Positions 1 through 47,531 of a stretch of 47,531 nucleotides of DNA are shown here, piece by piece; positions within the stretch are counted from its first letter, which is position 1, and every line of letters begins with the position of its first letter. The DNA is from Akkermansia muciniphila (GTDB lineage: Bacteria; Verrucomicrobiota; Verrucomicrobiia; Limisphaerales; BJHT01): positions 1 to 47,531 of the forward strand of contig CAMAUZ010000065.1 of the NCBI GenBank assembly GCA_945861535.1, in the 5' to 3' direction. The translations under genes were made by a program, and so were the position numbers. The notes under the pieces are model-generated. The model searched no databases. It saw only the letters and a program-made list of their open reading frames with translations, and was not told where the DNA came from.

Positions 1-66
1 CAAGTCGGACGCGACACCGCTTTTGGACGCGCCAGGCGGTGAGAAAGCGGTGTCGCGTCCGACTTG
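1..66. repeat. Perfect 23-bp inverted repeat (hairpin)
   Basis: Bases 1-23 are the exact reverse complement of bases 44-66, with a 20-base spacer. The stem contains GTCGGACGCGACACCGC. No T-run follows, so it is not an obvious intrinsic terminator. It resembles the palindromic intergenic repeats found elsewhere in the window. The window edge cuts off its left context, so a longer element cannot be excluded. Confidence 0.8.
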
Positions 67-204
67 CCACCGCACTCCACATTGCCCTCGGCGGTGATCG
101 GCTCCCCTCCGTCGCGACCCGCACCCGCTTTCAATCACACCCCACCTCGGCGGCTACTTGGTTTGTTCTTTGAGCTTTCCCGCCGCGCGCTCTAGCTTCG
201 CGCC

Positions 205-885
205 ATGACTAACGCCACGTGTGGAATGCACCACGAAGACCCCTGGCGGGTGTTCCGCATCATGGCGGAATTCACCACGGGGTTCGAAGCCATGTCCCGG
301 ATTTGCCCGGCCGTGACCATCTTCGGCTCGGCCCGCGTGAAGCCCGCGGACCCGGAATATCAGGCGGCCCGGAAGATCGGTCGCGAGTTGGTGCGCCATA
401 AGTTTGCCGTCGTCACCGGTGGCGGACCGGGCGTGATGGAGGCCGCCAATCGCGGCGCGGCCGAGGGCAAGGGCCGTTCGGTCGGGTTGAACATCACGCT
501 GCCGAACGAGCAGAAGCCCAATCGCTACAGCAACATCCCGATCAATTTTCACTACTTCTTTGCGCGCAAGGTCTGCCTCGCGAAATACAGCATGGGTTTC
601 ATCTTCATGCCCGGCGGCTTTGGCACGCTCGACGAGTTCTTCGAAATCCTCACGTTGGTGCAGACCAACCGGATGCCGCACTTCCCGCTGATCTTGTTCG
701 GCAAGAGCTATTGGGAAGGCCTGTTTGCCTGGATGAAGGCGGTCATGCAAAAAGAGGACTTCATCAACCGCGGCGATCTCGACCTGGTCACGATCACCGA
801 CGATCCCGATGAAGTGGTCGAGACCATCCTCAAGTACCAGCGCCGCGTCGGCATCCCCGAGGAACTGCCGCGCGGGTTTGTGTGA
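205..885 (+). CDS. LOG family protein (TIGR00730-type Rossmann fold, 'lysine decarboxylase-like')
   Basis: This is a 226-aa cytoplasmic protein of the LOG (Lonely Guy) family, whose characterised members hydrolyse nucleoside 5'-monophosphates such as cytokinin riboside monophosphates to release the base. The signature PGGFGTLDE is at residues 136-144, and the nucleotide-binding glycine stretch GGGPGVMEAAN is at 72-82; an Arg-Lys pair (121-122) sits just before the signature as in the family. The length is normal. The start at 205 is the first ATG of the frame that keeps the whole domain, and a later ATG would begin near the fold's edge. The gene stands alone: the next gene is about 340 bases downstream across a repeat. 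Many such proteins carry the misleading label 'lysine decarboxylase'. The exact substrate in this organism is unknown. Confidence 0.9.
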   Translation: MTNATCGMHHEDPWRVFRIMAEFTTGFEAMSRICPAVTIFGSARVKPADPEYQAARKIGRELVRHKFAVVTGGGPGVMEAANRGAAEGKGRSVGLNITLPNEQKPNRYSNIPINFHYFFARKVCLAKYSMGFIFMPGGFGTLDEFFEILTLVQTNRMPHFPLILFGKSYWEGLFAWMKAVMQKEDFINRGDLDLVTITDDPDEVVETILKYQRRVGIPEELPRGFV

Positions 886-912
886 GTTTGGAACCCGCGG
901 TTGAAACTGAGT

Positions 913-1207
913 AACCACGGACAAACACCGATGAACACGGATGAAAACCAGTCCTCCCGCGCACCAGCCCCGGTCGCGCAGGTTTCCAAACCTGCCGGAT
1001 CGCGGGTTTCCAAACCCGCGAGCGGTCCTCCCGTCCGCGACGCTTCGGTTTGTCGCACGCGCTTCGCACTCAGCGGCTCCTGCCGATTTGGAAATCGGCG
1101 ATACAGCAGGTTTGGAAACCTGCGCTACGCCGCGGGAAGTGCTCGGCTGCGCCCCCATCCGTGTCCATCCGTGCCCATCCGTGTCCATCCGTGCCCATCC
1201 GTGGTTA
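913..1207. repeat. Outer inverted repeat with CACGGATG/CATCCGTG arms
   Basis: The left arm (913-944) reads ACCACGGACAAACACCGATG and continues with GAACACGGATG. The right arm (1154-1207) is a run of CATCCGTGTC/CATCCGTGCC units ending in CATCCGTGGTT, roughly its reverse complement. A different palindromic repeat (974-1131) sits inside it, so the gap between the LOG gene and the M16 gene is a nested pair of inverted repeats. No gene is apparent in the gap. Similar ACAGAG/GATGAACAC arms recur at 24152-24702 and 44957-45150. Confidence 0.75.
974..1131. repeat. Family A palindromic repeat (about 157 bp), copy 1
   Basis: The left arm has two short palindromes, GCAGGTTTCCAAACCTGC and CGCGGGTTTCCAAACCCGCG. 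The right arm has GCCGATTTGGAAATCGGC and GCAGGTTTGGAAACCTGC, ending in GCTAC. The spacer between the arms is variable. Further near-full copies lie at 10974-11129, 16874-17030 and 21132-21286, with a half copy at 43260-43308. Confidence 0.85.
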
Positions 1208-1229
1208 AACTGTCCCCTCCCATTTCCCC

Positions 1230-2492
1230 ATGTACCAAGTCTCCCATTTTCCCAACGGCCTCACCCTCGCCACCGCCGCCATGCCGCACATGGCCAGCGT
1301 GTGTGCCGGCATCTGGGTGAGCGTCGGCGGACGTTACGAGCCGGCCGAGCTGAGCGGCATCTCGCACTTCATCGAGCACCTGCTTTTCAAGGGCACCAAG
1401 CGCCGCTCGCCGCGCAAAATTTCCGAAGCCGTCGAGGGTCTCGGCGGTTACCTCAACGCCTTCACCGCCGAGGAAAACACCTGCATCTTCGCCCGGGCGC
1501 ATCACGACCATCTGCCCGAGCTGATTGATGTACTCACGGACATGTTCCTGCACTCGCAGTTTGCCCCGACGGACATCGTGAAGGAGCGCGACGTGATCAA
1601 GGAGGAGATGTCGATGTATCTCGACCAACCGCAGCAGCACGTGCTCGAACTGCTGAACCAGACGCTCTGGCCGAACCAGCCCCTCGGCCGTCCGCTCATC
1701 GGCACGGAAAAAACCCTCGACTCGTTCCGACGCGAACATTTTCTCCAGTTCCTCGGCCATCATTACATTGCGCCCTCCACGCTCGTCGTGCTCGCTGGCA
1801 ACGTCACCCACGCCCAGGGACGCAGGGAGCTGCAGCGGTTCGCCGAAAAACTGAAGGGCGGCCCGCGCCCCACGTACGATGCCGTGCTGAATCTGCAACA
1901 GAAGCCGGTCATCCACCTGCACTCCCGCAAGACCGAACAAACGCAGATGGCGCTGGGCATCCGCACCTGCTCGCGCCACGACGAACGCCGCTTCGCGCTG
2001 CGCCTGCTCAACACGCTGCTCGGCGAGAACATGAGCTCGCGCCTGTTCCAGATCGTGCGCGAGGACCGCGGTCTGGCGTACTCGATCTACAGTTCGCTCA
2101 GCTTTTTCGCCGATACCGGCGACATCACGATCGCCGCCGGCCTGGACACCGACAACCTCGCGCCGACGCTGCGCCTGATCGTGCGCGAGTTGCGCAAGCT
2201 GGCCGAACGCGCGCCCTCCGCCGCCGAACTGGGCCGCGCCCGCGACTACGCGATCGGCCAGTTTGATCTCGGCCTCGAGAGCACCGAGAACCAGATGAAC
2301 TGGCTCGGCGAAACGCTGCTCGGCCACGGCAAAGTCATCCCGCCTGCTGAAACCAAGCAGGCGCTCGCCGCCGTCACCCCCGCGCAAATTCGCGCCGCCG
2401 CGCGGGATTTCTTCCGGCCCGACCGGTTGAACCTCGCGCTGGTCAGCCCACTCAAACGCAGCCAGCCGCTCGAACCGCTGCTGCAGTTTTGA
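1230..2492 (+). CDS. M16 family zinc peptidase (insulinase/processing-peptidase type)
   Basis: This 420-aa protein belongs to peptidase family M16B, related to mitochondrial processing peptidase beta and bacterial PqqL/YmxG proteins. The inverted zinc motif HFIEH is at residues 46-50 (His46, Glu49 as general base, His50), and a Glu-rich stretch about 75 residues later (IVKERDVIKEEM) supplies the third zinc ligand. The C-terminal M16 domain follows, with the typical REDRGLAYSIYS region. There is no signal peptide, so it is predicted to be cytoplasmic. The start at 1230 gives the usual N-terminus in which a Y/F-x-L/S-x-NG-L segment leads the domain. The length is typical. It appears monocistronic; the substrate is unknown. 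Confidence 0.93.
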   Translation: MYQVSHFPNGLTLATAAMPHMASVCAGIWVSVGGRYEPAELSGISHFIEHLLFKGTKRRSPRKISEAVEGLGGYLNAFTAEENTCIFARAHHDHLPELIDVLTDMFLHSQFAPTDIVKERDVIKEEMSMYLDQPQQHVLELLNQTLWPNQPLGRPLIGTEKTLDSFRREHFLQFLGHHYIAPSTLVVLAGNVTHAQGRRELQRFAEKLKGGPRPTYDAVLNLQQKPVIHLHSRKTEQTQMALGIRTCSRHDERRFALRLLNTLLGENMSSRLFQIVREDRGLAYSIYSSLSFFADTGDITIAAGLDTDNLAPTLRLIVRELRKLAERAPSAAELGRARDYAIGQFDLGLESTENQMNWLGETLLGHGKVIPPAETKQALAAVTPAQIRAAARDFFRPDRLNLALVSPLKRSQPLEPLLQF

Positions 2493-2964
2493 AGCCGGAA
2501 TGGGGACGGCAGACCCTTTCTCGGTGGTGCTTTGCCAACGAAGAATCACAGCGGATCGCCGAACCATCCCAACCGCTGGCATCACATCCGGCCCTTCCAC
2601 CCGGCGGAATACCCGCCAGGAAGCAGGCTTGGCCGTGGATGTACCCTACGGACGAACCCACGGCCGAGGCCGCGCGCGGCCACCCATTTGCCGCACTGGC
2701 GCCGAGGGAGTTCGGTGGACGCCGCGGCGGGCAGGATGGCGTTTGAATCGGCGGATTCGGGAGAGACGAACTGCCCCGAGAAGGGCGTGGCGGCGGCGAA
2801 AAAAATCCGACTCAATTCGCAGAAATACGGAGAGATACCAATGGCAGCCACCCCGCCCATCCGTTAGACAAATCGCGGTTGAAAATTCGCCGTCTTGATC
2901 CGTTGCGTTCGGATTGGTCGGTGGACGAACAGTTGGTTACCGACACCGCCTTTTTTGTATCACA
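2493..2964. other. Gene-poor stretch with one weak intergenic repeat
   Basis: I see no convincing gene here. Several short overlapping frames are open, but none shows a recognisable domain, and several strands and frames are open at once, as expected from high GC. Around 2680-2750, GGCAGGATGGCGTTTGA with its flanks weakly resembles GGCTGGCAGGATCG sequences at 29740-29770 and 38390-38420. That suggests a decayed copy of a shared intergenic repeat. Confidence 0.5.
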
Positions 2965-3420
2965 ATGAATCCGACTCGAATCGCCCCGCTTGCCGTCCGG
3001 CTCCGGTCCGCCCGCACCGCCGGTGAGGTGTATGTCGCCACCCGCAGTGAAGACGCTGCGGCCCCCGTCGGGCTGCCGGAGAAGTTGGACGCCTTCACCG
3101 CGACGCTCGGCCTGCAACCCCTGGCCCACGCATGGCGCGAGATCGAGGAAATCACGGCCCGGGCCATTCTCCGCCGCATCCTCACCAAGGACCTGCCGCA
3201 CGGGCGGCGCCTGATGACCACGCGCACCGCCGCCGGATTTGTTGATGAATTGTGGGCCGCCCTGCCACTGGCGCGCCGGCATTTCACCAATGCCACCTTC
3301 ACGGGCCGGGCCATGCAGTTGGCGGGCTGGAATCCCATCTCGACCGCGAAGTACGACACCGGCGTGGTCAGCAGCGGCGGCGCGGTGCTCACGCTGCTCT
3401 GGACCGCCGACAACGACTGA
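2965..3420 (+). CDS. Unknown 151-aa protein upstream of pabB
   Basis: I do not recognise this protein. It is 151 aa, has no signal peptide or membrane segment, and contains a middle region rich in Arg and Glu (residues about 55-85) followed by a Gly/Ser-rich end. The frame extends upstream to 2914, but the ATG at 2965 gives a cleaner start, since the 17 codons before it look like intergenic sequence. It ends only four bases before the pabB start, so the two genes are almost certainly co-transcribed. A link to folate or p-aminobenzoate metabolism is therefore possible, but it is inferred from position alone. Confidence 0.65.
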   Translation: MNPTRIAPLAVRLRSARTAGEVYVATRSEDAAAPVGLPEKLDAFTATLGLQPLAHAWREIEEITARAILRRILTKDLPHGRRLMTTRTAAGFVDELWAALPLARRHFTNATFTGRAMQLAGWNPISTAKYDTGVVSSGGAVLTLLWTADND

Positions 3421-3424
3421 AGCC

Positions 3425-4885
3425 ATGCGACCTGCCATCCAGGAAATCCCGCTGGACCTCACTCCCGAGGCGCTGACGGCGCGGCTGACCGGCGAACCGG
3501 GCGTGGTGTTGTTGCGCTCGAACCTGTTCGAGTTCTCGCAGGCCCGCTACTCGTTGGTCACCGCGCGGCCCTTCCTGTCGCTGCGTTCGTATGGCTCGCG
3601 CTGCGAACTGGAGCACGGGGGCGCGCGGCACGCCCAATTCGGCAATCCCTGGCACATCCTCGACGGTCTGATGGCCCGCTATGAATTGTTCGAGAGCCAG
3701 GATCTGCCATTTCCGCTCGGCGGCTGTTTCGGCTACTGGGGTTATGACCTGAAAAATTTTGTCGAACCCCGCCTGCCCCGCCGCGCCGTCAACGACCTCG
3801 AACTGCCCGATTGTCATGTGGGCTTTTATGCCAGTCTCGTCGTGTTCGACCACCGCCTCGGCAAGGCGTGGATTGTCGCCACGGGTTTGCAGGTGGACGG
3901 TTCGCGGAGCGAGGCGGAGGCCGCGGCGCAGTTCGAGTTCTGGCAGCAGCGGATTGCCGGCTCCCCGCCGGCCTTCGCGTCCCCGCCGCCTTCCCGCCGG
4001 GCTGCGGAAGTTGCCGACTTGCCCGCTGGCATCACCTCCAATTTCACCCGCGCGGAATTCCTCGACCGGCTGGCGATCGTCGAGCGTTACATCCACGCGG
4101 GCGACATCTACCAGGTCAACCTTTCGCAACGCCTGAGCGCGCCATGTCCGTGGACGGGCTGGGAATTCTTCGAGCGCCTCGCCGCCGTGTCGCCCGCGCC
4201 CTTCAGCGCGTTTCTCGATTGCGCTGATTTCCAAGTCGCCTCCTCCTCGCCCGAAATGTTCCTGCGCCTGAGCGGCTCCCACATTCAGACCCGCCCGATC
4301 AAAGGCACCCGCCCACGCGATCACGACCCGTACCGCGACGCGCAGTTCACCTACGAACTCCAGACCAGCGCCAAGGAAATGGCCGAACTGGTGATGATCA
4401 CCGACCTCCTGCGCAACGACCTCGGCCGCGTGTGCGAATACGGCTCCGTGCAAGTGCCCGAACTGGTGCGCCTCGAACGCTACCCGCAGGTCCAGCATCT
4501 CGTCTCGACGGTCGAGGGCCGGCTGCGTCCCGAGGTCACGCACTTCGCCGCGCTGGCCGCGTGTTTCCCCGGCGGCAGCATCACGGGCGCGCCCAAGATC
4601 CGCGCGATGGAAATCATCGACGAACTCGAACCCGTCGCCCGCGGTCCCTACACCGGCTGCCACGGCTACCTCGGCTTCAACCGCGAAAGCCAGCTCGCCA
4701 TCACCATCCGCACTGCCGTGTGCAAACCCGGCCGCGCCTGGTTTCACGCCGGCGCCGGCATCGTCGCCGACTCCGTGCCCGCGGCCGAATACGACGAAAC
4801 CCTCGCCAAAGCCCGCGGCTTCGTCGCCGCGCTGAATCTCGTCATGCCCGCCGAACCCGCGCGCGCCGCGACGGCAGAGGTGTGA
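3425..4885 (+). CDS. pabB: Aminodeoxychorismate synthase component I
   Basis: This is a chorismate-binding enzyme of 486 aa. With a glutamine amidotransferase partner (PabA) it converts chorismate to 4-amino-4-deoxychorismate for folate synthesis. The N-terminal third is the anthranilate-synthase-I N-terminal domain and the rest is the chorismate-binding domain. The motif PIKGTRPRD has its lysine at about residue 293. A lysine there is typical of PabB, whereas TrpE usually has PIAGT; this decides between the two. PGGSITGAPKIRAMEIIDE is the conserved C-terminal active-site segment. The frame is open from 3239, but ATG 3425 matches the domain start, and the upstream part is a shadow of the preceding gene. 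No pabA or pabC is adjacent. Confidence 0.9.
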   Translation: MRPAIQEIPLDLTPEALTARLTGEPGVVLLRSNLFEFSQARYSLVTARPFLSLRSYGSRCELEHGGARHAQFGNPWHILDGLMARYELFESQDLPFPLGGCFGYWGYDLKNFVEPRLPRRAVNDLELPDCHVGFYASLVVFDHRLGKAWIVATGLQVDGSRSEAEAAAQFEFWQQRIAGSPPAFASPPPSRRAAEVADLPAGITSNFTRAEFLDRLAIVERYIHAGDIYQVNLSQRLSAPCPWTGWEFFERLAAVSPAPFSAFLDCADFQVASSSPEMFLRLSGSHIQTRPIKGTRPRDHDPYRDAQFTYELQTSAKEMAELVMITDLLRNDLGRVCEYGSVQVPELVRLERYPQVQHLVSTVEGRLRPEVTHFAALAACFPGGSITGAPKIRAMEIIDELEPVARGPYTGCHGYLGFNRESQLAITIRTAVCKPGRAWFHAGAGIVADSVPAAEYDETLAKARGFVAALNLVMPAEPARAATAEV

Positions 4886-5058
4886 AGCTCAAAGCTCAAA
4901 GCTCAAAGCTCAAGGGAAGGACCAATGTTCAAGCCCCAATCTGTGCCAACCGCCCGTTCCAAAGCGTCTCAGCGCCCACTGCCGACCGGCCGACCAGACC
5001 GTTTGGAGCTTGGAAATTGCACCTTCCCTTGAGCTTTGAGCTTTGAACTTTGAGCTTT
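4884..5058. repeat. Family B inverted repeat with tandem AGCTCAA units
   Basis: The left arm (4884-4918) is four tandem AGCTCAA units followed by GGGAAGG. The right arm (5021-5058) is CCTTCCCTTGAGCTTTGAGC followed by further TTTGA-type units, its approximate reverse complement. The left arm overlaps the pabB stop codon and the right arm ends just before the ATG of the next gene. A single right-type arm recurs at 9724-9745 at the end of tgt. Confidence 0.8.
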
Positions 5059-5063
5059 TTCCC

Positions 5064-5840
5064 ATGGACCTCCTCTTCCTCTGCGGTTTCGCCTTCCTCG
5101 CCGGCCTGGTCGATTCGGTGGTCGGCGGCGGCGGGCTGATCCAGCTCCCGGCGCTGCTGCTCTTCCTCCCCGCGCCGCTCGCCGCGTCGCTGCCCGCGGT
5201 GTTCGGCACGAACAAACTGTCCTCGATCTGCGGCACCAGCATCGCCGTCGTGCAATACGCCCGGCGCATTCCGATTCAGTGGCGCGTCGTGCTCCCAGCG
5301 GCGGGCACGGCGTTTGTGTTCTCCTTCCTCGGTGCGCGCGCGGTCAGCGTGCTGCCCAAGGAATTCCTGCGTCCGCTGATTCTCGTGCTGCTCGTCGTGG
5401 TGGCCGTGTGGACCTACACGCAGAAAAACTGGGGCCAACTGCACGCCCCCAAACTCAGCGCCGCCGCCGGCCGCGCCTACGCCGTGCTCGTCGGCGCGAC
5501 GATCGGTTTCTACGACGGCTTCTTCGGACCTGGCACCGGGAGCTTCCTGATTTTCGCGTTCATCGGCCTGTTCGGCTTTGATTTCCTCAACGCCTCCGCC
5601 GGCGCCAAGGTCGTCAACTTCGCGACCAATCTCGCGGCGATCCTCTACTTCGGCGCGACCGACAAAATCTACTACGCCTACGCGCTGCCGATGGGCGTGT
5701 GCAACGTCCTCGGCTCGCTCGTCGGGACGCGCCTGGCCATGCTCAAGGGCAACCGCTTCGTGCGCGGCTTTTTCCTCTGCGTCGTCGCCGCGATCATCGT
5801 GCGGCTCGCGTTTGATCTCGTACCCGGCGTGCGGCGCTGA
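5064..5840 (+). CDS. TSUP (TauE/SafE) family membrane permease
   Basis: This 258-aa integral membrane protein is of the sulfite exporter TauE/SafE (TSUP) family, whose members move sulfur-containing or small organic anions across the inner membrane. The pattern is the familiar one. An N-terminal helix leads to GLVDSVVGGGGLIQ near residues 18-31, later helices follow, and a repeated motif occurs in the second half (GATIGFYDGFFGPGTGSFL). Gly-rich repeats of this kind mark the two homologous halves of the family. About seven to eight hydrophobic segments are visible. The ATG at 5064 is chosen over 5043 because the preceding codons lie inside a repeat arm. The substrate cannot be read from sequence, and no sulfonate or taurine genes lie nearby. 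Confidence 0.9.
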   Translation: MDLLFLCGFAFLAGLVDSVVGGGGLIQLPALLLFLPAPLAASLPAVFGTNKLSSICGTSIAVVQYARRIPIQWRVVLPAAGTAFVFSFLGARAVSVLPKEFLRPLILVLLVVVAVWTYTQKNWGQLHAPKLSAAAGRAYAVLVGATIGFYDGFFGPGTGSFLIFAFIGLFGFDFLNASAGAKVVNFATNLAAILYFGATDKIYYAYALPMGVCNVLGSLVGTRLAMLKGNRFVRGFFLCVVAAIIVRLAFDLVPGVRR

Positions 5841-5872
5841 ACGGGGACGACGCGCTGGGGAAGGCGCGGGGC

Positions 5873-5904
5873 GGGTACCGCAGGCGTCCTCGCCTGCGGT
5901 ACCC
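5873..5904. repeat. GGGTACCGCAGGCG palindrome
   Basis: GGGTACCGCAGGCG and CGCCTGCGGTACCC flank a four-base centre, forming a near-perfect 14-bp stem just after the TauE/SafE gene. No T-run follows. The same arm sequences bound a larger element at 45204-45311. From about 5951 to 5975 there is also one arm of the CCGCCTCCTC/GTCGGCGGCTAC repeat that is complete at 46588-46662. Confidence 0.8.
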
Positions 5905-5985
5905 GTGAGCAAGCGTACGTTGGCAGCCGGATGGAACGCACGCGAACGATGCGGGGCCGTCCGCCTCCTCACGTCGGCGGCTACT

Positions 5986-8154
5986 TCACACCCGCCCCGC
6001 GGGCAGGAGCCGCCCGAGGGCCTCGGCAAATTGCTCCAGCGTGTAGGGCTTGGTCATGGCACCGCAGAATCCGTGCTGCTGAAAATCCGCGACCGCCGGA
6101 TCGTGCGCCGAACCGCTCGAAACCAACGCCGGGAAGTCGGGCCGCAGTTCCCGCAGGCACCGGACCGCTTCCCGCCCGCCCATGCTGCCGGGCACGGTCA
6201 GGTCCAGAATCGCTCCGTCAAACGGGTCGCCGTGCTGGAGGGCCGTTTGAAACACCCGCACCGCATCTTCGCCGCGGTCCACAAAGTCGGCGCGATACCC
6301 CAGCCGCTGCAGCATCGCCGCCATCAGCGTCTGCAGCGCGTCGTCATCCTCGAGCACCAGGATGCGGCCGCGACGCGTGCTGGTCGCCGTCCGCTCGCTC
6401 GGCACGGGGGCCGCGGGGGTCTTGTCTGTCGCGGGCAAATGAATGTGGAACGTCGTCCCCTTCCCGAGTTCGGACGTGACGGTGATGCGGCCGCCGTGGT
6501 CACGGATGATCACGTCGCACATCGCCAGTCCCAGCCCGTTGCCGGATTTCTTAGTCGTGAAATAGGGATCAAAAATGCGCGGCAACGCCTCGGGGCTCAC
6601 ACCGCAACCCTCGTCGGCCACGGAAATCTGCACGTAGTTGCCGGGTGGCAGCGCATGGTTTTCCGGGCCGGTCACCACGCGGTTCACGGCGTGGATGCGC
6701 AGGTAGCCGCCGTGCGGCATGGCCTGCATCGCATTGATCACGAGGTTATGAATCACCTGATGAATCTGGCTGTTGTCCACCTCGACCGCCCACAGGTCAC
6801 GCGGCAGTTCGAACACCGGCCGGATGTGCGAGCCGTGCAAACCGAACCGCGCCGACTCGCGGATGGTTTCCTGCAAGCGCGCCGCGGTTTTGATCGGCGC
6901 GCCGCCCTTGGCGAATTTCATCAGCTGCCCGGTCAGCTCGCGCGCCTGCTGCGCCGCCCGCGCGGCCTCGCGCAGGTTCGCCGCGGCGGCGACCCGGTTC
7001 GGCAGGTTTTCATCCGCCAGCGAGACGTTGCCCATGATCACGGTCAGGATGTTGTTGAAATCATGCGCGATGCCCCCGGCGAGCACGCCCAGCGATTCGA
7101 TCTGGAGATGCTTGCGCGCCTCGGCGGTCAGGCGCTCGTGCTCGGTCATGTCCCGCACCACGAGCACGGCGCCCATGACGGTCTGGCCCGCGCGCTGGCG
7201 GAGCGGCGAGACCTTGAAGGCGACGACGCGTTCGCGCCCGTCGCGGGCCGGCAGCAGACTGTTCTGCGCCACGTCGGTCGCCGCGCCGCGGGTCAAGGCG
7301 GCCTCCAGAAAGCCGGCGTGCGGCTCGCGCCGGACGGCATTCAACGGGGAGAAGATCTCAGTTAACCCCCGCCCGGCGGCCTCCGCCTGCGACCACCCGG
7401 TCAACAGTTCGGCCACGGGATTCAGGAGCAACACGCGGCCCGCGGTGTCGGTCGTGATGACCCCGTCGCCGATGCACCGCAGAGTGACCCCGAGCCGTTC
7501 GGTCTCCTCCGCGAGCGCTTCCTGCGAGCCGCGGTGCCCGGCAATTTCGCGGCTGAGAAGTTCGTTCGCCTCGGTGAGTTCGATGGTCCGCTGGCGCACG
7601 CGTTCCTGCAGTTCCGTGTTGTGATTCTGCACCTCGGCGCGGAGCCGGAGATTTTCGATCGCATAGGAAACGCTCGAGAGAATCACCGCCACCCAGCCGG
7701 CGTGCGCCGGTTGCGTGAGGTCCGCCCCGGCGCTGCTGACGGCGGCAAACATGCCGGTCGTCCGCGCGCGGGTCCCGAGGCGATGGAGAATCGTGGGACC
7801 CAGGTGCTCGGGCCGCGTTCCGGTGGCGGGCACAAAGCGGCTGTGCCGGAGCGCCCAAGCGAAGGTGCCGGCCCGGATCGCGTCGTTCACGCGCCGCTGC
7901 ATCTCCCCACGGCTGGCCGCGGGCTGGACCAGTTGCACTTGAAAATCCCAGTCCGGCGGCTCGTTCAACAAAAACGCCACCGCGCGGAATCCGCCCAACC
8001 GGAGCAGACAGTGCGCCGCCAGTTCGAGCACCTCGGCGGCGGCCTGGCACTCCTGAATCTCGGCGTGAAACGTCTCGAGCGCGGCCATCAACTGCGGCCC
8101 GGGCGGCGGCGGTGGCGCGGGAGCAGCGGGGTGAAGGTGAGAGAGCGAAATCAT
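5986..8154 (-). CDS. Hybrid sensor histidine kinase with GAF-like, PAS and receiver domains
   Basis: This 722-aa cytoplasmic hybrid kinase has, in order, a GAF-like sensor region (about 25-165), a coiled coil (about 165-225), a PAS domain (about 225-340), and a phosphoacceptor segment with GGIAHDFNNIL (His364). A HATPase_c domain follows, with the N box (HNLVINAMQAM), G1 box (DEGCGVSP) and G2 box (GNGLGLAM). At the end is a receiver domain (about 600-718) with the phosphorylatable Asp in GAILDLTVPG and the conserved Lys in MTKPY. AHDFNNIL is typical of NtrB-like hybrid kinases. No transmembrane segment is seen, so the signal should be internal. It lies 23 bases after the HDOD gene in the same direction and is probably its operon partner. 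The output pathway is not in the window. Confidence 0.93.
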   Translation of the reverse strand: MISLSHLHPAAPAPPPPPGPQLMAALETFHAEIQECQAAAEVLELAAHCLLRLGGFRAVAFLLNEPPDWDFQVQLVQPAASRGEMQRRVNDAIRAGTFAWALRHSRFVPATGTRPEHLGPTILHRLGTRARTTGMFAAVSSAGADLTQPAHAGWVAVILSSVSYAIENLRLRAEVQNHNTELQERVRQRTIELTEANELLSREIAGHRGSQEALAEETERLGVTLRCIGDGVITTDTAGRVLLLNPVAELLTGWSQAEAAGRGLTEIFSPLNAVRREPHAGFLEAALTRGAATDVAQNSLLPARDGRERVVAFKVSPLRQRAGQTVMGAVLVVRDMTEHERLTAEARKHLQIESLGVLAGGIAHDFNNILTVIMGNVSLADENLPNRVAAAANLREAARAAQQARELTGQLMKFAKGGAPIKTAARLQETIRESARFGLHGSHIRPVFELPRDLWAVEVDNSQIHQVIHNLVINAMQAMPHGGYLRIHAVNRVVTGPENHALPPGNYVQISVADEGCGVSPEALPRIFDPYFTTKKSGNGLGLAMCDVIIRDHGGRITVTSELGKGTTFHIHLPATDKTPAAPVPSERTATSTRRGRILVLEDDDALQTLMAAMLQRLGYRADFVDRGEDAVRVFQTALQHGDPFDGAILDLTVPGSMGGREAVRCLRELRPDFPALVSSGSAHDPAVADFQQHGFCGAMTKPYTLEQFAEALGRLLPAGRV

Positions 8155-8177
8155 GGGGCGCGCGGGCTTGGTCGGGT

Positions 8178-9020
8178 TCAGAGAAACAGCGCCAGCACGT
8201 CTTCCATCTGCGCGTCCACGTCATTCAAAATCGGTTCGACCAGCAGCGGGGCGAGGCCGAGGCGGTTCCACGCGGCGGGCTGCAACGGCGGCGGGAGTTT
8301 CTGCCCGCTGCTCCCCGTTTCGAGCGCGAGAGCCAGCACGTCGGCCACATGCACCGTCGCCGCATCGACCAGATGGCCCGCGGCGTCGTGCGGGCGATGA
8401 TGGCAGCGCACGGCTTCCGCCAGCGCGGGGGACAGCCGCCAGTGGCGGATCAGCGCCGCGCCGACCTCGGCGTGGTTTGTGCCCAGCACCGCCTGCTCGC
8501 AGTCCACCAGCAGTTTGCCGCCCGCCCGGTAACGGCAGAAAATTTCCGGCACCGCGTCGCTCGCCTTGAGATAAATCACCAGCCGCCCGATGTCGTGCAG
8601 CAGACCGGCCACAAACAGCCGCTCGGGATTGGCCTCACGCCGATACACCGCCAGCACGCGCGCGACCGTGCCGCACGCGATGCTGTGCCGCCAAAACGAT
8701 TCCATGTCCACGAACCCCGAGGAGATGCCCTTGAAGAAATCAATCGCGCACCGGGCCGTCACCAGGTCCTGCATCTGCTGCAAACCGATCAACGTGATGG
8801 CCTGCCCCACCGTCTCGATGTTGCCGGGAAAACCGTAGAAGGAGCTGTTCGCCAACCGTAACAGGCGCGCCGTGAGATCCACGTCGTACTCGATGATTTC
8901 ACTGAACCGCCCGATCGAACTGTTCGGATCGTTGAGCGCCTCGTCCAGTTGCTGATACACGGCGGGGAATGATCCCAGCGTGTCGATGTCGGCGATCATG
9001 TCGGGCGAACTCGCTTTCAT
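8178..9020 (-). CDS. HDOD domain signalling protein
   Basis: This 280-aa protein is dominated by an HDOD domain (about residues 10-210), a relative of HD phosphohydrolases used as a regulatory module in bacterial two-component and c-di-GMP pathways. The core is recognisable: LLRLANSSFYG, then ITLIGLQQMQDLV, then LFVAGLLHDIGRLVI with an HD pair. The frame is open upstream to 9302, but ATG 9020 is chosen because its first four bases overlap the stop of the upstream gene in an ATGA arrangement, which implies translational coupling. The middle gene of a three-gene operon, it probably works with the kinase that follows. Confidence 0.9.
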   Translation of the reverse strand: MKASSPDMIADIDTLGSFPAVYQQLDEALNDPNSSIGRFSEIIEYDVDLTARLLRLANSSFYGFPGNIETVGQAITLIGLQQMQDLVTARCAIDFFKGISSGFVDMESFWRHSIACGTVARVLAVYRREANPERLFVAGLLHDIGRLVIYLKASDAVPEIFCRYRAGGKLLVDCEQAVLGTNHAEVGAALIRHWRLSPALAEAVRCHHRPHDAAGHLVDAATVHVADVLALALETGSSGQKLPPPLQPAAWNRLGLAPLLVEPILNDVDAQMEDVLALFL

Positions 9021-9358
9021 GCCGCCTCCAGGAGATTGCGTGGGCGCAGCTTCCGCCCAACCAGCAGGCGCCGGACTTCCACCATCAGCGGGCTGTCGAT
9101 GGCCTGATGCACGAGCACCTGGCAGACCTCGCGATCGGCCAGTTCCGCCGCGCCGGGATCGACCGGACCGGCGCTCGCGGCTGGCGCGCATTCCGCGTCG
9201 CGGACCGCGACCTCGAGAACGCCCCACGATTGAAACAGCCGGATGTGGCGCTCGCCGATGACCGCCCCCGCGCCGAGGAGCAGTTGCCGGTCGAGGTTGC
9301 ACACCGGGGCTTTGAGAATCATGCCCGGCCTCAGATCATCCACAGGTAAAGCTGGCAT
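9017..9358 (-). CDS. Small protein coupled to the HDOD gene
   Basis: This 113-aa soluble protein begins PALPVDDLRPGMILKAPV and continues with an LLGAGAVIGERHIRLFQSWG segment. The pattern of 'L-x-x-G-M', a 'G-x-x-L-x-x-x-G' turn and 'H-x-x-x-x-x-x-x-G' resembles the small domain often placed before HD-GYP and HDOD proteins; I offer that as resemblance, not as identification. It ends within the first four bases of the HDOD gene (ATGA overlap), so the two are translated together. The start at 9358 is preferred over 9484 because the upstream codons have no domain character. The second half is rich in Ala, Glu and Val with no clear motif. Confidence 0.75.
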   Translation of the reverse strand: MPALPVDDLRPGMILKAPVCNLDRQLLLGAGAVIGERHIRLFQSWGVLEVAVRDAECAPAASAGPVDPGAAELADREVCQVLVHQAIDSPLMVEVRRLLVGRKLRPRNLLEAA

Positions 9359-9567
9359 AAGCGGTTTCTTAAAATCGTCCGCACCCCGAACCGCCAGAGG
9401 CGACCCGGCGGTCCCTTGCGGGCACGCTCCGACACCACCCAAATGTGGCGCGGACGGCGGCGCGAACGGTGGCAATGGCGGCAAACATTTTCATCCTATC
9501 GGAACGGGACGGCGTTTGCTTAACCGAAACTCCCGCGGGGGTTCCTGATCGGTGCGCGCCGACGCGC

Positions 9568-9745
9568 GGCTGGCGCGCGGGCGGTCCCCGCCCGCAGCGG
9601 CCACGCCCTTGCCGAGCCGCCGGGGAATTTTCCACCACCTCTCCCCTTTCCACCCGCTGCGACCGGGGACCGGCCGCGCTCCGGGGCGAATGGACACAGT
9701 AAACTGGCCCTTGGCCCTTGCTCCTTCCCTTGAGCTTTGAGCTTT
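9568..9745. repeat. Inverted repeat of CCGCCCGCAGCGG type plus a family B arm
   Basis: Around 9568-9602, GGGCGGTCCCCGCCCGCAGCGG faces the related CCGCTGCGACCGGGGACC and following GGCCGCGCTCC near 9655-9683. The arrangement is the same as at 11176-11292 and 44993-45107. At 9724-9745, TTCCCTTGAGCTTTGAGCTT is a family B arm that runs into the stop codon of tgt. The rest of the gap 9359-9743 shows no gene. Confidence 0.6.
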
Positions 9746-10889
9746 ATTCTTGGAGCTTCGTCCCCACGCGCCCCGCCAGCACCTTGCGCGTCGGCACGTA
9801 ATTCGCGATGAACTCGCGCCGGAACTCCGCAAACGTCCCCGCCGCCAGATGCGCGCGGATGTCCTGCATCACCTTCAGATACATGTGGCTGTTGTGGATG
9901 CTCACCAGGCGCAGGCCGAGGATTTCGTTCACGTTCAACAGATGCCGGACATAGGCGCGGGAGAAATTGACGCACGCGAAACAAGTGCAGCCTTCCTCGA
10001 TCGGACCGAAATCCAGCTTCACCGCGCCGCCTTTGATGGCGTAGGTGCCCTTGGTCGTGAAGGCCGTGCCGTTGCGCGCCACGCGCGTCGGCAGCACGCA
10101 GTCGAACATGTCCACGCCGCGAGCAACCAGCTCGACCAACTGCGCCGGCGTGCCCAGACCCATCGCGTAACGCGGCAGATGCGCGGGCAGGAACGGCTCG
10201 GTGATCTCAACCGCGCGCATCATTTCATTTTCCGGCTCGCCGACGCTCACTCCGCCAATGGCGTAGCCGTCGAAATCCATTTTCACCAGGGCCTCGGCAC
10301 ACGGTCCGCGCAGCGCGGGGTCGCACCCGCCCTGCACGATGCCAAAGACCAACTGGCCGGGGGCGCGCGGCTGCTCGCGACATTCGCCGGCCCAGCGGAT
10401 GGTGCGTTCCACCGCGAGCTTGGCTTCCTTGACCGAGCAGCCGTGCGGCGGGCATTCGTCGAACACCATCGCGATGTCCGAGCCGAGCGTGCGCTGGATG
10501 GCCATCGCCTCCTTGGGACCGAGGAACAGCGGCGAGCCGTCCAGATGCGAGCGGAACTCGACGCCGTGCGCCTTGATTTTGCGAATTTTGGCGAGGCTGA
10601 AAACCTGGAAGCCGCCCGAGTCGGTGAGGATCGGCAGCGGCCAGTTGATGAACCGGTGCAGTCCGCCCGCCGCGGTGATGATCTCCATGCCGGGCCGGAT
10701 GCTCAGGTGATACGTGTTGCCGAGCATGATCTGCGTGCCCATCTCGACCAGTTCGCGCGGATCGAGCGCCTTCACGCTGCCCTGCGTGCCGACGGGCATG
10801 AAAACGGGTGTGTCAATGGCACCGTGCGGCGTGGTCAAACGCCCCAGGCGCGCCTTGGTGATCGAATCGGATTTCAACAGCTCAAACAT
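9744..10889 (-). CDS. tgt: Queuine/preQ1 tRNA-guanine transglycosylase
   Basis: This 381-aa enzyme exchanges guanine-34 in GUN-anticodon tRNAs for preQ1, the committed tRNA step of queuosine synthesis. The general acid/base region ILTDSGGFQVFSL and the nucleophile region VDMFDCVLPTRVARNG are both present. The C-terminal zinc site is visible as CTCFAC with the later histidine of SIHNSHMY. The length and whole layout match bacterial Tgt. A much longer open frame runs upstream, but ATG 10889 gives the standard N-terminus (FELLKSDSITKARLG). No queA or yajC neighbour is seen. Its last codons fall inside a family B repeat arm. Confidence 0.96.
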   Translation of the reverse strand: MFELLKSDSITKARLGRLTTPHGAIDTPVFMPVGTQGSVKALDPRELVEMGTQIMLGNTYHLSIRPGMEIITAAGGLHRFINWPLPILTDSGGFQVFSLAKIRKIKAHGVEFRSHLDGSPLFLGPKEAMAIQRTLGSDIAMVFDECPPHGCSVKEAKLAVERTIRWAGECREQPRAPGQLVFGIVQGGCDPALRGPCAEALVKMDFDGYAIGGVSVGEPENEMMRAVEITEPFLPAHLPRYAMGLGTPAQLVELVARGVDMFDCVLPTRVARNGTAFTTKGTYAIKGGAVKLDFGPIEEGCTCFACVNFSRAYVRHLLNVNEILGLRLVSIHNSHMYLKVMQDIRAHLAAGTFAEFRREFIANYVPTRKVLAGRVGTKLQE

Positions 10890-10973
10890 CGCGGCGATTG
10901 AGGCACGAATCCGCGGGAGTGGACACGCAATTCGCGGAGCCGCAGCGACGGAGTGCGCCACGCATGGCCCCCA

Positions 10974-11129
10974 AAGCGCAGACTTCCAAGTCTGCTGTAT
11001 CGCGGGTTTCCAAACTCGTTGGCCGTCCGCCCGCCAGCAGCACTTTGGAATAATTGGTGCGTCCCACCGCCACCCACGCCTGCCGATTTGGAAATCAGCG
11101 ACACAGCAGGTTGGGAAACCTGCGCTACA
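10974..11129. repeat. Family A palindromic repeat, copy 2
   Basis: GCAGACTTCCAAGTCTGC and a partly decayed GCGGGTTTCCAAACTCG form the left arm. GCCGATTTGGAAATCAGC and GCAGGTTGGGAAACCTGC form the right arm, ending in GCTAC. Two stems carry mismatches, so this copy is older or less constrained than those at 974 and 16874. It lies upstream of tgt and of the YggS-type gene, which are transcribed away from it. Confidence 0.8.
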
Positions 11130-11175
11130 AGGGACCGTGCGCAAATGCGCCGGAAGCAGCGGAGCGCGCGACCGC

Positions 11176-11292
11176 GGAGCGCGGCCGTCCCCGGCCGCAG
11201 CGGCGTCCGCACGCACGCACGAGCGCGGCGGAACAATCCGCATCGCACTCCGCTCCACGCCGCTGCGCCCGAGGACGGGCGCGCTCCAACCC
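11176..11292. repeat. GAGCGCGGCCGTCC inverted repeat
   Basis: GAGCGCGGCCGTCCCCGGCC followed by GCAGCGGCGT on the left faces ACGCCGCTGCGCCCGAGGAC followed by GGGCGCGCTC on the right. The arms are imperfect reverse complements around a spacer of about 55 bases. Related elements occur at 9568-9683 and 44993-45107. Together with the neighbouring family A copy it fills the gap 10890-11363, where I see no gene. Confidence 0.7.
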
Positions 11293-11363
11293 GAGCGCAG
11301 CGCGCTCCGTCCGCCGCGGCGGAATTTCTGTTCAGTCCCCGGCGAGGCTTGTAATTTCACGGC

Positions 11364-12086
11364 ATGGACTTCGCCGCAAATTTCGCCTCGGTACAGCAAC
11401 GCATGGCCGCCGCGTGTGAACGCGCCGGGCGCGATCCCGCCGCCGTCACGCTCGTGGCGGTCAGCAAGAATCATCCGCCGGAAACCGTGCAGGCTGCGGC
11501 GGCGCTGGGCTTGACCGTGTTCGGCGAGAACCGGGTGCAGGAGGCGAAGGCGAAAATCCCGCTCTCGCCGGGGCGCTTGCAGTGGCACCTGATCGGGCAT
11601 CTGCAATCGAACAAATGCCGCGATGCGGTGGAATTGTTTCAGATGATCGAGAGCGTGGACAGCCTCGCGCTGGCGCAGGAGTTGCAAAAATGGGCGGCCA
11701 AAGCAGCCCGGACGCTGCCGGTGCTGCTGGAGGTCAACGTCGCTGGCGAGGCGAGCAAGTTTGGTTACCGACGGGACCTGCTGCTGGCGGAACTGGCGCA
11801 GATCAACGCGCTGACCAAGCTCGAGATTCACGGCCTCATGACAGTCGCCCCGTGGTCGCCGGACCCGGAAAAGGTGCGGCCGGTTTTCCGGCGGTTGCGC
11901 GAACTGCGAACCGAATGCGAGCAAGTGCTCGGGGCGCCGCTGCCGCACCTGAGCATGGGTATGAGCGGCGACTTCGAGGTGGCCATCGAGGAAGGCGCAA
12001 CGCTGGTGCGCATCGGGACCGCGTTGTTCGGCCCGCGGGCCGCGGGGCGCAAAGCCGCGGCCGCTGCGGCGGGCGAGGTGGACTGA
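11364..12086 (+). CDS. YggS/PLPBP family pyridoxal-phosphate homeostasis protein
   Basis: This 240-aa single-domain PLP-binding protein has the alanine racemase N-terminal fold and is known as YggS or PLPBP. Members bind PLP without a strong enzymatic activity and buffer vitamin B6 and amino-acid pools. The PLP lysine is in VTLVAVSKNHP (about residue 36). FGENRVQEAKAK, WHLIGHLQSNKC and the phosphate-binding end SMGMSGDFEVAIEEGATLVRIGTALFG are classic family segments. The length is normal. In many bacteria it lies with proC or cell-division genes, but here it is alone between repeats. Confidence 0.95.
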   Translation: MDFAANFASVQQRMAAACERAGRDPAAVTLVAVSKNHPPETVQAAAALGLTVFGENRVQEAKAKIPLSPGRLQWHLIGHLQSNKCRDAVELFQMIESVDSLALAQELQKWAAKAARTLPVLLEVNVAGEASKFGYRRDLLLAELAQINALTKLEIHGLMTVAPWSPDPEKVRPVFRRLRELRTECEQVLGAPLPHLSMGMSGDFEVAIEEGATLVRIGTALFGPRAAGRKAAAAAAGEVD

Positions 12087-12113
12087 CGCGGGCGCGGAGT
12101 CCTGTGGGGCAGG

Positions 12114-12239
12114 CATCCTTGCCTGCCGGTTCGGGCGGCATCCGTGCCGCCCGTTTCCACGGCGGACTTGCGGCGCGGCGGAAACAGAGACACGGGGCAG
12201 GGATGCCCCTGAACTGGCAGGCAAGGATGCCTGCCCCAC
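12114..12239. repeat. Family D inverted repeat (GTGGGGCAGGCATCC)
   Basis: GTGGGGCAGGCATCCTTGCC and GGCAAGGATGCCTGCCCCAC close the element, with an inner GGGCGGCATCCGTGCCGCCC palindrome and an ACGGGGCAGGGATGCCCC palindrome. A close second copy is at 26925-27062. Each arm is itself made of short palindromes, as in family A. Confidence 0.85.
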
Positions 12240-12293
12240 TCCGCCCCGCACATGCCGGTTGTCTTCACTTCCCTCGCTTGGTACAAGCTGCGC

Positions 12294-13643
12294 ATGAAAT
12301 CCACCCGCCCCCCTCACACTTCCCTCAACCGTCGGCAGTTTCTCCACACCACCGCGCTGGCCACGGGCGCCGTGGCATTTCCCTTTGTCTCATCGCGCAA
12401 TGTGCTCGGCGCAAATGCGCGGCTGAACATCGCGGCCATCGGCGCGGGCGGGAAAGGCCGCGTGGACATCGGTTACTGCAAGGCCGAGAACATCGTGGCG
12501 CTGTGCGACGTGGATCAGCGCAACGCCGCCGCTTCCTACAAGGCGTTTCCCGACGCGAAGCAGTTCAAGGATTTCCGCGTGATGCTCGAGAAAGCCGGCA
12601 AGGACATCGACGCCGTCACGGTCTCGACGCCCGACCACACGCACTTCCATGCGGCGGCGATGGCGATGAAGCTCGGCAAACATGTCTATGTGCAGAAGCC
12701 GCTCACGCACACCGTCTGGGAGGCGCGCACGCTGACGGCGCTGGCACGCGAGAAAAAGATCGTGACGCAGATGGGCAATCAGGGGCACTCGCAGCCCGAC
12801 TCGCGGCGCTTGGTCGAATTGATCCGCTCCGGCGTGCTGGGCGACGTGAAGGAGGTTCACATCTGGACCGACCGCCCGGTCTGGCCGCAAGGCCACGCGC
12901 GCCCGGCAAAGATTGCGGCGCCCGAGACGCTCGACTGGGACCTGTGGCTCGGCCCCGCGCCGTGGCGTGATTTTCACGATGGCTGCGTGCCGTTCAAATG
13001 GCGCGCGTTCTGGGATTTCGGCACCGGCGCGCTCGGCGACATGGGCTGCCACAACATGGACCTCGCCTTCTTCGCGCTCGACCTTCGCGACCCCATCGCA
13101 GTTGACGCCACGTCGTCCGGCGTGAACGCCGAAACCGCGCCCGCGTGGTCGATCATCACGCACGAGTTTGCGAAACGCGGCGCGCGCGCGGCGTTGAAAT
13201 TCACCTGGTATGACGGCGGCAAGAAACCCGATCCCGCATTGGCGAAGCAGGCGACTCTTCCCGGCAACGGCTACATCCTCATCGGCACCAAGGACACGCT
13301 CTACGTGCCCAGCTACTGGGGCCGCGGCAGTTTTCTGTCCGGTGCGAAGATGGAGGACTTCGCCAGCGTGCCGCAGACGCTCCCGCGCTTTCCCGGCGCG
13401 GACAAAGACCACGACGCCGCGCAGCATCTCGAATGGATCGCCGCGTGCAAAGGCGAAGGCAAGGCGCTGGCGAACTTCGACTACGCCGGCCCCATGACTG
13501 AAGCCGTCCTCCTCGGTAACGTCGCCCTGCGCGCCGGCAAACGCATCGAGTGGGACGCGGAAAAACTGCGCGTGACGAATGCGCCGGAAGCCAATCAATT
13601 CATCCGCACCGACTATCGCAAAGGCTGGGAGTCGCCGGTGTAG
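12294..13643 (+). CDS. Tat-exported Gfo/Idh/MocA family oxidoreductase
   Basis: This 449-aa NAD(P)-dependent oxidoreductase belongs to the large exported group common in Verrucomicrobiota and Planctomycetota. A twin-arginine signal (LNRRQFLHTTALATGAVAF) occupies about residues 10-30 and points to export of the folded enzyme. The Rossmann glycine motif IAAIGAGGKGR follows. The family's EKP triad appears as VQKPLTH, with Gln in place of Glu, as in many members of this exported group. The C-terminal domain contains GDMGCHNMDLAFFAL. ATG 12294 places the twin-arginine motif near the N-terminus. The substrate is unknown and is probably a sugar or cyclitol derivative. Confidence 0.92.
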   Translation: MKSTRPPHTSLNRRQFLHTTALATGAVAFPFVSSRNVLGANARLNIAAIGAGGKGRVDIGYCKAENIVALCDVDQRNAAASYKAFPDAKQFKDFRVMLEKAGKDIDAVTVSTPDHTHFHAAAMAMKLGKHVYVQKPLTHTVWEARTLTALAREKKIVTQMGNQGHSQPDSRRLVELIRSGVLGDVKEVHIWTDRPVWPQGHARPAKIAAPETLDWDLWLGPAPWRDFHDGCVPFKWRAFWDFGTGALGDMGCHNMDLAFFALDLRDPIAVDATSSGVNAETAPAWSIITHEFAKRGARAALKFTWYDGGKKPDPALAKQATLPGNGYILIGTKDTLYVPSYWGRGSFLSGAKMEDFASVPQTLPRFPGADKDHDAAQHLEWIAACKGEGKALANFDYAGPMTEAVLLGNVALRAGKRIEWDAEKLRVTNAPEANQFIRTDYRKGWESPV

Positions 13644-13897
13644 GGGGAACGATGCGCTCAGGGAGACACTGCCCAGACCCGTAGGCGCGATCCCCTGTGG
13701 TGCCGCGCCCAGTTCAGTTTCTCCGGATGCCTCGTGCGTTTGGAAGCAGTGATGGTGGGCTAGCTCCAATCCGAACTGGGTTTCGGATTCGGAATGGCGA
13801 GCAGGTTCAAAATGCGGGAACTTGTTCCGCATCCGCATGGGTTCGCCCGAACCAGATCCCGATAAAAACATCAGCAACCGGCGTTGCCGCCCGCTTC

Positions 13898-14182
13898 ATG
13901 GCCCGGCTGTGGCAGGCCGCGCAGCGCATCCTCTTTACGCTGGATTAGGCCTTCGCCCACACCCAGAACGGGCCGCCCGAAGATTACCCCGGAATCATTG
14001 TTCCGCAGTTGGCGCGTCAGGACCGGGACGCGGTGCCGGCCATCATCCCGCGCATCCTCACCCCGCTTGAGACCGAACCCATTGCCCAACGCTTCTGGAT
14101 TGGGGACGACAACCGAACTCGAATCCGACGCGGGATGGGACCCTTGTCCGGTATCGAAAACTACGCACATGTCCTGCTTTGA
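13898..14182 (+). pseudogene. Remnant of a PIN-like (DUF5615-type) toxin gene
   Basis: The frame reads ARLWQAAQRILFTLD, then a TAG stop at 13946-13948, then AFAHTQNGPPEDYPGIIVPQ and an ETEPIAQRFWIGDDNRTRIR end before TGA at 14180-14182. A 'R-I-L-x-T-x-D-x-x-F' step followed by 'Y-P-G-I-I-V' and a 'RIR' end is how I remember DUF5615 PIN-like toxins; a Leu codon TTG changed to TAG would explain the stop. The N-terminal half is not recognisable, so the gene is broken in at least two ways. The family call is from memory of the pattern. The rest of 13644-14262 shows no gene. Confidence 0.5.
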
Positions 14183-14262
14183 AAACCACGCGCCAGATTC
14201 AGTTAATTTGATTGCACCAACGCCACCACCTGAATTCACTCCCGAAGGTTCCAGACCCATTT

Positions 14263-16833
14263 ATGAAATCATTGCTCCCGCTCCTCATAGTCGCGTTGCT
14301 GTTCAGCGCGTCGTCCGTTCCCGCGCAGACGGCCAAGCCCAAGGCGAAGGCCGCACCCCGTGCCGCCGCAACCGCCGCTGCGCCGACGCCCACGACCGGC
14401 CAGCACGCCCGCGCCACCGCGCCGGAGAAGCTCAAGGTGATGAAAGATTTCAAAGTCGAGCTGCTCTACAACGTGCCGAAGGACACCCAAGGCTCGTGGG
14501 TTGCGCTGTGTGTGGATGACCGCGGGCGCTTCATTGTCTCGGATCAAAGTGGCCCGCTCTATCGCCTCACAGTGCCGCTGGCCGGCCAGACCGGCGCGGT
14601 GCAGGTGGAGGAGATCAAACTCGACATCGGCCACGCGCAGGGACTGCTCTACGCCTTCGGCAGCCTCTATGTCGTGGTAAACGACAAGGCCCACGGCGGG
14701 CGCGGCCTGTATCGCGTGCGCGACACGGACGGCGATGACAAATTCGACAAGGTCGAGCTGTTGAAGAAGTTCCAGGAGTCCGGCGGCGAACACGGCCCGC
14801 ACGCGGTGCTGCTCGGGCCGGACAAGAAATCCATCTACGTGGTGTGTGGCAATCAGACGGACCTGCCGGACAATGACCGCTGCCATGTGCCACCGTTCTG
14901 GGGTGAGGATTTGCTGCTGCCGCGCATTTACGGCCGCGGCTTCATGAAGGGCGTGCTCGCGCCGCGCGGCTGGATCGCCAAGACCGATCCGGACGGCAAG
15001 CGCTGGGAGATTCTCACCACCGGCTTCCGCAATCCCTACGACGCGGCCTTCAATCACGAGGGCGAACTCTTCACGTTTGATGCCGACATGGAGTGGGATT
15101 TCAACACGCCGTGGTATCGCCCGACGCGCGTCTGCCACGTCGTCAGCGGCGGCGAATGGGGCTGGCGCAACGGCTCGGGCAAATGGCAGCCGCATTATCC
15201 CGACACGCTGCCGCCGGTCGTGGACATCGGCCCCGGCTCGCCCACGGGCGTGACCTTCGGCTACGGCGCGAAGTTCCCCGCGAAATATCAGGAGGCGTTT
15301 TTCATCTCGGACTGGAGCTACGGAAAACTCTACACTGTCCATCTCACGCCAAGCGGTTCGAGCTATTCGGCGAAGTTCGAGGAGTTCATCACCGGCCAGC
15401 CGCTGCCGCTCACGGACATCGTCATCCGGCCGCAGGACCAGGCGATGTATTTCGCCGTCGGCGGACGCAAGGTGCAGTCGGGTTTTTATCGCGTCACCTA
15501 CACCGGCGCGGAGTCCACGGCCCCGGCCAAAGCCAGCACCGCCGGCGCGGAGGCCCGCGCGCTGCGACATCAGCTCGAGGCCTTCAACGGTGTGAAAAAT
15601 CCCGCGGCCGTCGCGACGGCATGGCCGTATCTCGGGCACAGCGACCGCTTCATTCGCTCCGCCGCGCGCACGACCATCGAGCACCAGCCCGCTGCGGCTT
15701 GGGCCGAGAAAGCGCTGGCTGAAAAAGAAACCCACGCCTCGCTCGCCGCCTTGCTCGCGCTTGTGCGCGTCGGAGACAAGGCGTTGCAGCCGCGCCTGCT
15801 CGCCGCGCTGGACGCGTTCGATTGGGAGAAGCTGAACGACGCGCAACGCCTGGAGGTGCTCCGCATGTACGGCCTCGCGTTCATCCGCATGGGCGAGCCG
15901 ACCGCGGAGTTGAAGGCGAAAGCCATCGCGCGACTGGATGCGCGGTTCCCGAGCAAAAATCCGCTCGCCAACGGGATGCTGTGCGAGTTGCTCGTCTATC
16001 TCCAGGCCCCGAGCGCGGCGGCGAAGAGCATCGCGCTGCTCCAGTCCGCGCCTTCGCAGGAAGAGCAGATTGCCTACGCCGTGCCGCTGCGATTGCTGCG
16101 CACGGGTTGGACGCCCGGACTGCGCGAGACCTATTTCAAATGGCTTTTCCAGAAGGCCCCCGGCTACCGCGGCGGCGCGAATTTCGGCAAATTCATGGAC
16201 GACGTGCGCGCCGACGCCGTGGTCGGCATGACCAAGCCCGAACTGGCCGCGCTTGATCCCATCATCAAGTCCACGCCGCCCAAGAAATCGCCGCTCGAAC
16301 TGCTCTCGGAATCCCTCGCCGGCCGCGCGTTTGTGAAGGAATGGACCGTGAACGACCTCGCGCCGGTCGTGGAAAAAAGCCTCAAGGGCCGGAGCTTCGA
16401 GAACGGGCGGAAGATGTTTGGCGCGGTCGCGTGCTTCGCGTGTCATCGCTTCGGCAATGAAGGCGGCGCGATGGGACCGGACCTCACCGGCGTGGCCGGC
16501 CGCTTCAGCGTGCGCGACCTGCTCGAATCCATCGTCGAGCCGAGCAAATCCATCAGCGACCAATACGAACAGATCGTCCTCACGCTCGTGGACGGCACCC
16601 AGGTCACCGGCCGCATTGTGAACCTCGGCGGCGACGGCTATAAGGTGAACACGAACATGTTCGACCCCGACGAACAGGTCGGTGTCAACGCTGGCAAAGT
16701 GAAAAGCATCGAACCCTCGAAAGTCTCGATGATGCCCGAGGGCCTCCTCAACATGCTCAAGCCCGACGAAATCGCCGATCTCGTCGCCTACCTCATGTCC
16801 GGCGGCGATCCCAAGCACGCGGTTTTCCAGTGA
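14263..16833 (+). CDS. Exported PVC-type propeller dehydrogenase with C-terminal haem domain
   Basis: This 856-aa protein has a signal peptide (KSLLPLLIVALLFSASSVPA) and a Pro/Ala/Lys-rich linker. A large beta-propeller region (about 55-430) resembles PQQ-sugar-dehydrogenase-like 'membrane-bound dehydrogenase' domains (TIGR02604 type). An Ala/Leu-rich helical repeat region (about 440-690) follows, and then a c-type haem domain (TIGR02603 type) with CFACH at 724-728 (Cys724, Cys727, His728). A Met-containing end (MSMMPEGLLNML type region) is plausible for the distal ligand. Such proteins are abundant in Verrucomicrobiota and are presumed to act in periplasmic oxidation of sugars or related compounds; substrates are mostly unknown. 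ATG 14263 is chosen because it gives the signal peptide. Confidence 0.92.
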   Translation: MKSLLPLLIVALLFSASSVPAQTAKPKAKAAPRAAATAAAPTPTTGQHARATAPEKLKVMKDFKVELLYNVPKDTQGSWVALCVDDRGRFIVSDQSGPLYRLTVPLAGQTGAVQVEEIKLDIGHAQGLLYAFGSLYVVVNDKAHGGRGLYRVRDTDGDDKFDKVELLKKFQESGGEHGPHAVLLGPDKKSIYVVCGNQTDLPDNDRCHVPPFWGEDLLLPRIYGRGFMKGVLAPRGWIAKTDPDGKRWEILTTGFRNPYDAAFNHEGELFTFDADMEWDFNTPWYRPTRVCHVVSGGEWGWRNGSGKWQPHYPDTLPPVVDIGPGSPTGVTFGYGAKFPAKYQEAFFISDWSYGKLYTVHLTPSGSSYSAKFEEFITGQPLPLTDIVIRPQDQAMYFAVGGRKVQSGFYRVTYTGAESTAPAKASTAGAEARALRHQLEAFNGVKNPAAVATAWPYLGHSDRFIRSAARTTIEHQPAAAWAEKALAEKETHASLAALLALVRVGDKALQPRLLAALDAFDWEKLNDAQRLEVLRMYGLAFIRMGEPTAELKAKAIARLDARFPSKNPLANGMLCELLVYLQAPSAAAKSIALLQSAPSQEEQIAYAVPLRLLRTGWTPGLRETYFKWLFQKAPGYRGGANFGKFMDDVRADAVVGMTKPELAALDPIIKSTPPKKSPLELLSESLAGRAFVKEWTVNDLAPVVEKSLKGRSFENGRKMFGAVACFACHRFGNEGGAMGPDLTGVAGRFSVRDLLESIVEPSKSISDQYEQIVLTLVDGTQVTGRIVNLGGDGYKVNTNMFDPDEQVGVNAGKVKSIEPSKVSMMPEGLLNMLKPDEIADLVAYLMSGGDPKHAVFQ

Positions 16834-16873
16834 AGCTCGGACGCAGGACCGCTGTGGCCCGCGCACCGTCTTT

Positions 16874-17030
16874 GTAGCGCAGACTTCCAAGTCTGCTGTA
16901 TCGCGGGTTTCCAAACCCGCGGGCCGCGCGAACACCCGCAGCGCCAGAGCTTGACGCAAGCGCCTCTTGCTTCGCAGCCCCTGCCGATTTGGAAATCGGC
17001 GATACAGCAGGTTTGGAAACCTGCGCTACA
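16874..17030. repeat. Family A palindromic repeat, copy 3
   Basis: GTAGCGCAGACTTCCAAGTC continues to TGC and then CGCGGGTTTCCAAACCCGCG on the left. GCCGATTTGGAAATCGGC and GCAGGTTTGGAAACCTGC lie on the right, ending GCTAC. The stems are perfect. It ends about 55 bases before the promoter of the SAM-riboswitch operon. Confidence 0.88.
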
Positions 17031-17086
17031 AGAGGCGCGGCGCAACGCGTTCCAAGCCCGCACGCCCGTTCCACACAAAAGATTCT

Positions 17087-17117
17087 TTGACACCCCACAC
17101 CTCACATATCATCCTAT
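17087..17117 (+). promoter_or_regulatory. Candidate promoter of the SAM-riboswitch operon
   Basis: TTGACA at 17087-17092 is a perfect -35 consensus. Candidate -10 hexamers are TATCAT (17107-17112, 14-base spacing) and TCCTAT (17112-17117, 19-base spacing); neither has ideal spacing. The riboswitch begins about 25 bases further on, the expected place for a leader start. Confidence 0.5.
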
Positions 17118-17139
17118 CCGCATTCGTTGATGAAACGAA

Positions 17140-17310
17140 TCTCATTCAGAGTGGCTGAGGGACTGGCCCAGTGACGCCACGGCAACCGGTTGGGGAACGC
17201 TGCCCCAATGTTTAGGTGCCAATTCCAGTCTGCGACGGGTGTCGCGGAGAAAAATGAGAAGAGTGCGCGAGCTGGTTCCCCTCTTCCCATCCTGATGAGC
17301 CGGGGTTTTT
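17140..17310 (+). promoter_or_regulatory. SAM-I riboswitch (S-box) with expression platform
   Basis: The aptamer spans about 17140-17259. P1 pairs CTCATT (17141-17146) with AATGAG (17253-17258). The P2 strand GAGTGGCTGAGGGACTGGCC and the conserved GGCAACC follow. P3 pairs TTGGGG (190-195) with CCCCAA (203-208), then AGGTGCCAATTCC, and P4 pairs TGCGAC (231-236) with GTCGCG (241-246). Downstream, ATGAGAAGAG (17254-17263) can pair 9 of 10 bases with CTCTTCCCAT (17281-17290), using the 3' strand of P1 as an antiterminator. SAM binding should hold P1 and favour the terminator at 17272-17310. The switch controls the three genes that follow and implies repression when SAM is plentiful. Confidence 0.95.
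17272..17310 (+). terminator. Riboswitch-controlled intrinsic terminator
   Basis: CTGGTTC (17272-17278) pairs with GAGCCGG (17297-17303), with two G-T pairs. It is followed by GG and five T residues (17306-17310). The loop contains CTCTTC, which the alternative antiterminator pairs instead. The stem is modest, so termination strength is uncertain. Confidence 0.6.
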
Positions 17311-17341
17311 ACGCCCTGATCACAGCGCGTCGGAAGATTCT

Positions 17342-18604
17342 ATGGAAAAGCACGAAGGTTTCATGAAGGCGTTGAAGTGCCGCGAATGTGGCCGCGAGTA
17401 TCCCCTCGCCGCCACCCACGTCTGCGAGTTTGATTTCGGTCCGCTGGAGGTCGCCTACGATTACGACCGGATCAAAAAATCCCTCACCCGCGCCCTCATT
17501 CAATCCCGCCCGCAGACGATGTGGCGTTACCGCGAACTGCTGCCCATCGCGCACGAACCCACCGTCGGCACGCAGGTCGGCTTCACGCCGCTGGTCAAGG
17601 CCGACCGCCTCGCCAAGCATCTCGGCATCCGCGAACTGTGGATCAAAAACGACACGGTGAATTACCCGACGCTGTCCTTCAAAGACCGCGTCGTGAGCGT
17701 CGCCCTCAGCCGCGCGCGTGAGCTGGGCTTCAAGATTGTGGCCTGCGCTTCCACCGGCAATCTCGCCAACTCCGTCGCCGCCAACGCCGCCGCCGCCGGT
17801 CTCAAAGCCTACGTCTTCATCCCGTCCGACCTCGAACAGAGCAAGATCGTCAACTCGCAGGTTTATGGCGCCCAGGTCATCGGCATCAAGGGCCACTACG
17901 ACGAGGTGAACCGCCTCTGCGCCGAGATCGCGGGCAAGTTCGGCTGGGCCTTTGTGAACGTGAACATGCGCCCCTACTACGCCGAAGGTTCCAAGAGCAT
18001 GGGCTTCGAGATCATCGAGCAACTCGGCTGGCAGGTGCCGCAGCACACCGTCGTGTGCATGGCCTCCGGCTCGCTGCTCACCAAGATCTACAAGAGCTAT
18101 CAGGAAATGATGAAGCTCGGCCTCGCGCCCGAGACCAAGTTCCACGTCCACGGCGCGCAGGCGACCGGCTGCTCGCCCATCACCACCGCGCAAAAGGCGG
18201 GGCTGGATTTCTTCAAGCCCGTCAAGCCGAACACCATCGCCAAGTCCCTCGCCATCGGCACGCCCGCCGACGGTTTCTACGCCCTGCGCGCGATGAAGGA
18301 AACTGGCAGCAACAGCGACGACGTGACCGATGACGAAATCCGCGACGGCATCAAAATGCTCGCCGAATGCGAAGGCATCTTCGCCGAGACCGCCGGCGGC
18401 GTGACCGTCGGCGTCGCCAAGAAACTCATTGCCTCAGGCCGCATCCCCGCAAATGCTTCCGCGGTCCTGTGCATCACCGGCAACGGTCTGAAAACCCTGG
18501 ACGCCGTCGTCGGCCACGTCGGCCGGCTCCGCGAAATCCGTCCCAACTTGCGCGAATTCGAAACCCTGCTGCACACCGAAACCGAAGCGACCCCCACTCA
18601 TTGA
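17342..18604 (+). CDS. Threonine-synthase-like PLP enzyme under SAM riboswitch control
   Basis: This 420-aa fold-type II PLP enzyme matches the threonine synthase family, which converts O-phosphohomoserine to threonine. An N-terminal zinc-ribbon-like segment has Cys13, Cys16 and Cys28. The fourth position holds Asp31 (HVCEFDFG), where a fourth Cys would be expected. The PLP lysine is Lys114 in LSFKDRVVSVAL, and STGNLANSVAANAAAAG is the phosphate-binding loop. ATG 17363 is an alternative start. Control by a SAM riboswitch and coupling to a CysO-like sulfur carrier and a NIL protein suggest a role in sulfur amino-acid synthesis, perhaps sulfhydrylation of O-phosphohomoserine to homocysteine, as CysM does with O-phosphoserine and CysO. 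That function is inference; ordinary ThrC remains possible. Confidence 0.88.
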   Translation: MEKHEGFMKALKCRECGREYPLAATHVCEFDFGPLEVAYDYDRIKKSLTRALIQSRPQTMWRYRELLPIAHEPTVGTQVGFTPLVKADRLAKHLGIRELWIKNDTVNYPTLSFKDRVVSVALSRARELGFKIVACASTGNLANSVAANAAAAGLKAYVFIPSDLEQSKIVNSQVYGAQVIGIKGHYDEVNRLCAEIAGKFGWAFVNVNMRPYYAEGSKSMGFEIIEQLGWQVPQHTVVCMASGSLLTKIYKSYQEMMKLGLAPETKFHVHGAQATGCSPITTAQKAGLDFFKPVKPNTIAKSLAIGTPADGFYALRAMKETGSNSDDVTDDEIRDGIKMLAECEGIFAETAGGVTVGVAKKLIASGRIPANASAVLCITGNGLKTLDAVVGHVGRLREIRPNLREFETLLHTETEATPTH

Positions 18605-18608
18605 ACCT

Positions 18609-18884
18609 ATGCCCAAACTAGTCCGCATCCCGACCCCCTTGCGCAAACTCACCCACGGCGACGACACCGTCGAAGTCGTTGGCGCGACGATTGGAGAAGT
18701 CTTCAGCGAACTCGAAACACGTTACCCCGGCATCAAGGAACGCTTGCTCGACGAACAAGGCGAAGTGCGCCGTTTCGTGAACGTGTACGTCAACGAAGAA
18801 GACATCCGCTTCCTCGACGGCCAAAAAACCCCGCTGAAAGACGGCGCTGAAATCAGCATCATCCCCGCCATCGCCGGCGGCTGA
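18609..18884 (+). CDS. CysO-like (MoaD/ThiS family) sulfur carrier protein
   Basis: This 91-aa beta-grasp protein ends in Ala-Gly-Gly, the tail that is adenylated and turned into a thiocarboxylate in ThiS, MoaD and CysO. It resembles mycobacterial CysO closely from memory: IPTPLRKLTHG at the start, a 'LE-x-x-YPGI-x-ERL' middle, RFVNVYVNEEDIRF, and IIPAIAGG at the end. CysO gives sulfur to CysM for cysteine synthesis. It begins four bases after the PLP enzyme gene and its stop overlaps the next start (ATGA type), so all three are co-translated. An activating ThiF/MoeB-type enzyme is not in the window. Confidence 0.92.
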   Translation: MPKLVRIPTPLRKLTHGDDTVEVVGATIGEVFSELETRYPGIKERLLDEQGEVRRFVNVYVNEEDIRFLDGQKTPLKDGAEISIIPAIAGG

Positions 18885-19219
18885 TGCGACCCCGCACCCA
18901 ACCTCGACCTCCCATGGCCACTCCGAAAAAATCCCCGAAGACCAAGGCCGCTGCCGCCACCGCCCCGCCCGCCGGCCCGCGTGCGCGCCGCTTCTGGCTG
19001 ATGTATCCGCCGAAGCTCATCACCACGCCCGTCATCTGGCAGTTGTCCCAGAAATTCCCGGTCGTCACCAACGTCCGCCAGGCGAGCGTCACGGACGAGA
19101 TTGGCATCGTCTGCCTCGAACTCGACGGCCCGTCCGAAGCCGTCGAGGAAGCCGTGCAATGGCTCGAGAAAACCGGAGTCAAGGTGGAGCCGGTGGAGAT
19201 CAACGTGATCGAGAGTTGA
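18884..19219 (+). CDS. NIL domain protein
   Basis: This 111-aa protein has a Pro/Lys/Ala-rich N-terminal tail followed by a NIL domain (about residues 37-105). The NIL domain is a ferredoxin-like fold first seen at the end of the methionine transporter ATPase MetN and also present in proteins tied to homocysteine synthesis in archaea and anaerobes. The recognisable parts are WLMYPPKLITTPVIWQL, TDEIGIVCLELDGPSEAVEE and VQWLEKTGVKVEPV. The start overlaps the carrier gene stop; ATG 18914 is an alternative. A sensor or chaperone role in methionine synthesis is inferred from the operon and the riboswitch. Confidence 0.85.
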   Translation: MRPRTQPRPPMATPKKSPKTKAAAATAPPAGPRARRFWLMYPPKLITTPVIWQLSQKFPVVTNVRQASVTDEIGIVCLELDGPSEAVEEAVQWLEKTGVKVEPVEINVIES

Positions 19220-19220
19220 C

Positions 19221-19259
19221 CACGGTAGGGACGCGTTGCCGCGCGTCCGTGCCTTTTTC
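19221..19259 (+). terminator. Intrinsic terminator of the SAM-riboswitch operon
   Basis: GGACGCG (19229-19235) pairs with CGCGTCC (19242-19248), can be extended by CAC/GTG outside a bulge, and is followed by GCC and five T residues. It starts two bases after the NIL gene stop, closing a three-gene operon. Confidence 0.65.
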
Positions 19260-19392
19260 TGCAAACCGTTCGCGGCTCCGCGGTGTTCGATGCCACCAAA
19301 ACCCAGGGGACCATGCCACCCGCGTCGGTCGGTCAGATTGAAAGTATGTGAAGTGGTTCTCGGCTCATGCTGCGTGGAAAGACCGCCGATGG

Positions 19393-19470
19393 GTAGGGCG
19401 CGTCTGTCCTCAGCGCGCCGCTTGCGCGTACACACGGGGCCGCGGAGCGCCGAGGACAGACGCGCCCTAC
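19393..19470. repeat. GTAGGGCGCGTCTGTCCTC inverted repeat
   Basis: GTAGGGCGCGTCTGTCCTC and GAGGACAGACGCGCCCTAC are perfect reverse complements at the two ends of a 78-base element. The middle holds a weaker GCGCGCCGC/GCGGAGCGC pairing. The gap 19220-19571 holds this element and the terminator and no evident gene. Confidence 0.85.
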
Positions 19471-19571
19471 CACCACCTTAATTGCCGCAACCGCTTTCAA
19501 TCACACTCCGCTTCAGTCGTTCCCGATCATCGGACTTGCCGGAATCTCCACGCAGCCCAACCCTGCCCACC

Positions 19572-19847
19572 GTGATCACCGTCAACATCAACGAAGCCAG
19601 AACCCGCCTTTCCGCACTGGTCAAGGCCGTCGAAGAAGACAACGAAACCGTAATTCTCCAGCGCCGCGGCACCCCGGTGGCGGAACTGCACCGCTTCCAA
19701 CCCCGCCGACAAGCCGAAGTTGACCGGCTAAAAACCCATCCCCAACTGAACGTCGCTTTCGCCCCGGGGTACCTTCCAACCGAACCGCTGCGGCCCGATG
19801 AACTCGCGGACTGGATGGGTAAACTCAAGCCAGCGCGATCCCGTTGA
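19572..19847 (+). CDS. Orphan Phd/YefM-type antitoxin
   Basis: This 91-aa protein reads VNINEARTRLSALVKAVEED then ETVILQRRGTPVAEL, the standard N-terminal DNA-binding fold of Phd/YefM antitoxins. The C-terminal part, which normally binds the toxin, contains GYLPTEPLRPDELADWMG. The GTG at 19572 is chosen as start because the family begins a few residues before 'A-R-x-x-L-S-x-L', and the 30 codons upstream look like intergenic sequence. Such genes are normally followed by a VapC-type PIN or RelE-type toxin. Here the next 295 bases are a repeat element, so the toxin has been lost or displaced. Confidence 0.8.
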   Translation: MITVNINEARTRLSALVKAVEEDNETVILQRRGTPVAELHRFQPRRQAEVDRLKTHPQLNVAFAPGYLPTEPLRPDELADWMGKLKPARSR

Positions 19848-19871
19848 AACCGTCCGGAAAGTAGCAGAAAC

Positions 19872-20066
19872 GCGATGAGCACAGCGCACCGGAGCCGCAG
19901 CCCAAGGAGCGCGGCTGTGTCCGCCGAGGACCAGCCGCAGCGGCCCCGAAACCACGCAGGCACCCGTTGGAATCAGAGCCGTCCCTCACGGCCAACCTGC
20001 TGCGACTGGTGCTCCGCGCACACAGCCGCGCTCCTTGGGTTGCGGCCCTGCCGCTCTTTGTTCATC
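19872..20066. repeat. Family G inverted repeat (GGAGCGCGGCTGTGTCC), copy 1
   Basis: The left arm CCAAGGAGCGCGGCTGTGTC, followed by CGCCGAGGACCAGCCGCAG, faces a right arm with CTGCGACTGGTGCTCCGCGC followed by ACACAGCCGCGCTCCTTGG. Outside these, GATGAGCACAG faces CTTTGTTCATC. The two arms differ (CCGAGGACC against TGGTGCTCC), and the element at 24519-24660 carries the same two arms in opposite order. Confidence 0.75.
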
Positions 20067-20142
20067 CCATCTCCGTGGTCCACCAGAACCATCCGCTCCG
20101 CATAGTTACCGCCTTAAAGTTTTGCCCTGCCTCCGCCCGCTC

Positions 20143-21111
20143 ATGAACACCCTCACCCCGACCGGAACCAACGGCGACTGCCTCATCTGCCACGAGAAAG
20201 CATGGCGGCTGGTCGTGCGCAGCGAGGACCTCGAATACCGCTGCCGCCCCGGCACCTGGGACCTCGTGGCCTGCGCGGCTTGCGGTCACGTTTATATCCA
20301 TCCCCTGCCCGCCGCGGCGGACGTGCCCGCGCTCTATCCGGCGACCTACTACACGGTCAATTGCAACTCCCCCATCTATCTCGATGGCGCGGTCGTGGAG
20401 AAAAAAATGGTGCAAGACGCACGCCGTCTGCGCGACGCGGTGCGCGGCGTCAACGTGCGCTCCATCGTGGACATCGGCGGCGGCAACCTGACGCGCCTGA
20501 TGAAATTGCAGGAAGTCTTCGGCGCGGGCACCGAGGCAATCTGCCTTGATTTCCAATTCGACGCGGCGGCACTGGCGGCGGCGAAGACCGCGGGCCTCCG
20601 GCTGGTGCAGGGCAACGTCGAGACCGACCTCAGCGCCCTGCGCGACAACGGCCACGACCTCATCATCATGCGGCAACTCATCGAGCACCTGCGCGATCCG
20701 CGCGCGGCCCTGCGCGAGGTCTTCCGCAAACTCGCGCCCGGCGGCCTGCTCATCATCGACACGCCCAATCGCGGCGGCCTCGACTACGCGCTGTTCAAGA
20801 GCCGCTACTGGGGCGGCTACCACATCCCGCGGCACTTCCATTTGTTCAGCCAGCCGCATCTCGTGCGACTGCTCGAAGAAACGGGCTACCAGATTTTCCG
20901 CCGCGGCTACACGCCCTCGATTGCCTTCTGGATCATCAGTTTCAGAAACTGGCTCGGCCTCAACAGCAACGAACGCAGCCGGTCCTTTTGGGAATTTCTC
21001 TACCTGAAAAACCTGCCCGTCTCCGGCTCGTTCTTCGTCCTCGACCTGCTCTGGAGCAAGCTCGGCTTCCAGACCTCCAACCAATTCGTCTTCGCGCAAA
21101 AACGCGGATAA
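20143..21111 (+). CDS. Class I SAM-dependent methyltransferase with N-terminal Cys cluster
   Basis: This 322-aa methyltransferase begins with a small Cys-rich segment, CLICHEKAW and later ACAACGHVYIHPLP, likely a zinc-binding domain of the kind seen in many sugar or lipid C-methyltransferases. The SAM-binding domain shows VDIGGGNLTRL (motif I), LDFQFDAAAL, and LIIMRQLIEHLRDPRAALRE as the post-I region. RKLAPGGLLIIDTPN follows, then HIPRHFHLF. It has no membrane segment. The frame opens at 20035, but ATG 20143 is directly before the Cys cluster. The substrate is unknown; similar proteins methylate surface sugars or small metabolites. Confidence 0.88.
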   Translation: MNTLTPTGTNGDCLICHEKAWRLVVRSEDLEYRCRPGTWDLVACAACGHVYIHPLPAAADVPALYPATYYTVNCNSPIYLDGAVVEKKMVQDARRLRDAVRGVNVRSIVDIGGGNLTRLMKLQEVFGAGTEAICLDFQFDAAALAAAKTAGLRLVQGNVETDLSALRDNGHDLIIMRQLIEHLRDPRAALREVFRKLAPGGLLIIDTPNRGGLDYALFKSRYWGGYHIPRHFHLFSQPHLVRLLEETGYQIFRRGYTPSIAFWIISFRNWLGLNSNERSRSFWEFLYLKNLPVSGSFFVLDLLWSKLGFQTSNQFVFAQKRG

Positions 21112-21131
21112 CGGCGCGCGCACGCCGCCGT

Positions 21132-21286
21132 GTAGCGCAGGTTTCCAAACCTGCTGTATCGCCGATTTCCAAATCGGCGGACCCTCCGAAGTAACGGACG
21201 CGTTGCATAAATCGAGGCGTCTCCGACAAGCCACCGTCCGCGGGTTTGGAAACCCGCGACACAGCAGACTTGGAAGTCTGCGCTAC
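21132..21286. repeat. Family A palindromic repeat, copy 4 (opposite orientation)
   Basis: GCAGGTTTCCAAACCTGC and GCCGATTTCCAAATCGGC come first, and CGCGGGTTTGGAAACCCGCG and GCAGACTTGGAAGTCTGC come last. The order is the reverse complement of copy 3, so the element has a direction and has been placed both ways round. Confidence 0.88.
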
Positions 21287-21365
21287 GAAAAAGACTGGTG
21301 CGCCCCCGCCGACAACGCCAACGTCCGCCGCACCCGTCGCCATCCGTTACCGCGTCGCATCACTT

Positions 21366-24122
21366 ATGAGTCGGACCCAATTCTTCGCGTTCAGCCTGCT
21401 GCTGCTCGCAGCCACGCTGGGCGCGCCCGCCGCGACCAAGCTCCCCGCCAAGCCCGCGCTCAAGCCGTCCCCAAAAGCACCAGCCGCCGCCGCTCCCGCC
21501 GCCCCCGCCACGGCCACCTCCCCTGCCCCGCCCGCCGCGCCGCTGCCCGCGCCCGCGTGGGTTCCCGGTTATCGCGTGCGTTTTCCGCTGCGGATGCTCG
21601 GCGATTTCACCAACGAAAAAACGCTCACCAAATCCGTCCTCGCCCGCCTCCCTGCCGCCGGCTGGCTGCGCCCCGACGGCGCGGACATCTGCGTGCAGAC
21701 CCAGGACGGCCGCGTGCTGCCCGTCGCCGTCCTCTCGCATCAGCCCGACGGCGAGACGCTCATCCAGTTCCCGCGCAGCGGCACCGACCCGAGCTACTGG
21801 GCCTACGCGGGCAACGCGAAAGCCCCGCACCCCAACACGCCCCCGCTCCCCGAAGGCATCACCGTCGAGTTCCGCAACTGGGCGGGCACCTCCATCGCGA
21901 GCTGGGCCGACGTCGTCACCGGCCTGAAACAAAGCCCGGCCGTCATCGGCAACGCGTTCGTCGATCAGGTCGTGCAGAACGTGAACCCCGCTCGCCCCGA
22001 CAATGTGCGCAACTTCGCCGCGTCCTACCGCGGCTTCCTGCGCATCCCCGAGGACGGCTCCTACAAATTCTACGTCGGCGCGGAAAACGCCGCGTTCCTC
22101 TTCATCAACACCAACCGCGTCTTCGAGCAGACCGGCGCGGCCGCTTTCGTCACGCGCATCCCCGCGACCGCGTGGCGCGAGGTCGAACTCACCGCCGGCG
22201 TGCATTCCTTCGAGGTCCACCACGTCTGCGGCCCCGCCGCCAATCGCGCCAACTGCACGCTCTACCTCAAGCGCGACACGGTGAACAAAAAGCTCGCCGC
22301 CGCCGCCGTGCCCGCCGCGATGTTCGCGCCCGCCGCACGCGCCGAAGTCGCCGGCCTCGAGGGCGCGAACGGCGCGCTCGCCCAGACCTTCGCGTGGGGA
22401 GTGGACGACACCTTGAGCACGCCCGGCCAGTCGCTGCATCTCGTGCGCTTCGAGTCCCACGGTACCGCGCCCGACCCGGCGAAAATCCAGTGGGACTTCG
22501 GCGACGGCACGCGCGCCACCGGCCGTTCGCCAACGCACGTTTATTTCAAGCCCGGCGAATATCGCGTCACGCTCAACGCCGGCGCCGGCGCGCCGCCCGT
22601 CACGCAGCGCATCTACGTCTGGACCGTGCCGACCCCGACCAGCCCGCACTCGCTCGGGCGCGCCGTCGAGATTCTCTCCGCCAGCGACTGGAGCGGCTGG
22701 GACGCGCAACGGTTCAACTCCGCCTTCGACTTCCTGCTCGTCTCCGAACAGCCGCACCGCTGGCCGCTCGTCGAGAAACTCGCGCGCCATCTCCTCGCGC
22801 AGCCCGACCTCGATGTGAAACGTCGCGTCGCATTGCAAACCACCTTGATGGAAGCCCTCGCCCGCCAGGGCCGCGGCACCGACGCGATGCTACTCATGGA
22901 GGAAGCGCTGCGGACCGCCGGCAAAGTCCCGACCCTGAAAGTCGCCGTGCTGCTCACCGGCGCGGACCTCCAGTGGAATTATCTCAAAGAATTCCAAAAA
23001 GCCGCGCAACTCTACGAAAGCATCATCCAAGATCATCGCACCCTGAACCTCCCCGCCGTGCGCGAAGCCGCCATTCACTGGGGCGATCTCTACACGCAGT
23101 CCGGCGACCTCGTCGCCGCCGCCGAGCGCTACCGCCTCGCAAAATCCCTCGGCGGCGAGCGCTTCGCCGCGACTGGACAAAGCGAAGCCATCCAGCGCGG
23201 CGCGTTGCTGCGCATCACCGAACAGAAACTCCGCACCGGCGACGTGCGCGGCACGCGACTGCTGCTCGAGCGCCTCGAACTCGAATTCCCCGAGCAAAAA
23301 CTCGAGGGCCTCTACCGCTTCCTCCGCGCCGAGACCGACCGTTTCGCGGGCCGCTACGAGGACGCCATCCGCCATTACGAAGTGCTGCTCAAGCTCCGCC
23401 AGTGGGCCGGTTTCCGCGACCGTGCGCTGCACGGGCTGGCGGACTGCTCGCTGCGCCAGGAGGACTTCGCGACCGCGCAGGCGTGGCTGGAAAAGCTGCG
23501 CGAGACCTTTCCCGAATACTTCACCCAACAAAAACTCGCGCCCACTTACAACGTCGTAAAAGCCCGCGCCGAACGCGCCGTCGCCGCGAAAACCAACGCC
23601 GTCGCCGCCGCCGCCAGCACGACCTTCCGCGGCTTCACCACCGGCTTCGAACCCGGCGAACCCCAACCCGCGGGCAACAGCGGCCGCACCGCGTTCCTCC
23701 CGATGCTCGGCATGGACGGACCGACCGTCGCGTCCGGCGGCTTCACCTACCTCAAGGACCTGCGCAACGTGCAACCCGGCAGCACCTGCTGGGTCGAGTT
23801 CTGGTATCGCAAGCAAGGCAACACCAGCCTCGAACCCTATCAATATTGCTACGTGAACGTATGGATGTTCGCCGGCGCCGACGGCCCGGCCACCAGCCCC
23901 ACCGACCATTCCCTCATCGCCCTCGACCGCGCCTCCTACGGCCAATGGCGCAAAGCCGGCATCCGCATCAAAACCCCGCTCGCCCCCGACGCCCTGCTCA
24001 AACTCGAACTGATCAACTACACCGGCACCGTGCAAATCGACGGCCTGAAGATCCTCCCCGTCAGCGACCGCCAAAGCGACTCCCTGCGCAGCTTCATCGA
24101 GGCGGAGGAAGTCGAACCGTGA
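21366..24122 (+). CDS. Large exported protein with PA14-like, PKD-like and TPR-like regions
   Basis: This 918-aa exported protein has a signal peptide (SRTQFFAFSLLLLAATLGAP) and an Ala/Pro/Lys-rich linker. A PA14-like region (about 210-310) includes GFLRIPEDGSYKFYVGAENA and a WREVELTAGVHSFEV step. A PKD-like region (about 345-420) has WDFGDGT and YFKPGEYRVTL. A long TPR-like helical region (about 450-740) has repeated 'A-x-x-x-Y-E-x' segments, and a C-terminal beta-rich part follows. The organisation suggests a cell-surface or periplasmic carbohydrate-binding scaffold. ATG 21366 gives the signal peptide, whereas the longer frame starts inside a repeat. The next gene is also a large exported protein, possibly a functional partner. 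Confidence 0.85.
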   Translation: MSRTQFFAFSLLLLAATLGAPAATKLPAKPALKPSPKAPAAAAPAAPATATSPAPPAAPLPAPAWVPGYRVRFPLRMLGDFTNEKTLTKSVLARLPAAGWLRPDGADICVQTQDGRVLPVAVLSHQPDGETLIQFPRSGTDPSYWAYAGNAKAPHPNTPPLPEGITVEFRNWAGTSIASWADVVTGLKQSPAVIGNAFVDQVVQNVNPARPDNVRNFAASYRGFLRIPEDGSYKFYVGAENAAFLFINTNRVFEQTGAAAFVTRIPATAWREVELTAGVHSFEVHHVCGPAANRANCTLYLKRDTVNKKLAAAAVPAAMFAPAARAEVAGLEGANGALAQTFAWGVDDTLSTPGQSLHLVRFESHGTAPDPAKIQWDFGDGTRATGRSPTHVYFKPGEYRVTLNAGAGAPPVTQRIYVWTVPTPTSPHSLGRAVEILSASDWSGWDAQRFNSAFDFLLVSEQPHRWPLVEKLARHLLAQPDLDVKRRVALQTTLMEALARQGRGTDAMLLMEEALRTAGKVPTLKVAVLLTGADLQWNYLKEFQKAAQLYESIIQDHRTLNLPAVREAAIHWGDLYTQSGDLVAAAERYRLAKSLGGERFAATGQSEAIQRGALLRITEQKLRTGDVRGTRLLLERLELEFPEQKLEGLYRFLRAETDRFAGRYEDAIRHYEVLLKLRQWAGFRDRALHGLADCSLRQEDFATAQAWLEKLRETFPEYFTQQKLAPTYNVVKARAERAVAAKTNAVAAAASTTFRGFTTGFEPGEPQPAGNSGRTAFLPMLGMDGPTVASGGFTYLKDLRNVQPGSTCWVEFWYRKQGNTSLEPYQYCYVNVWMFAGADGPATSPTDHSLIALDRASYGQWRKAGIRIKTPLAPDALLKLELINYTGTVQIDGLKILPVSDRQSDSLRSFIEAEEVEP

Positions 24123-24151
24123 TACGCAACCCCGGCCAAAGATCCGAAGAC

Positions 24152-24702
24152 ATGAACCACAGAGACGCGATGAACACAGAGTTTCTGCGCTGGTTGTCTT
24201 TCTCTGTCCTGCAACTCTTCAGAATCCTCGCGCGCCGCGAGGATTTTACGGTCGCACAGACGGCCAGTTCAGCCCGCACCCAATTCGTCCCTTCCCATTC
24301 CCTTGCCCCAAATTCCCCTGCCAAATTCGGCCGCACTCACGAACCGCGGCGTCCCGCCCCCCACGCTGGGCGTCGGCCGGGCGAGCGTGCCGCGTACTCA
24401 CTGCGTAGGCTGTCAGAGTTTTGCCTCCGCCCTTGCCGCCCCACGCGCTCCGCGTTGGTTGCGTCCCCGCCGCTCTGTACTACAACCCAGCAAAATCCTC
24501 GCGCGCCGCGAGGTTTTTCCCCGGAGCGCGGCTGTGTGCTCGGCGCACCAGCCGCAGCAGGTTGGCCGCACGGAACGCCTCCGATTCCAACGGGTACCTC
24601 CGAGGATTTTGGGCCGCTGCGGCTGGTCCTCGGCGGACACAGCCGCGCTCCTTGGTTTGCGGCCCCGCCGCTCTGTGTTCATCGTGTCTCTGTGGTTCAA
24701 CT
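24152..24702. repeat. Compound nested inverted repeat with family G copy 2
   Basis: GAACCACAGAGACGCGATGA followed by ACACAGAG (24154-24182) faces CTCTGTGTTCATCGTGTCTC followed by TGTGGTTC (24671-24699), closing a 550-base region. Inside are two CCTCGCGCGCCGCGAGG-type palindromes (about 24225-24243 and 24493-24511). The family G arms GGAGCGCGGCTGTGTGCTCG and GGACACAGCCGCGCTCC lie at 24524-24660. No gene is seen in the gap 24123-24715; a long open frame through it is an artefact of high GC. Confidence 0.7.
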
Positions 24703-24715
24703 CCCCCTTCCCTCT

Positions 24716-26893
24716 GTGACCAAACACCTTTTCCCGCTGATCCTCGTTCTCGCTGTTGTGTGCGTCGCCCCCCGGCTGCGCGCCAAAGAAATCCACTCCA
24801 ACGGCCTCGGCGGCGGGCGTTGGAGCGAGGCGGCCACCTGGCACGGCGGCGTGGTGCCCACTGCGGAAGATGACGCCGTCATCGCCGCGCGCGACACCGT
24901 GCTCTTCGACCGCGACGACACCGACCAGCCCACGTGCAAACAGTTGCTGCTCGATGCGAATTCCAACCTCGCCTTCCAGTCCGGCCTCGGCCCGCGCACG
25001 CTCTCCGTCAACGGTCTCATCGAAGCCTACGGCAGCATCAAGATGCACGCGCCCGGCCTCACGGACCGCATGGAACTCCGCCTCGTCGCCAAAGAGCCCG
25101 CCGAGCGCATCTTCAAACTCCAACGCGGCGCTTCCTTGTTCCTCGTCGGTCGTCCCAATCTCCCCGACGGCAAACGCAACGTCGCCATCGTCTCGCCCGT
25201 CGCGCCCGGCGAGAAAAATCCCGCGCCCGCCGAACTCACCGCCGTCGCGCGCACGATGGTGGATTTGCAGCACGCGCAGTTTGACAACGTTTCCGTCAGC
25301 ATCACCGGCATCGACAACACCGGCGCGAAACCGAACGAACGTTGCAACGTGATCGGCAATCGCTTCACCGCGTTCGGCCGCCTGAGCGTCGCCCACTGCG
25401 ACACGCCGGCCATCGTGAAAAACGAGTTCCGCGCGCAGAAGGCCGCGATGGTCCGCCCCTCCGCGTTGTCTGTCAGCGTCTGCCAGCTCGCCGATGTCCG
25501 CGACAACCGCATCTACGGCGCTTACGCCATCGGCATCGCCCTCAGCGCCGGCGAGTGCAGCGTGACCGGGAATCTCATCGAGGACTGCGCCACCGGCATT
25601 TCGTGGCACACGGGCAACGCGATGCTGAAACAAAACATCCTCCGCAATTGCCACACCGGCATGAGCCTCCGCACGTTGACCGGCAGCGCGGAAGACACGT
25701 TGATCGACCACGCCATCACCGCCGTTTCGCTGGCCGCCGCGAAGGTCCAGCTCACCAGCATCACCGTCACCAACGCCGTGACGAACAAGGTGCTCCACCT
25801 CGTTTCCAGCTCGCTCACGATGCTCAACTGCAACATCCGCCCCGAGCAGGTCGCGCTCACGCCCTCGTCGGTGAAGCCGAAAATTGTGCGCGGCGAAGAG
25901 CCGCTTGAGGCGCTCGAATTTCTCGTCATCGGCGTGAAAGGAGCCGTCCCCTCCGGCGCCTACGTCGAGGTCGTCACCGCCAATCCCGCCGTGCCGCTCC
26001 TGCCCGACGTGACCGACCTGAACATCCGCAACTCCCCTGCCCCGCTGCGCTCCGACGGCCTGACGCCGCTGCCGCAGTCGCTCACCCCGCTCGTCGTGAA
26101 ATCCTGGCGCATGCAGGAGGACGGCGTGATCGTCCCCGCGCCCGAATACGCGCTGAGCGTGTGGACCCTCGCGACGCGCCTGCCCGGCGCGATGAAATCA
26201 AGCGTCACCCTCAAGGCGGACGTGGATTACAACCTCGAAGACGCCGCCAAAAAAGCGAAGGCCCTGGCCGACGCCCGCGCCGCCGCCGACAAACTCGCCG
26301 CCAAAGCCGTCACCGACCAGGCCGCCGCCGAAGCCGCGTGGACGCAAGCCAAAGCCGACGCCGCCACCGCCGCGACCGCGCTCACCACCGCCCAGCAAGC
26401 CGCCGCCGCCGCCAAACTCGCCGCGGAAAAAGCCGCCGCTGACGCCGCCGAAAAAGCCAAAGCCGTCCTCGCCGCCCACGCCGCCGTGGTGAAAATTTTC
26501 CCCAAGGACGTGGTCCCGCGCGCCGCCGCCGAAGCCAAATGGATGGAAGCCCGCGCCATTGCCGCCAAAGCCGCGGCCGACTCAGCCCTCGCGCAAAAGG
26601 CCGCCACCGACGGCAACCTGGCCGCAACCAAAGCCGCCGCCGAAGTCGCCGCCAAAACCAAGGCCATCGCCGACACCCGCGCCGCCGCCGACAAACTGGC
26701 CGCCAAACTCGCCACCGAAAAAGCCGCCGCCGAAGCCGCCGTGAACCTCGCCAAAGCCGTCGCCGAAAAAGCCGCCGCCCAACCCACCGCGCTCCCAAAG
26801 GTTCTCAAAACCCTCAAGCTCACCCCCAGCCACACCTGGCACCGCCCCGACCCCAACGCCCCCGAGCCGACGGTGGAGATTCAGTTGCCGTAG
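24716..26893 (+). CDS. Exported G8-like/beta-helix protein with Ala-rich coiled coil
   Basis: This protein is 725 aa if read from GTG 24716, which gives a good signal peptide (TKHLFPLILVLAVVCVAP). No ATG fits upstream: the frame is open for another 3.5 kb but only as a shadow of the preceding gene. After the signal, RWSEAATWHGGVVPTAEDDA through VLFD resembles a G8 domain. A right-handed beta-helix follows (about 160-420), seen in repeats such as NVIGNRFTAFG, VRDNRIYGAYAIGIAL, VTGNLIEDCATGI and LKQNILRNCHTGM. The C-terminal third is a long Ala/Lys-rich coiled coil with repeated ARAAADKLAAK units and ends in a short Pro-rich tail. A surface or envelope adhesin-like role is inferred. Confidence 0.85.
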   Translation: MTKHLFPLILVLAVVCVAPRLRAKEIHSNGLGGGRWSEAATWHGGVVPTAEDDAVIAARDTVLFDRDDTDQPTCKQLLLDANSNLAFQSGLGPRTLSVNGLIEAYGSIKMHAPGLTDRMELRLVAKEPAERIFKLQRGASLFLVGRPNLPDGKRNVAIVSPVAPGEKNPAPAELTAVARTMVDLQHAQFDNVSVSITGIDNTGAKPNERCNVIGNRFTAFGRLSVAHCDTPAIVKNEFRAQKAAMVRPSALSVSVCQLADVRDNRIYGAYAIGIALSAGECSVTGNLIEDCATGISWHTGNAMLKQNILRNCHTGMSLRTLTGSAEDTLIDHAITAVSLAAAKVQLTSITVTNAVTNKVLHLVSSSLTMLNCNIRPEQVALTPSSVKPKIVRGEEPLEALEFLVIGVKGAVPSGAYVEVVTANPAVPLLPDVTDLNIRNSPAPLRSDGLTPLPQSLTPLVVKSWRMQEDGVIVPAPEYALSVWTLATRLPGAMKSSVTLKADVDYNLEDAAKKAKALADARAAADKLAAKAVTDQAAAEAAWTQAKADAATAATALTTAQQAAAAAKLAAEKAAADAAEKAKAVLAAHAAVVKIFPKDVVPRAAAEAKWMEARAIAAKAAADSALAQKAATDGNLAATKAAAEVAAKTKAIADTRAAADKLAAKLATEKAAAEAAVNLAKAVAEKAAAQPTALPKVLKTLKLTPSHTWHRPDPNAPEPTVEIQLP

Positions 26894-26924
26894 TTCGTCC
26901 GCACCAACCCGCCTCGTCGCGTCC

Positions 26925-27062
26925 GTGGGGCAGGCATCCCTGCCTGCCGGTTCACGGGGCATCCCTGCCCCGTGTTCCCACACGATGACCTGCCCGCGGT
27001 CGGCAGCTGGGAACGGGCGGCAGGATGCCGCCCGAACCGGCAGGCTGGAAGCCTGCCCCACA
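26925..27062. repeat. Family D inverted repeat, copy 2
   Basis: GTGGGGCAGGCATCCCTGCC begins the element and GGCAGGCTGGAAGCCTGCCC (then CAC) ends it, with inner ACGGGGCATCCCTGCCCCGT and GGGCGGCAGGATGCCGCCC palindromes. It is a near copy of 12114-12239. It fills most of the gap 26894-27209; nothing else is seen there. Confidence 0.85.
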
Positions 27063-27209
27063 TCATCTGGACATCCGCACGCCTGGTCGGGCGCGCGGGA
27101 GTGCGCCACCGCGCACCGGTCGTTGCAACAAACTGAAATACGCCCATCGGGATCACGGAAACCGCTTTGCCGTAAACTCGCCGCCGGCTTGCTTCAAAAC
27201 TCGCGACCG

Positions 27210-28529
27210 ATGTGGAGGCGACGACAACTTGAAATCGTGGTGCTCGCAACGCTGTTCGGAGCGATGATCGTCTTTCAGGTGGCGCAAGGAGTGAGAACAG
27301 CAAACCCGCCGACGGTGACGCTGCCGGATGGCTCGACGCTGCGGCTAGCGGGGGCGAGTTACGGGACGGAGCATGCGTGGGAAGAATCTGGATGGCGACG
27401 TTTTGCGATGACACTGCCGATGAGATTTCAATGGGCGTTAGGGATCGGGAACGAGTTGAGAATGACTTCGAGTGAACCCACCCTCGGCGTCTGGCTGCTG
27501 TGGGATAATCGAGGACCACACGGGAACGATAGGTGGACATTTGGCCTGGCGGACGAGCACGGGATGGAGGTGCCGGCGACCGGCATCACCAGTGCAGAAC
27601 GAAACTGGGGAGGCGAGCCGGTGGTTTTCGGGAGAAGTTTCACGGCTTTTCCACGCCGGGGAGCAACCATGAAGCTGCGGGTGTACCAAGCGGGATCGGG
27701 CACACCGAGACAGCAGGTTGCGGAGTTCAAAATGGCGAACCCGGTGCGACGGAAATATCCCGAGTGGACTCCAAGCGCCGCCCCCGCCGTGGTGAAGCAG
27801 GGAGATTTGGAAATCCGTTTTCTGCGCTTGCTGGTGGGCGTGAACAGCGATGATCCGCCCGGCCCGCCGCGCCCGGACGAGGAGTCGATGGCTCGCGCGG
27901 AGTTCGGGGTGACGGAACGGAGCATCCCCAGCGCGGCGTGGGTTCCCGATGCAATCGAGGTGCGGGATGCGACGGGCAACGTCGCGCGAAACCGTCCCCG
28001 GTCCGCGTTCGTCGGCGAAGGGTATGTTAATATCCGCTGGGATCCCTATCTGTGGCCGAATGAGGCTGCCTGGGATTTGCGGGTGGAATTGAGACGTAAC
28101 GAGAAGGGCGCATTCGGAACCAACGAACTGGTGGAGATTAAGCGGTTGGCCCTACCGGCCGTGGATGGAATTACCGAGACCAACCTGTCCACCAGCCGTC
28201 TTGGCCACTCAGTTCGCGTGCTGGGTTTGCGGAACGGAGCCGGTCGTCTGGGATCGCGGCATATGGGAGGCATCGGCTACGTTCTCGAGGTGGAAATCTC
28301 GCCTGAATTGGAGCGGAAACGGCTCACGGTCGTGGCAGTAACGGACGATCAAGGTCGCGAAGTCACCAACGCCAGTGCCAGCCGCATTGGTGGATCATAC
28401 ACGTTCGGGTATCGGCCAAAGGCGGGTGCGAAAGAGCTCAATTTCACGCTCGCGGTGCAGGAGGTTGTGATCGCGGAGTTCCGGGTAAAGCCGGAGGTGT
28501 TCGACGCATCCCGTGCGGGCAAGGAATGA
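27210..28529 (+). CDS. Unknown membrane-anchored protein
   Basis: I do not recognise this 439-aa protein. It has one N-terminal hydrophobic segment (QLEIVVLATLFGAMIVFQVA, residues about 6-25) and the remainder is hydrophilic and rich in beta-forming residues, so it is likely a periplasmic domain held by a single anchor. A long Trp-, Arg- and Glu-rich body follows with no repeats or Cys clusters. ATG 27210 is chosen because the 95 codons before it lie in the family D repeat. No neighbour suggests a pathway. Its base composition looks a little lower in GC than that of the flanking exported proteins. Confidence 0.7.
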   Translation: MWRRRQLEIVVLATLFGAMIVFQVAQGVRTANPPTVTLPDGSTLRLAGASYGTEHAWEESGWRRFAMTLPMRFQWALGIGNELRMTSSEPTLGVWLLWDNRGPHGNDRWTFGLADEHGMEVPATGITSAERNWGGEPVVFGRSFTAFPRRGATMKLRVYQAGSGTPRQQVAEFKMANPVRRKYPEWTPSAAPAVVKQGDLEIRFLRLLVGVNSDDPPGPPRPDEESMARAEFGVTERSIPSAAWVPDAIEVRDATGNVARNRPRSAFVGEGYVNIRWDPYLWPNEAAWDLRVELRRNEKGAFGTNELVEIKRLALPAVDGITETNLSTSRLGHSVRVLGLRNGAGRLGSRHMGGIGYVLEVEISPELERKRLTVVAVTDDQGREVTNASASRIGGSYTFGYRPKAGAKELNFTLAVQEVVIAEFRVKPEVFDASRAGKE

Positions 28530-28696
28530 GCCTGAAGGCGGCGTGAGTGCGCGTTCCGGTCACATCGGCAGCGGCGCACATCCCCACACGATCCCGCTTA
28601 ACAGATGTTTCCGCCGACCACATCGCGACGCCCGTTGCACCATTTGTTACCGCGTCGCCGCCCTCCCTACACTCCCCGCGGTTTGATTCTCGCTGC

Positions 28697-28753
28697 ATGA
28701 AACCCACCTCGTTCTTCTACCAAGGCGGGCAAGCTCAAGAAGCAGTCCCGTGA
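28697..28753 (+). pseudogene. Deleted copy of the small gene at 28869
   Basis: ATGAAACCCACCTCGTTCTT matches the start of the gene at 28869. A sequence reading KAGKLKKQSR in another frame matches its end (KTGKLKKQFR). The middle of the gene is missing and the frames do not agree, so this looks like a deletion derivative of a tandem duplicate. The remainder of 28530-28868 has no clear gene. Confidence 0.5.
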
Positions 28754-28868
28754 CCCGGCCGATGCCCCCACTGCGGCCCCGACGGTGGCCACTGAGGCGC
28801 CATCGCCGCAGACCCGCAGCCAGGTTGCCGCCTTGCCCTCGCCCCGCTCGCGAACTTATTCCCGCCCC

Positions 28869-29044
28869 ATGAAACCTACCGCGATCATCTATAAAACCGC
28901 CGCTCAACGTGACACGGAACTCTGCCTGGCGGCCATGAAGCGAACCGCAGCCAAAGCAAAAAAGACCCGGCCTACTCCCTGAAATTGCTGATCGGCACCG
29001 GCATGTACACCAAGACCGGCAAACTTAAGAAGCAGTTCCGCTGA
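28869..29044 (+). CDS. Small 58-aa protein, split by a -1 frame change on A AAA AAG
   Basis: From ATG 28869 the zero frame reads MKPTAIIYKTAAQRDTELCL and on to AKAKK, then runs into a stop at 28980-28982. At 28958-28964 the zero frame contains the heptamer A AAA AAG. Slipping back one base there gives a continuous frame (DPAYSLKLLIGTGMYTKTGK then LKKQFR) to TGA 29042-29044, for 58 aa in total. The related fragment at 28697 ends with the same C-terminal sequence, so the second half is a real part of the protein. Either programmed -1 frameshifting or a single-base loss in the A-run (mutation or sequencing error) explains it. It ends five bases before the next gene and may be its antitoxin. Confidence 0.6.
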
Positions 29045-29049
29045 CGCTG

Positions 29050-29619
29050 ATGCGAACACCCCGAATTGTTTTCGGTTATCACGGCTGCGACGAATCCACG
29101 CTCCGAATGGTTCTGGATTGTGGCGCATTGCGTCCCAGCCAGAACGCCTACGACTGGCTCGGCCATGGTGTGTATTTTTGGGAAGACAGTCCCGCGCGAG
29201 CGATGCGCTGGGCTGAGGAGATGAAGCTGCGACCGGAGGGACCGATCAGTCGTCCGACCGTGCTTGGAGCCATTATCAATTTGGGCAATTGCCTGAATCT
29301 CATCGACCCGGAACGAGCCAGCTTGGTTCAACAGGCCTACCTCGACTACCTCCAACAGTGCGACGACCGGCGCGACCCACCTGCTAAGAACAAAGGAATC
29401 GAATGCAAACCTCGTTTCCTCGATTGTGCGGTGATGAATCTCTTGCACAAGCTGCGGAGCGAGGGCGACCTCCCTCCCTTCGACACCGTCAGCGGCTTCT
29501 TCGTCGAGGGCCGGCCGCTCTATCCCACTGCCGGACTCCGCAGCCTCGACCATGTGCAGATTTGCGTCCGCAGCCCCGCGTGCATCGCCGGCTTCTTCCG
29601 CCCGAATGCCTCGCACTGA
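29050..29619 (+). CDS. ADP-ribosyltransferase-like protein, possible toxin
   Basis: This 189-aa protein starts IVFGYHGCDESTLRMVLDCG and carries YDWLGHGVYFWED (34-46). His11 in YHG and Tyr42 in GVYFWE sit where the NAD-binding His and Tyr of ADP-ribosyltransferases are found. A Glu in FFVEGRP (about residue 150) could be the third catalytic position. The C-terminal HVQICVRSPACIAGFF is well formed. I know this 'YDWLGxGxYFWE' pattern as a widespread family without a firm name. The gene lies five bases after a small gene, as expected for a toxin behind its antitoxin. Function is inference; there is no signal peptide. Confidence 0.75.
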   Translation: MRTPRIVFGYHGCDESTLRMVLDCGALRPSQNAYDWLGHGVYFWEDSPARAMRWAEEMKLRPEGPISRPTVLGAIINLGNCLNLIDPERASLVQQAYLDYLQQCDDRRDPPAKNKGIECKPRFLDCAVMNLLHKLRSEGDLPPFDTVSGFFVEGRPLYPTAGLRSLDHVQICVRSPACIAGFFRPNASH

Positions 29620-29773
29620 GCCACCGCGACGCGTTCCCGCCGATGGATTCCTCGCGAGCGCGGGTGGGCCGTCCGCGCGCCGGCGGCGGCCGGGTCGCGA
29701 GAAGCTTCGTCCGGCGGCCGGCCCGGTAGCGCTGGCAGGCGTCGGGAGCGGCTGGCAGGATCGGGTTTAAGAA

Positions 29774-29932
29774 ATGCAATCGCGTCGTCTGCCATTGGCC
29801 GGCGGTGTGGTCCTGCTGCCGTTCGTGGCGGCGGGAACGGCCGAGGCCGTGCCGGCGAGATCGGCGCGCCGCGAGTCAGCGAGCGCTATTTGGGTGTCCC
29901 GCCAGTCGCCCGAGTTCTGGCGAGCGGGCTGA
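29774..29932 (+). pseudogene. Duplicated signal-peptide region of the DUF1549 gene
   Basis: The sequence from about 29740 closely matches that around 38400-38510, both upstream (GGCTGGCAGGATCG) and through the first 25 codons (MQSRRLP, then GVVLL, then FVAAGTA). Here it encodes 52 residues and a stop with nothing of the DUF1549 domain. It is a stray copy of a gene start, or of an intergenic repeat that has donated a start to the gene at 38426. It overlaps the end of the PAP2 gene on the other strand. Confidence 0.6.
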
Positions 29933-30647
29933 AACCGGACCTTGGTCCGGTCGCGAGCGAGGCGGGTAGTCGCGACTCCATGCGCCTCCAGATCAGCCAA
30001 CCGCCGGCCACGCCGATGATCGTGGCCACGACCACATCCGACAGGTGATGATAACCAGTGAAGACACGTGCCCAGCCCATGGCCAGGCCGAAGCCTACTC
30101 CCAGCCAACGTCCGCGACGCGTTCCCAGGATCAACGGCATGACAAATCCGACCGCCGCGCCGACATGGCCTGAGGGAAACGAGTTGAATTCCGAGCGCCC
30201 GATGTTCCAACAGCCATTGTGGTGCAGCCCGTACCAGCCTTGCGCGGTGGCGGCGTTTGGCCGAGTCCGTCCGCTCACCGAGCGGATGAGGGTCGCCGTC
30301 GCCCCGGTGGCTCCACAGGTCAATGCCATCGCGAGCGCCAGGGTTTCCAGACGACCTTGCTTCCACCACACGGCCGCGCCCCACGCGACCAACGCCGCCG
30401 CGAGGAGAAAATACCACTCGCCGTAACGCGTCACGAACCACGCCAGTGGCTTCCACTGGGAATCCGGATTGGCGCGGACCCAGGCGTCGATCGGGGCATC
30501 GCCCACGAACGCCAGCGCGACCGTGAGGAGGAGAATTGCCGCCCACGCAAAGAACACCGGCGGACGCAAGGCCCGCCAGCGCAGAGTTGCCACGCCGTCT
30601 CCGATCGTCCGAACCGCGCCGAGGTTGGTCGCTTGCATTGGGGACAT
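29886..30647 (-). CDS. PAP2 family membrane phosphatase
   Basis: This 253-aa membrane phosphatase of the PAP2 superfamily includes enzymes that dephosphorylate phosphatidic acid, undecaprenyl diphosphate or sphingolipid phosphates. The three active-site motifs are present: RSVSGRTRPN (with Arg in place of the usual leading Lys), SFPSGH, and RVFTGYHHLSDVV, the His acting as nucleophile support and the Asp completing the triad. About five to six membrane helices are visible. The C-terminus beyond GGWLIWRRMES is soluble and falls in the duplicated segment at 29774-29932, so the true 3' end may be partly replaced sequence. A role in lipid or undecaprenyl recycling is possible. Confidence 0.9.
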   Translation of the reverse strand: MSPMQATNLGAVRTIGDGVATLRWRALRPPVFFAWAAILLLTVALAFVGDAPIDAWVRANPDSQWKPLAWFVTRYGEWYFLLAAALVAWGAAVWWKQGRLETLALAMALTCGATGATATLIRSVSGRTRPNAATAQGWYGLHHNGCWNIGRSEFNSFPSGHVGAAVGFVMPLILGTRRGRWLGVGFGLAMGWARVFTGYHHLSDVVVATIIGVAGGWLIWRRMESRLPASLATGPRSGFSPLARTRATGGTPK

Positions 30648-30798
30648 GGTCTGGCCGAGCGATGACCCGGCGGTGGCGGTTTGGTTAATTTCAGGAAACG
30701 AACCGCCAAATCTGGGGCGCTGCGCACGTGGTCCTTGGCATTCTCCTTGTCTCTCGCCGCCGGCAGCTTTTAGCGTTTTCGCGGTTCAGAACTCAATC

Positions 30799-31575
30799 AT
30801 GAAAACCATCCATCAAATCATGCTCTCGCCCCTTCGGCTGGGCGTCCGTCCGGCCAGTTGTTGCCTGCTGTTCGCCGCGCTCCTGAGCGGCCCGGCCGTC
30901 GTGCGCGCCGAGATGATCGTCTCGCTATTTACTGGTAAGACGATCGATCAGAACGCCGATGTGCGGGTCCGCCAGCCCGGGGGCACGGACCTTACGATTC
31001 ACGACGCGAGCTTTGTGGGCCGGGACTTTCAGGCGCCGCTCTATTACGGGGCACGACTCGCGTATTTTCCGCAGGAGCAGCGATCGGGGTGGGGTGTCGG
31101 ACTGGAGTTCTTCCATGCGAAAATCTACCTCGAGACCGCCGCCACCCGGCAGGTCACCGGTTATCGTGCCGGGTTGCCGGTGGCTGCCGCCGAGCCGGTG
31201 GCGAACACGATCACGGCATTCAACAATTCGCATGGTTTGAATTTTTTAACGGCCGACGTGTTGTACCGCTGGTTCCTCGCGGAGCGGGGCAAAACATTCC
31301 TCGGGCGCGTGCAGCCGTATGTCGGCGCGGGCATTGGCGTAGCTTTGCCCCATGTCGAATCGACGGTCGGCGGGGTCGCGTTCAATGAATACCAACTGGC
31401 TGGGCCGGGCTTCCAAGCGTTGGCAGGCTTGAATTTCGAACTCAGCCGTCACTGGTCCCTCTTCACCGAATACAAATGCAGCCTGGCGATATTGAACGAG
31501 ACCATCCCCGGCGGTTCGATTCAGCTTGTGCCGCTCATCCACCATTTTGTGACCGGCCTTTCCTTCCACTTCTGA
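30799..31575 (+). CDS. Outer-membrane beta-barrel protein
   Basis: This 258-aa exported protein has an N-terminal signal (RPASCCLLFAALLSGPAVVRA) and a series of amphipathic beta-strands: YYGARLAYFP, GWGVGLEFFHAKIY, VQPYVGAGIGVALP, FQALAGLNFELS and WSLFTEYKCSLA. It ends in GLSFHF with a terminal Phe, the signal used by the BAM machinery for outer-membrane insertion. The size suits an eight- or ten-stranded barrel. The frame opens at 30469 inside the PAP2 gene on the other strand, so ATG 30799 is the real start. Function is unknown; similar small barrels are structural or enzymatic. Confidence 0.85.
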   Translation: MKTIHQIMLSPLRLGVRPASCCLLFAALLSGPAVVRAEMIVSLFTGKTIDQNADVRVRQPGGTDLTIHDASFVGRDFQAPLYYGARLAYFPQEQRSGWGVGLEFFHAKIYLETAATRQVTGYRAGLPVAAAEPVANTITAFNNSHGLNFLTADVLYRWFLAERGKTFLGRVQPYVGAGIGVALPHVESTVGGVAFNEYQLAGPGFQALAGLNFELSRHWSLFTEYKCSLAILNETIPGGSIQLVPLIHHFVTGLSFHF

Positions 31576-31638
31576 GGCGGGCGGCGTGACCATTCCCCGC
31601 GGGTGCCGAAACCGCGCGCGACGGTGTTCCGATTCAGC

Positions 31639-33195
31639 ATGAAACTCAACGATCTGCGGCCCGACTCCGCGGAGCTTCGCGATCTGCACTGGCTGCGGCT
31701 GGGATACCTGCTCACGTTCGTCCTGCTGGCCGTGCGCCTCGCGTATCTCGCGTCGGGCCGGATCGAACTGTCCGAGGACGAAGCCTACCAGTGGCACTGG
31801 TCCAAACACCTTGCGCTTTCCTACTACAGCAAGCCGCCGATGATCGCCTACACGCAGTTCCTCGGCACCACGCTGTGGGGCGATAACGCGTTTGGCGTGC
31901 GGTTTTTCTCCCCGATTATCGCGGCCATTCTGTCGCTGCTGCTGTTGCGCTTCGTCGCCCGCGAACTCAACGGCCGTGCCGCCTGCTGCTTGATCGCCGC
32001 CATCTCCGTTACGCCGCTGATGGCCGTTGGCGCGACGCTGCTCACCGTTGATCCGCTCTCGGTGCTCTTCTGGACCGCGGCGTTGCTGGCCGGCTGGCGC
32101 GCGATGGAGCGCGACTCGCTCGCGCTGTGGGCGTGGACCGGCGTGTGGATGGGCCTGGGCTTCCTGAGCAAATACACCGAACTGTTCCAACTCGCATGCT
32201 GGGCAATTTTCTTCGCGCTCTGGCCTCCGGCGAGGCGGCATCTGCGGAAGCCCGGCCCGTGGCTGGCGCTCGCCATCAATCTGCTCGCGCTCGTTCCCGT
32301 GTACTTGTGGAACCGCGACCACGGCTGGGCCACGGCGGTCCATCTACAGGATCGCGCCGGACTGACCAGCGCGTGGCAGTTCACGCTCCGATACTGCAAT
32401 GATTTTCTGGCGGGTGAGCTGCTGCTGCTCAATCCGGTTTTCCTCGTCGCCTCGCTCTGGGCCGGCATCGCCTTCTGGCGGCGCTTCCGTGAACGGCCGC
32501 TGTGGCTTTATCTCTTCAGCATGGGTTTCCCGCTGTTCCTCGGCTACTGGCTGTACACTTTCCGCACCCGAGTGCTGCCCAACTGGATCGCCCCCGCCGT
32601 GCTCCCGATGTTTCTCCTGATGGTGTTCTACTGGGACGCGCGCTGGCGCGAGGGCTGCCGCCGGGTCCGGGGCTGGTTGATCGCCGGCCTGCTTGTGACC
32701 CTGCCAATTGTCGTCCTCATCCATGAAAGCAAGCTGGCGCAGAAAATCGCAGGCCGGCCGCTGCCCGAGCCGATCGATCCGATCACGCGGGTCCGGGGCT
32801 GGAGCGAAATGGCGCGGCTCGTCGGCCTCGAACGCGAGAAGCTGCAAGCGGAAGGGAAACCTGTCTTCATCATCGGCGCGCACTACGGGGTCACGTCGTT
32901 GATCTCATTTTACCTGCCGGAAGCACGCGCCGCCGTGACGACGGAGCCGTTCGTTTTCTATCAATCCACCGACCACCCCGACAACCAGTTCTACTTCTGG
33001 GAGAACTACGGGCAGCGCAAAGGTCAGAACGCCATTTACGCCCGGCTGATGCGGATCAACAGTCCCGACGCCCAGCCGCCCGAACGCCTCCGCGCCGAGT
33101 TCGCCACCATCACCGACCTCGGCCGCCGCGAAGTTTTCGACCAGGGCCGCGTCATCCACGCCATCCAACTCTTCGCCTGCCGGGAGCTGCACTGA
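31639..33195 (+). CDS. GT39/ArnT-type polyprenyl-dependent glycosyltransferase
   Basis: This 518-aa polytopic membrane enzyme belongs to the GT39 (PMT/ArnT-like) family, which moves sugars from a polyprenyl phosphate donor to lipid or protein acceptors at the outer face of the inner membrane. The first periplasmic loop carries ELSEDEAYQWHW, with the catalytic Asp/Glu pair, and a later SKPPMIAYTQF. About 11 to 13 hydrophobic segments fill residues 20-370, followed by a soluble C-terminal domain. ATG 31639 is preferred over the GTG at 31603, which adds only 12 residues. It is 63 bases after the barrel protein, in the same direction, and may share its transcript. Confidence 0.9.
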   Translation: MKLNDLRPDSAELRDLHWLRLGYLLTFVLLAVRLAYLASGRIELSEDEAYQWHWSKHLALSYYSKPPMIAYTQFLGTTLWGDNAFGVRFFSPIIAAILSLLLLRFVARELNGRAACCLIAAISVTPLMAVGATLLTVDPLSVLFWTAALLAGWRAMERDSLALWAWTGVWMGLGFLSKYTELFQLACWAIFFALWPPARRHLRKPGPWLALAINLLALVPVYLWNRDHGWATAVHLQDRAGLTSAWQFTLRYCNDFLAGELLLLNPVFLVASLWAGIAFWRRFRERPLWLYLFSMGFPLFLGYWLYTFRTRVLPNWIAPAVLPMFLLMVFYWDARWREGCRRVRGWLIAGLLVTLPIVVLIHESKLAQKIAGRPLPEPIDPITRVRGWSEMARLVGLEREKLQAEGKPVFIIGAHYGVTSLISFYLPEARAAVTTEPFVFYQSTDHPDNQFYFWENYGQRKGQNAIYARLMRINSPDAQPPERLRAEFATITDLGRREVFDQGRVIHAIQLFACRELH

Positions 33196-33270
33196 TTCCC
33201 CTAGTCCACCAAATTCCACGGCCCGCCAATTAGGTTGTACGGGGAGTATAGCGCCTAAGTCGGCGTTCGG

Positions 33271-33450
33271 ATGAAGGAAACGAGTTTGCGAGGGAAACCA
33301 CCTGGTGGAGGAGCGGGCCGCGGGGCGGTCAAGCAGAGGTGGGAAACGCTCACCCCGGAGCAAAAGCAGGCCGTCGAGACGGTGGCTGCGGATATGTGGC
33401 CGCCGTTCTTAAAGGCAATCGCGAAGCAGCGCTTCCGCGAGAAATCGATT
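33271..33450 (+). pseudogene. Fragment of an ISL3-like transposase
   Basis: A short open stretch encodes RWETLTPEQKQAVETVAADM then WPPFLKAIAKQRF. The pattern 'L-T-P-x-Q-x-x-x-V-E-x-V-A-x-D-M-W' with a following 'A-I' is a signature of the DDE catalytic region in ISL3-family transposases. The rest of the element is gone and no inverted ends are seen. It lies between two convergent genes, so an insertion has decayed here. Confidence 0.55.
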
Positions 33451-33451
33451 C

Positions 33452-34636
33452 TCAATCAAGCGTCGTGTAAACCGTCTCGATGTCCTCGATAATCCTCGGC
33501 CAGTTCAGATGCGAGACGGATTGGCGTGCCCGGTGTCTCATCCCCGCCAAGTCCGTCGAGCGGCGGGCTAGTTGCGCCGCCATTTCGAGGAACTGAATCT
33601 CGTCGCCCCGCCGGGCCAGCACTCCGTTTACGCCCGACAGGATAAGCTCCCCTGCCGCAGCATGGTCATAAGCGACCACTGCCAAACCGCTGGCCATCGC
33701 CTCCGGAGTTACATTTCCAAACGTCTCGGTAAGGCTGGAAAAGAGAAACAAATCCCCGGAAGCATAGTGGCGTGCCAACTCGTTCCCGCGTTGATTGCCC
33801 GCGAAAATCGCGTCGGGACAACACTGCTCCAAATCCTTTCGTGCGGGACCGTCGCCGACAAAGACCAGTCTGCTTTCAGGTCGCTCCCGGCGAATCTTCT
33901 CGAAGGCATAGCACAGGAGAGAAAGGTTCTTCTCGCTCGCGAGTCGCCCGACATAAATCACGACCAGTGAGTTCGGAGCAGCCCCCCAAGAATCCCGGAG
34001 CGCCTGACATCGCTTGGCAGGATCGAAAAGCCGGGTGTCCACTCCCCGCGCCACGACGCGCAGATTGGCAAAGCCCTTGGCCCCCAGCTCGGCGGCCAAC
34101 CCGGAGGTGGGAACCATCGTGCATCGGGTCCGGTTGTGAAACCATCGCAGATAACCAATGATGGGACGGGCGAGCCAGCCGAATCCATAGTGCGCGCAGT
34201 AGGAATGAAAATTGGTGCGAAACTCGGAACACACGGGAATGCCAAGCCGGCGCGCAGCAATCAATGCTGACAGTCCCAAGGGGCCTTCGGTGACGATGTG
34301 AACCACGTCGGGCCGTTGCGCCCGCCATAGTGTCGTGAGCCGGTGCATCGCAGGCAGTCCCATCCTAAGCTGCCCGTATCTTGGAATCGGCACCCCCGCG
34401 ACAAACACCTCGCGAAAGCAGTAGTCTGATGGCATTGCGGCGGGCACTACCTGGTTTGGTCGGATGAGCGTAAGCTCGTGTCCTTCCCGATGCAGCCCCT
34501 GGACCACCTTGGCGATGGTCTGGGCCACACCATTGACTTCGGGCGGAAAGGTTTCCGTGACCACCGCCAGCCGGAGGCGCCTTTTGGCAATCCGGTATTC
34601 GGTTCGCACTGGCTCCATCACAGCAGGGTAGCTCAT
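33452..34636 (-). CDS. GT4 family glycosyltransferase
   Basis: This 394-aa GT-B fold glycosyltransferase is of family GT4, similar to enzymes that glycosylate diacylglycerol or polyprenyl carriers. The N-terminal acceptor domain begins LAVVTETFPPEVNGVAQTI and has DVVHIVTEGPLGL and FRTNFHSYCAHYG. The C-terminal donor domain has VIYVGRLASEKNLSLL, VFVGDGPARKDLE, and FSSLTETFGNVTPEAMASG, with the EX7E pair at its end. ATG 34636 is chosen; ATG 34618 is an alternative, and the longer frame to 34867 reaches a region without domain character. It is divergent from the membrane protein at 34839. The lipid and sugar are not determined. Confidence 0.9.
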   Translation of the reverse strand: MSYPAVMEPVRTEYRIAKRRLRLAVVTETFPPEVNGVAQTIAKVVQGLHREGHELTLIRPNQVVPAAMPSDYCFREVFVAGVPIPRYGQLRMGLPAMHRLTTLWRAQRPDVVHIVTEGPLGLSALIAARRLGIPVCSEFRTNFHSYCAHYGFGWLARPIIGYLRWFHNRTRCTMVPTSGLAAELGAKGFANLRVVARGVDTRLFDPAKRCQALRDSWGAAPNSLVVIYVGRLASEKNLSLLCYAFEKIRRERPESRLVFVGDGPARKDLEQCCPDAIFAGNQRGNELARHYASGDLFLFSSLTETFGNVTPEAMASGLAVVAYDHAAAGELILSGVNGVLARRGDEIQFLEMAAQLARRSTDLAGMRHRARQSVSHLNWPRIIEDIETVYTTLD

Positions 34637-34838
34637 GTCGAAAGTCTTGCGTGAACGAGTCACAAACTCATGCCGCGCGAGTGACAATTGCCAAACGACC
34701 GGCCTCCCGGACCGGATTGTTTCACCGAGTTTTCCATGCTGACACGCCCGCGTAACCCGCCCCCTAGATATTTGATCCCGCAGGCCGCCGACCACCACCG
34801 GTTGCGGCAACCGTTTCAGCAACATTAACAGGCCAGCT

Positions 34839-35468
34839 ATGAATAAATTCCTGCAATGCCTCCACACTCAACGAATGGACGATCACAGATACTATCACCA
34901 TAGCCGCATCAACCAGTCGCTGCATTTCATCAGCGCAATCAGCTTCGTGGTCGCGTATGCCTGCCTGTTCTTCGAGCCTGCCTGGGCGGCTCTCATCGCC
35001 TGGTTTATTGCCATGCCCAGCCGCCAGAGCGGGCATTTCTTCTTTGAACCCCGGTGCTATGACGAGGTAAATCAGGCCACCCACGAACACAAGGAAGACA
35101 TCAAGCTGGGATACAACCTCCGACGCAAAGTCGTGTTGATGACGCTCTGGGCATTGCTTCCGGTCACGCTCTATTTTAATCGCAGCTTTTTCGGTCTCTT
35201 TGAAACCACGGGAACCTGGCAGAACTACCTCCACTCATTGGGGATTCTGTGGTTGTGGCTAGGGGCGGGTGGCCTGGTGTTCCGAACCATCCATCTGTTT
35301 TTCCTGCAAGACATGCAGACCGGGCTGGTGTGGATGACCAAGATTCTCACCGATCCTTTCAATGACATCAAACTCTACCACAAAGCCCCGCTCTACCTCC
35401 TGCGCGGCGAGTTGATTGACCCGATGGATCACGTTCGGGAAAAACATCGCGGCTCGTCGCCTGCCTGA
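34839..35468 (+). CDS. His-rich integral membrane protein (possible lipid hydroxylase)
   Basis: This 209-aa protein has four or so membrane segments and several conserved-looking histidines: HHSRINQSLHF, MPSRQSGHFFFEP, ATHEHKEDIKLG, RTIHLFF and LYHKAPLY. His clusters between membrane helices suggest a di-iron fatty-acid hydroxylase or Mpo1-type dioxygenase, but no exact motif is met, so the enzyme class is inference. It lies between the GT4 gene (divergent) and the aminotransferase gene (convergent, one base apart). These, with the decarboxylase-like gene at 37188, look like one lipid-modification set. Confidence 0.75.
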   Translation: MNKFLQCLHTQRMDDHRYYHHSRINQSLHFISAISFVVAYACLFFEPAWAALIAWFIAMPSRQSGHFFFEPRCYDEVNQATHEHKEDIKLGYNLRRKVVLMTLWALLPVTLYFNRSFFGLFETTGTWQNYLHSLGILWLWLGAGGLVFRTIHLFFLQDMQTGLVWMTKILTDPFNDIKLYHKAPLYLLRGELIDPMDHVREKHRGSSPA

Positions 35469-35469
35469 G

Positions 35470-37128
35470 TCACCAGCCGAAGCGATGCCGCAGCATCTCG
35501 CGAAGAATCCCGCGTCGGATCGCCTTGTTGGTCAGCGCGGGGTTCGGCTGCCACCAACCATCCTCAACCATGTCTCGCGCGGCCAGCACGAACCGCTGCA
35601 TCACCTCGGCAAAGTCTTGGTCCGTATAATTCAAGCTGAAGATAAACCGGCCGGTGCCAACCCAGCTTAGTGCCAGTCCCTGGGCACGAAGGTAGAACTG
35701 AAACATCCAATTGTAACGAGAAGGCTGCTCATAGACTACCGTCCAGATAGTCGAAAGGTTCACCACGCGGGCAGGGAGGTTTTCCTTGGCCAAGGTGGTG
35801 TTCAATCGTTCCGCCCGCTCATTCCAGGTCGCGTCCAGATTCCGGTACAGCGCAAGGATCTCGGGCGATTCGGCCTGTTCCAGAAATGTCGCCATCGAAG
35901 TCATCACATAGGGATGAGAGTTGAAGGTGCCGCGGGCAAAGCAGATGTCGGCCGGACGTTCGGCATTGAACCGGCGCATCAGGTTGTGGCGTCCGCACAG
36001 CACCCCGATCGGGAGTCCGCCCGCGATGGTTTTCCCGTAAGTCACCAGGTCAGCCTGGATTCCGAAATACTCTTGCGCCCCGCGTGGCGCGAGCCGGAAG
36101 CCAACAAAGACCTCGTCGAGTATCAGGATGATACCGCGCTCCGTGCAGACTTCGCGCAGCGCCTTGAGCCAACGCGTGTAAGCGGGCCGGTCGAATGCGG
36201 CCTTGCGACCACTGTCCACCAAGGTCGAGTCACCGGCGGCGGCCGAATTCGGATGCAAGGCCTGCAAGGGATTGACCAGCACGCAGGCTATGTCAGTGCG
36301 GGTTCGAAGCACATGCAGGGCCGCCGGGTCCATGTCCTCGAGCGTATAGGTGTGGCGGGGGGAGGCCGGATTGCCGGGACCTGGTTGAACGTCGTCCCAC
36401 CAGCCATGGTACGCACCGCAGAACCGGACCAGATGCGAGCGCCGGGTATGATACCGGGCCAGCCTCACGGCCTGCATGACTGCCTCGGTGCCCGACATGT
36501 GAAAGGAGACTTCGTCAAGGCCCGAAAGAACCCGCAACCTTTCCACGTTGCCGGCCACGCAGCGGTGATACGATCCCAAGACCGGTCCGAGTGCTTCGGC
36601 CCGGGCCGCGCCCTCGCGGATGCAGGCCTTGTAGAAGTCCACCCCGAACACATTCACGCCATAAGAGCCGGTGAGATCGTAATATTGATTGCCGTCGAGA
36701 TCTTCGACGGTGACGCCGTGGGCGGACTCTACAAAAGCACCTATCTGGAGATGTTCGCGGCAGTAGGGACTGAATTGGAAGGGCACCCGATAGGCGCCCG
36801 TGAATTGCAGGTCCGAGATGCTCTCACGGGCCTGGGCGGTGAGGGCGAGCGATTTCGGACAGCGTTCGCGAAGCATGGTTGCGAGACGTTGAAATCCGCG
36901 TTTACGCCGCCCAACCACGTCCTTGGGAGCACTGTCCGCGTTGAAGAATTCTTCCGGTCCGTAGAAGTAACCTGGAACCAAGGATGCGAACCGCTTGGCC
37001 ATCGTGGAGTGGCCGGTGAGCGAGCGATGCTTCGCCCGCGAGAGTTCCAGACGCCGCCTGACTCGGGGCAGGATGACTGCCGCCGCTCCGACCACCAGGG
37101 CACCTATTACCAGCTCATGATTCGTCAT
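35470..37128 (-). CDS. Membrane-anchored class III PLP aminotransferase
   Basis: This 552-aa protein has one N-terminal hydrophobic segment (LVIGALVVGAAAVILP, residues about 6-21) and an Arg-rich linker. From about residue 110 a class III aminotransferase follows, similar to glutamate-1-semialdehyde aminomutase. The domain shows NQYYDLTGSYGVNVFG, SGTEAVMQAVRLAR, FCGAYHGWWDD, LILDEVFVGFR, and the PLP lysine in LVTYGKTIAGGLPIG. A membrane anchor on such an enzyme is unusual and suggests a lipid or membrane-bound substrate. It is divergent from the decarboxylase-like gene with 59 bases between, a likely shared promoter region. Confidence 0.9.
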   Translation of the reverse strand: MTNHELVIGALVVGAAAVILPRVRRRLELSRAKHRSLTGHSTMAKRFASLVPGYFYGPEEFFNADSAPKDVVGRRKRGFQRLATMLRERCPKSLALTAQARESISDLQFTGAYRVPFQFSPYCREHLQIGAFVESAHGVTVEDLDGNQYYDLTGSYGVNVFGVDFYKACIREGAARAEALGPVLGSYHRCVAGNVERLRVLSGLDEVSFHMSGTEAVMQAVRLARYHTRRSHLVRFCGAYHGWWDDVQPGPGNPASPRHTYTLEDMDPAALHVLRTRTDIACVLVNPLQALHPNSAAAGDSTLVDSGRKAAFDRPAYTRWLKALREVCTERGIILILDEVFVGFRLAPRGAQEYFGIQADLVTYGKTIAGGLPIGVLCGRHNLMRRFNAERPADICFARGTFNSHPYVMTSMATFLEQAESPEILALYRNLDATWNERAERLNTTLAKENLPARVVNLSTIWTVVYEQPSRYNWMFQFYLRAQGLALSWVGTGRFIFSLNYTDQDFAEVMQRFVLAARDMVEDGWWQPNPALTNKAIRRGILREMLRHRFGW

Positions 37129-37187
37129 GTTTTGTCGGGGTTGCTAGTCATGGGGGCTGGGGGTGCATTCAGTCTCAGATTGGACCT

Positions 37188-38084
37188 ATGAATGCCAAAC
37201 GTCTTCGGGATCGGATTTTTCAACAGGAGGACCTCAATTTCCTCCTGACCAACCGGATTCCCCGCGTCCTGGCGACCCGGTTCATGGGTTGGTATAGCAA
37301 GATCGAGCTGCCGGTGGTGCGCGATCTGTCCCTGTCCGCCTGGAAGCTGTTTACCGACCTGGATCTGAGTGATGCCAAAAAGGAGCACTTTACGAGCGTG
37401 CATGACTGTTTCACCCGGGAGCTTAAACCGGGAGCCCGGGTCATTGACCCCGATCCTTGCGCGCTCACCAGTCCGTGCGACGCCATCGTGGGGCAATGTG
37501 GCCGGATTCAAGGGCAGCAAATTTTTCAAGCCAAAGGCTTTCCCTATTCGGTGACGGAATTGTTCGGAAATGGTGACGAATCGGCAAAATATGCGGACGG
37601 GTGTTACGCGACGCTCCGGCTGCGCTCGAACATGTATCACCGCTTTCATGCCCCTTACGATTGCCGCGTCGGCCACGTTACTTATATCTCCGGCGATACG
37701 TGGAACGTGAACCCCATTGCCCTCAAACGCGTGGAGCGATTGTTTTGCAAGAATGAACGTGTGGCCATTCGTTGCGAGCTGCCGTCCGGCGGGCAGACGT
37801 TTGCCCTGGTCGCGGTGGCCGCGGTGTTGGTGGCCAGTGTCCGGCTGCATTGTCTGGGAGAACTCTTTCATCCGCGCTATACCGGGCCGCAGGAGCTTGC
37901 ATGTGACGCAACTTATTCCAAAGGCCAGGAGCTGGGCTGGTTCCAGCACGGCTCCACAATCATCATGTTTGCGCCCCGGGGGTTTGACCTGGCGGAGGGA
38001 ATTGAAGCGGGCGTGGAGATCCGGATGGGGCGCAGGTTGTTGACTCGCCCTGCGACTGGAGACACAACGCTTCGAGACAGCTAG
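37188..38084 (+). CDS. Phosphatidylserine decarboxylase-like enzyme
   Basis: This 298-aa protein of the phosphatidylserine decarboxylase family forms a pyruvoyl cofactor by self-cleavage at a serine and makes phosphatidylethanolamine. LTSPCDAIVGQCG carries the family Asp, SNMYHRFHAPYDCRV the His, and WFQHGSTIIMF the cleavage serine within HGST instead of the usual LGST. An N-terminal region and a hydrophobic stretch (FALVAVAAVLVASV) support membrane association. It lies beside an aminotransferase and other lipid-type genes rather than a phosphatidylserine synthase, so its substrate may be a different serine-like lipid head group. That is inference. Confidence 0.88.
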   Translation: MNAKRLRDRIFQQEDLNFLLTNRIPRVLATRFMGWYSKIELPVVRDLSLSAWKLFTDLDLSDAKKEHFTSVHDCFTRELKPGARVIDPDPCALTSPCDAIVGQCGRIQGQQIFQAKGFPYSVTELFGNGDESAKYADGCYATLRLRSNMYHRFHAPYDCRVGHVTYISGDTWNVNPIALKRVERLFCKNERVAIRCELPSGGQTFALVAVAAVLVASVRLHCLGELFHPRYTGPQELACDATYSKGQELGWFQHGSTIIMFAPRGFDLAEGIEAGVEIRMGRRLLTRPATGDTTLRDS

Positions 38085-38425
38085 CCGGTCGTGGTGCCCC
38101 TCTTTCTTTGAAAAGGGCGCTTAACCGTGCCTTCGAGGAGCATCGCCGCGCGAATTGCTGGCGGGCGCCTCTCGCCACGGCCTGGAAGTGAATCGGGAGG
38201 CAGCGCGGCGTTTACGCCGCTTCATCGGGGAGCGGCGGTGCGGATGCGAACACGGTGTGACGTTTGGGGGTGAAGCGGTGTGAACGCCGCGCGCCGACAG
38301 GTTCCCACCGAGATTTCGAACTCGCGTGCTCACGCCAACAGCAGCGGAATGCACGGGAGGGTTTGGGCGCTGGCAGGTTGCGCTGGCGGGCGGTGGGGGC
38401 GGCTGGCAGGATCGTTTTTTGAGAA
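38085..38425. other. Gap with short palindromes and a shared pre-gene segment
   Basis: I see no gene here. GCGGCGTTTACGCCGC (about 38204-38219) and GCGGTGTGAACGCCGC (about 38274-38289) are short palindromic pieces. From about 38380, GCGCTGGCAGG and GGCTGGCAGGATCG lead into the start of the DUF1549 gene, and the same stretch precedes the fragment at 29774. Confidence 0.55.
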
Positions 38426-40579
38426 ATGCAATCGCGTCGTCTTCCATTTTTTGTCGGTGTGGTCCTGCTCGTGTTCGTGGCGGCGGGAACGGCCGGGGCC
38501 GCGCCGCGCGAGTTCGCGATCACGGACATCGACCGCGCGCATTGGGCGTTTCAGCCGGTGAAGCGTGCGCCGGTGCCGGAGTTGCGCGATTCGGCATTCG
38601 CCGGTGGCAATTCCATCGACGCGTTTCTGCTGGCGAAGTTGCACGCGGCCGGACTGACGTTCGCGCCGCCGGCCACGAGGGAAGCGCAGTTACGTCGCGT
38701 GTCGCTGGATTTGATCGGCCTGCCGCCGACGCTGGCGGAACTGGACGCGTTTCTTGCCGACACTTCCGCGGTGGCGTGGACGAAGGTGGTGGATCGGCTG
38801 CTCGCCTCGCCGCACTACGGCGAGCGCTGGGGGCGGCACTGGCTGGACCTGGCGCGCTACGCGGACACGGAGGGGTTCGAGCACGACGTGACGCGTCCGA
38901 ACGCGTGGCGCTACCGCGATTACGTGGTGCGCTCGCTCAATGCGGACAAGCCGTACGACCGCTTCGTGAGCGAACAGATCGCCGGCGACGAACTCTGGCC
39001 GGGCGATTCCGATGCGCTGATCGCCACGGGCTTCAATCTCATCGGCCCGGACATGACGGACAGCTCCGACCAGATCCAACGCCGCCTCAACACGCTCAAC
39101 GACATGACCGACGCGACGGCGGCGGTTTTTCTCGGGCTGACAATGGGCTGCGCGCGGTGTCACGATCACAAATTTGAGCCGATTGCGCAGCGGGACTATT
39201 TCGCGTTGCAGGCGTTCTTCATGCCGGCGTCGTTCCGGCGCGATACGCCGGTGCCAACGGCGGAGGAGCGGGCCGCGAACGAAAGGGCGACGAAGGAGAT
39301 TCAGGCGCGTCCGGCGGTGCGCGAACTCGCGGCGCTTGAAGGGCCGTATCGGGAAAAGCTGCGCGCCACCAAGCTCGCACAGCAGCCGGCGGAAGTTCGC
39401 GAGGCACATAACACGCCGGTCGAACAGCGCACGGCCGCGCAGGCGAATCTGGTGTTCGAGACCGCGGCGGCGGTGACGATGACGGAGAAGGAGCTGGTCG
39501 CAGCGTTGGGCGGTGCGGACCGCGAGCGGCGGCGGCAACTGGCGGAGGCGGTGAAGAGATTCTCCAAGCCGGCGACGCTGCCGACGGCGTTGACGCTGGC
39601 GAGCAGCAACGCGGTTCCGGCGAGCGCCCGGATTCTGCATCGCGGCGATTACAACCAGCCGCGCGAACTGGTGGCGGCGGGTTTTCCGGAGGTCCTCCCC
39701 GGTGCGTCCGCGAAGGTTGACATGCCTGGCGGTCCGCGCGCGCAGCTCGCGCGCTGGATCGCCAGCCCGGAGAATCCGCTCACGGCGCGCGTGATCGTAA
39801 ACCGCGTCTGGCAGCATCATTTCGGGCGCGGGCTGGTGGCGACGCCGAGCGAGTTCGGCACGCGCGGCGCGGCTCCGTCGCATCCCGAGTTGCTTGATTG
39901 GCTGGCGAGCGAGTTCGTGGCGGGCGGGTGGAGTTTGAAGCAACTGCACCGGCTGATGGTGACGAGCGCGGCGTATCGGCAGGCGGCGCAAAGTCCGAAT
40001 TCTGAATTCCGAATTTCGAATTCAAAAGACCCCGAGAACCTTCTGCTCTGGCGCATGAGCCGCCTCCGCCTCGAGGGCGAAATCATCCGCGACAGCCTGC
40101 TGGCGGTGAGCGGACGATTGAATCCGAAGGTCGGCGGGCCGGGCGTATTCCCGCCTGTACCGGCGGATGCCATCAAAGGCGCGCGAGGCTGGAATGTGTC
40201 GGCGGACGCGGGCGAGCACGACCGAAGGAGCCTCTACATTTTCGCCAAGCGGAATCTGCGCTTTCCCTTCCTGGAAGTCTTCGACGCACCGGACAGCAAC
40301 CTGACCTGCCCCGAGCGCGGCCGCAGCACCACCGCGCCGCAGTCGCTCACGCTGCTAAATGCCGACGAGGTGCTCGCCGCCAGTCGCGCGGTGACGGCGC
40401 GGTTGGAGCACGAGGCGAAGGAACCGCGCGCGCGGGTACTGCTGGCGTATCGGCTGATTCTCGGGCGTGTGCCGACGGAGCGGGAGCAGACGGTGGCGGC
40501 GGAGTTTCTCCAGCAGTCGCCGCTCACCGAGTTCTGCCGGGCGCTCTTTAATCTGAATGAGTTTGTGTATGCGCCATAG
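38426..40579 (+). CDS. Exported DUF1549/DUF1553 protein (PSCyt2-PSD1 type)
   Basis: This 717-aa exported protein is of a family almost confined to Planctomycetota and Verrucomicrobiota. A signal peptide (LPFFVGVVLLVFVAAGTAG) is followed by the DUF1549 region (about 30-270), with HYGERWGRHWLDLARYADTE and a CARCH motif in TMGCARCHDHKFEP. The DUF1553 region comes later (about 430-700), with ARVIVNRVWQHHFGRGLV and DPENLLLWRMSRLRLEGE. The N-terminal PSCyt1 haem domain seen in many relatives is absent. An in-frame, AT-rich repeat (39994-40026) adds residues NSEFRISNS. Its usual partner is a DUF1501 protein, here displaced to 41778. Function is unknown, thought to be in envelope or polysaccharide metabolism. 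Confidence 0.92.
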   Translation: MQSRRLPFFVGVVLLVFVAAGTAGAAPREFAITDIDRAHWAFQPVKRAPVPELRDSAFAGGNSIDAFLLAKLHAAGLTFAPPATREAQLRRVSLDLIGLPPTLAELDAFLADTSAVAWTKVVDRLLASPHYGERWGRHWLDLARYADTEGFEHDVTRPNAWRYRDYVVRSLNADKPYDRFVSEQIAGDELWPGDSDALIATGFNLIGPDMTDSSDQIQRRLNTLNDMTDATAAVFLGLTMGCARCHDHKFEPIAQRDYFALQAFFMPASFRRDTPVPTAEERAANERATKEIQARPAVRELAALEGPYREKLRATKLAQQPAEVREAHNTPVEQRTAAQANLVFETAAAVTMTEKELVAALGGADRERRRQLAEAVKRFSKPATLPTALTLASSNAVPASARILHRGDYNQPRELVAAGFPEVLPGASAKVDMPGGPRAQLARWIASPENPLTARVIVNRVWQHHFGRGLVATPSEFGTRGAAPSHPELLDWLASEFVAGGWSLKQLHRLMVTSAAYRQAAQSPNSEFRISNSKDPENLLLWRMSRLRLEGEIIRDSLLAVSGRLNPKVGGPGVFPPVPADAIKGARGWNVSADAGEHDRRSLYIFAKRNLRFPFLEVFDAPDSNLTCPERGRSTTAPQSLTLLNADEVLAASRAVTARLEHEAKEPRARVLLAYRLILGRVPTEREQTVAAEFLQQSPLTEFCRALFNLNEFVYAP
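39994..40026. repeat. AT-rich GAATTC-type repeat inserted in frame
   Basis: TCCGAATTCTGAATTCCGAA followed by TTTCGAATTCAA is made of GAATTC-like units. It keeps the reading frame of the DUF1549/DUF1553 gene and adds the peptide NSEFRISNS between two conserved segments. Its base composition differs sharply from the surrounding gene. Confidence 0.7.
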
Positions 40580-40623
40580 GCCGTGGCTTCCGCGAAATGA
40601 GTGAGCCGGTAATATCTCCGCCG

Positions 40624-40839
40624 ATGGAACCCAAGACCAATCGTTGCTGGCGCAAAGCGCGCATCGCCGGGCGGCTGCTGCTGAAGAAAGAGCACAAACC
40701 GTGGAACGCACGCGACCGCGCGCTGGCGGAGCAGTTTTATCACGATCCGGGCGTGACGAATCGACTGATTGACCAGGCCATGAAAAATTTCAAAGCCATC
40801 AAACGCAATGGTGGAAGCATACTTCAGCGCGCCGCCTGA
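40624..40839 (+). CDS. Small basic protein, paralogue 1
   Basis: This 71-aa basic protein is clearly related to the one at 40929: both share WRKARIA, RLLLKK, PWNARDRALAE, FYHDP, VTNRL and DQA in the same order. I do not recognise the family. ATG 40624 aligns with the start of the paralogue, and 40597 would add nine residues. The two genes stand immediately before a nucleotidyltransferase gene, which suggests a toxin-antitoxin or regulatory pair with a duplicated small partner. Confidence 0.7.
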   Translation: MEPKTNRCWRKARIAGRLLLKKEHKPWNARDRALAEQFYHDPGVTNRLIDQAMKNFKAIKRNGGSILQRAA

Positions 40840-40928
40840 CCTGAAAACTCCGACCGGAAGCCAGGGCTACGGGAGTTAGGAAGGGTTTCACGCTAGCCTG
40901 TCAGGGCGTTTTGAGTTAGTAACCAGCC

Positions 40929-41150
40929 ATGCAGTTTCCGAAGCCCGGACCCAGTTGGCGAAAAGCGCGCATCGCCGCACGACTACTCCTGAAAAAGGCG
41001 GCGAACCAGCCGTGGAACGCCCGCGACCGCGCGCTGGCGGAGCGGTTTTATCACGATCCGGCGGTGACGAACCGGTTGCTGGATCAAGCCTATCACAGCA
41101 TCTCGGCCCGCAGACGCAACGGCCGCAGCCTCCTCCATGAATTCAACTGA
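40929..41150 (+). CDS. Small basic protein, paralogue 2
   Basis: This 73-aa protein is similar to the one at 40624 over nearly its whole length, with a different N-terminal tip and C-terminal end (RRNGRSLLHEF). Its last 14 bases overlap the start of the nucleotidyltransferase gene, so the two are translationally coupled. Tight overlap with the following gene is common in toxin-antitoxin pairs, where the small protein is usually the antitoxin. No DNA-binding motif can be named with confidence, although the Arg/Lys content would allow nucleic-acid binding. Confidence 0.75.
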   Translation: MQFPKPGPSWRKARIAARLLLKKAANQPWNARDRALAERFYHDPAVTNRLLDQAYHSISARRRNGRSLLHEFN

Positions 41151-41781
41151 CCTGGCAACTCCCGCCGGCCAGCTCCTTTGCAAACTCGCGGACACACTGC
41201 CGCAGGACCGGACCTGGCGCATAACGGTCTTCGGCTCGGCTCCTATTCAAATCCAAGTGGATCGGACACTCATCAGTGCCGACGTGGACGTGTTCTGCGA
41301 CGCAGAGGATTTGCAGCCGTGGGTGAATGCCATCGGTGCCGCGCAGGGGCAGGCGGATCTCTACATTCAGGTCTGTTCCGGTCTCAACTTCCGTACCAGC
41401 CCGCACTGGTTGGCGCGGGCGACCACGGTGGTCTATGGCCATTGCACGTTCGTTTTCCAGGACCCGATCGACATCCTCATCGTCAAGCTGAACCGGCTGG
41501 AGGAAAAGGATCTCGAGGCCTTTCGCGTGGTCATTCGTAAGACCGGGCATCCGACCGAGGCGGAGAGGATTCATGAATTGCAGATGGCGGTGGATTTGTT
41601 CCGGCCCAGCTTCGATGAGGAGAATGCCTCCGATCTCGTGAACAACACGCGCCGGCTCTGGCCCATCATCTTCGGTCGCGAAATTGATCCGCGCGCCGAG
41701 ATCATCGCGCCCGCGCTGGCCAAGCGCCGCGCGGGCTACGGTCTCCCGACGAGCGATTACAAGAAGGAGCTGCTCGGGTGA
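41137..41781 (+). CDS. Nucleotidyltransferase-fold protein (DUF6036-like)
   Basis: This 214-aa protein has the core of a nucleotidyltransferase fold. VFGSAPIQIQVDRTLISADV shows the Gly-Ser pair and then DVDVFCDA with the Asp-x-Asp that binds metal and nucleotide. DPIDILIVKLNRLEEKDLEA and the later charged helices fit AbiEii/DUF6036-like proteins, some of which act as toxins that modify tRNA or protein. It overlaps the small gene before it and its stop overlaps the GTG of the DUF1501 gene. Activity and target are not known. Confidence 0.75.
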   Translation: MNSTDLATPAGQLLCKLADTLPQDRTWRITVFGSAPIQIQVDRTLISADVDVFCDAEDLQPWVNAIGAAQGQADLYIQVCSGLNFRTSPHWLARATTVVYGHCTFVFQDPIDILIVKLNRLEEKDLEAFRVVIRKTGHPTEAERIHELQMAVDLFRPSFDEENASDLVNNTRRLWPIIFGREIDPRAEIIAPALAKRRAGYGLPTSDYKKELLG

Positions 41782-43253
41782 ACTCGCCGTGCCCCGGTCC
41801 CAGCGCCCCCGCCGCGCGTCCCACGTCGCGCCGCCGATTCCTCGAACGCGCCGGCGGCGGCCTCGGCATGGTCGCGCTCGCGTCTTTGCTGAAGCAGGAC
41901 CAGTTGCTCGCCCAGGATGCCGCGCCCGCAATCGCGCCTCACGCCTCACGCATCGCCAACCCCCTCTCCCCGCAGCCCACGCACTTCGCCCCGCGCGCCA
42001 AACGCGTCATCTTCCTCTTCATGTCCGGCGGGCCGAGTCACGTGGACCTGTGGGAGCCGAAGCCCGAGTTGGTCCGCCTCGCGGGCCAGCCGATTCCCGA
42101 GTCGTTCGGCAGTTTCAAGACACGGCGCAACGTGGCGAAAAACAAGCTGCTGCCCTCGCTGCGGCCTTACCGCGCGCACGGGCAGTGCGGCATGGAAATC
42201 TCCGACTGGCTGCCGCAACTCGCGTCGTGTGCGGACGACCTCTGCCTGCTGCGCGGCTGTTACGGCGACAGCGTCACGCATCCGGAATCGGTGTACATGA
42301 TGAACACCGGCTCGATCCTCATGGGTAAACCGAGCCTCGGCGCATGGGCCGCATATGGCCTGGGTACTGAAAACCAAAACATGCCCGCGTTCGTCGTCAT
42401 GCCCGACCCGGCCGGCTGGGTGAAAGGCGGCGCGCCCGCGTGGGGCAACGGTTTTCTGCCGGCCGCGTATCAGGGCACGGTGCTGCGCGGCGGGGCGTCG
42501 CCGATTCTCCATCTGAACACACCCGCCGGCATCAGCGCGGCGCAACAACAGGCGACGGTCGGCCTCATCAACCAGTTGAATCGCGAGTCGCTGGCGCCGA
42601 GCGAACAGGACGGCGAACTCTCCGCGCGCATCGCCAGTTACGAGCTCGCCTTCCGCATGCAAAGCCACGCGCACGACGTGGTGAACGTCGGCGGCGAGAG
42701 CGCGGCGACGCGCAAGCTCTACGGTCTCGACAATCCGGTGACCGCGGAGTTTGGCCTGCGCTGCCTGCTGGCGCGACGCATGGCCGAGCGCGGTGTGCGT
42801 TTCGTACAGGTGTATTGCGGCGACACCAACGGCTGGGACGGCCACTCGAAGATGAACGAGAACCACTCGCGCCTGTGCGCGCAGAGCGATCTGCCGGTGG
42901 CGGGGCTGCTGCGCGATTTGAAATCACGCGGGTTGCTTGATGACACGCTGGTCGTGTGGGGCGGCGAGTTCGGACGGATGCCGATGAGCGAAGGCACCGA
43001 CGGCCGCGACCACAATCCCCACGGCTTCGCGATGTGGCTGGCGGGCGGCGGCGTGAAAGGTGGCACCGTCATCGGCGCGACCGACGACGTTGGCCTGCGC
43101 GCGGCGGTGGACAGGACGCACGTCCACGATGTCCACGCCACGATGCTGCATCTGCTGGGCTTCGATCACGAGCGCCTCACCTTCCGCCACAGCGGCCGCG
43201 ACGAGCGCCTGACGGATGTAGCGGGCCGGGTGATCCAGCGGGCGCTGGCGTGA
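41778..43253 (+). CDS. Tat-exported DUF1501 protein
   Basis: This 491-aa protein has a twin-arginine signal (SRRRFLERAGGGLGMVALAS) and the DUF1501 fold, a sulfatase/alkaline-phosphatase-like exported family typical of Planctomycetota and Verrucomicrobiota. KRVIFLFMSGGPSHVDLWEP opens the domain. LLRGCYGDSVTHPESVYMMN, VQVYCGDTNGWDGHSKMNEN and VVWGGEFGRMP with GRDHNPHGF are conserved blocks with likely metal ligands. The start is GTG 41778, overlapping the stop of the nucleotidyltransferase gene. It is the normal partner of the DUF1549/DUF1553 protein at 38426, here separated by three foreign genes. Substrate unknown. Confidence 0.92.
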   Translation: MNSPCPGPSAPAARPTSRRRFLERAGGGLGMVALASLLKQDQLLAQDAAPAIAPHASRIANPLSPQPTHFAPRAKRVIFLFMSGGPSHVDLWEPKPELVRLAGQPIPESFGSFKTRRNVAKNKLLPSLRPYRAHGQCGMEISDWLPQLASCADDLCLLRGCYGDSVTHPESVYMMNTGSILMGKPSLGAWAAYGLGTENQNMPAFVVMPDPAGWVKGGAPAWGNGFLPAAYQGTVLRGGASPILHLNTPAGISAAQQQATVGLINQLNRESLAPSEQDGELSARIASYELAFRMQSHAHDVVNVGGESAATRKLYGLDNPVTAEFGLRCLLARRMAERGVRFVQVYCGDTNGWDGHSKMNENHSRLCAQSDLPVAGLLRDLKSRGLLDDTLVVWGGEFGRMPMSEGTDGRDHNPHGFAMWLAGGGVKGGTVIGATDDVGLRAAVDRTHVHDVHATMLHLLGFDHERLTFRHSGRDERLTDVAGRVIQRALA

Positions 43254-43259
43254 GGCGGA

Positions 43260-43308
43260 CGTAGCGCAGGCTTCCAAGCCTGCTGTGTCGCAGATTTCTA
43301 AACCCGCG
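43260..43308. repeat. Family A half copy
   Basis: GTAGCGCAGGCTTCCAAGCC then TGC is a good palindrome, and GCAGATTTCTAAACCCGCG is a decayed second one. The right half of the element is missing. The rest of the gap to 43493 shows nothing. Confidence 0.7.
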
Positions 43309-43493
43309 TCGGCCGGAGGGAATTTCCGTTTTCAGAGAAAACTCTTCCGCGCCGTGTCCGGGGGTTTCCGCGCCCCCACGGCCCCACCACAATGCACGTG
43401 CGCCGAGCCGGCCGGAAAACGTGCGCCACGCCCATGACGACCCCTGCCCCACTCAATCCTTCTCTCCCGTGCGGATTGTCGCATCATCAGCGC

Positions 43494-44921
43494 ATGATTT
43501 CGGAAATCGAGTCGGTGCATTTTATCGGGATCGGCGGGACGGCGATGGCGGCGGCGGCGGTCGCGATGCTCGAACTGGGCTATCGTGTCACCGGCTCGGA
43601 TCAGAATGTTTATCCGCCGATGTCCACGTTTCTCGCGGAGCGCAACGTGCCGGTGCTGACGCCCTATGCGGAGGCGAACCTCGCACACCGCCCCGACCTC
43701 GTGGTGATCGGCAACGCGATTTCGCGCGGCAATGTCGAGGCCGAGGCGGTGCTCGAACGGCGGTTGCGCTACTGCTCGCTGCCCGAGTTGCTCAAGGAGT
43801 TTTTCATCCGCGGGAAGCGTTCGCTCGTGGTGAGCGGCACGCATGGAAAGACCACGACGACATCGCTGCTGACGTGGGTGTTTGAGCACAGCGGATTAAA
43901 CCCAAGTTTTCTCATCGGCGGCATCCCGCGCAATCTCGGGCAGGGCGCGCGCTTCACGGACAGCGAGTGGCTCATCATCGAGGGCGACGAATACGACACG
44001 GCGTTTTTCGACAAGCGGAGCAAGTTCGTCCACTACCTGCCGGAGGTGGCGATCATCAATAATCTCGAGTTCGATCACGCGGATATTTTCGAGAATCTGG
44101 GCGCGGTGCAGACGGCGTTCCGGCGGCTGATCCAGATCGTGCCGCGCAACGGCCTGGTGCTGGCCAACGGGGATGATGCGAACCTCGCACCGCTGCTGGA
44201 CGTGAAGTTTTGTCCCGTGCGGCGCTTCGGCCTGGCGGACGGGAATGATTCGCGCGCGGTGGAGCTGGACCTCGGCGGTGCGGCGTCGCAGTTCACCGTC
44301 GGCGGCACGCGTTTCGCGCTGGGAATGACGGGCGAACTGAACGTGCGCAACGCCCTCGCGGTGATCGCCTGCGCGCGGCATTGCGGCGTAAGCGATGTGC
44401 AAATCCAGGCGGCGTTCGACACGTTCACCGGCGTCCGGCGGCGCATGGAGGTCCGCGGCGAACGCGACGGCGTGGCGGTCGTGGACGACTTCGGACATCA
44501 CCCGACGGCGATTCGCGAGACGCTGCGGGCGCTGCGGCTGAAGTTTCCCGGGCGGCCGCTGTGGGCCGTGTTCGAGCCGCGGTCGAACACGACGCGACGC
44601 AATGTTTTCCAGCGCGAACTCGCCGAGGCGCTGGCCCTCGCCGACGCCGTGGTGGTCGCCGAGGTCGCGCGGTTGGAATTGCTGGCGCCCACCGAGCGGC
44701 TCGATCCGGCGCAACTGATGAGCGACCTCCGCGCCGGCGGCAAACCCGCCGCCTACCTGCCGAATGTGGGCGTCATCGTGCCGCACATCGTCAGCGGTGC
44801 GCGCCCGGGCGACGTCATCTGCGTCTTCAGCAACGGCGGTTTTGGCGGCATCCACACCGCGCTGCTCGACGCCTTCGCCGCGCGCGAGCCAAACGATGGC
44901 GCGGGCAAAGCTCAAACCTAG
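43494..44921 (+). CDS. mpl: UDP-N-acetylmuramate:L-alanyl-gamma-D-glutamyl-meso-diaminopimelate ligase
   Basis: This 475-aa Mur-ligase family enzyme attaches the murein tripeptide to UDP-MurNAc, allowing recycling of cell-wall peptides. The N-terminal domain has VHFIGIGGTAMAAAAVAMLE and RVTGSDQNVYPPMS, and the ATP-binding loop is VVSGTHGKTTTTSLL. LIIEGDEYDTAFFDKRSKF is the Mpl-type segment that separates it from MurC. The C-terminal domain contains DDFGHHPTAIRETLRAL and FEPRSNTTRRNVFQ, also characteristic of Mpl. ATG 43494 is the start; the frame extends to 43392 through intergenic sequence. Its presence implies that this organism builds meso-DAP peptidoglycan and recycles it. Confidence 0.93.
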   Translation: MISEIESVHFIGIGGTAMAAAAVAMLELGYRVTGSDQNVYPPMSTFLAERNVPVLTPYAEANLAHRPDLVVIGNAISRGNVEAEAVLERRLRYCSLPELLKEFFIRGKRSLVVSGTHGKTTTTSLLTWVFEHSGLNPSFLIGGIPRNLGQGARFTDSEWLIIEGDEYDTAFFDKRSKFVHYLPEVAIINNLEFDHADIFENLGAVQTAFRRLIQIVPRNGLVLANGDDANLAPLLDVKFCPVRRFGLADGNDSRAVELDLGGAASQFTVGGTRFALGMTGELNVRNALAVIACARHCGVSDVQIQAAFDTFTGVRRRMEVRGERDGVAVVDDFGHHPTAIRETLRALRLKFPGRPLWAVFEPRSNTTRRNVFQRELAEALALADAVVVAEVARLELLAPTERLDPAQLMSDLRAGGKPAAYLPNVGVIVPHIVSGARPGDVICVFSNGGFGGIHTALLDAFAAREPNDGAGKAQT

Positions 44922-45181
44922 CTGTATCTACGCAGTCGAGCCGAAGTCTTGCCCCCAGAGACACGATGAACACAGGGTGGCGCCGCCGCAACCAGCGTAG
45001 CGCGGCCGTCCCGGCCGCAACGGCAACACCGGCCCCATGGCGCTTGGATTTTCCTGTGTCGTCGCAGGTGCGAAGCCGCTGCGGGCGGGACGCCCGCGCT
45101 ACGCTGGGGTTCGGCTCCGCCAGTCTGTGTTGGTCGTGTCGCTGTGGTTTTAACATCGGTTTCCGCTGCATAGATACAACT
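44920..45181. repeat. Triple-nested inverted repeat after mpl
   Basis: The outer arms are AGCTGTATCTACGCAG (44920-44935) and CTGCATAGATACAACT (45166-45181), 14 of 16 complementary. The middle arms are AGAGACACGATGAACACAG (44957 on) and the related CTGTGTTGGTCGTGTCGCTG. The inner arms are CAGCGTAGCGCGGCCGTCCC (44993 on) and GGGACGCCCGCGCTACGCTG. The left outer arm overlaps the last bases of the mpl stop codon. Confidence 0.75.
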
Positions 45182-45203
45182 CAGGATCATGGTCGCCGTG
45201 CGC

Positions 45204-45311
45204 CGGTACCGCAGGCGTCCTCACCTGCGAGTTCGGGCGGCGTCCCTCCGCCCGAAGTAACACGGGGCGAGACACCCCGTGAACTCGCAGCCGGGACGGC
45301 TGCGGTACCGG
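45204..45311. repeat. CGGTACCGCAGGCG inverted repeat
   Basis: CGGTACCGCAGGCGTCCTCA opens the element and GCTGCGGTACCGG closes it. Inside are CTGCGAGTTC/GAACTCGCAG, GGGCGGCGTCCCTCCGCCC and ACGGGGCGAGACACCCCGT palindromes. It shares its outer arms with the short palindrome at 5873-5904. Confidence 0.75.
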
Positions 45312-45363
45312 ACAATTGACGCGCCTCGCCTGCTCACTACGTTCCGGAGCAGTTCTGCTTCGC

Positions 45364-46590
45364 GTGCGCACGGCTTCCCAAACCGAATCCCACTCCCAGC
45401 TCGCCGTCATCGGCGGCGGTCCGGCGGGGCTGCGGGCGGCGGAAGCGGCGGCGGCGGCGGGTTTGCAAGTCACGCTCTACGACGGCAAGCCATCGGTGGG
45501 CCGGAAGTTTCTCGTCGCCGGCCGGGGTGGTCTGAATCTCACGCACGGCGAGCCGCTCGAGCGCTTCATCACGCGCTACACCGGTCCCGATCAGCCGGCG
45601 GAAATCTGGCGCGGACTCCTCGCCGATTTCACGCCCGCCGACATGCGCGCGTGGGCGAAGGAACTCGGAGTGGAAACGTTCGAAGCCACCAGCGGCCGCG
45701 TTTATCCCCAGGCGCTCAAGGCCGCACCGTTGCTCCGTCGCTGGGTCGAGCGCCTGCGGATACAGGGCGTTGGCTTCGCCATGAACCATCGTTGGACCAC
45801 GCTCGCGCCCGGCCCGCCGTGGCGGCTCGGCTTTGCCAATGACGCGTCCGCCACGGCTGATGCGGTCATCCTCGCGCTCGGCGGCGGGTCTTGGGGCGAA
45901 ACTGGCTCCGATGGCGGCTGGACCCAGATACTCGCCAACCTCGGCATCGCCCACCATCCGCTGGCCGCGGCAAACTGCGGCTGGGAACACGCCTGGGCGC
46001 CCGAAGTCCTCGCCCGGGCCGAAGGGCAGCCGCTGAAGAATCTTCACGTCCGCGCGGGCGCCGTCACCGCCGTCGGCGAGTTGCTCATCACCCGCTACGG
46101 CCTTGAGGGCGGCGCGATTTATCAACTCGGCGCGGCCCTGCGAGCGATGCCCGAGCCGGCCATCGCCATTGATTTCAAGCCGACCTTCACCGCCGACCAG
46201 CTCGTTGCGAAAATGCAATCCGTGCGCCGGGATTATTTGAACGAAGCCCGCATTCGCTGGCGGTTGGGCGACGCCGCGACGGCCATCCTCGCCCGCCAGC
46301 CGTGGACCGATGCCGAATCGCTCGCGCGCGAGGTGAAACACTGTGTCATCCGGCTCCTCGGCCCGCGCCCAATAGCCGAGGCGATCTCGTCGGCCGGCGG
46401 CGTGTGCTGGAGCGAAACCGACGCGACCCTGATGCTCCGAAAGCTGTCTGGCGTTTTCGTCGCCGGCGAAATGCTCGACTGGGAAGCCCCGACCGGCGGC
46501 TACCTGTTGCAAGGCTGCTTCGCCACCGGCACCCGCGCCGCAAAGTCTGCGGCGGCGTGGTTGGGAGCGAAGCCCGCCGACACGCCGTAG
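45364..46590 (+). CDS. BaiN/HI0933-type flavoprotein (TIGR03862-like)
   Basis: This 408-aa FAD-binding oxidoreductase is of the HI0933/BaiN family, near the TIGR03862 branch. The N-terminal dinucleotide motif is LAVIGGGPAGLRAAEAAAA. KPSVGRKFLVAGRGGLNLTH is the family signature, and VILALGGGSWGETGSDG and FVAGEMLDWEAPTGGYLLQG complete the FAD-binding parts. Start: GTG 45364 is preferred; the TTG at 45316 would add residues that belong to a repeat. The stop codon (TAG, 46588-46590) is contributed by the first bases of a palindromic repeat. The substrate of this branch is unknown. Confidence 0.88.
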   Translation: MRTASQTESHSQLAVIGGGPAGLRAAEAAAAAGLQVTLYDGKPSVGRKFLVAGRGGLNLTHGEPLERFITRYTGPDQPAEIWRGLLADFTPADMRAWAKELGVETFEATSGRVYPQALKAAPLLRRWVERLRIQGVGFAMNHRWTTLAPGPPWRLGFANDASATADAVILALGGGSWGETGSDGGWTQILANLGIAHHPLAAANCGWEHAWAPEVLARAEGQPLKNLHVRAGAVTAVGELLITRYGLEGGAIYQLGAALRAMPEPAIAIDFKPTFTADQLVAKMQSVRRDYLNEARIRWRLGDAATAILARQPWTDAESLAREVKHCVIRLLGPRPIAEAISSAGGVCWSETDATLMLRKLSGVFVAGEMLDWEAPTGGYLLQGCFATGTRAAKSAAAWLGAKPADTP

Positions 46591-46662
46591 CCGCCGACGT
46601 GAGGAGGCGGATTTTCGTGGGGTTCGCTGCAAGCTCGTCCGCCTCCTCTCGTCGGCGGCTAC
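46588..46662. repeat. GTAGCCGCCGACGTGAGGAGGCGG inverted repeat at a gene end
   Basis: GTAGCCGCCGACGTGAGGAG then GCGG faces CCGCCTCCTCTCGTCGGCGG then CTAC, a nearly perfect 24-base arm pair around a 27-base spacer. A single arm of the same sequence lies at 5951-5975. The first bases supply the stop codon of the flavoprotein. Confidence 0.85.
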
Positions 46663-46743
46663 GACAGCCACAATCCTCGGCCACGAACCTGCATCCGCAA
46701 AGTTTCGCTTCAAGCTCCCGCCCGTTGTTCCGATGACTGTTCC

Positions 46744-47391
46744 ATGCACAAGCTTGCAAATCGACTGGCCCGCACCGCACCGGCGTTGGTGACGCTCGAC
46801 GGCCAGCCCGTGCGGATCCCGTTGCTGGACCAGCACAACCTCAAGGCGATCCGCGCGCACATCGAACGCCTGGCCGCCGCGCAGGAACGGGTGCTGTTCG
46901 CGTTTTTTGTCGATGGCTTCGCCGCCAGCGCCGCCGATGTCGAGAGCATGGGAGAAAACTTCGCGAGCATCCAGGCCAGCAGCATCGGCGCAGGCGATCT
47001 CGGCGGGCAGATGATCCGCGTGGCCCGCGCGCAGACGCTCGCCCTGCAGGTCCGCGTCGAAGCCGCGCAGTGGCTGGTGCTCATCAATGACTGGCCCATC
47101 GTCGAACGCATCTGGTGGGAACTCGCGCCAGATTTCAAAGCCCCCATCCTCGGTCTGGGATTCATCCGCGACCTTGGTGTCAGCACCGGCGAAACGACCG
47201 GCGACCTTGGCAAACGCCTTCCCGCGCACTGGCGCGAACTGGCCACGATCCAAGCCGTCATCGAGGAACGGCTCGCCAACCGCGACCCGATCGGCCTGTC
47301 CAGCGCGCTCGAGTACCGGCTGGGGCCGTGGCTTTCGCAACTCGCGTATTACCTGGCGCGGATGGATGAGACGGAGGGGCGGAGTAATTAG
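46744..47391 (+). CDS. Unknown 215-aa protein
   Basis: I do not recognise this protein. It is 215 aa, soluble, mostly helical in appearance, and rich in Ala, Leu and Arg. LFAFFVDGFAASAADVESMG and VEAAQWLVLINDWPIVERIW are two striking segments, the second with several Trp and a possible amphipathic helix. GLSSALEYRLGPWLSQLAYY near the end is hydrophobic but short of a membrane helix. Start ATG 46744 follows a short gap after a repeat. No neighbour points to a pathway. Confidence 0.7.
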   Translation: MHKLANRLARTAPALVTLDGQPVRIPLLDQHNLKAIRAHIERLAAAQERVLFAFFVDGFAASAADVESMGENFASIQASSIGAGDLGGQMIRVARAQTLALQVRVEAAQWLVLINDWPIVERIWWELAPDFKAPILGLGFIRDLGVSTGETTGDLGKRLPAHWRELATIQAVIEERLANRDPIGLSSALEYRLGPWLSQLAYYLARMDETEGRSN

Positions 47392-47531
47392 TGTCTGGCC
47401 GAAAACGCGCGTTTTTGGAAACGGGGCGCGACGCGGAGGGGGTGCGCAGGCGGTGCGCGACGGATTTTTCCTCCGGCGACGGATAAATCACCCAAATTCT
47501 CCGTTTTTAGGCGCATCGCTCCTGGCGGAGT

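Follow-up and report, generated by a model that had tools for sequence, protein, structure and literature searches.

A mobile gene module of a PSD-like decarboxylase, an aminotransferase and an Mpo1-like protein, probably for lipid remodelling under phosphate starvation

Genes of the island

Four full-length open reading frames (ORFs) with conserved catalytic motifs lie between positions 33452 and 38084 of the window (the whole stretch of 47,531 nucleotides analysed, from a verrucomicrobial genome). A GT4 glycosyltransferase gene assigned by profile matches (33452..34635, minus strand, stop at 33452) is separated by a divergent promoter region (34636..34838) from the gene for an Mpo1-like multi-helix membrane protein (34839..35468, plus strand; PF06127). 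The latter converges on the gene for a class III, glutamate-1-semialdehyde aminomutase (GSAM)-like aminotransferase (AT) with an N-terminal hydrophobic anchor (35470..37128, minus strand; PF00202), beyond which a second divergent promoter region (37129..37187) precedes the gene for a PSD-family pyruvoyl decarboxylase (37188..38084, plus strand; PF02666 and TIGR00163), a module-specific second copy. The GT4 start is probably at 34635, as the 471-aa ORF given in the list overlaps with the divergently oriented gene. The convergent AT and Mpo1 stops are 1 bp apart, the PSD and AT starts about 60 bp and the Mpo1 and GT4 starts about 200 bp. At the left edge lies a remnant of an ISL3-family transposase (33277..33480, plus strand), which by its reading frame runs into the 3' end of the GT4 gene and matches PF01610 (DDE_Tnp_ISL3) over 35 residues at E=7.6e-5, barely above the cut-off. 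No CDP-alcohol phosphatidyltransferase (PF01066, the pssA family) is encoded within the window, the genome's three lying on other contigs.

A sequence-only reading of this DNA had described four genes in alternating orientation from 33452 to 38084, spaced 1 to 200 bases apart, with a transposase scrap at the left edge, an HGST cleavage site in the decarboxylase and no phosphatidylserine synthase adjoining it, and ORFs and family profiles bear out all of these points. Its 'His-rich multi-helix membrane protein' also exists and can now be named Mpo1-like.

The decarboxylase scores 188.5 bits against PF02666 (cut-off 22) and 150.8 against TIGR00163 (cut-off 111.75). Like E. coli Psd it has the GST pyruvoyl cleavage site, here within HGST at residues 254-257 with S256 at the cleavage position, and it retains both active-site histidines as H151 and H154, but it carries R144, M149 and N173 in place of E. 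coli Y137, D142 and S166. In the E. coli enzyme the phosphate of phosphatidylethanolamine (PE) is contacted by Y137, S166 and the backbone of V167, H144 recognises the carboxylate, and self-cleavage is driven by D90/D142-H144-S254 (PMC7952604). Among 103 readable PSDs from modules of this kind, positions 137, 142 and 166 (E. coli numbering) are R, M and N with at most one exception each, and the equivalents of H144 and H147 are present in all 103; HGST occurs in nearly all of the 80 that were aligned. The housekeeping PSDs of nine carriers and the window genome, in contrast, have D142 and S166 in 10/10 and Y137 in 9/10. Arginine at 137 is found in ordinary PSDs too, the window genome's own housekeeping PSD having R137. 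Module PSDs retain their catalytic residues, and the phosphate side of their pocket is altered in a fixed way, which is compatible with, and is no proof of, a different head group. Plain decarboxylation of phosphatidylserine (PS) may still be its reaction, since it passes the curated PS_decarb model.

The second PSD of the window genome is encoded on contig 3 and has the motif GGSS, and exactly two PSDs were found in each of the 15 other module-bearing genomes searched. Unlike E. coli psd, the module gene is an extra copy beside a housekeeping gene in all carriers searched, which supports the earlier idea that the two are distinct and rules out the island gene as the only ordinary psd of its genome.

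The aminotransferase matches PF00202 (Aminotran_3) with 117 bits. Its PLP lysine (K366, in TYGK) is invariant among aligned homologues and its MSGTEA and DEVF motifs are intact. Its nearest class III PLP-fold relatives by sequence are GSAM and the aminotransferase domain of mycosubtilin synthase (6kfm), from which it differs in having an N-terminal hydrophobic membrane anchor and an extra N-terminal region of about 100 residues; it does not reach the equivalog cut-off of HemL, the GSAM itself (TIGR00713, 171.7 vs 527.3 bits).

PF06127 is the sole Pfam family matched by relatives of the Mpo1-like protein (18/18 at E<=0.01), and the window protein scores 23.2 bits against it, 0.8 below the cut-off of 24. 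The motifs DDHRxYHHxRxNQxLH and RQxGHFFFEP are conserved. The core region with the histidine-containing motif is common to the module protein and yeast Mpo1, a 2-hydroxy fatty acid dioxygenase of PF06127, but the module protein is about twice the length of the profile, has a conserved C-terminal part and scores at rather than above the cut-off. Its predicted structure is helical (pLDDT 77) and gave no Foldseek match at E<=0.001 and no VIA-align match at Z >=5. We regard it as a candidate Fe(II)-dependent oxygenase whose substrate would be a lipid resembling a 2-hydroxy acid.

Among curated models the GT4 protein comes closest to GlcN-PG synthase, with 132 bits where 480 are required, and to monoglucosyl-DAG synthase, with 101 bits where 400 are required; by profile it thus appears to be a lipid-type enzyme belonging to no named family. 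Orthologues 64-67% identical to it are present in the related loci L004 and L005.

Linkage of the core genes

The decarboxylase, aminotransferase and Mpo1-like genes occur together in about 100 loci overall, mostly in Proteobacteria. In the set of 80 GTDB loci, where we located the core genes by tblastn (longest-ORF picking in high-GC loci masks them behind antisense ORFs), all 80 have the three genes side by side wherever the contig is long enough to show them, with several gene orders among the loci. The usual arrangement has PSD leftward, AT rightward and Mpo1 leftward, with GT4 rightward where it follows, and in three loci the core is unidirectional in the order Mpo1-AT-PSD. Of 397 evenly sampled Pseudomonadota genomes, 28 contained AT, 27 of these also the Mpo1-like gene, and none the Mpo1-like gene alone; the sole mismatch is a genome (G583) whose 4.4-kb contig stops after AT. 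Five loci (L139, L141, L144, L145 and L146) have a variant operon in which AT is followed by a large GT4 fusion, PSD and Mpo1, and in the most distant locus (L148) the AT and Mpo1 domains are fused in one 738-aa ORF with the Mpo1 histidine motifs kept. That these genes are fused and rearranged yet never parted argues for one pathway, and their distribution indicates that the three form an inseparable core. A chance neighbourhood is ruled out by the adjacency in 80/80 loci and the genome-by-genome co-occurrence of AT and the Mpo1-like gene. The sequence-only reading had treated the genes as a unit, a view that would have fallen if the island held the sole psd and the other genes did not co-occur with it; neither is the case.

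The remaining genes are more variable. One type of GT4 accompanies the core in Betaproteobacteria and Verrucomicrobia, and in Bradyrhizobium and relatives another type occurs together with a Pmt-like methyltransferase, which scores 133 bits, under the cut-off, against the phospholipid N-methyltransferase PmtA and whose gene adjoins Mpo1 in Bradyrhizobium and other Alphaproteobacteria. The GT4 gene is a replaceable accessory outside the core. LplT, NUDIX, NMT1 and DUF2147 neighbours were dropped as partners, as they track genus-level context.

Transfer between phyla

The aminotransferase gene is present in 2 of 58 genomes of the same order, the window genome included, and in 1 of 387 Verrucomicrobiota genomes, the window genome itself. 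The tree places the window together with L003, L004 and L005 (100/100) within a mainly betaproteobacterial radiation, and the verrucomicrobial rows require at least three label changes. GC content of the island is 59.1% against 65-66% in both flanks, and GC3 is lower too. L004 and L005 hold the same four-gene set, with protein identities of 64-85% but other surroundings, and no shared flanks outside the four genes were found between the window and L003-L005, L058, L077 or L149. As the flanks are not common to carriers, the module moves as a unit. Together with the ISL3 remnant, these comparisons of tree, rarity, flanks and composition support the transfer proposed before, and they indicate that the four window genes were acquired horizontally and that the module moves between phyla.

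Promoters and neighbours

We scored both divergent promoter regions with a PhoB half-site matrix whose consensus comes from general knowledge and was not trained on these genomes. Good half-sites were paired at exactly 11 bp in 35 of 77 regions between PSD and AT, against 0-3 at other spacings, and in 25 of 49 regions between Mpo1 and GT4, against 0-5. Dereplicating the loci at 80% AT identity left 18/39 (others, 0-1) and 16/33 (others, 0-5), respectively. In 41 of 73 loci, one or other of the two promoter regions, short as they are, holds the best PhoB-like site of the whole locus, and the 11-bp signal recurs in a separately drawn sample, also in L148; with the same matrix, no such repeat was found in the carriers L140, L142 and L146. 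These PhoB-box-like repeats in both divergent promoters of proteobacterial modules are new here.

The neighbours point the same way. About 15 loci have a PlcP-like gene close to the module. In L016, pstB is accompanied by additional ORFs arranged as is usual for pst and by a PlcP-like gene, with a distantly related DUF3419 gene near the module PSD. The fused gene of L148 is surrounded by genes for a calcineurin-like (PlcP-like) phosphoesterase, a methyltransferase, a BtaA-family protein (369 bits to DUF3419), an alkaline phosphatase and an Agt-like GT4. This arrangement resembles the Pho-box-bearing clusters plcP-btaAB and plcP-agt (PMC4796936) and the plcP-agt operon (PMC9239053), the names PlcP and Agt resting in our loci on homology and synteny rather than on comparison with a characterised sequence.

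Across the Pseudomonadota sample a PlcP-like gene is present in 22 of 28 carriers and in 155 of 369 non-carriers (Fisher p=2e-4). The six carriers that lack it all hold the variant in which a PHP-like domain is fused to GT4, although in G583 only the start of the fusion is seen; when fusion-variant carriers are left out, the figures are 22/22 and 155/369 (p=1e-8). The N-terminal half of the fusion conserves the motifs D-x-HCHD, TNHNN, AEFTC, LPHP and GGxDDHxG, which we take to be those of the PHP phosphoesterase family, and this domain gave no Pfam or PDB match. From this gene content, the proteobacterial trio seems always to be accompanied by a gene whose product could remove a phosphorylated head group. 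A general partnership with DGTS synthesis through BtaA was rejected, a DUF3419 gene being present in 3 of 27 carriers only.

In Proteobacteria, promoters and neighbours together place the module, as far as such comparisons go, in the phosphate-starvation response. This link is supported for Proteobacteria only, because the window has no clear Pho box and neither the window genome (G000) nor a second verrucomicrobial carrier (G014) has a close PlcP homologue at E<=1e-15. With the same general-knowledge matrix, the AT/PSD promoter of the window has no PhoB box (1.7 bits, shuffle p=0.7) and its GT4/Mpo1 promoter a weak site only (7.7 bits, shuffle p=0.17), and a clear Pho box was found in neither G000 nor G014.

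A proposed function and its alternatives

Bacteria short of phosphate swap phospholipids for phosphorus-free lipids. The explanation that we favour, and hold to be fairly probable, is that the island represents a mobile module for remodelling lipids under phosphate starvation, one that forms or converts an amino head group. The PlcP-like phosphoesterase or the PHP-like domain would strip the phosphorylated head group from phospholipids, GT4 would add sugars to diacylglycerol, and the core trio would make or convert an amino head group that replaces PE or phosphatidylcholine (PC) when phosphate is short, probably in a phosphate-sparing membrane lipid not yet described. From the known chemistry of the enzyme families, the Mpo1-like oxygenase might oxidise a lipid-linked 2-hydroxy acid, the anchored aminotransferase convert the keto acid to an amino acid, the PSD-like pyruvoyl enzyme decarboxylate the amino acid to an amine and, in Alphaproteobacteria, the Pmt-like enzyme N-methylate that amine, although we think it rather improbable that the steps run in exactly this order. 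The module could even make a new class of phosphorus-free aminolipid, a phosphate-free mirror of the PS-PE-PC pathway in which a repurposed PS decarboxylase, supplied by the anchored aminotransferase and the Mpo1-like oxygenase, rebuilds the serine-to-ethanolamine(-to-choline) sequence on a phosphate-free lipid, the whole having spread between phyla by transfer, but this stronger form is doubtful. The role in lipid head groups suggested by the sequence-only reading is supported, but GT4 does not belong to the core, the exact amino- or glycolipid chemistry is something that we infer, and the connection with phosphate starvation had escaped it.

The strongest rival, unlikely as we judge it, is catabolic: under phosphate starvation the module would break down aminophospholipids, with the second PSD funnelling PS to PE, the aminotransferase removing or transaminating the ethanolamine amine or acting as a lyase, PlcP or the PHP-like domain freeing diacylglycerol and GT4 recycling this to glycolipid. 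Ethanolamine-phosphate phospho-lyase is a class III enzyme that acts as a lyase; the module aminotransferase, however, resembles GSAM and the mycosubtilin aminotransferase rather than the phospho-lyase. The Pho boxes of the proteobacterial promoters and the PlcP-like gene or PHP-like/GT4 variant in 28/28 sampled carriers would suit breakdown, but the Pmt-like enzymes that adjoin the core are a sign of synthesis. A PSD score above the PS_decarb cut-off fits breakdown too, but a second enzyme for the same substrate is hard to justify because every carrier searched already has a housekeeping PSD.

For the window genome itself it might be argued that the genes are transferred cargo that is now unused, intact but without the proteobacterial regulation. 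The absence of a clear Pho box and of a close PlcP homologue would fit this, as would GC and GC3 below the flanks (59.1% vs 65-66%), the ISL3 scrap at the edge and the occurrence of the module in 2/58 genomes of the order. Four full-length ORFs with conserved catalytic motifs speak against it, and the persistence of the four-gene set in L004 and L005, at 64-85% identity in other surroundings, implies selection; we consider disuse improbable. Less probable still is an ordinary phospholipid supply, in which an extra PSD (with Pmt) raises PE or PC and AT and the Mpo1-like protein are unrelated: the PSD score above the curated cut-off and the alphaproteobacterial Pmt-like neighbour agree with it, but the PSD pocket has diverged, the three core genes hardly ever part, AT and Mpo1-like genes co-track by genome and are fused once, and extra phospholipid from a phosphate-starvation promoter would be a paradox.

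Relation to known systems and significance

BtaA and BtaB build the amino head group of the betaine lipid DGTS on diacylglycerol and N-methylate it under phosphate starvation. In L148 the AT-Mpo1 fusion has a BtaA-family gene and a methyltransferase as neighbours, and a distantly related DUF3419 gene is found close to the module PSD of L016, but 24/27 module carriers have no DUF3419/BtaA-family gene and the chemistry of AT, PSD and Mpo1 differs. PlcP-Agt and PlcP-BtaAB are established systems of phosphate-starvation lipid remodelling, PlcP-Agt replacing phospholipid under phosphate limitation in Phaeobacter, Pelagibacter and Methylosinus (PMC4796936, PMC9239053). The proteobacterial module shares with PlcP-Agt its Pho-box promoters and the combination of phosphoesterase and GT4, but the window island has no plcP, and the PSD-like/AT/Mpo1-like core is absent from the described pathway. 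Lipid remodelling under phosphate starvation is known, whereas this enzyme set was found in no version, and the module in no description, in the open-licence literature searched, which is no proof that it is undescribed.

For genome annotation, a 'second psd' of this kind should not be taken as ordinary PE synthesis. The verrucomicrobial island suggests an imported phosphate economy. Several phosphorus-free lipids, including DGTA and 'putative aminolipids', have been seen without known genes (PMC4796936), and this conserved, promoter-marked module, which about 7% of the sampled Pseudomonadota genomes carry, among them cultivated genera such as Bradyrhizobium, Variovorax and Methyloversatilis, is a testable candidate for such orphan lipids.

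Gene content around the module

A fusion protein of about 890–960 aa, with PHP-phosphoesterase-like motifs in its N-terminus and a GT4 domain as its C-terminus, was found in the six module carriers without the phospholipase PlcP. Its gene (L145, 2344–5025; homologues in L139, L141, L144 and L146, with the start also in L113) lies between those for the membrane-anchored class III aminotransferase (AT) and the phosphatidylserine-decarboxylase-like enzyme (PSD). Searches of Pfam and PDB with the N-terminal half returned no match. It is possible that this fusion represents PlcP plus the glycosyltransferase Agt in one protein.

Locus L148 carries a compact phosphate-starvation lipid island (3822–13024) comprising PlcP-like, methyltransferase, BtaA-family, AT-Mpo1 fusion, Agt-like GT4 and alkaline phosphatase genes; PSD was not found within the stretch examined. 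A distant DUF3419 (BtaA-family) member (5130–6230) is close to the module PSD in Betaproteobacterium UKL13-2 (L016), accompanied by genes that appear PqqC/TenA-like and acetyltransferase-like from their sequences.

Directly left of the island in the window (29886–33195) are genes for a PAP2-type phosphatase (29886–30647, minus strand) and a PMT_2/ArnT-like glycosyltransferase (31603–33195, plus strand), both of which could have lipids or lipid-linked sugars as substrates and are outside the conserved module.

The records of L005 and L043 are titled as Klebsiella pneumoniae and Chitinophaga pinensis MAGs, and their module copies are of verrucomicrobial and betaproteobacterial type, respectively; mis-binning or mis-naming is the probable origin of these titles.

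Several Rhizobiales loci, among them L030, L036, L052 and L060, have a gene for a Pmt-like phospholipid N-methyltransferase immediately next to that of the Mpo1-like membrane protein. Bradyrhizobium has several known Pmt homologues, of which this neighbor may be one. If so, one Bradyrhizobium Pmt homologue would be linked to phosphate starvation.
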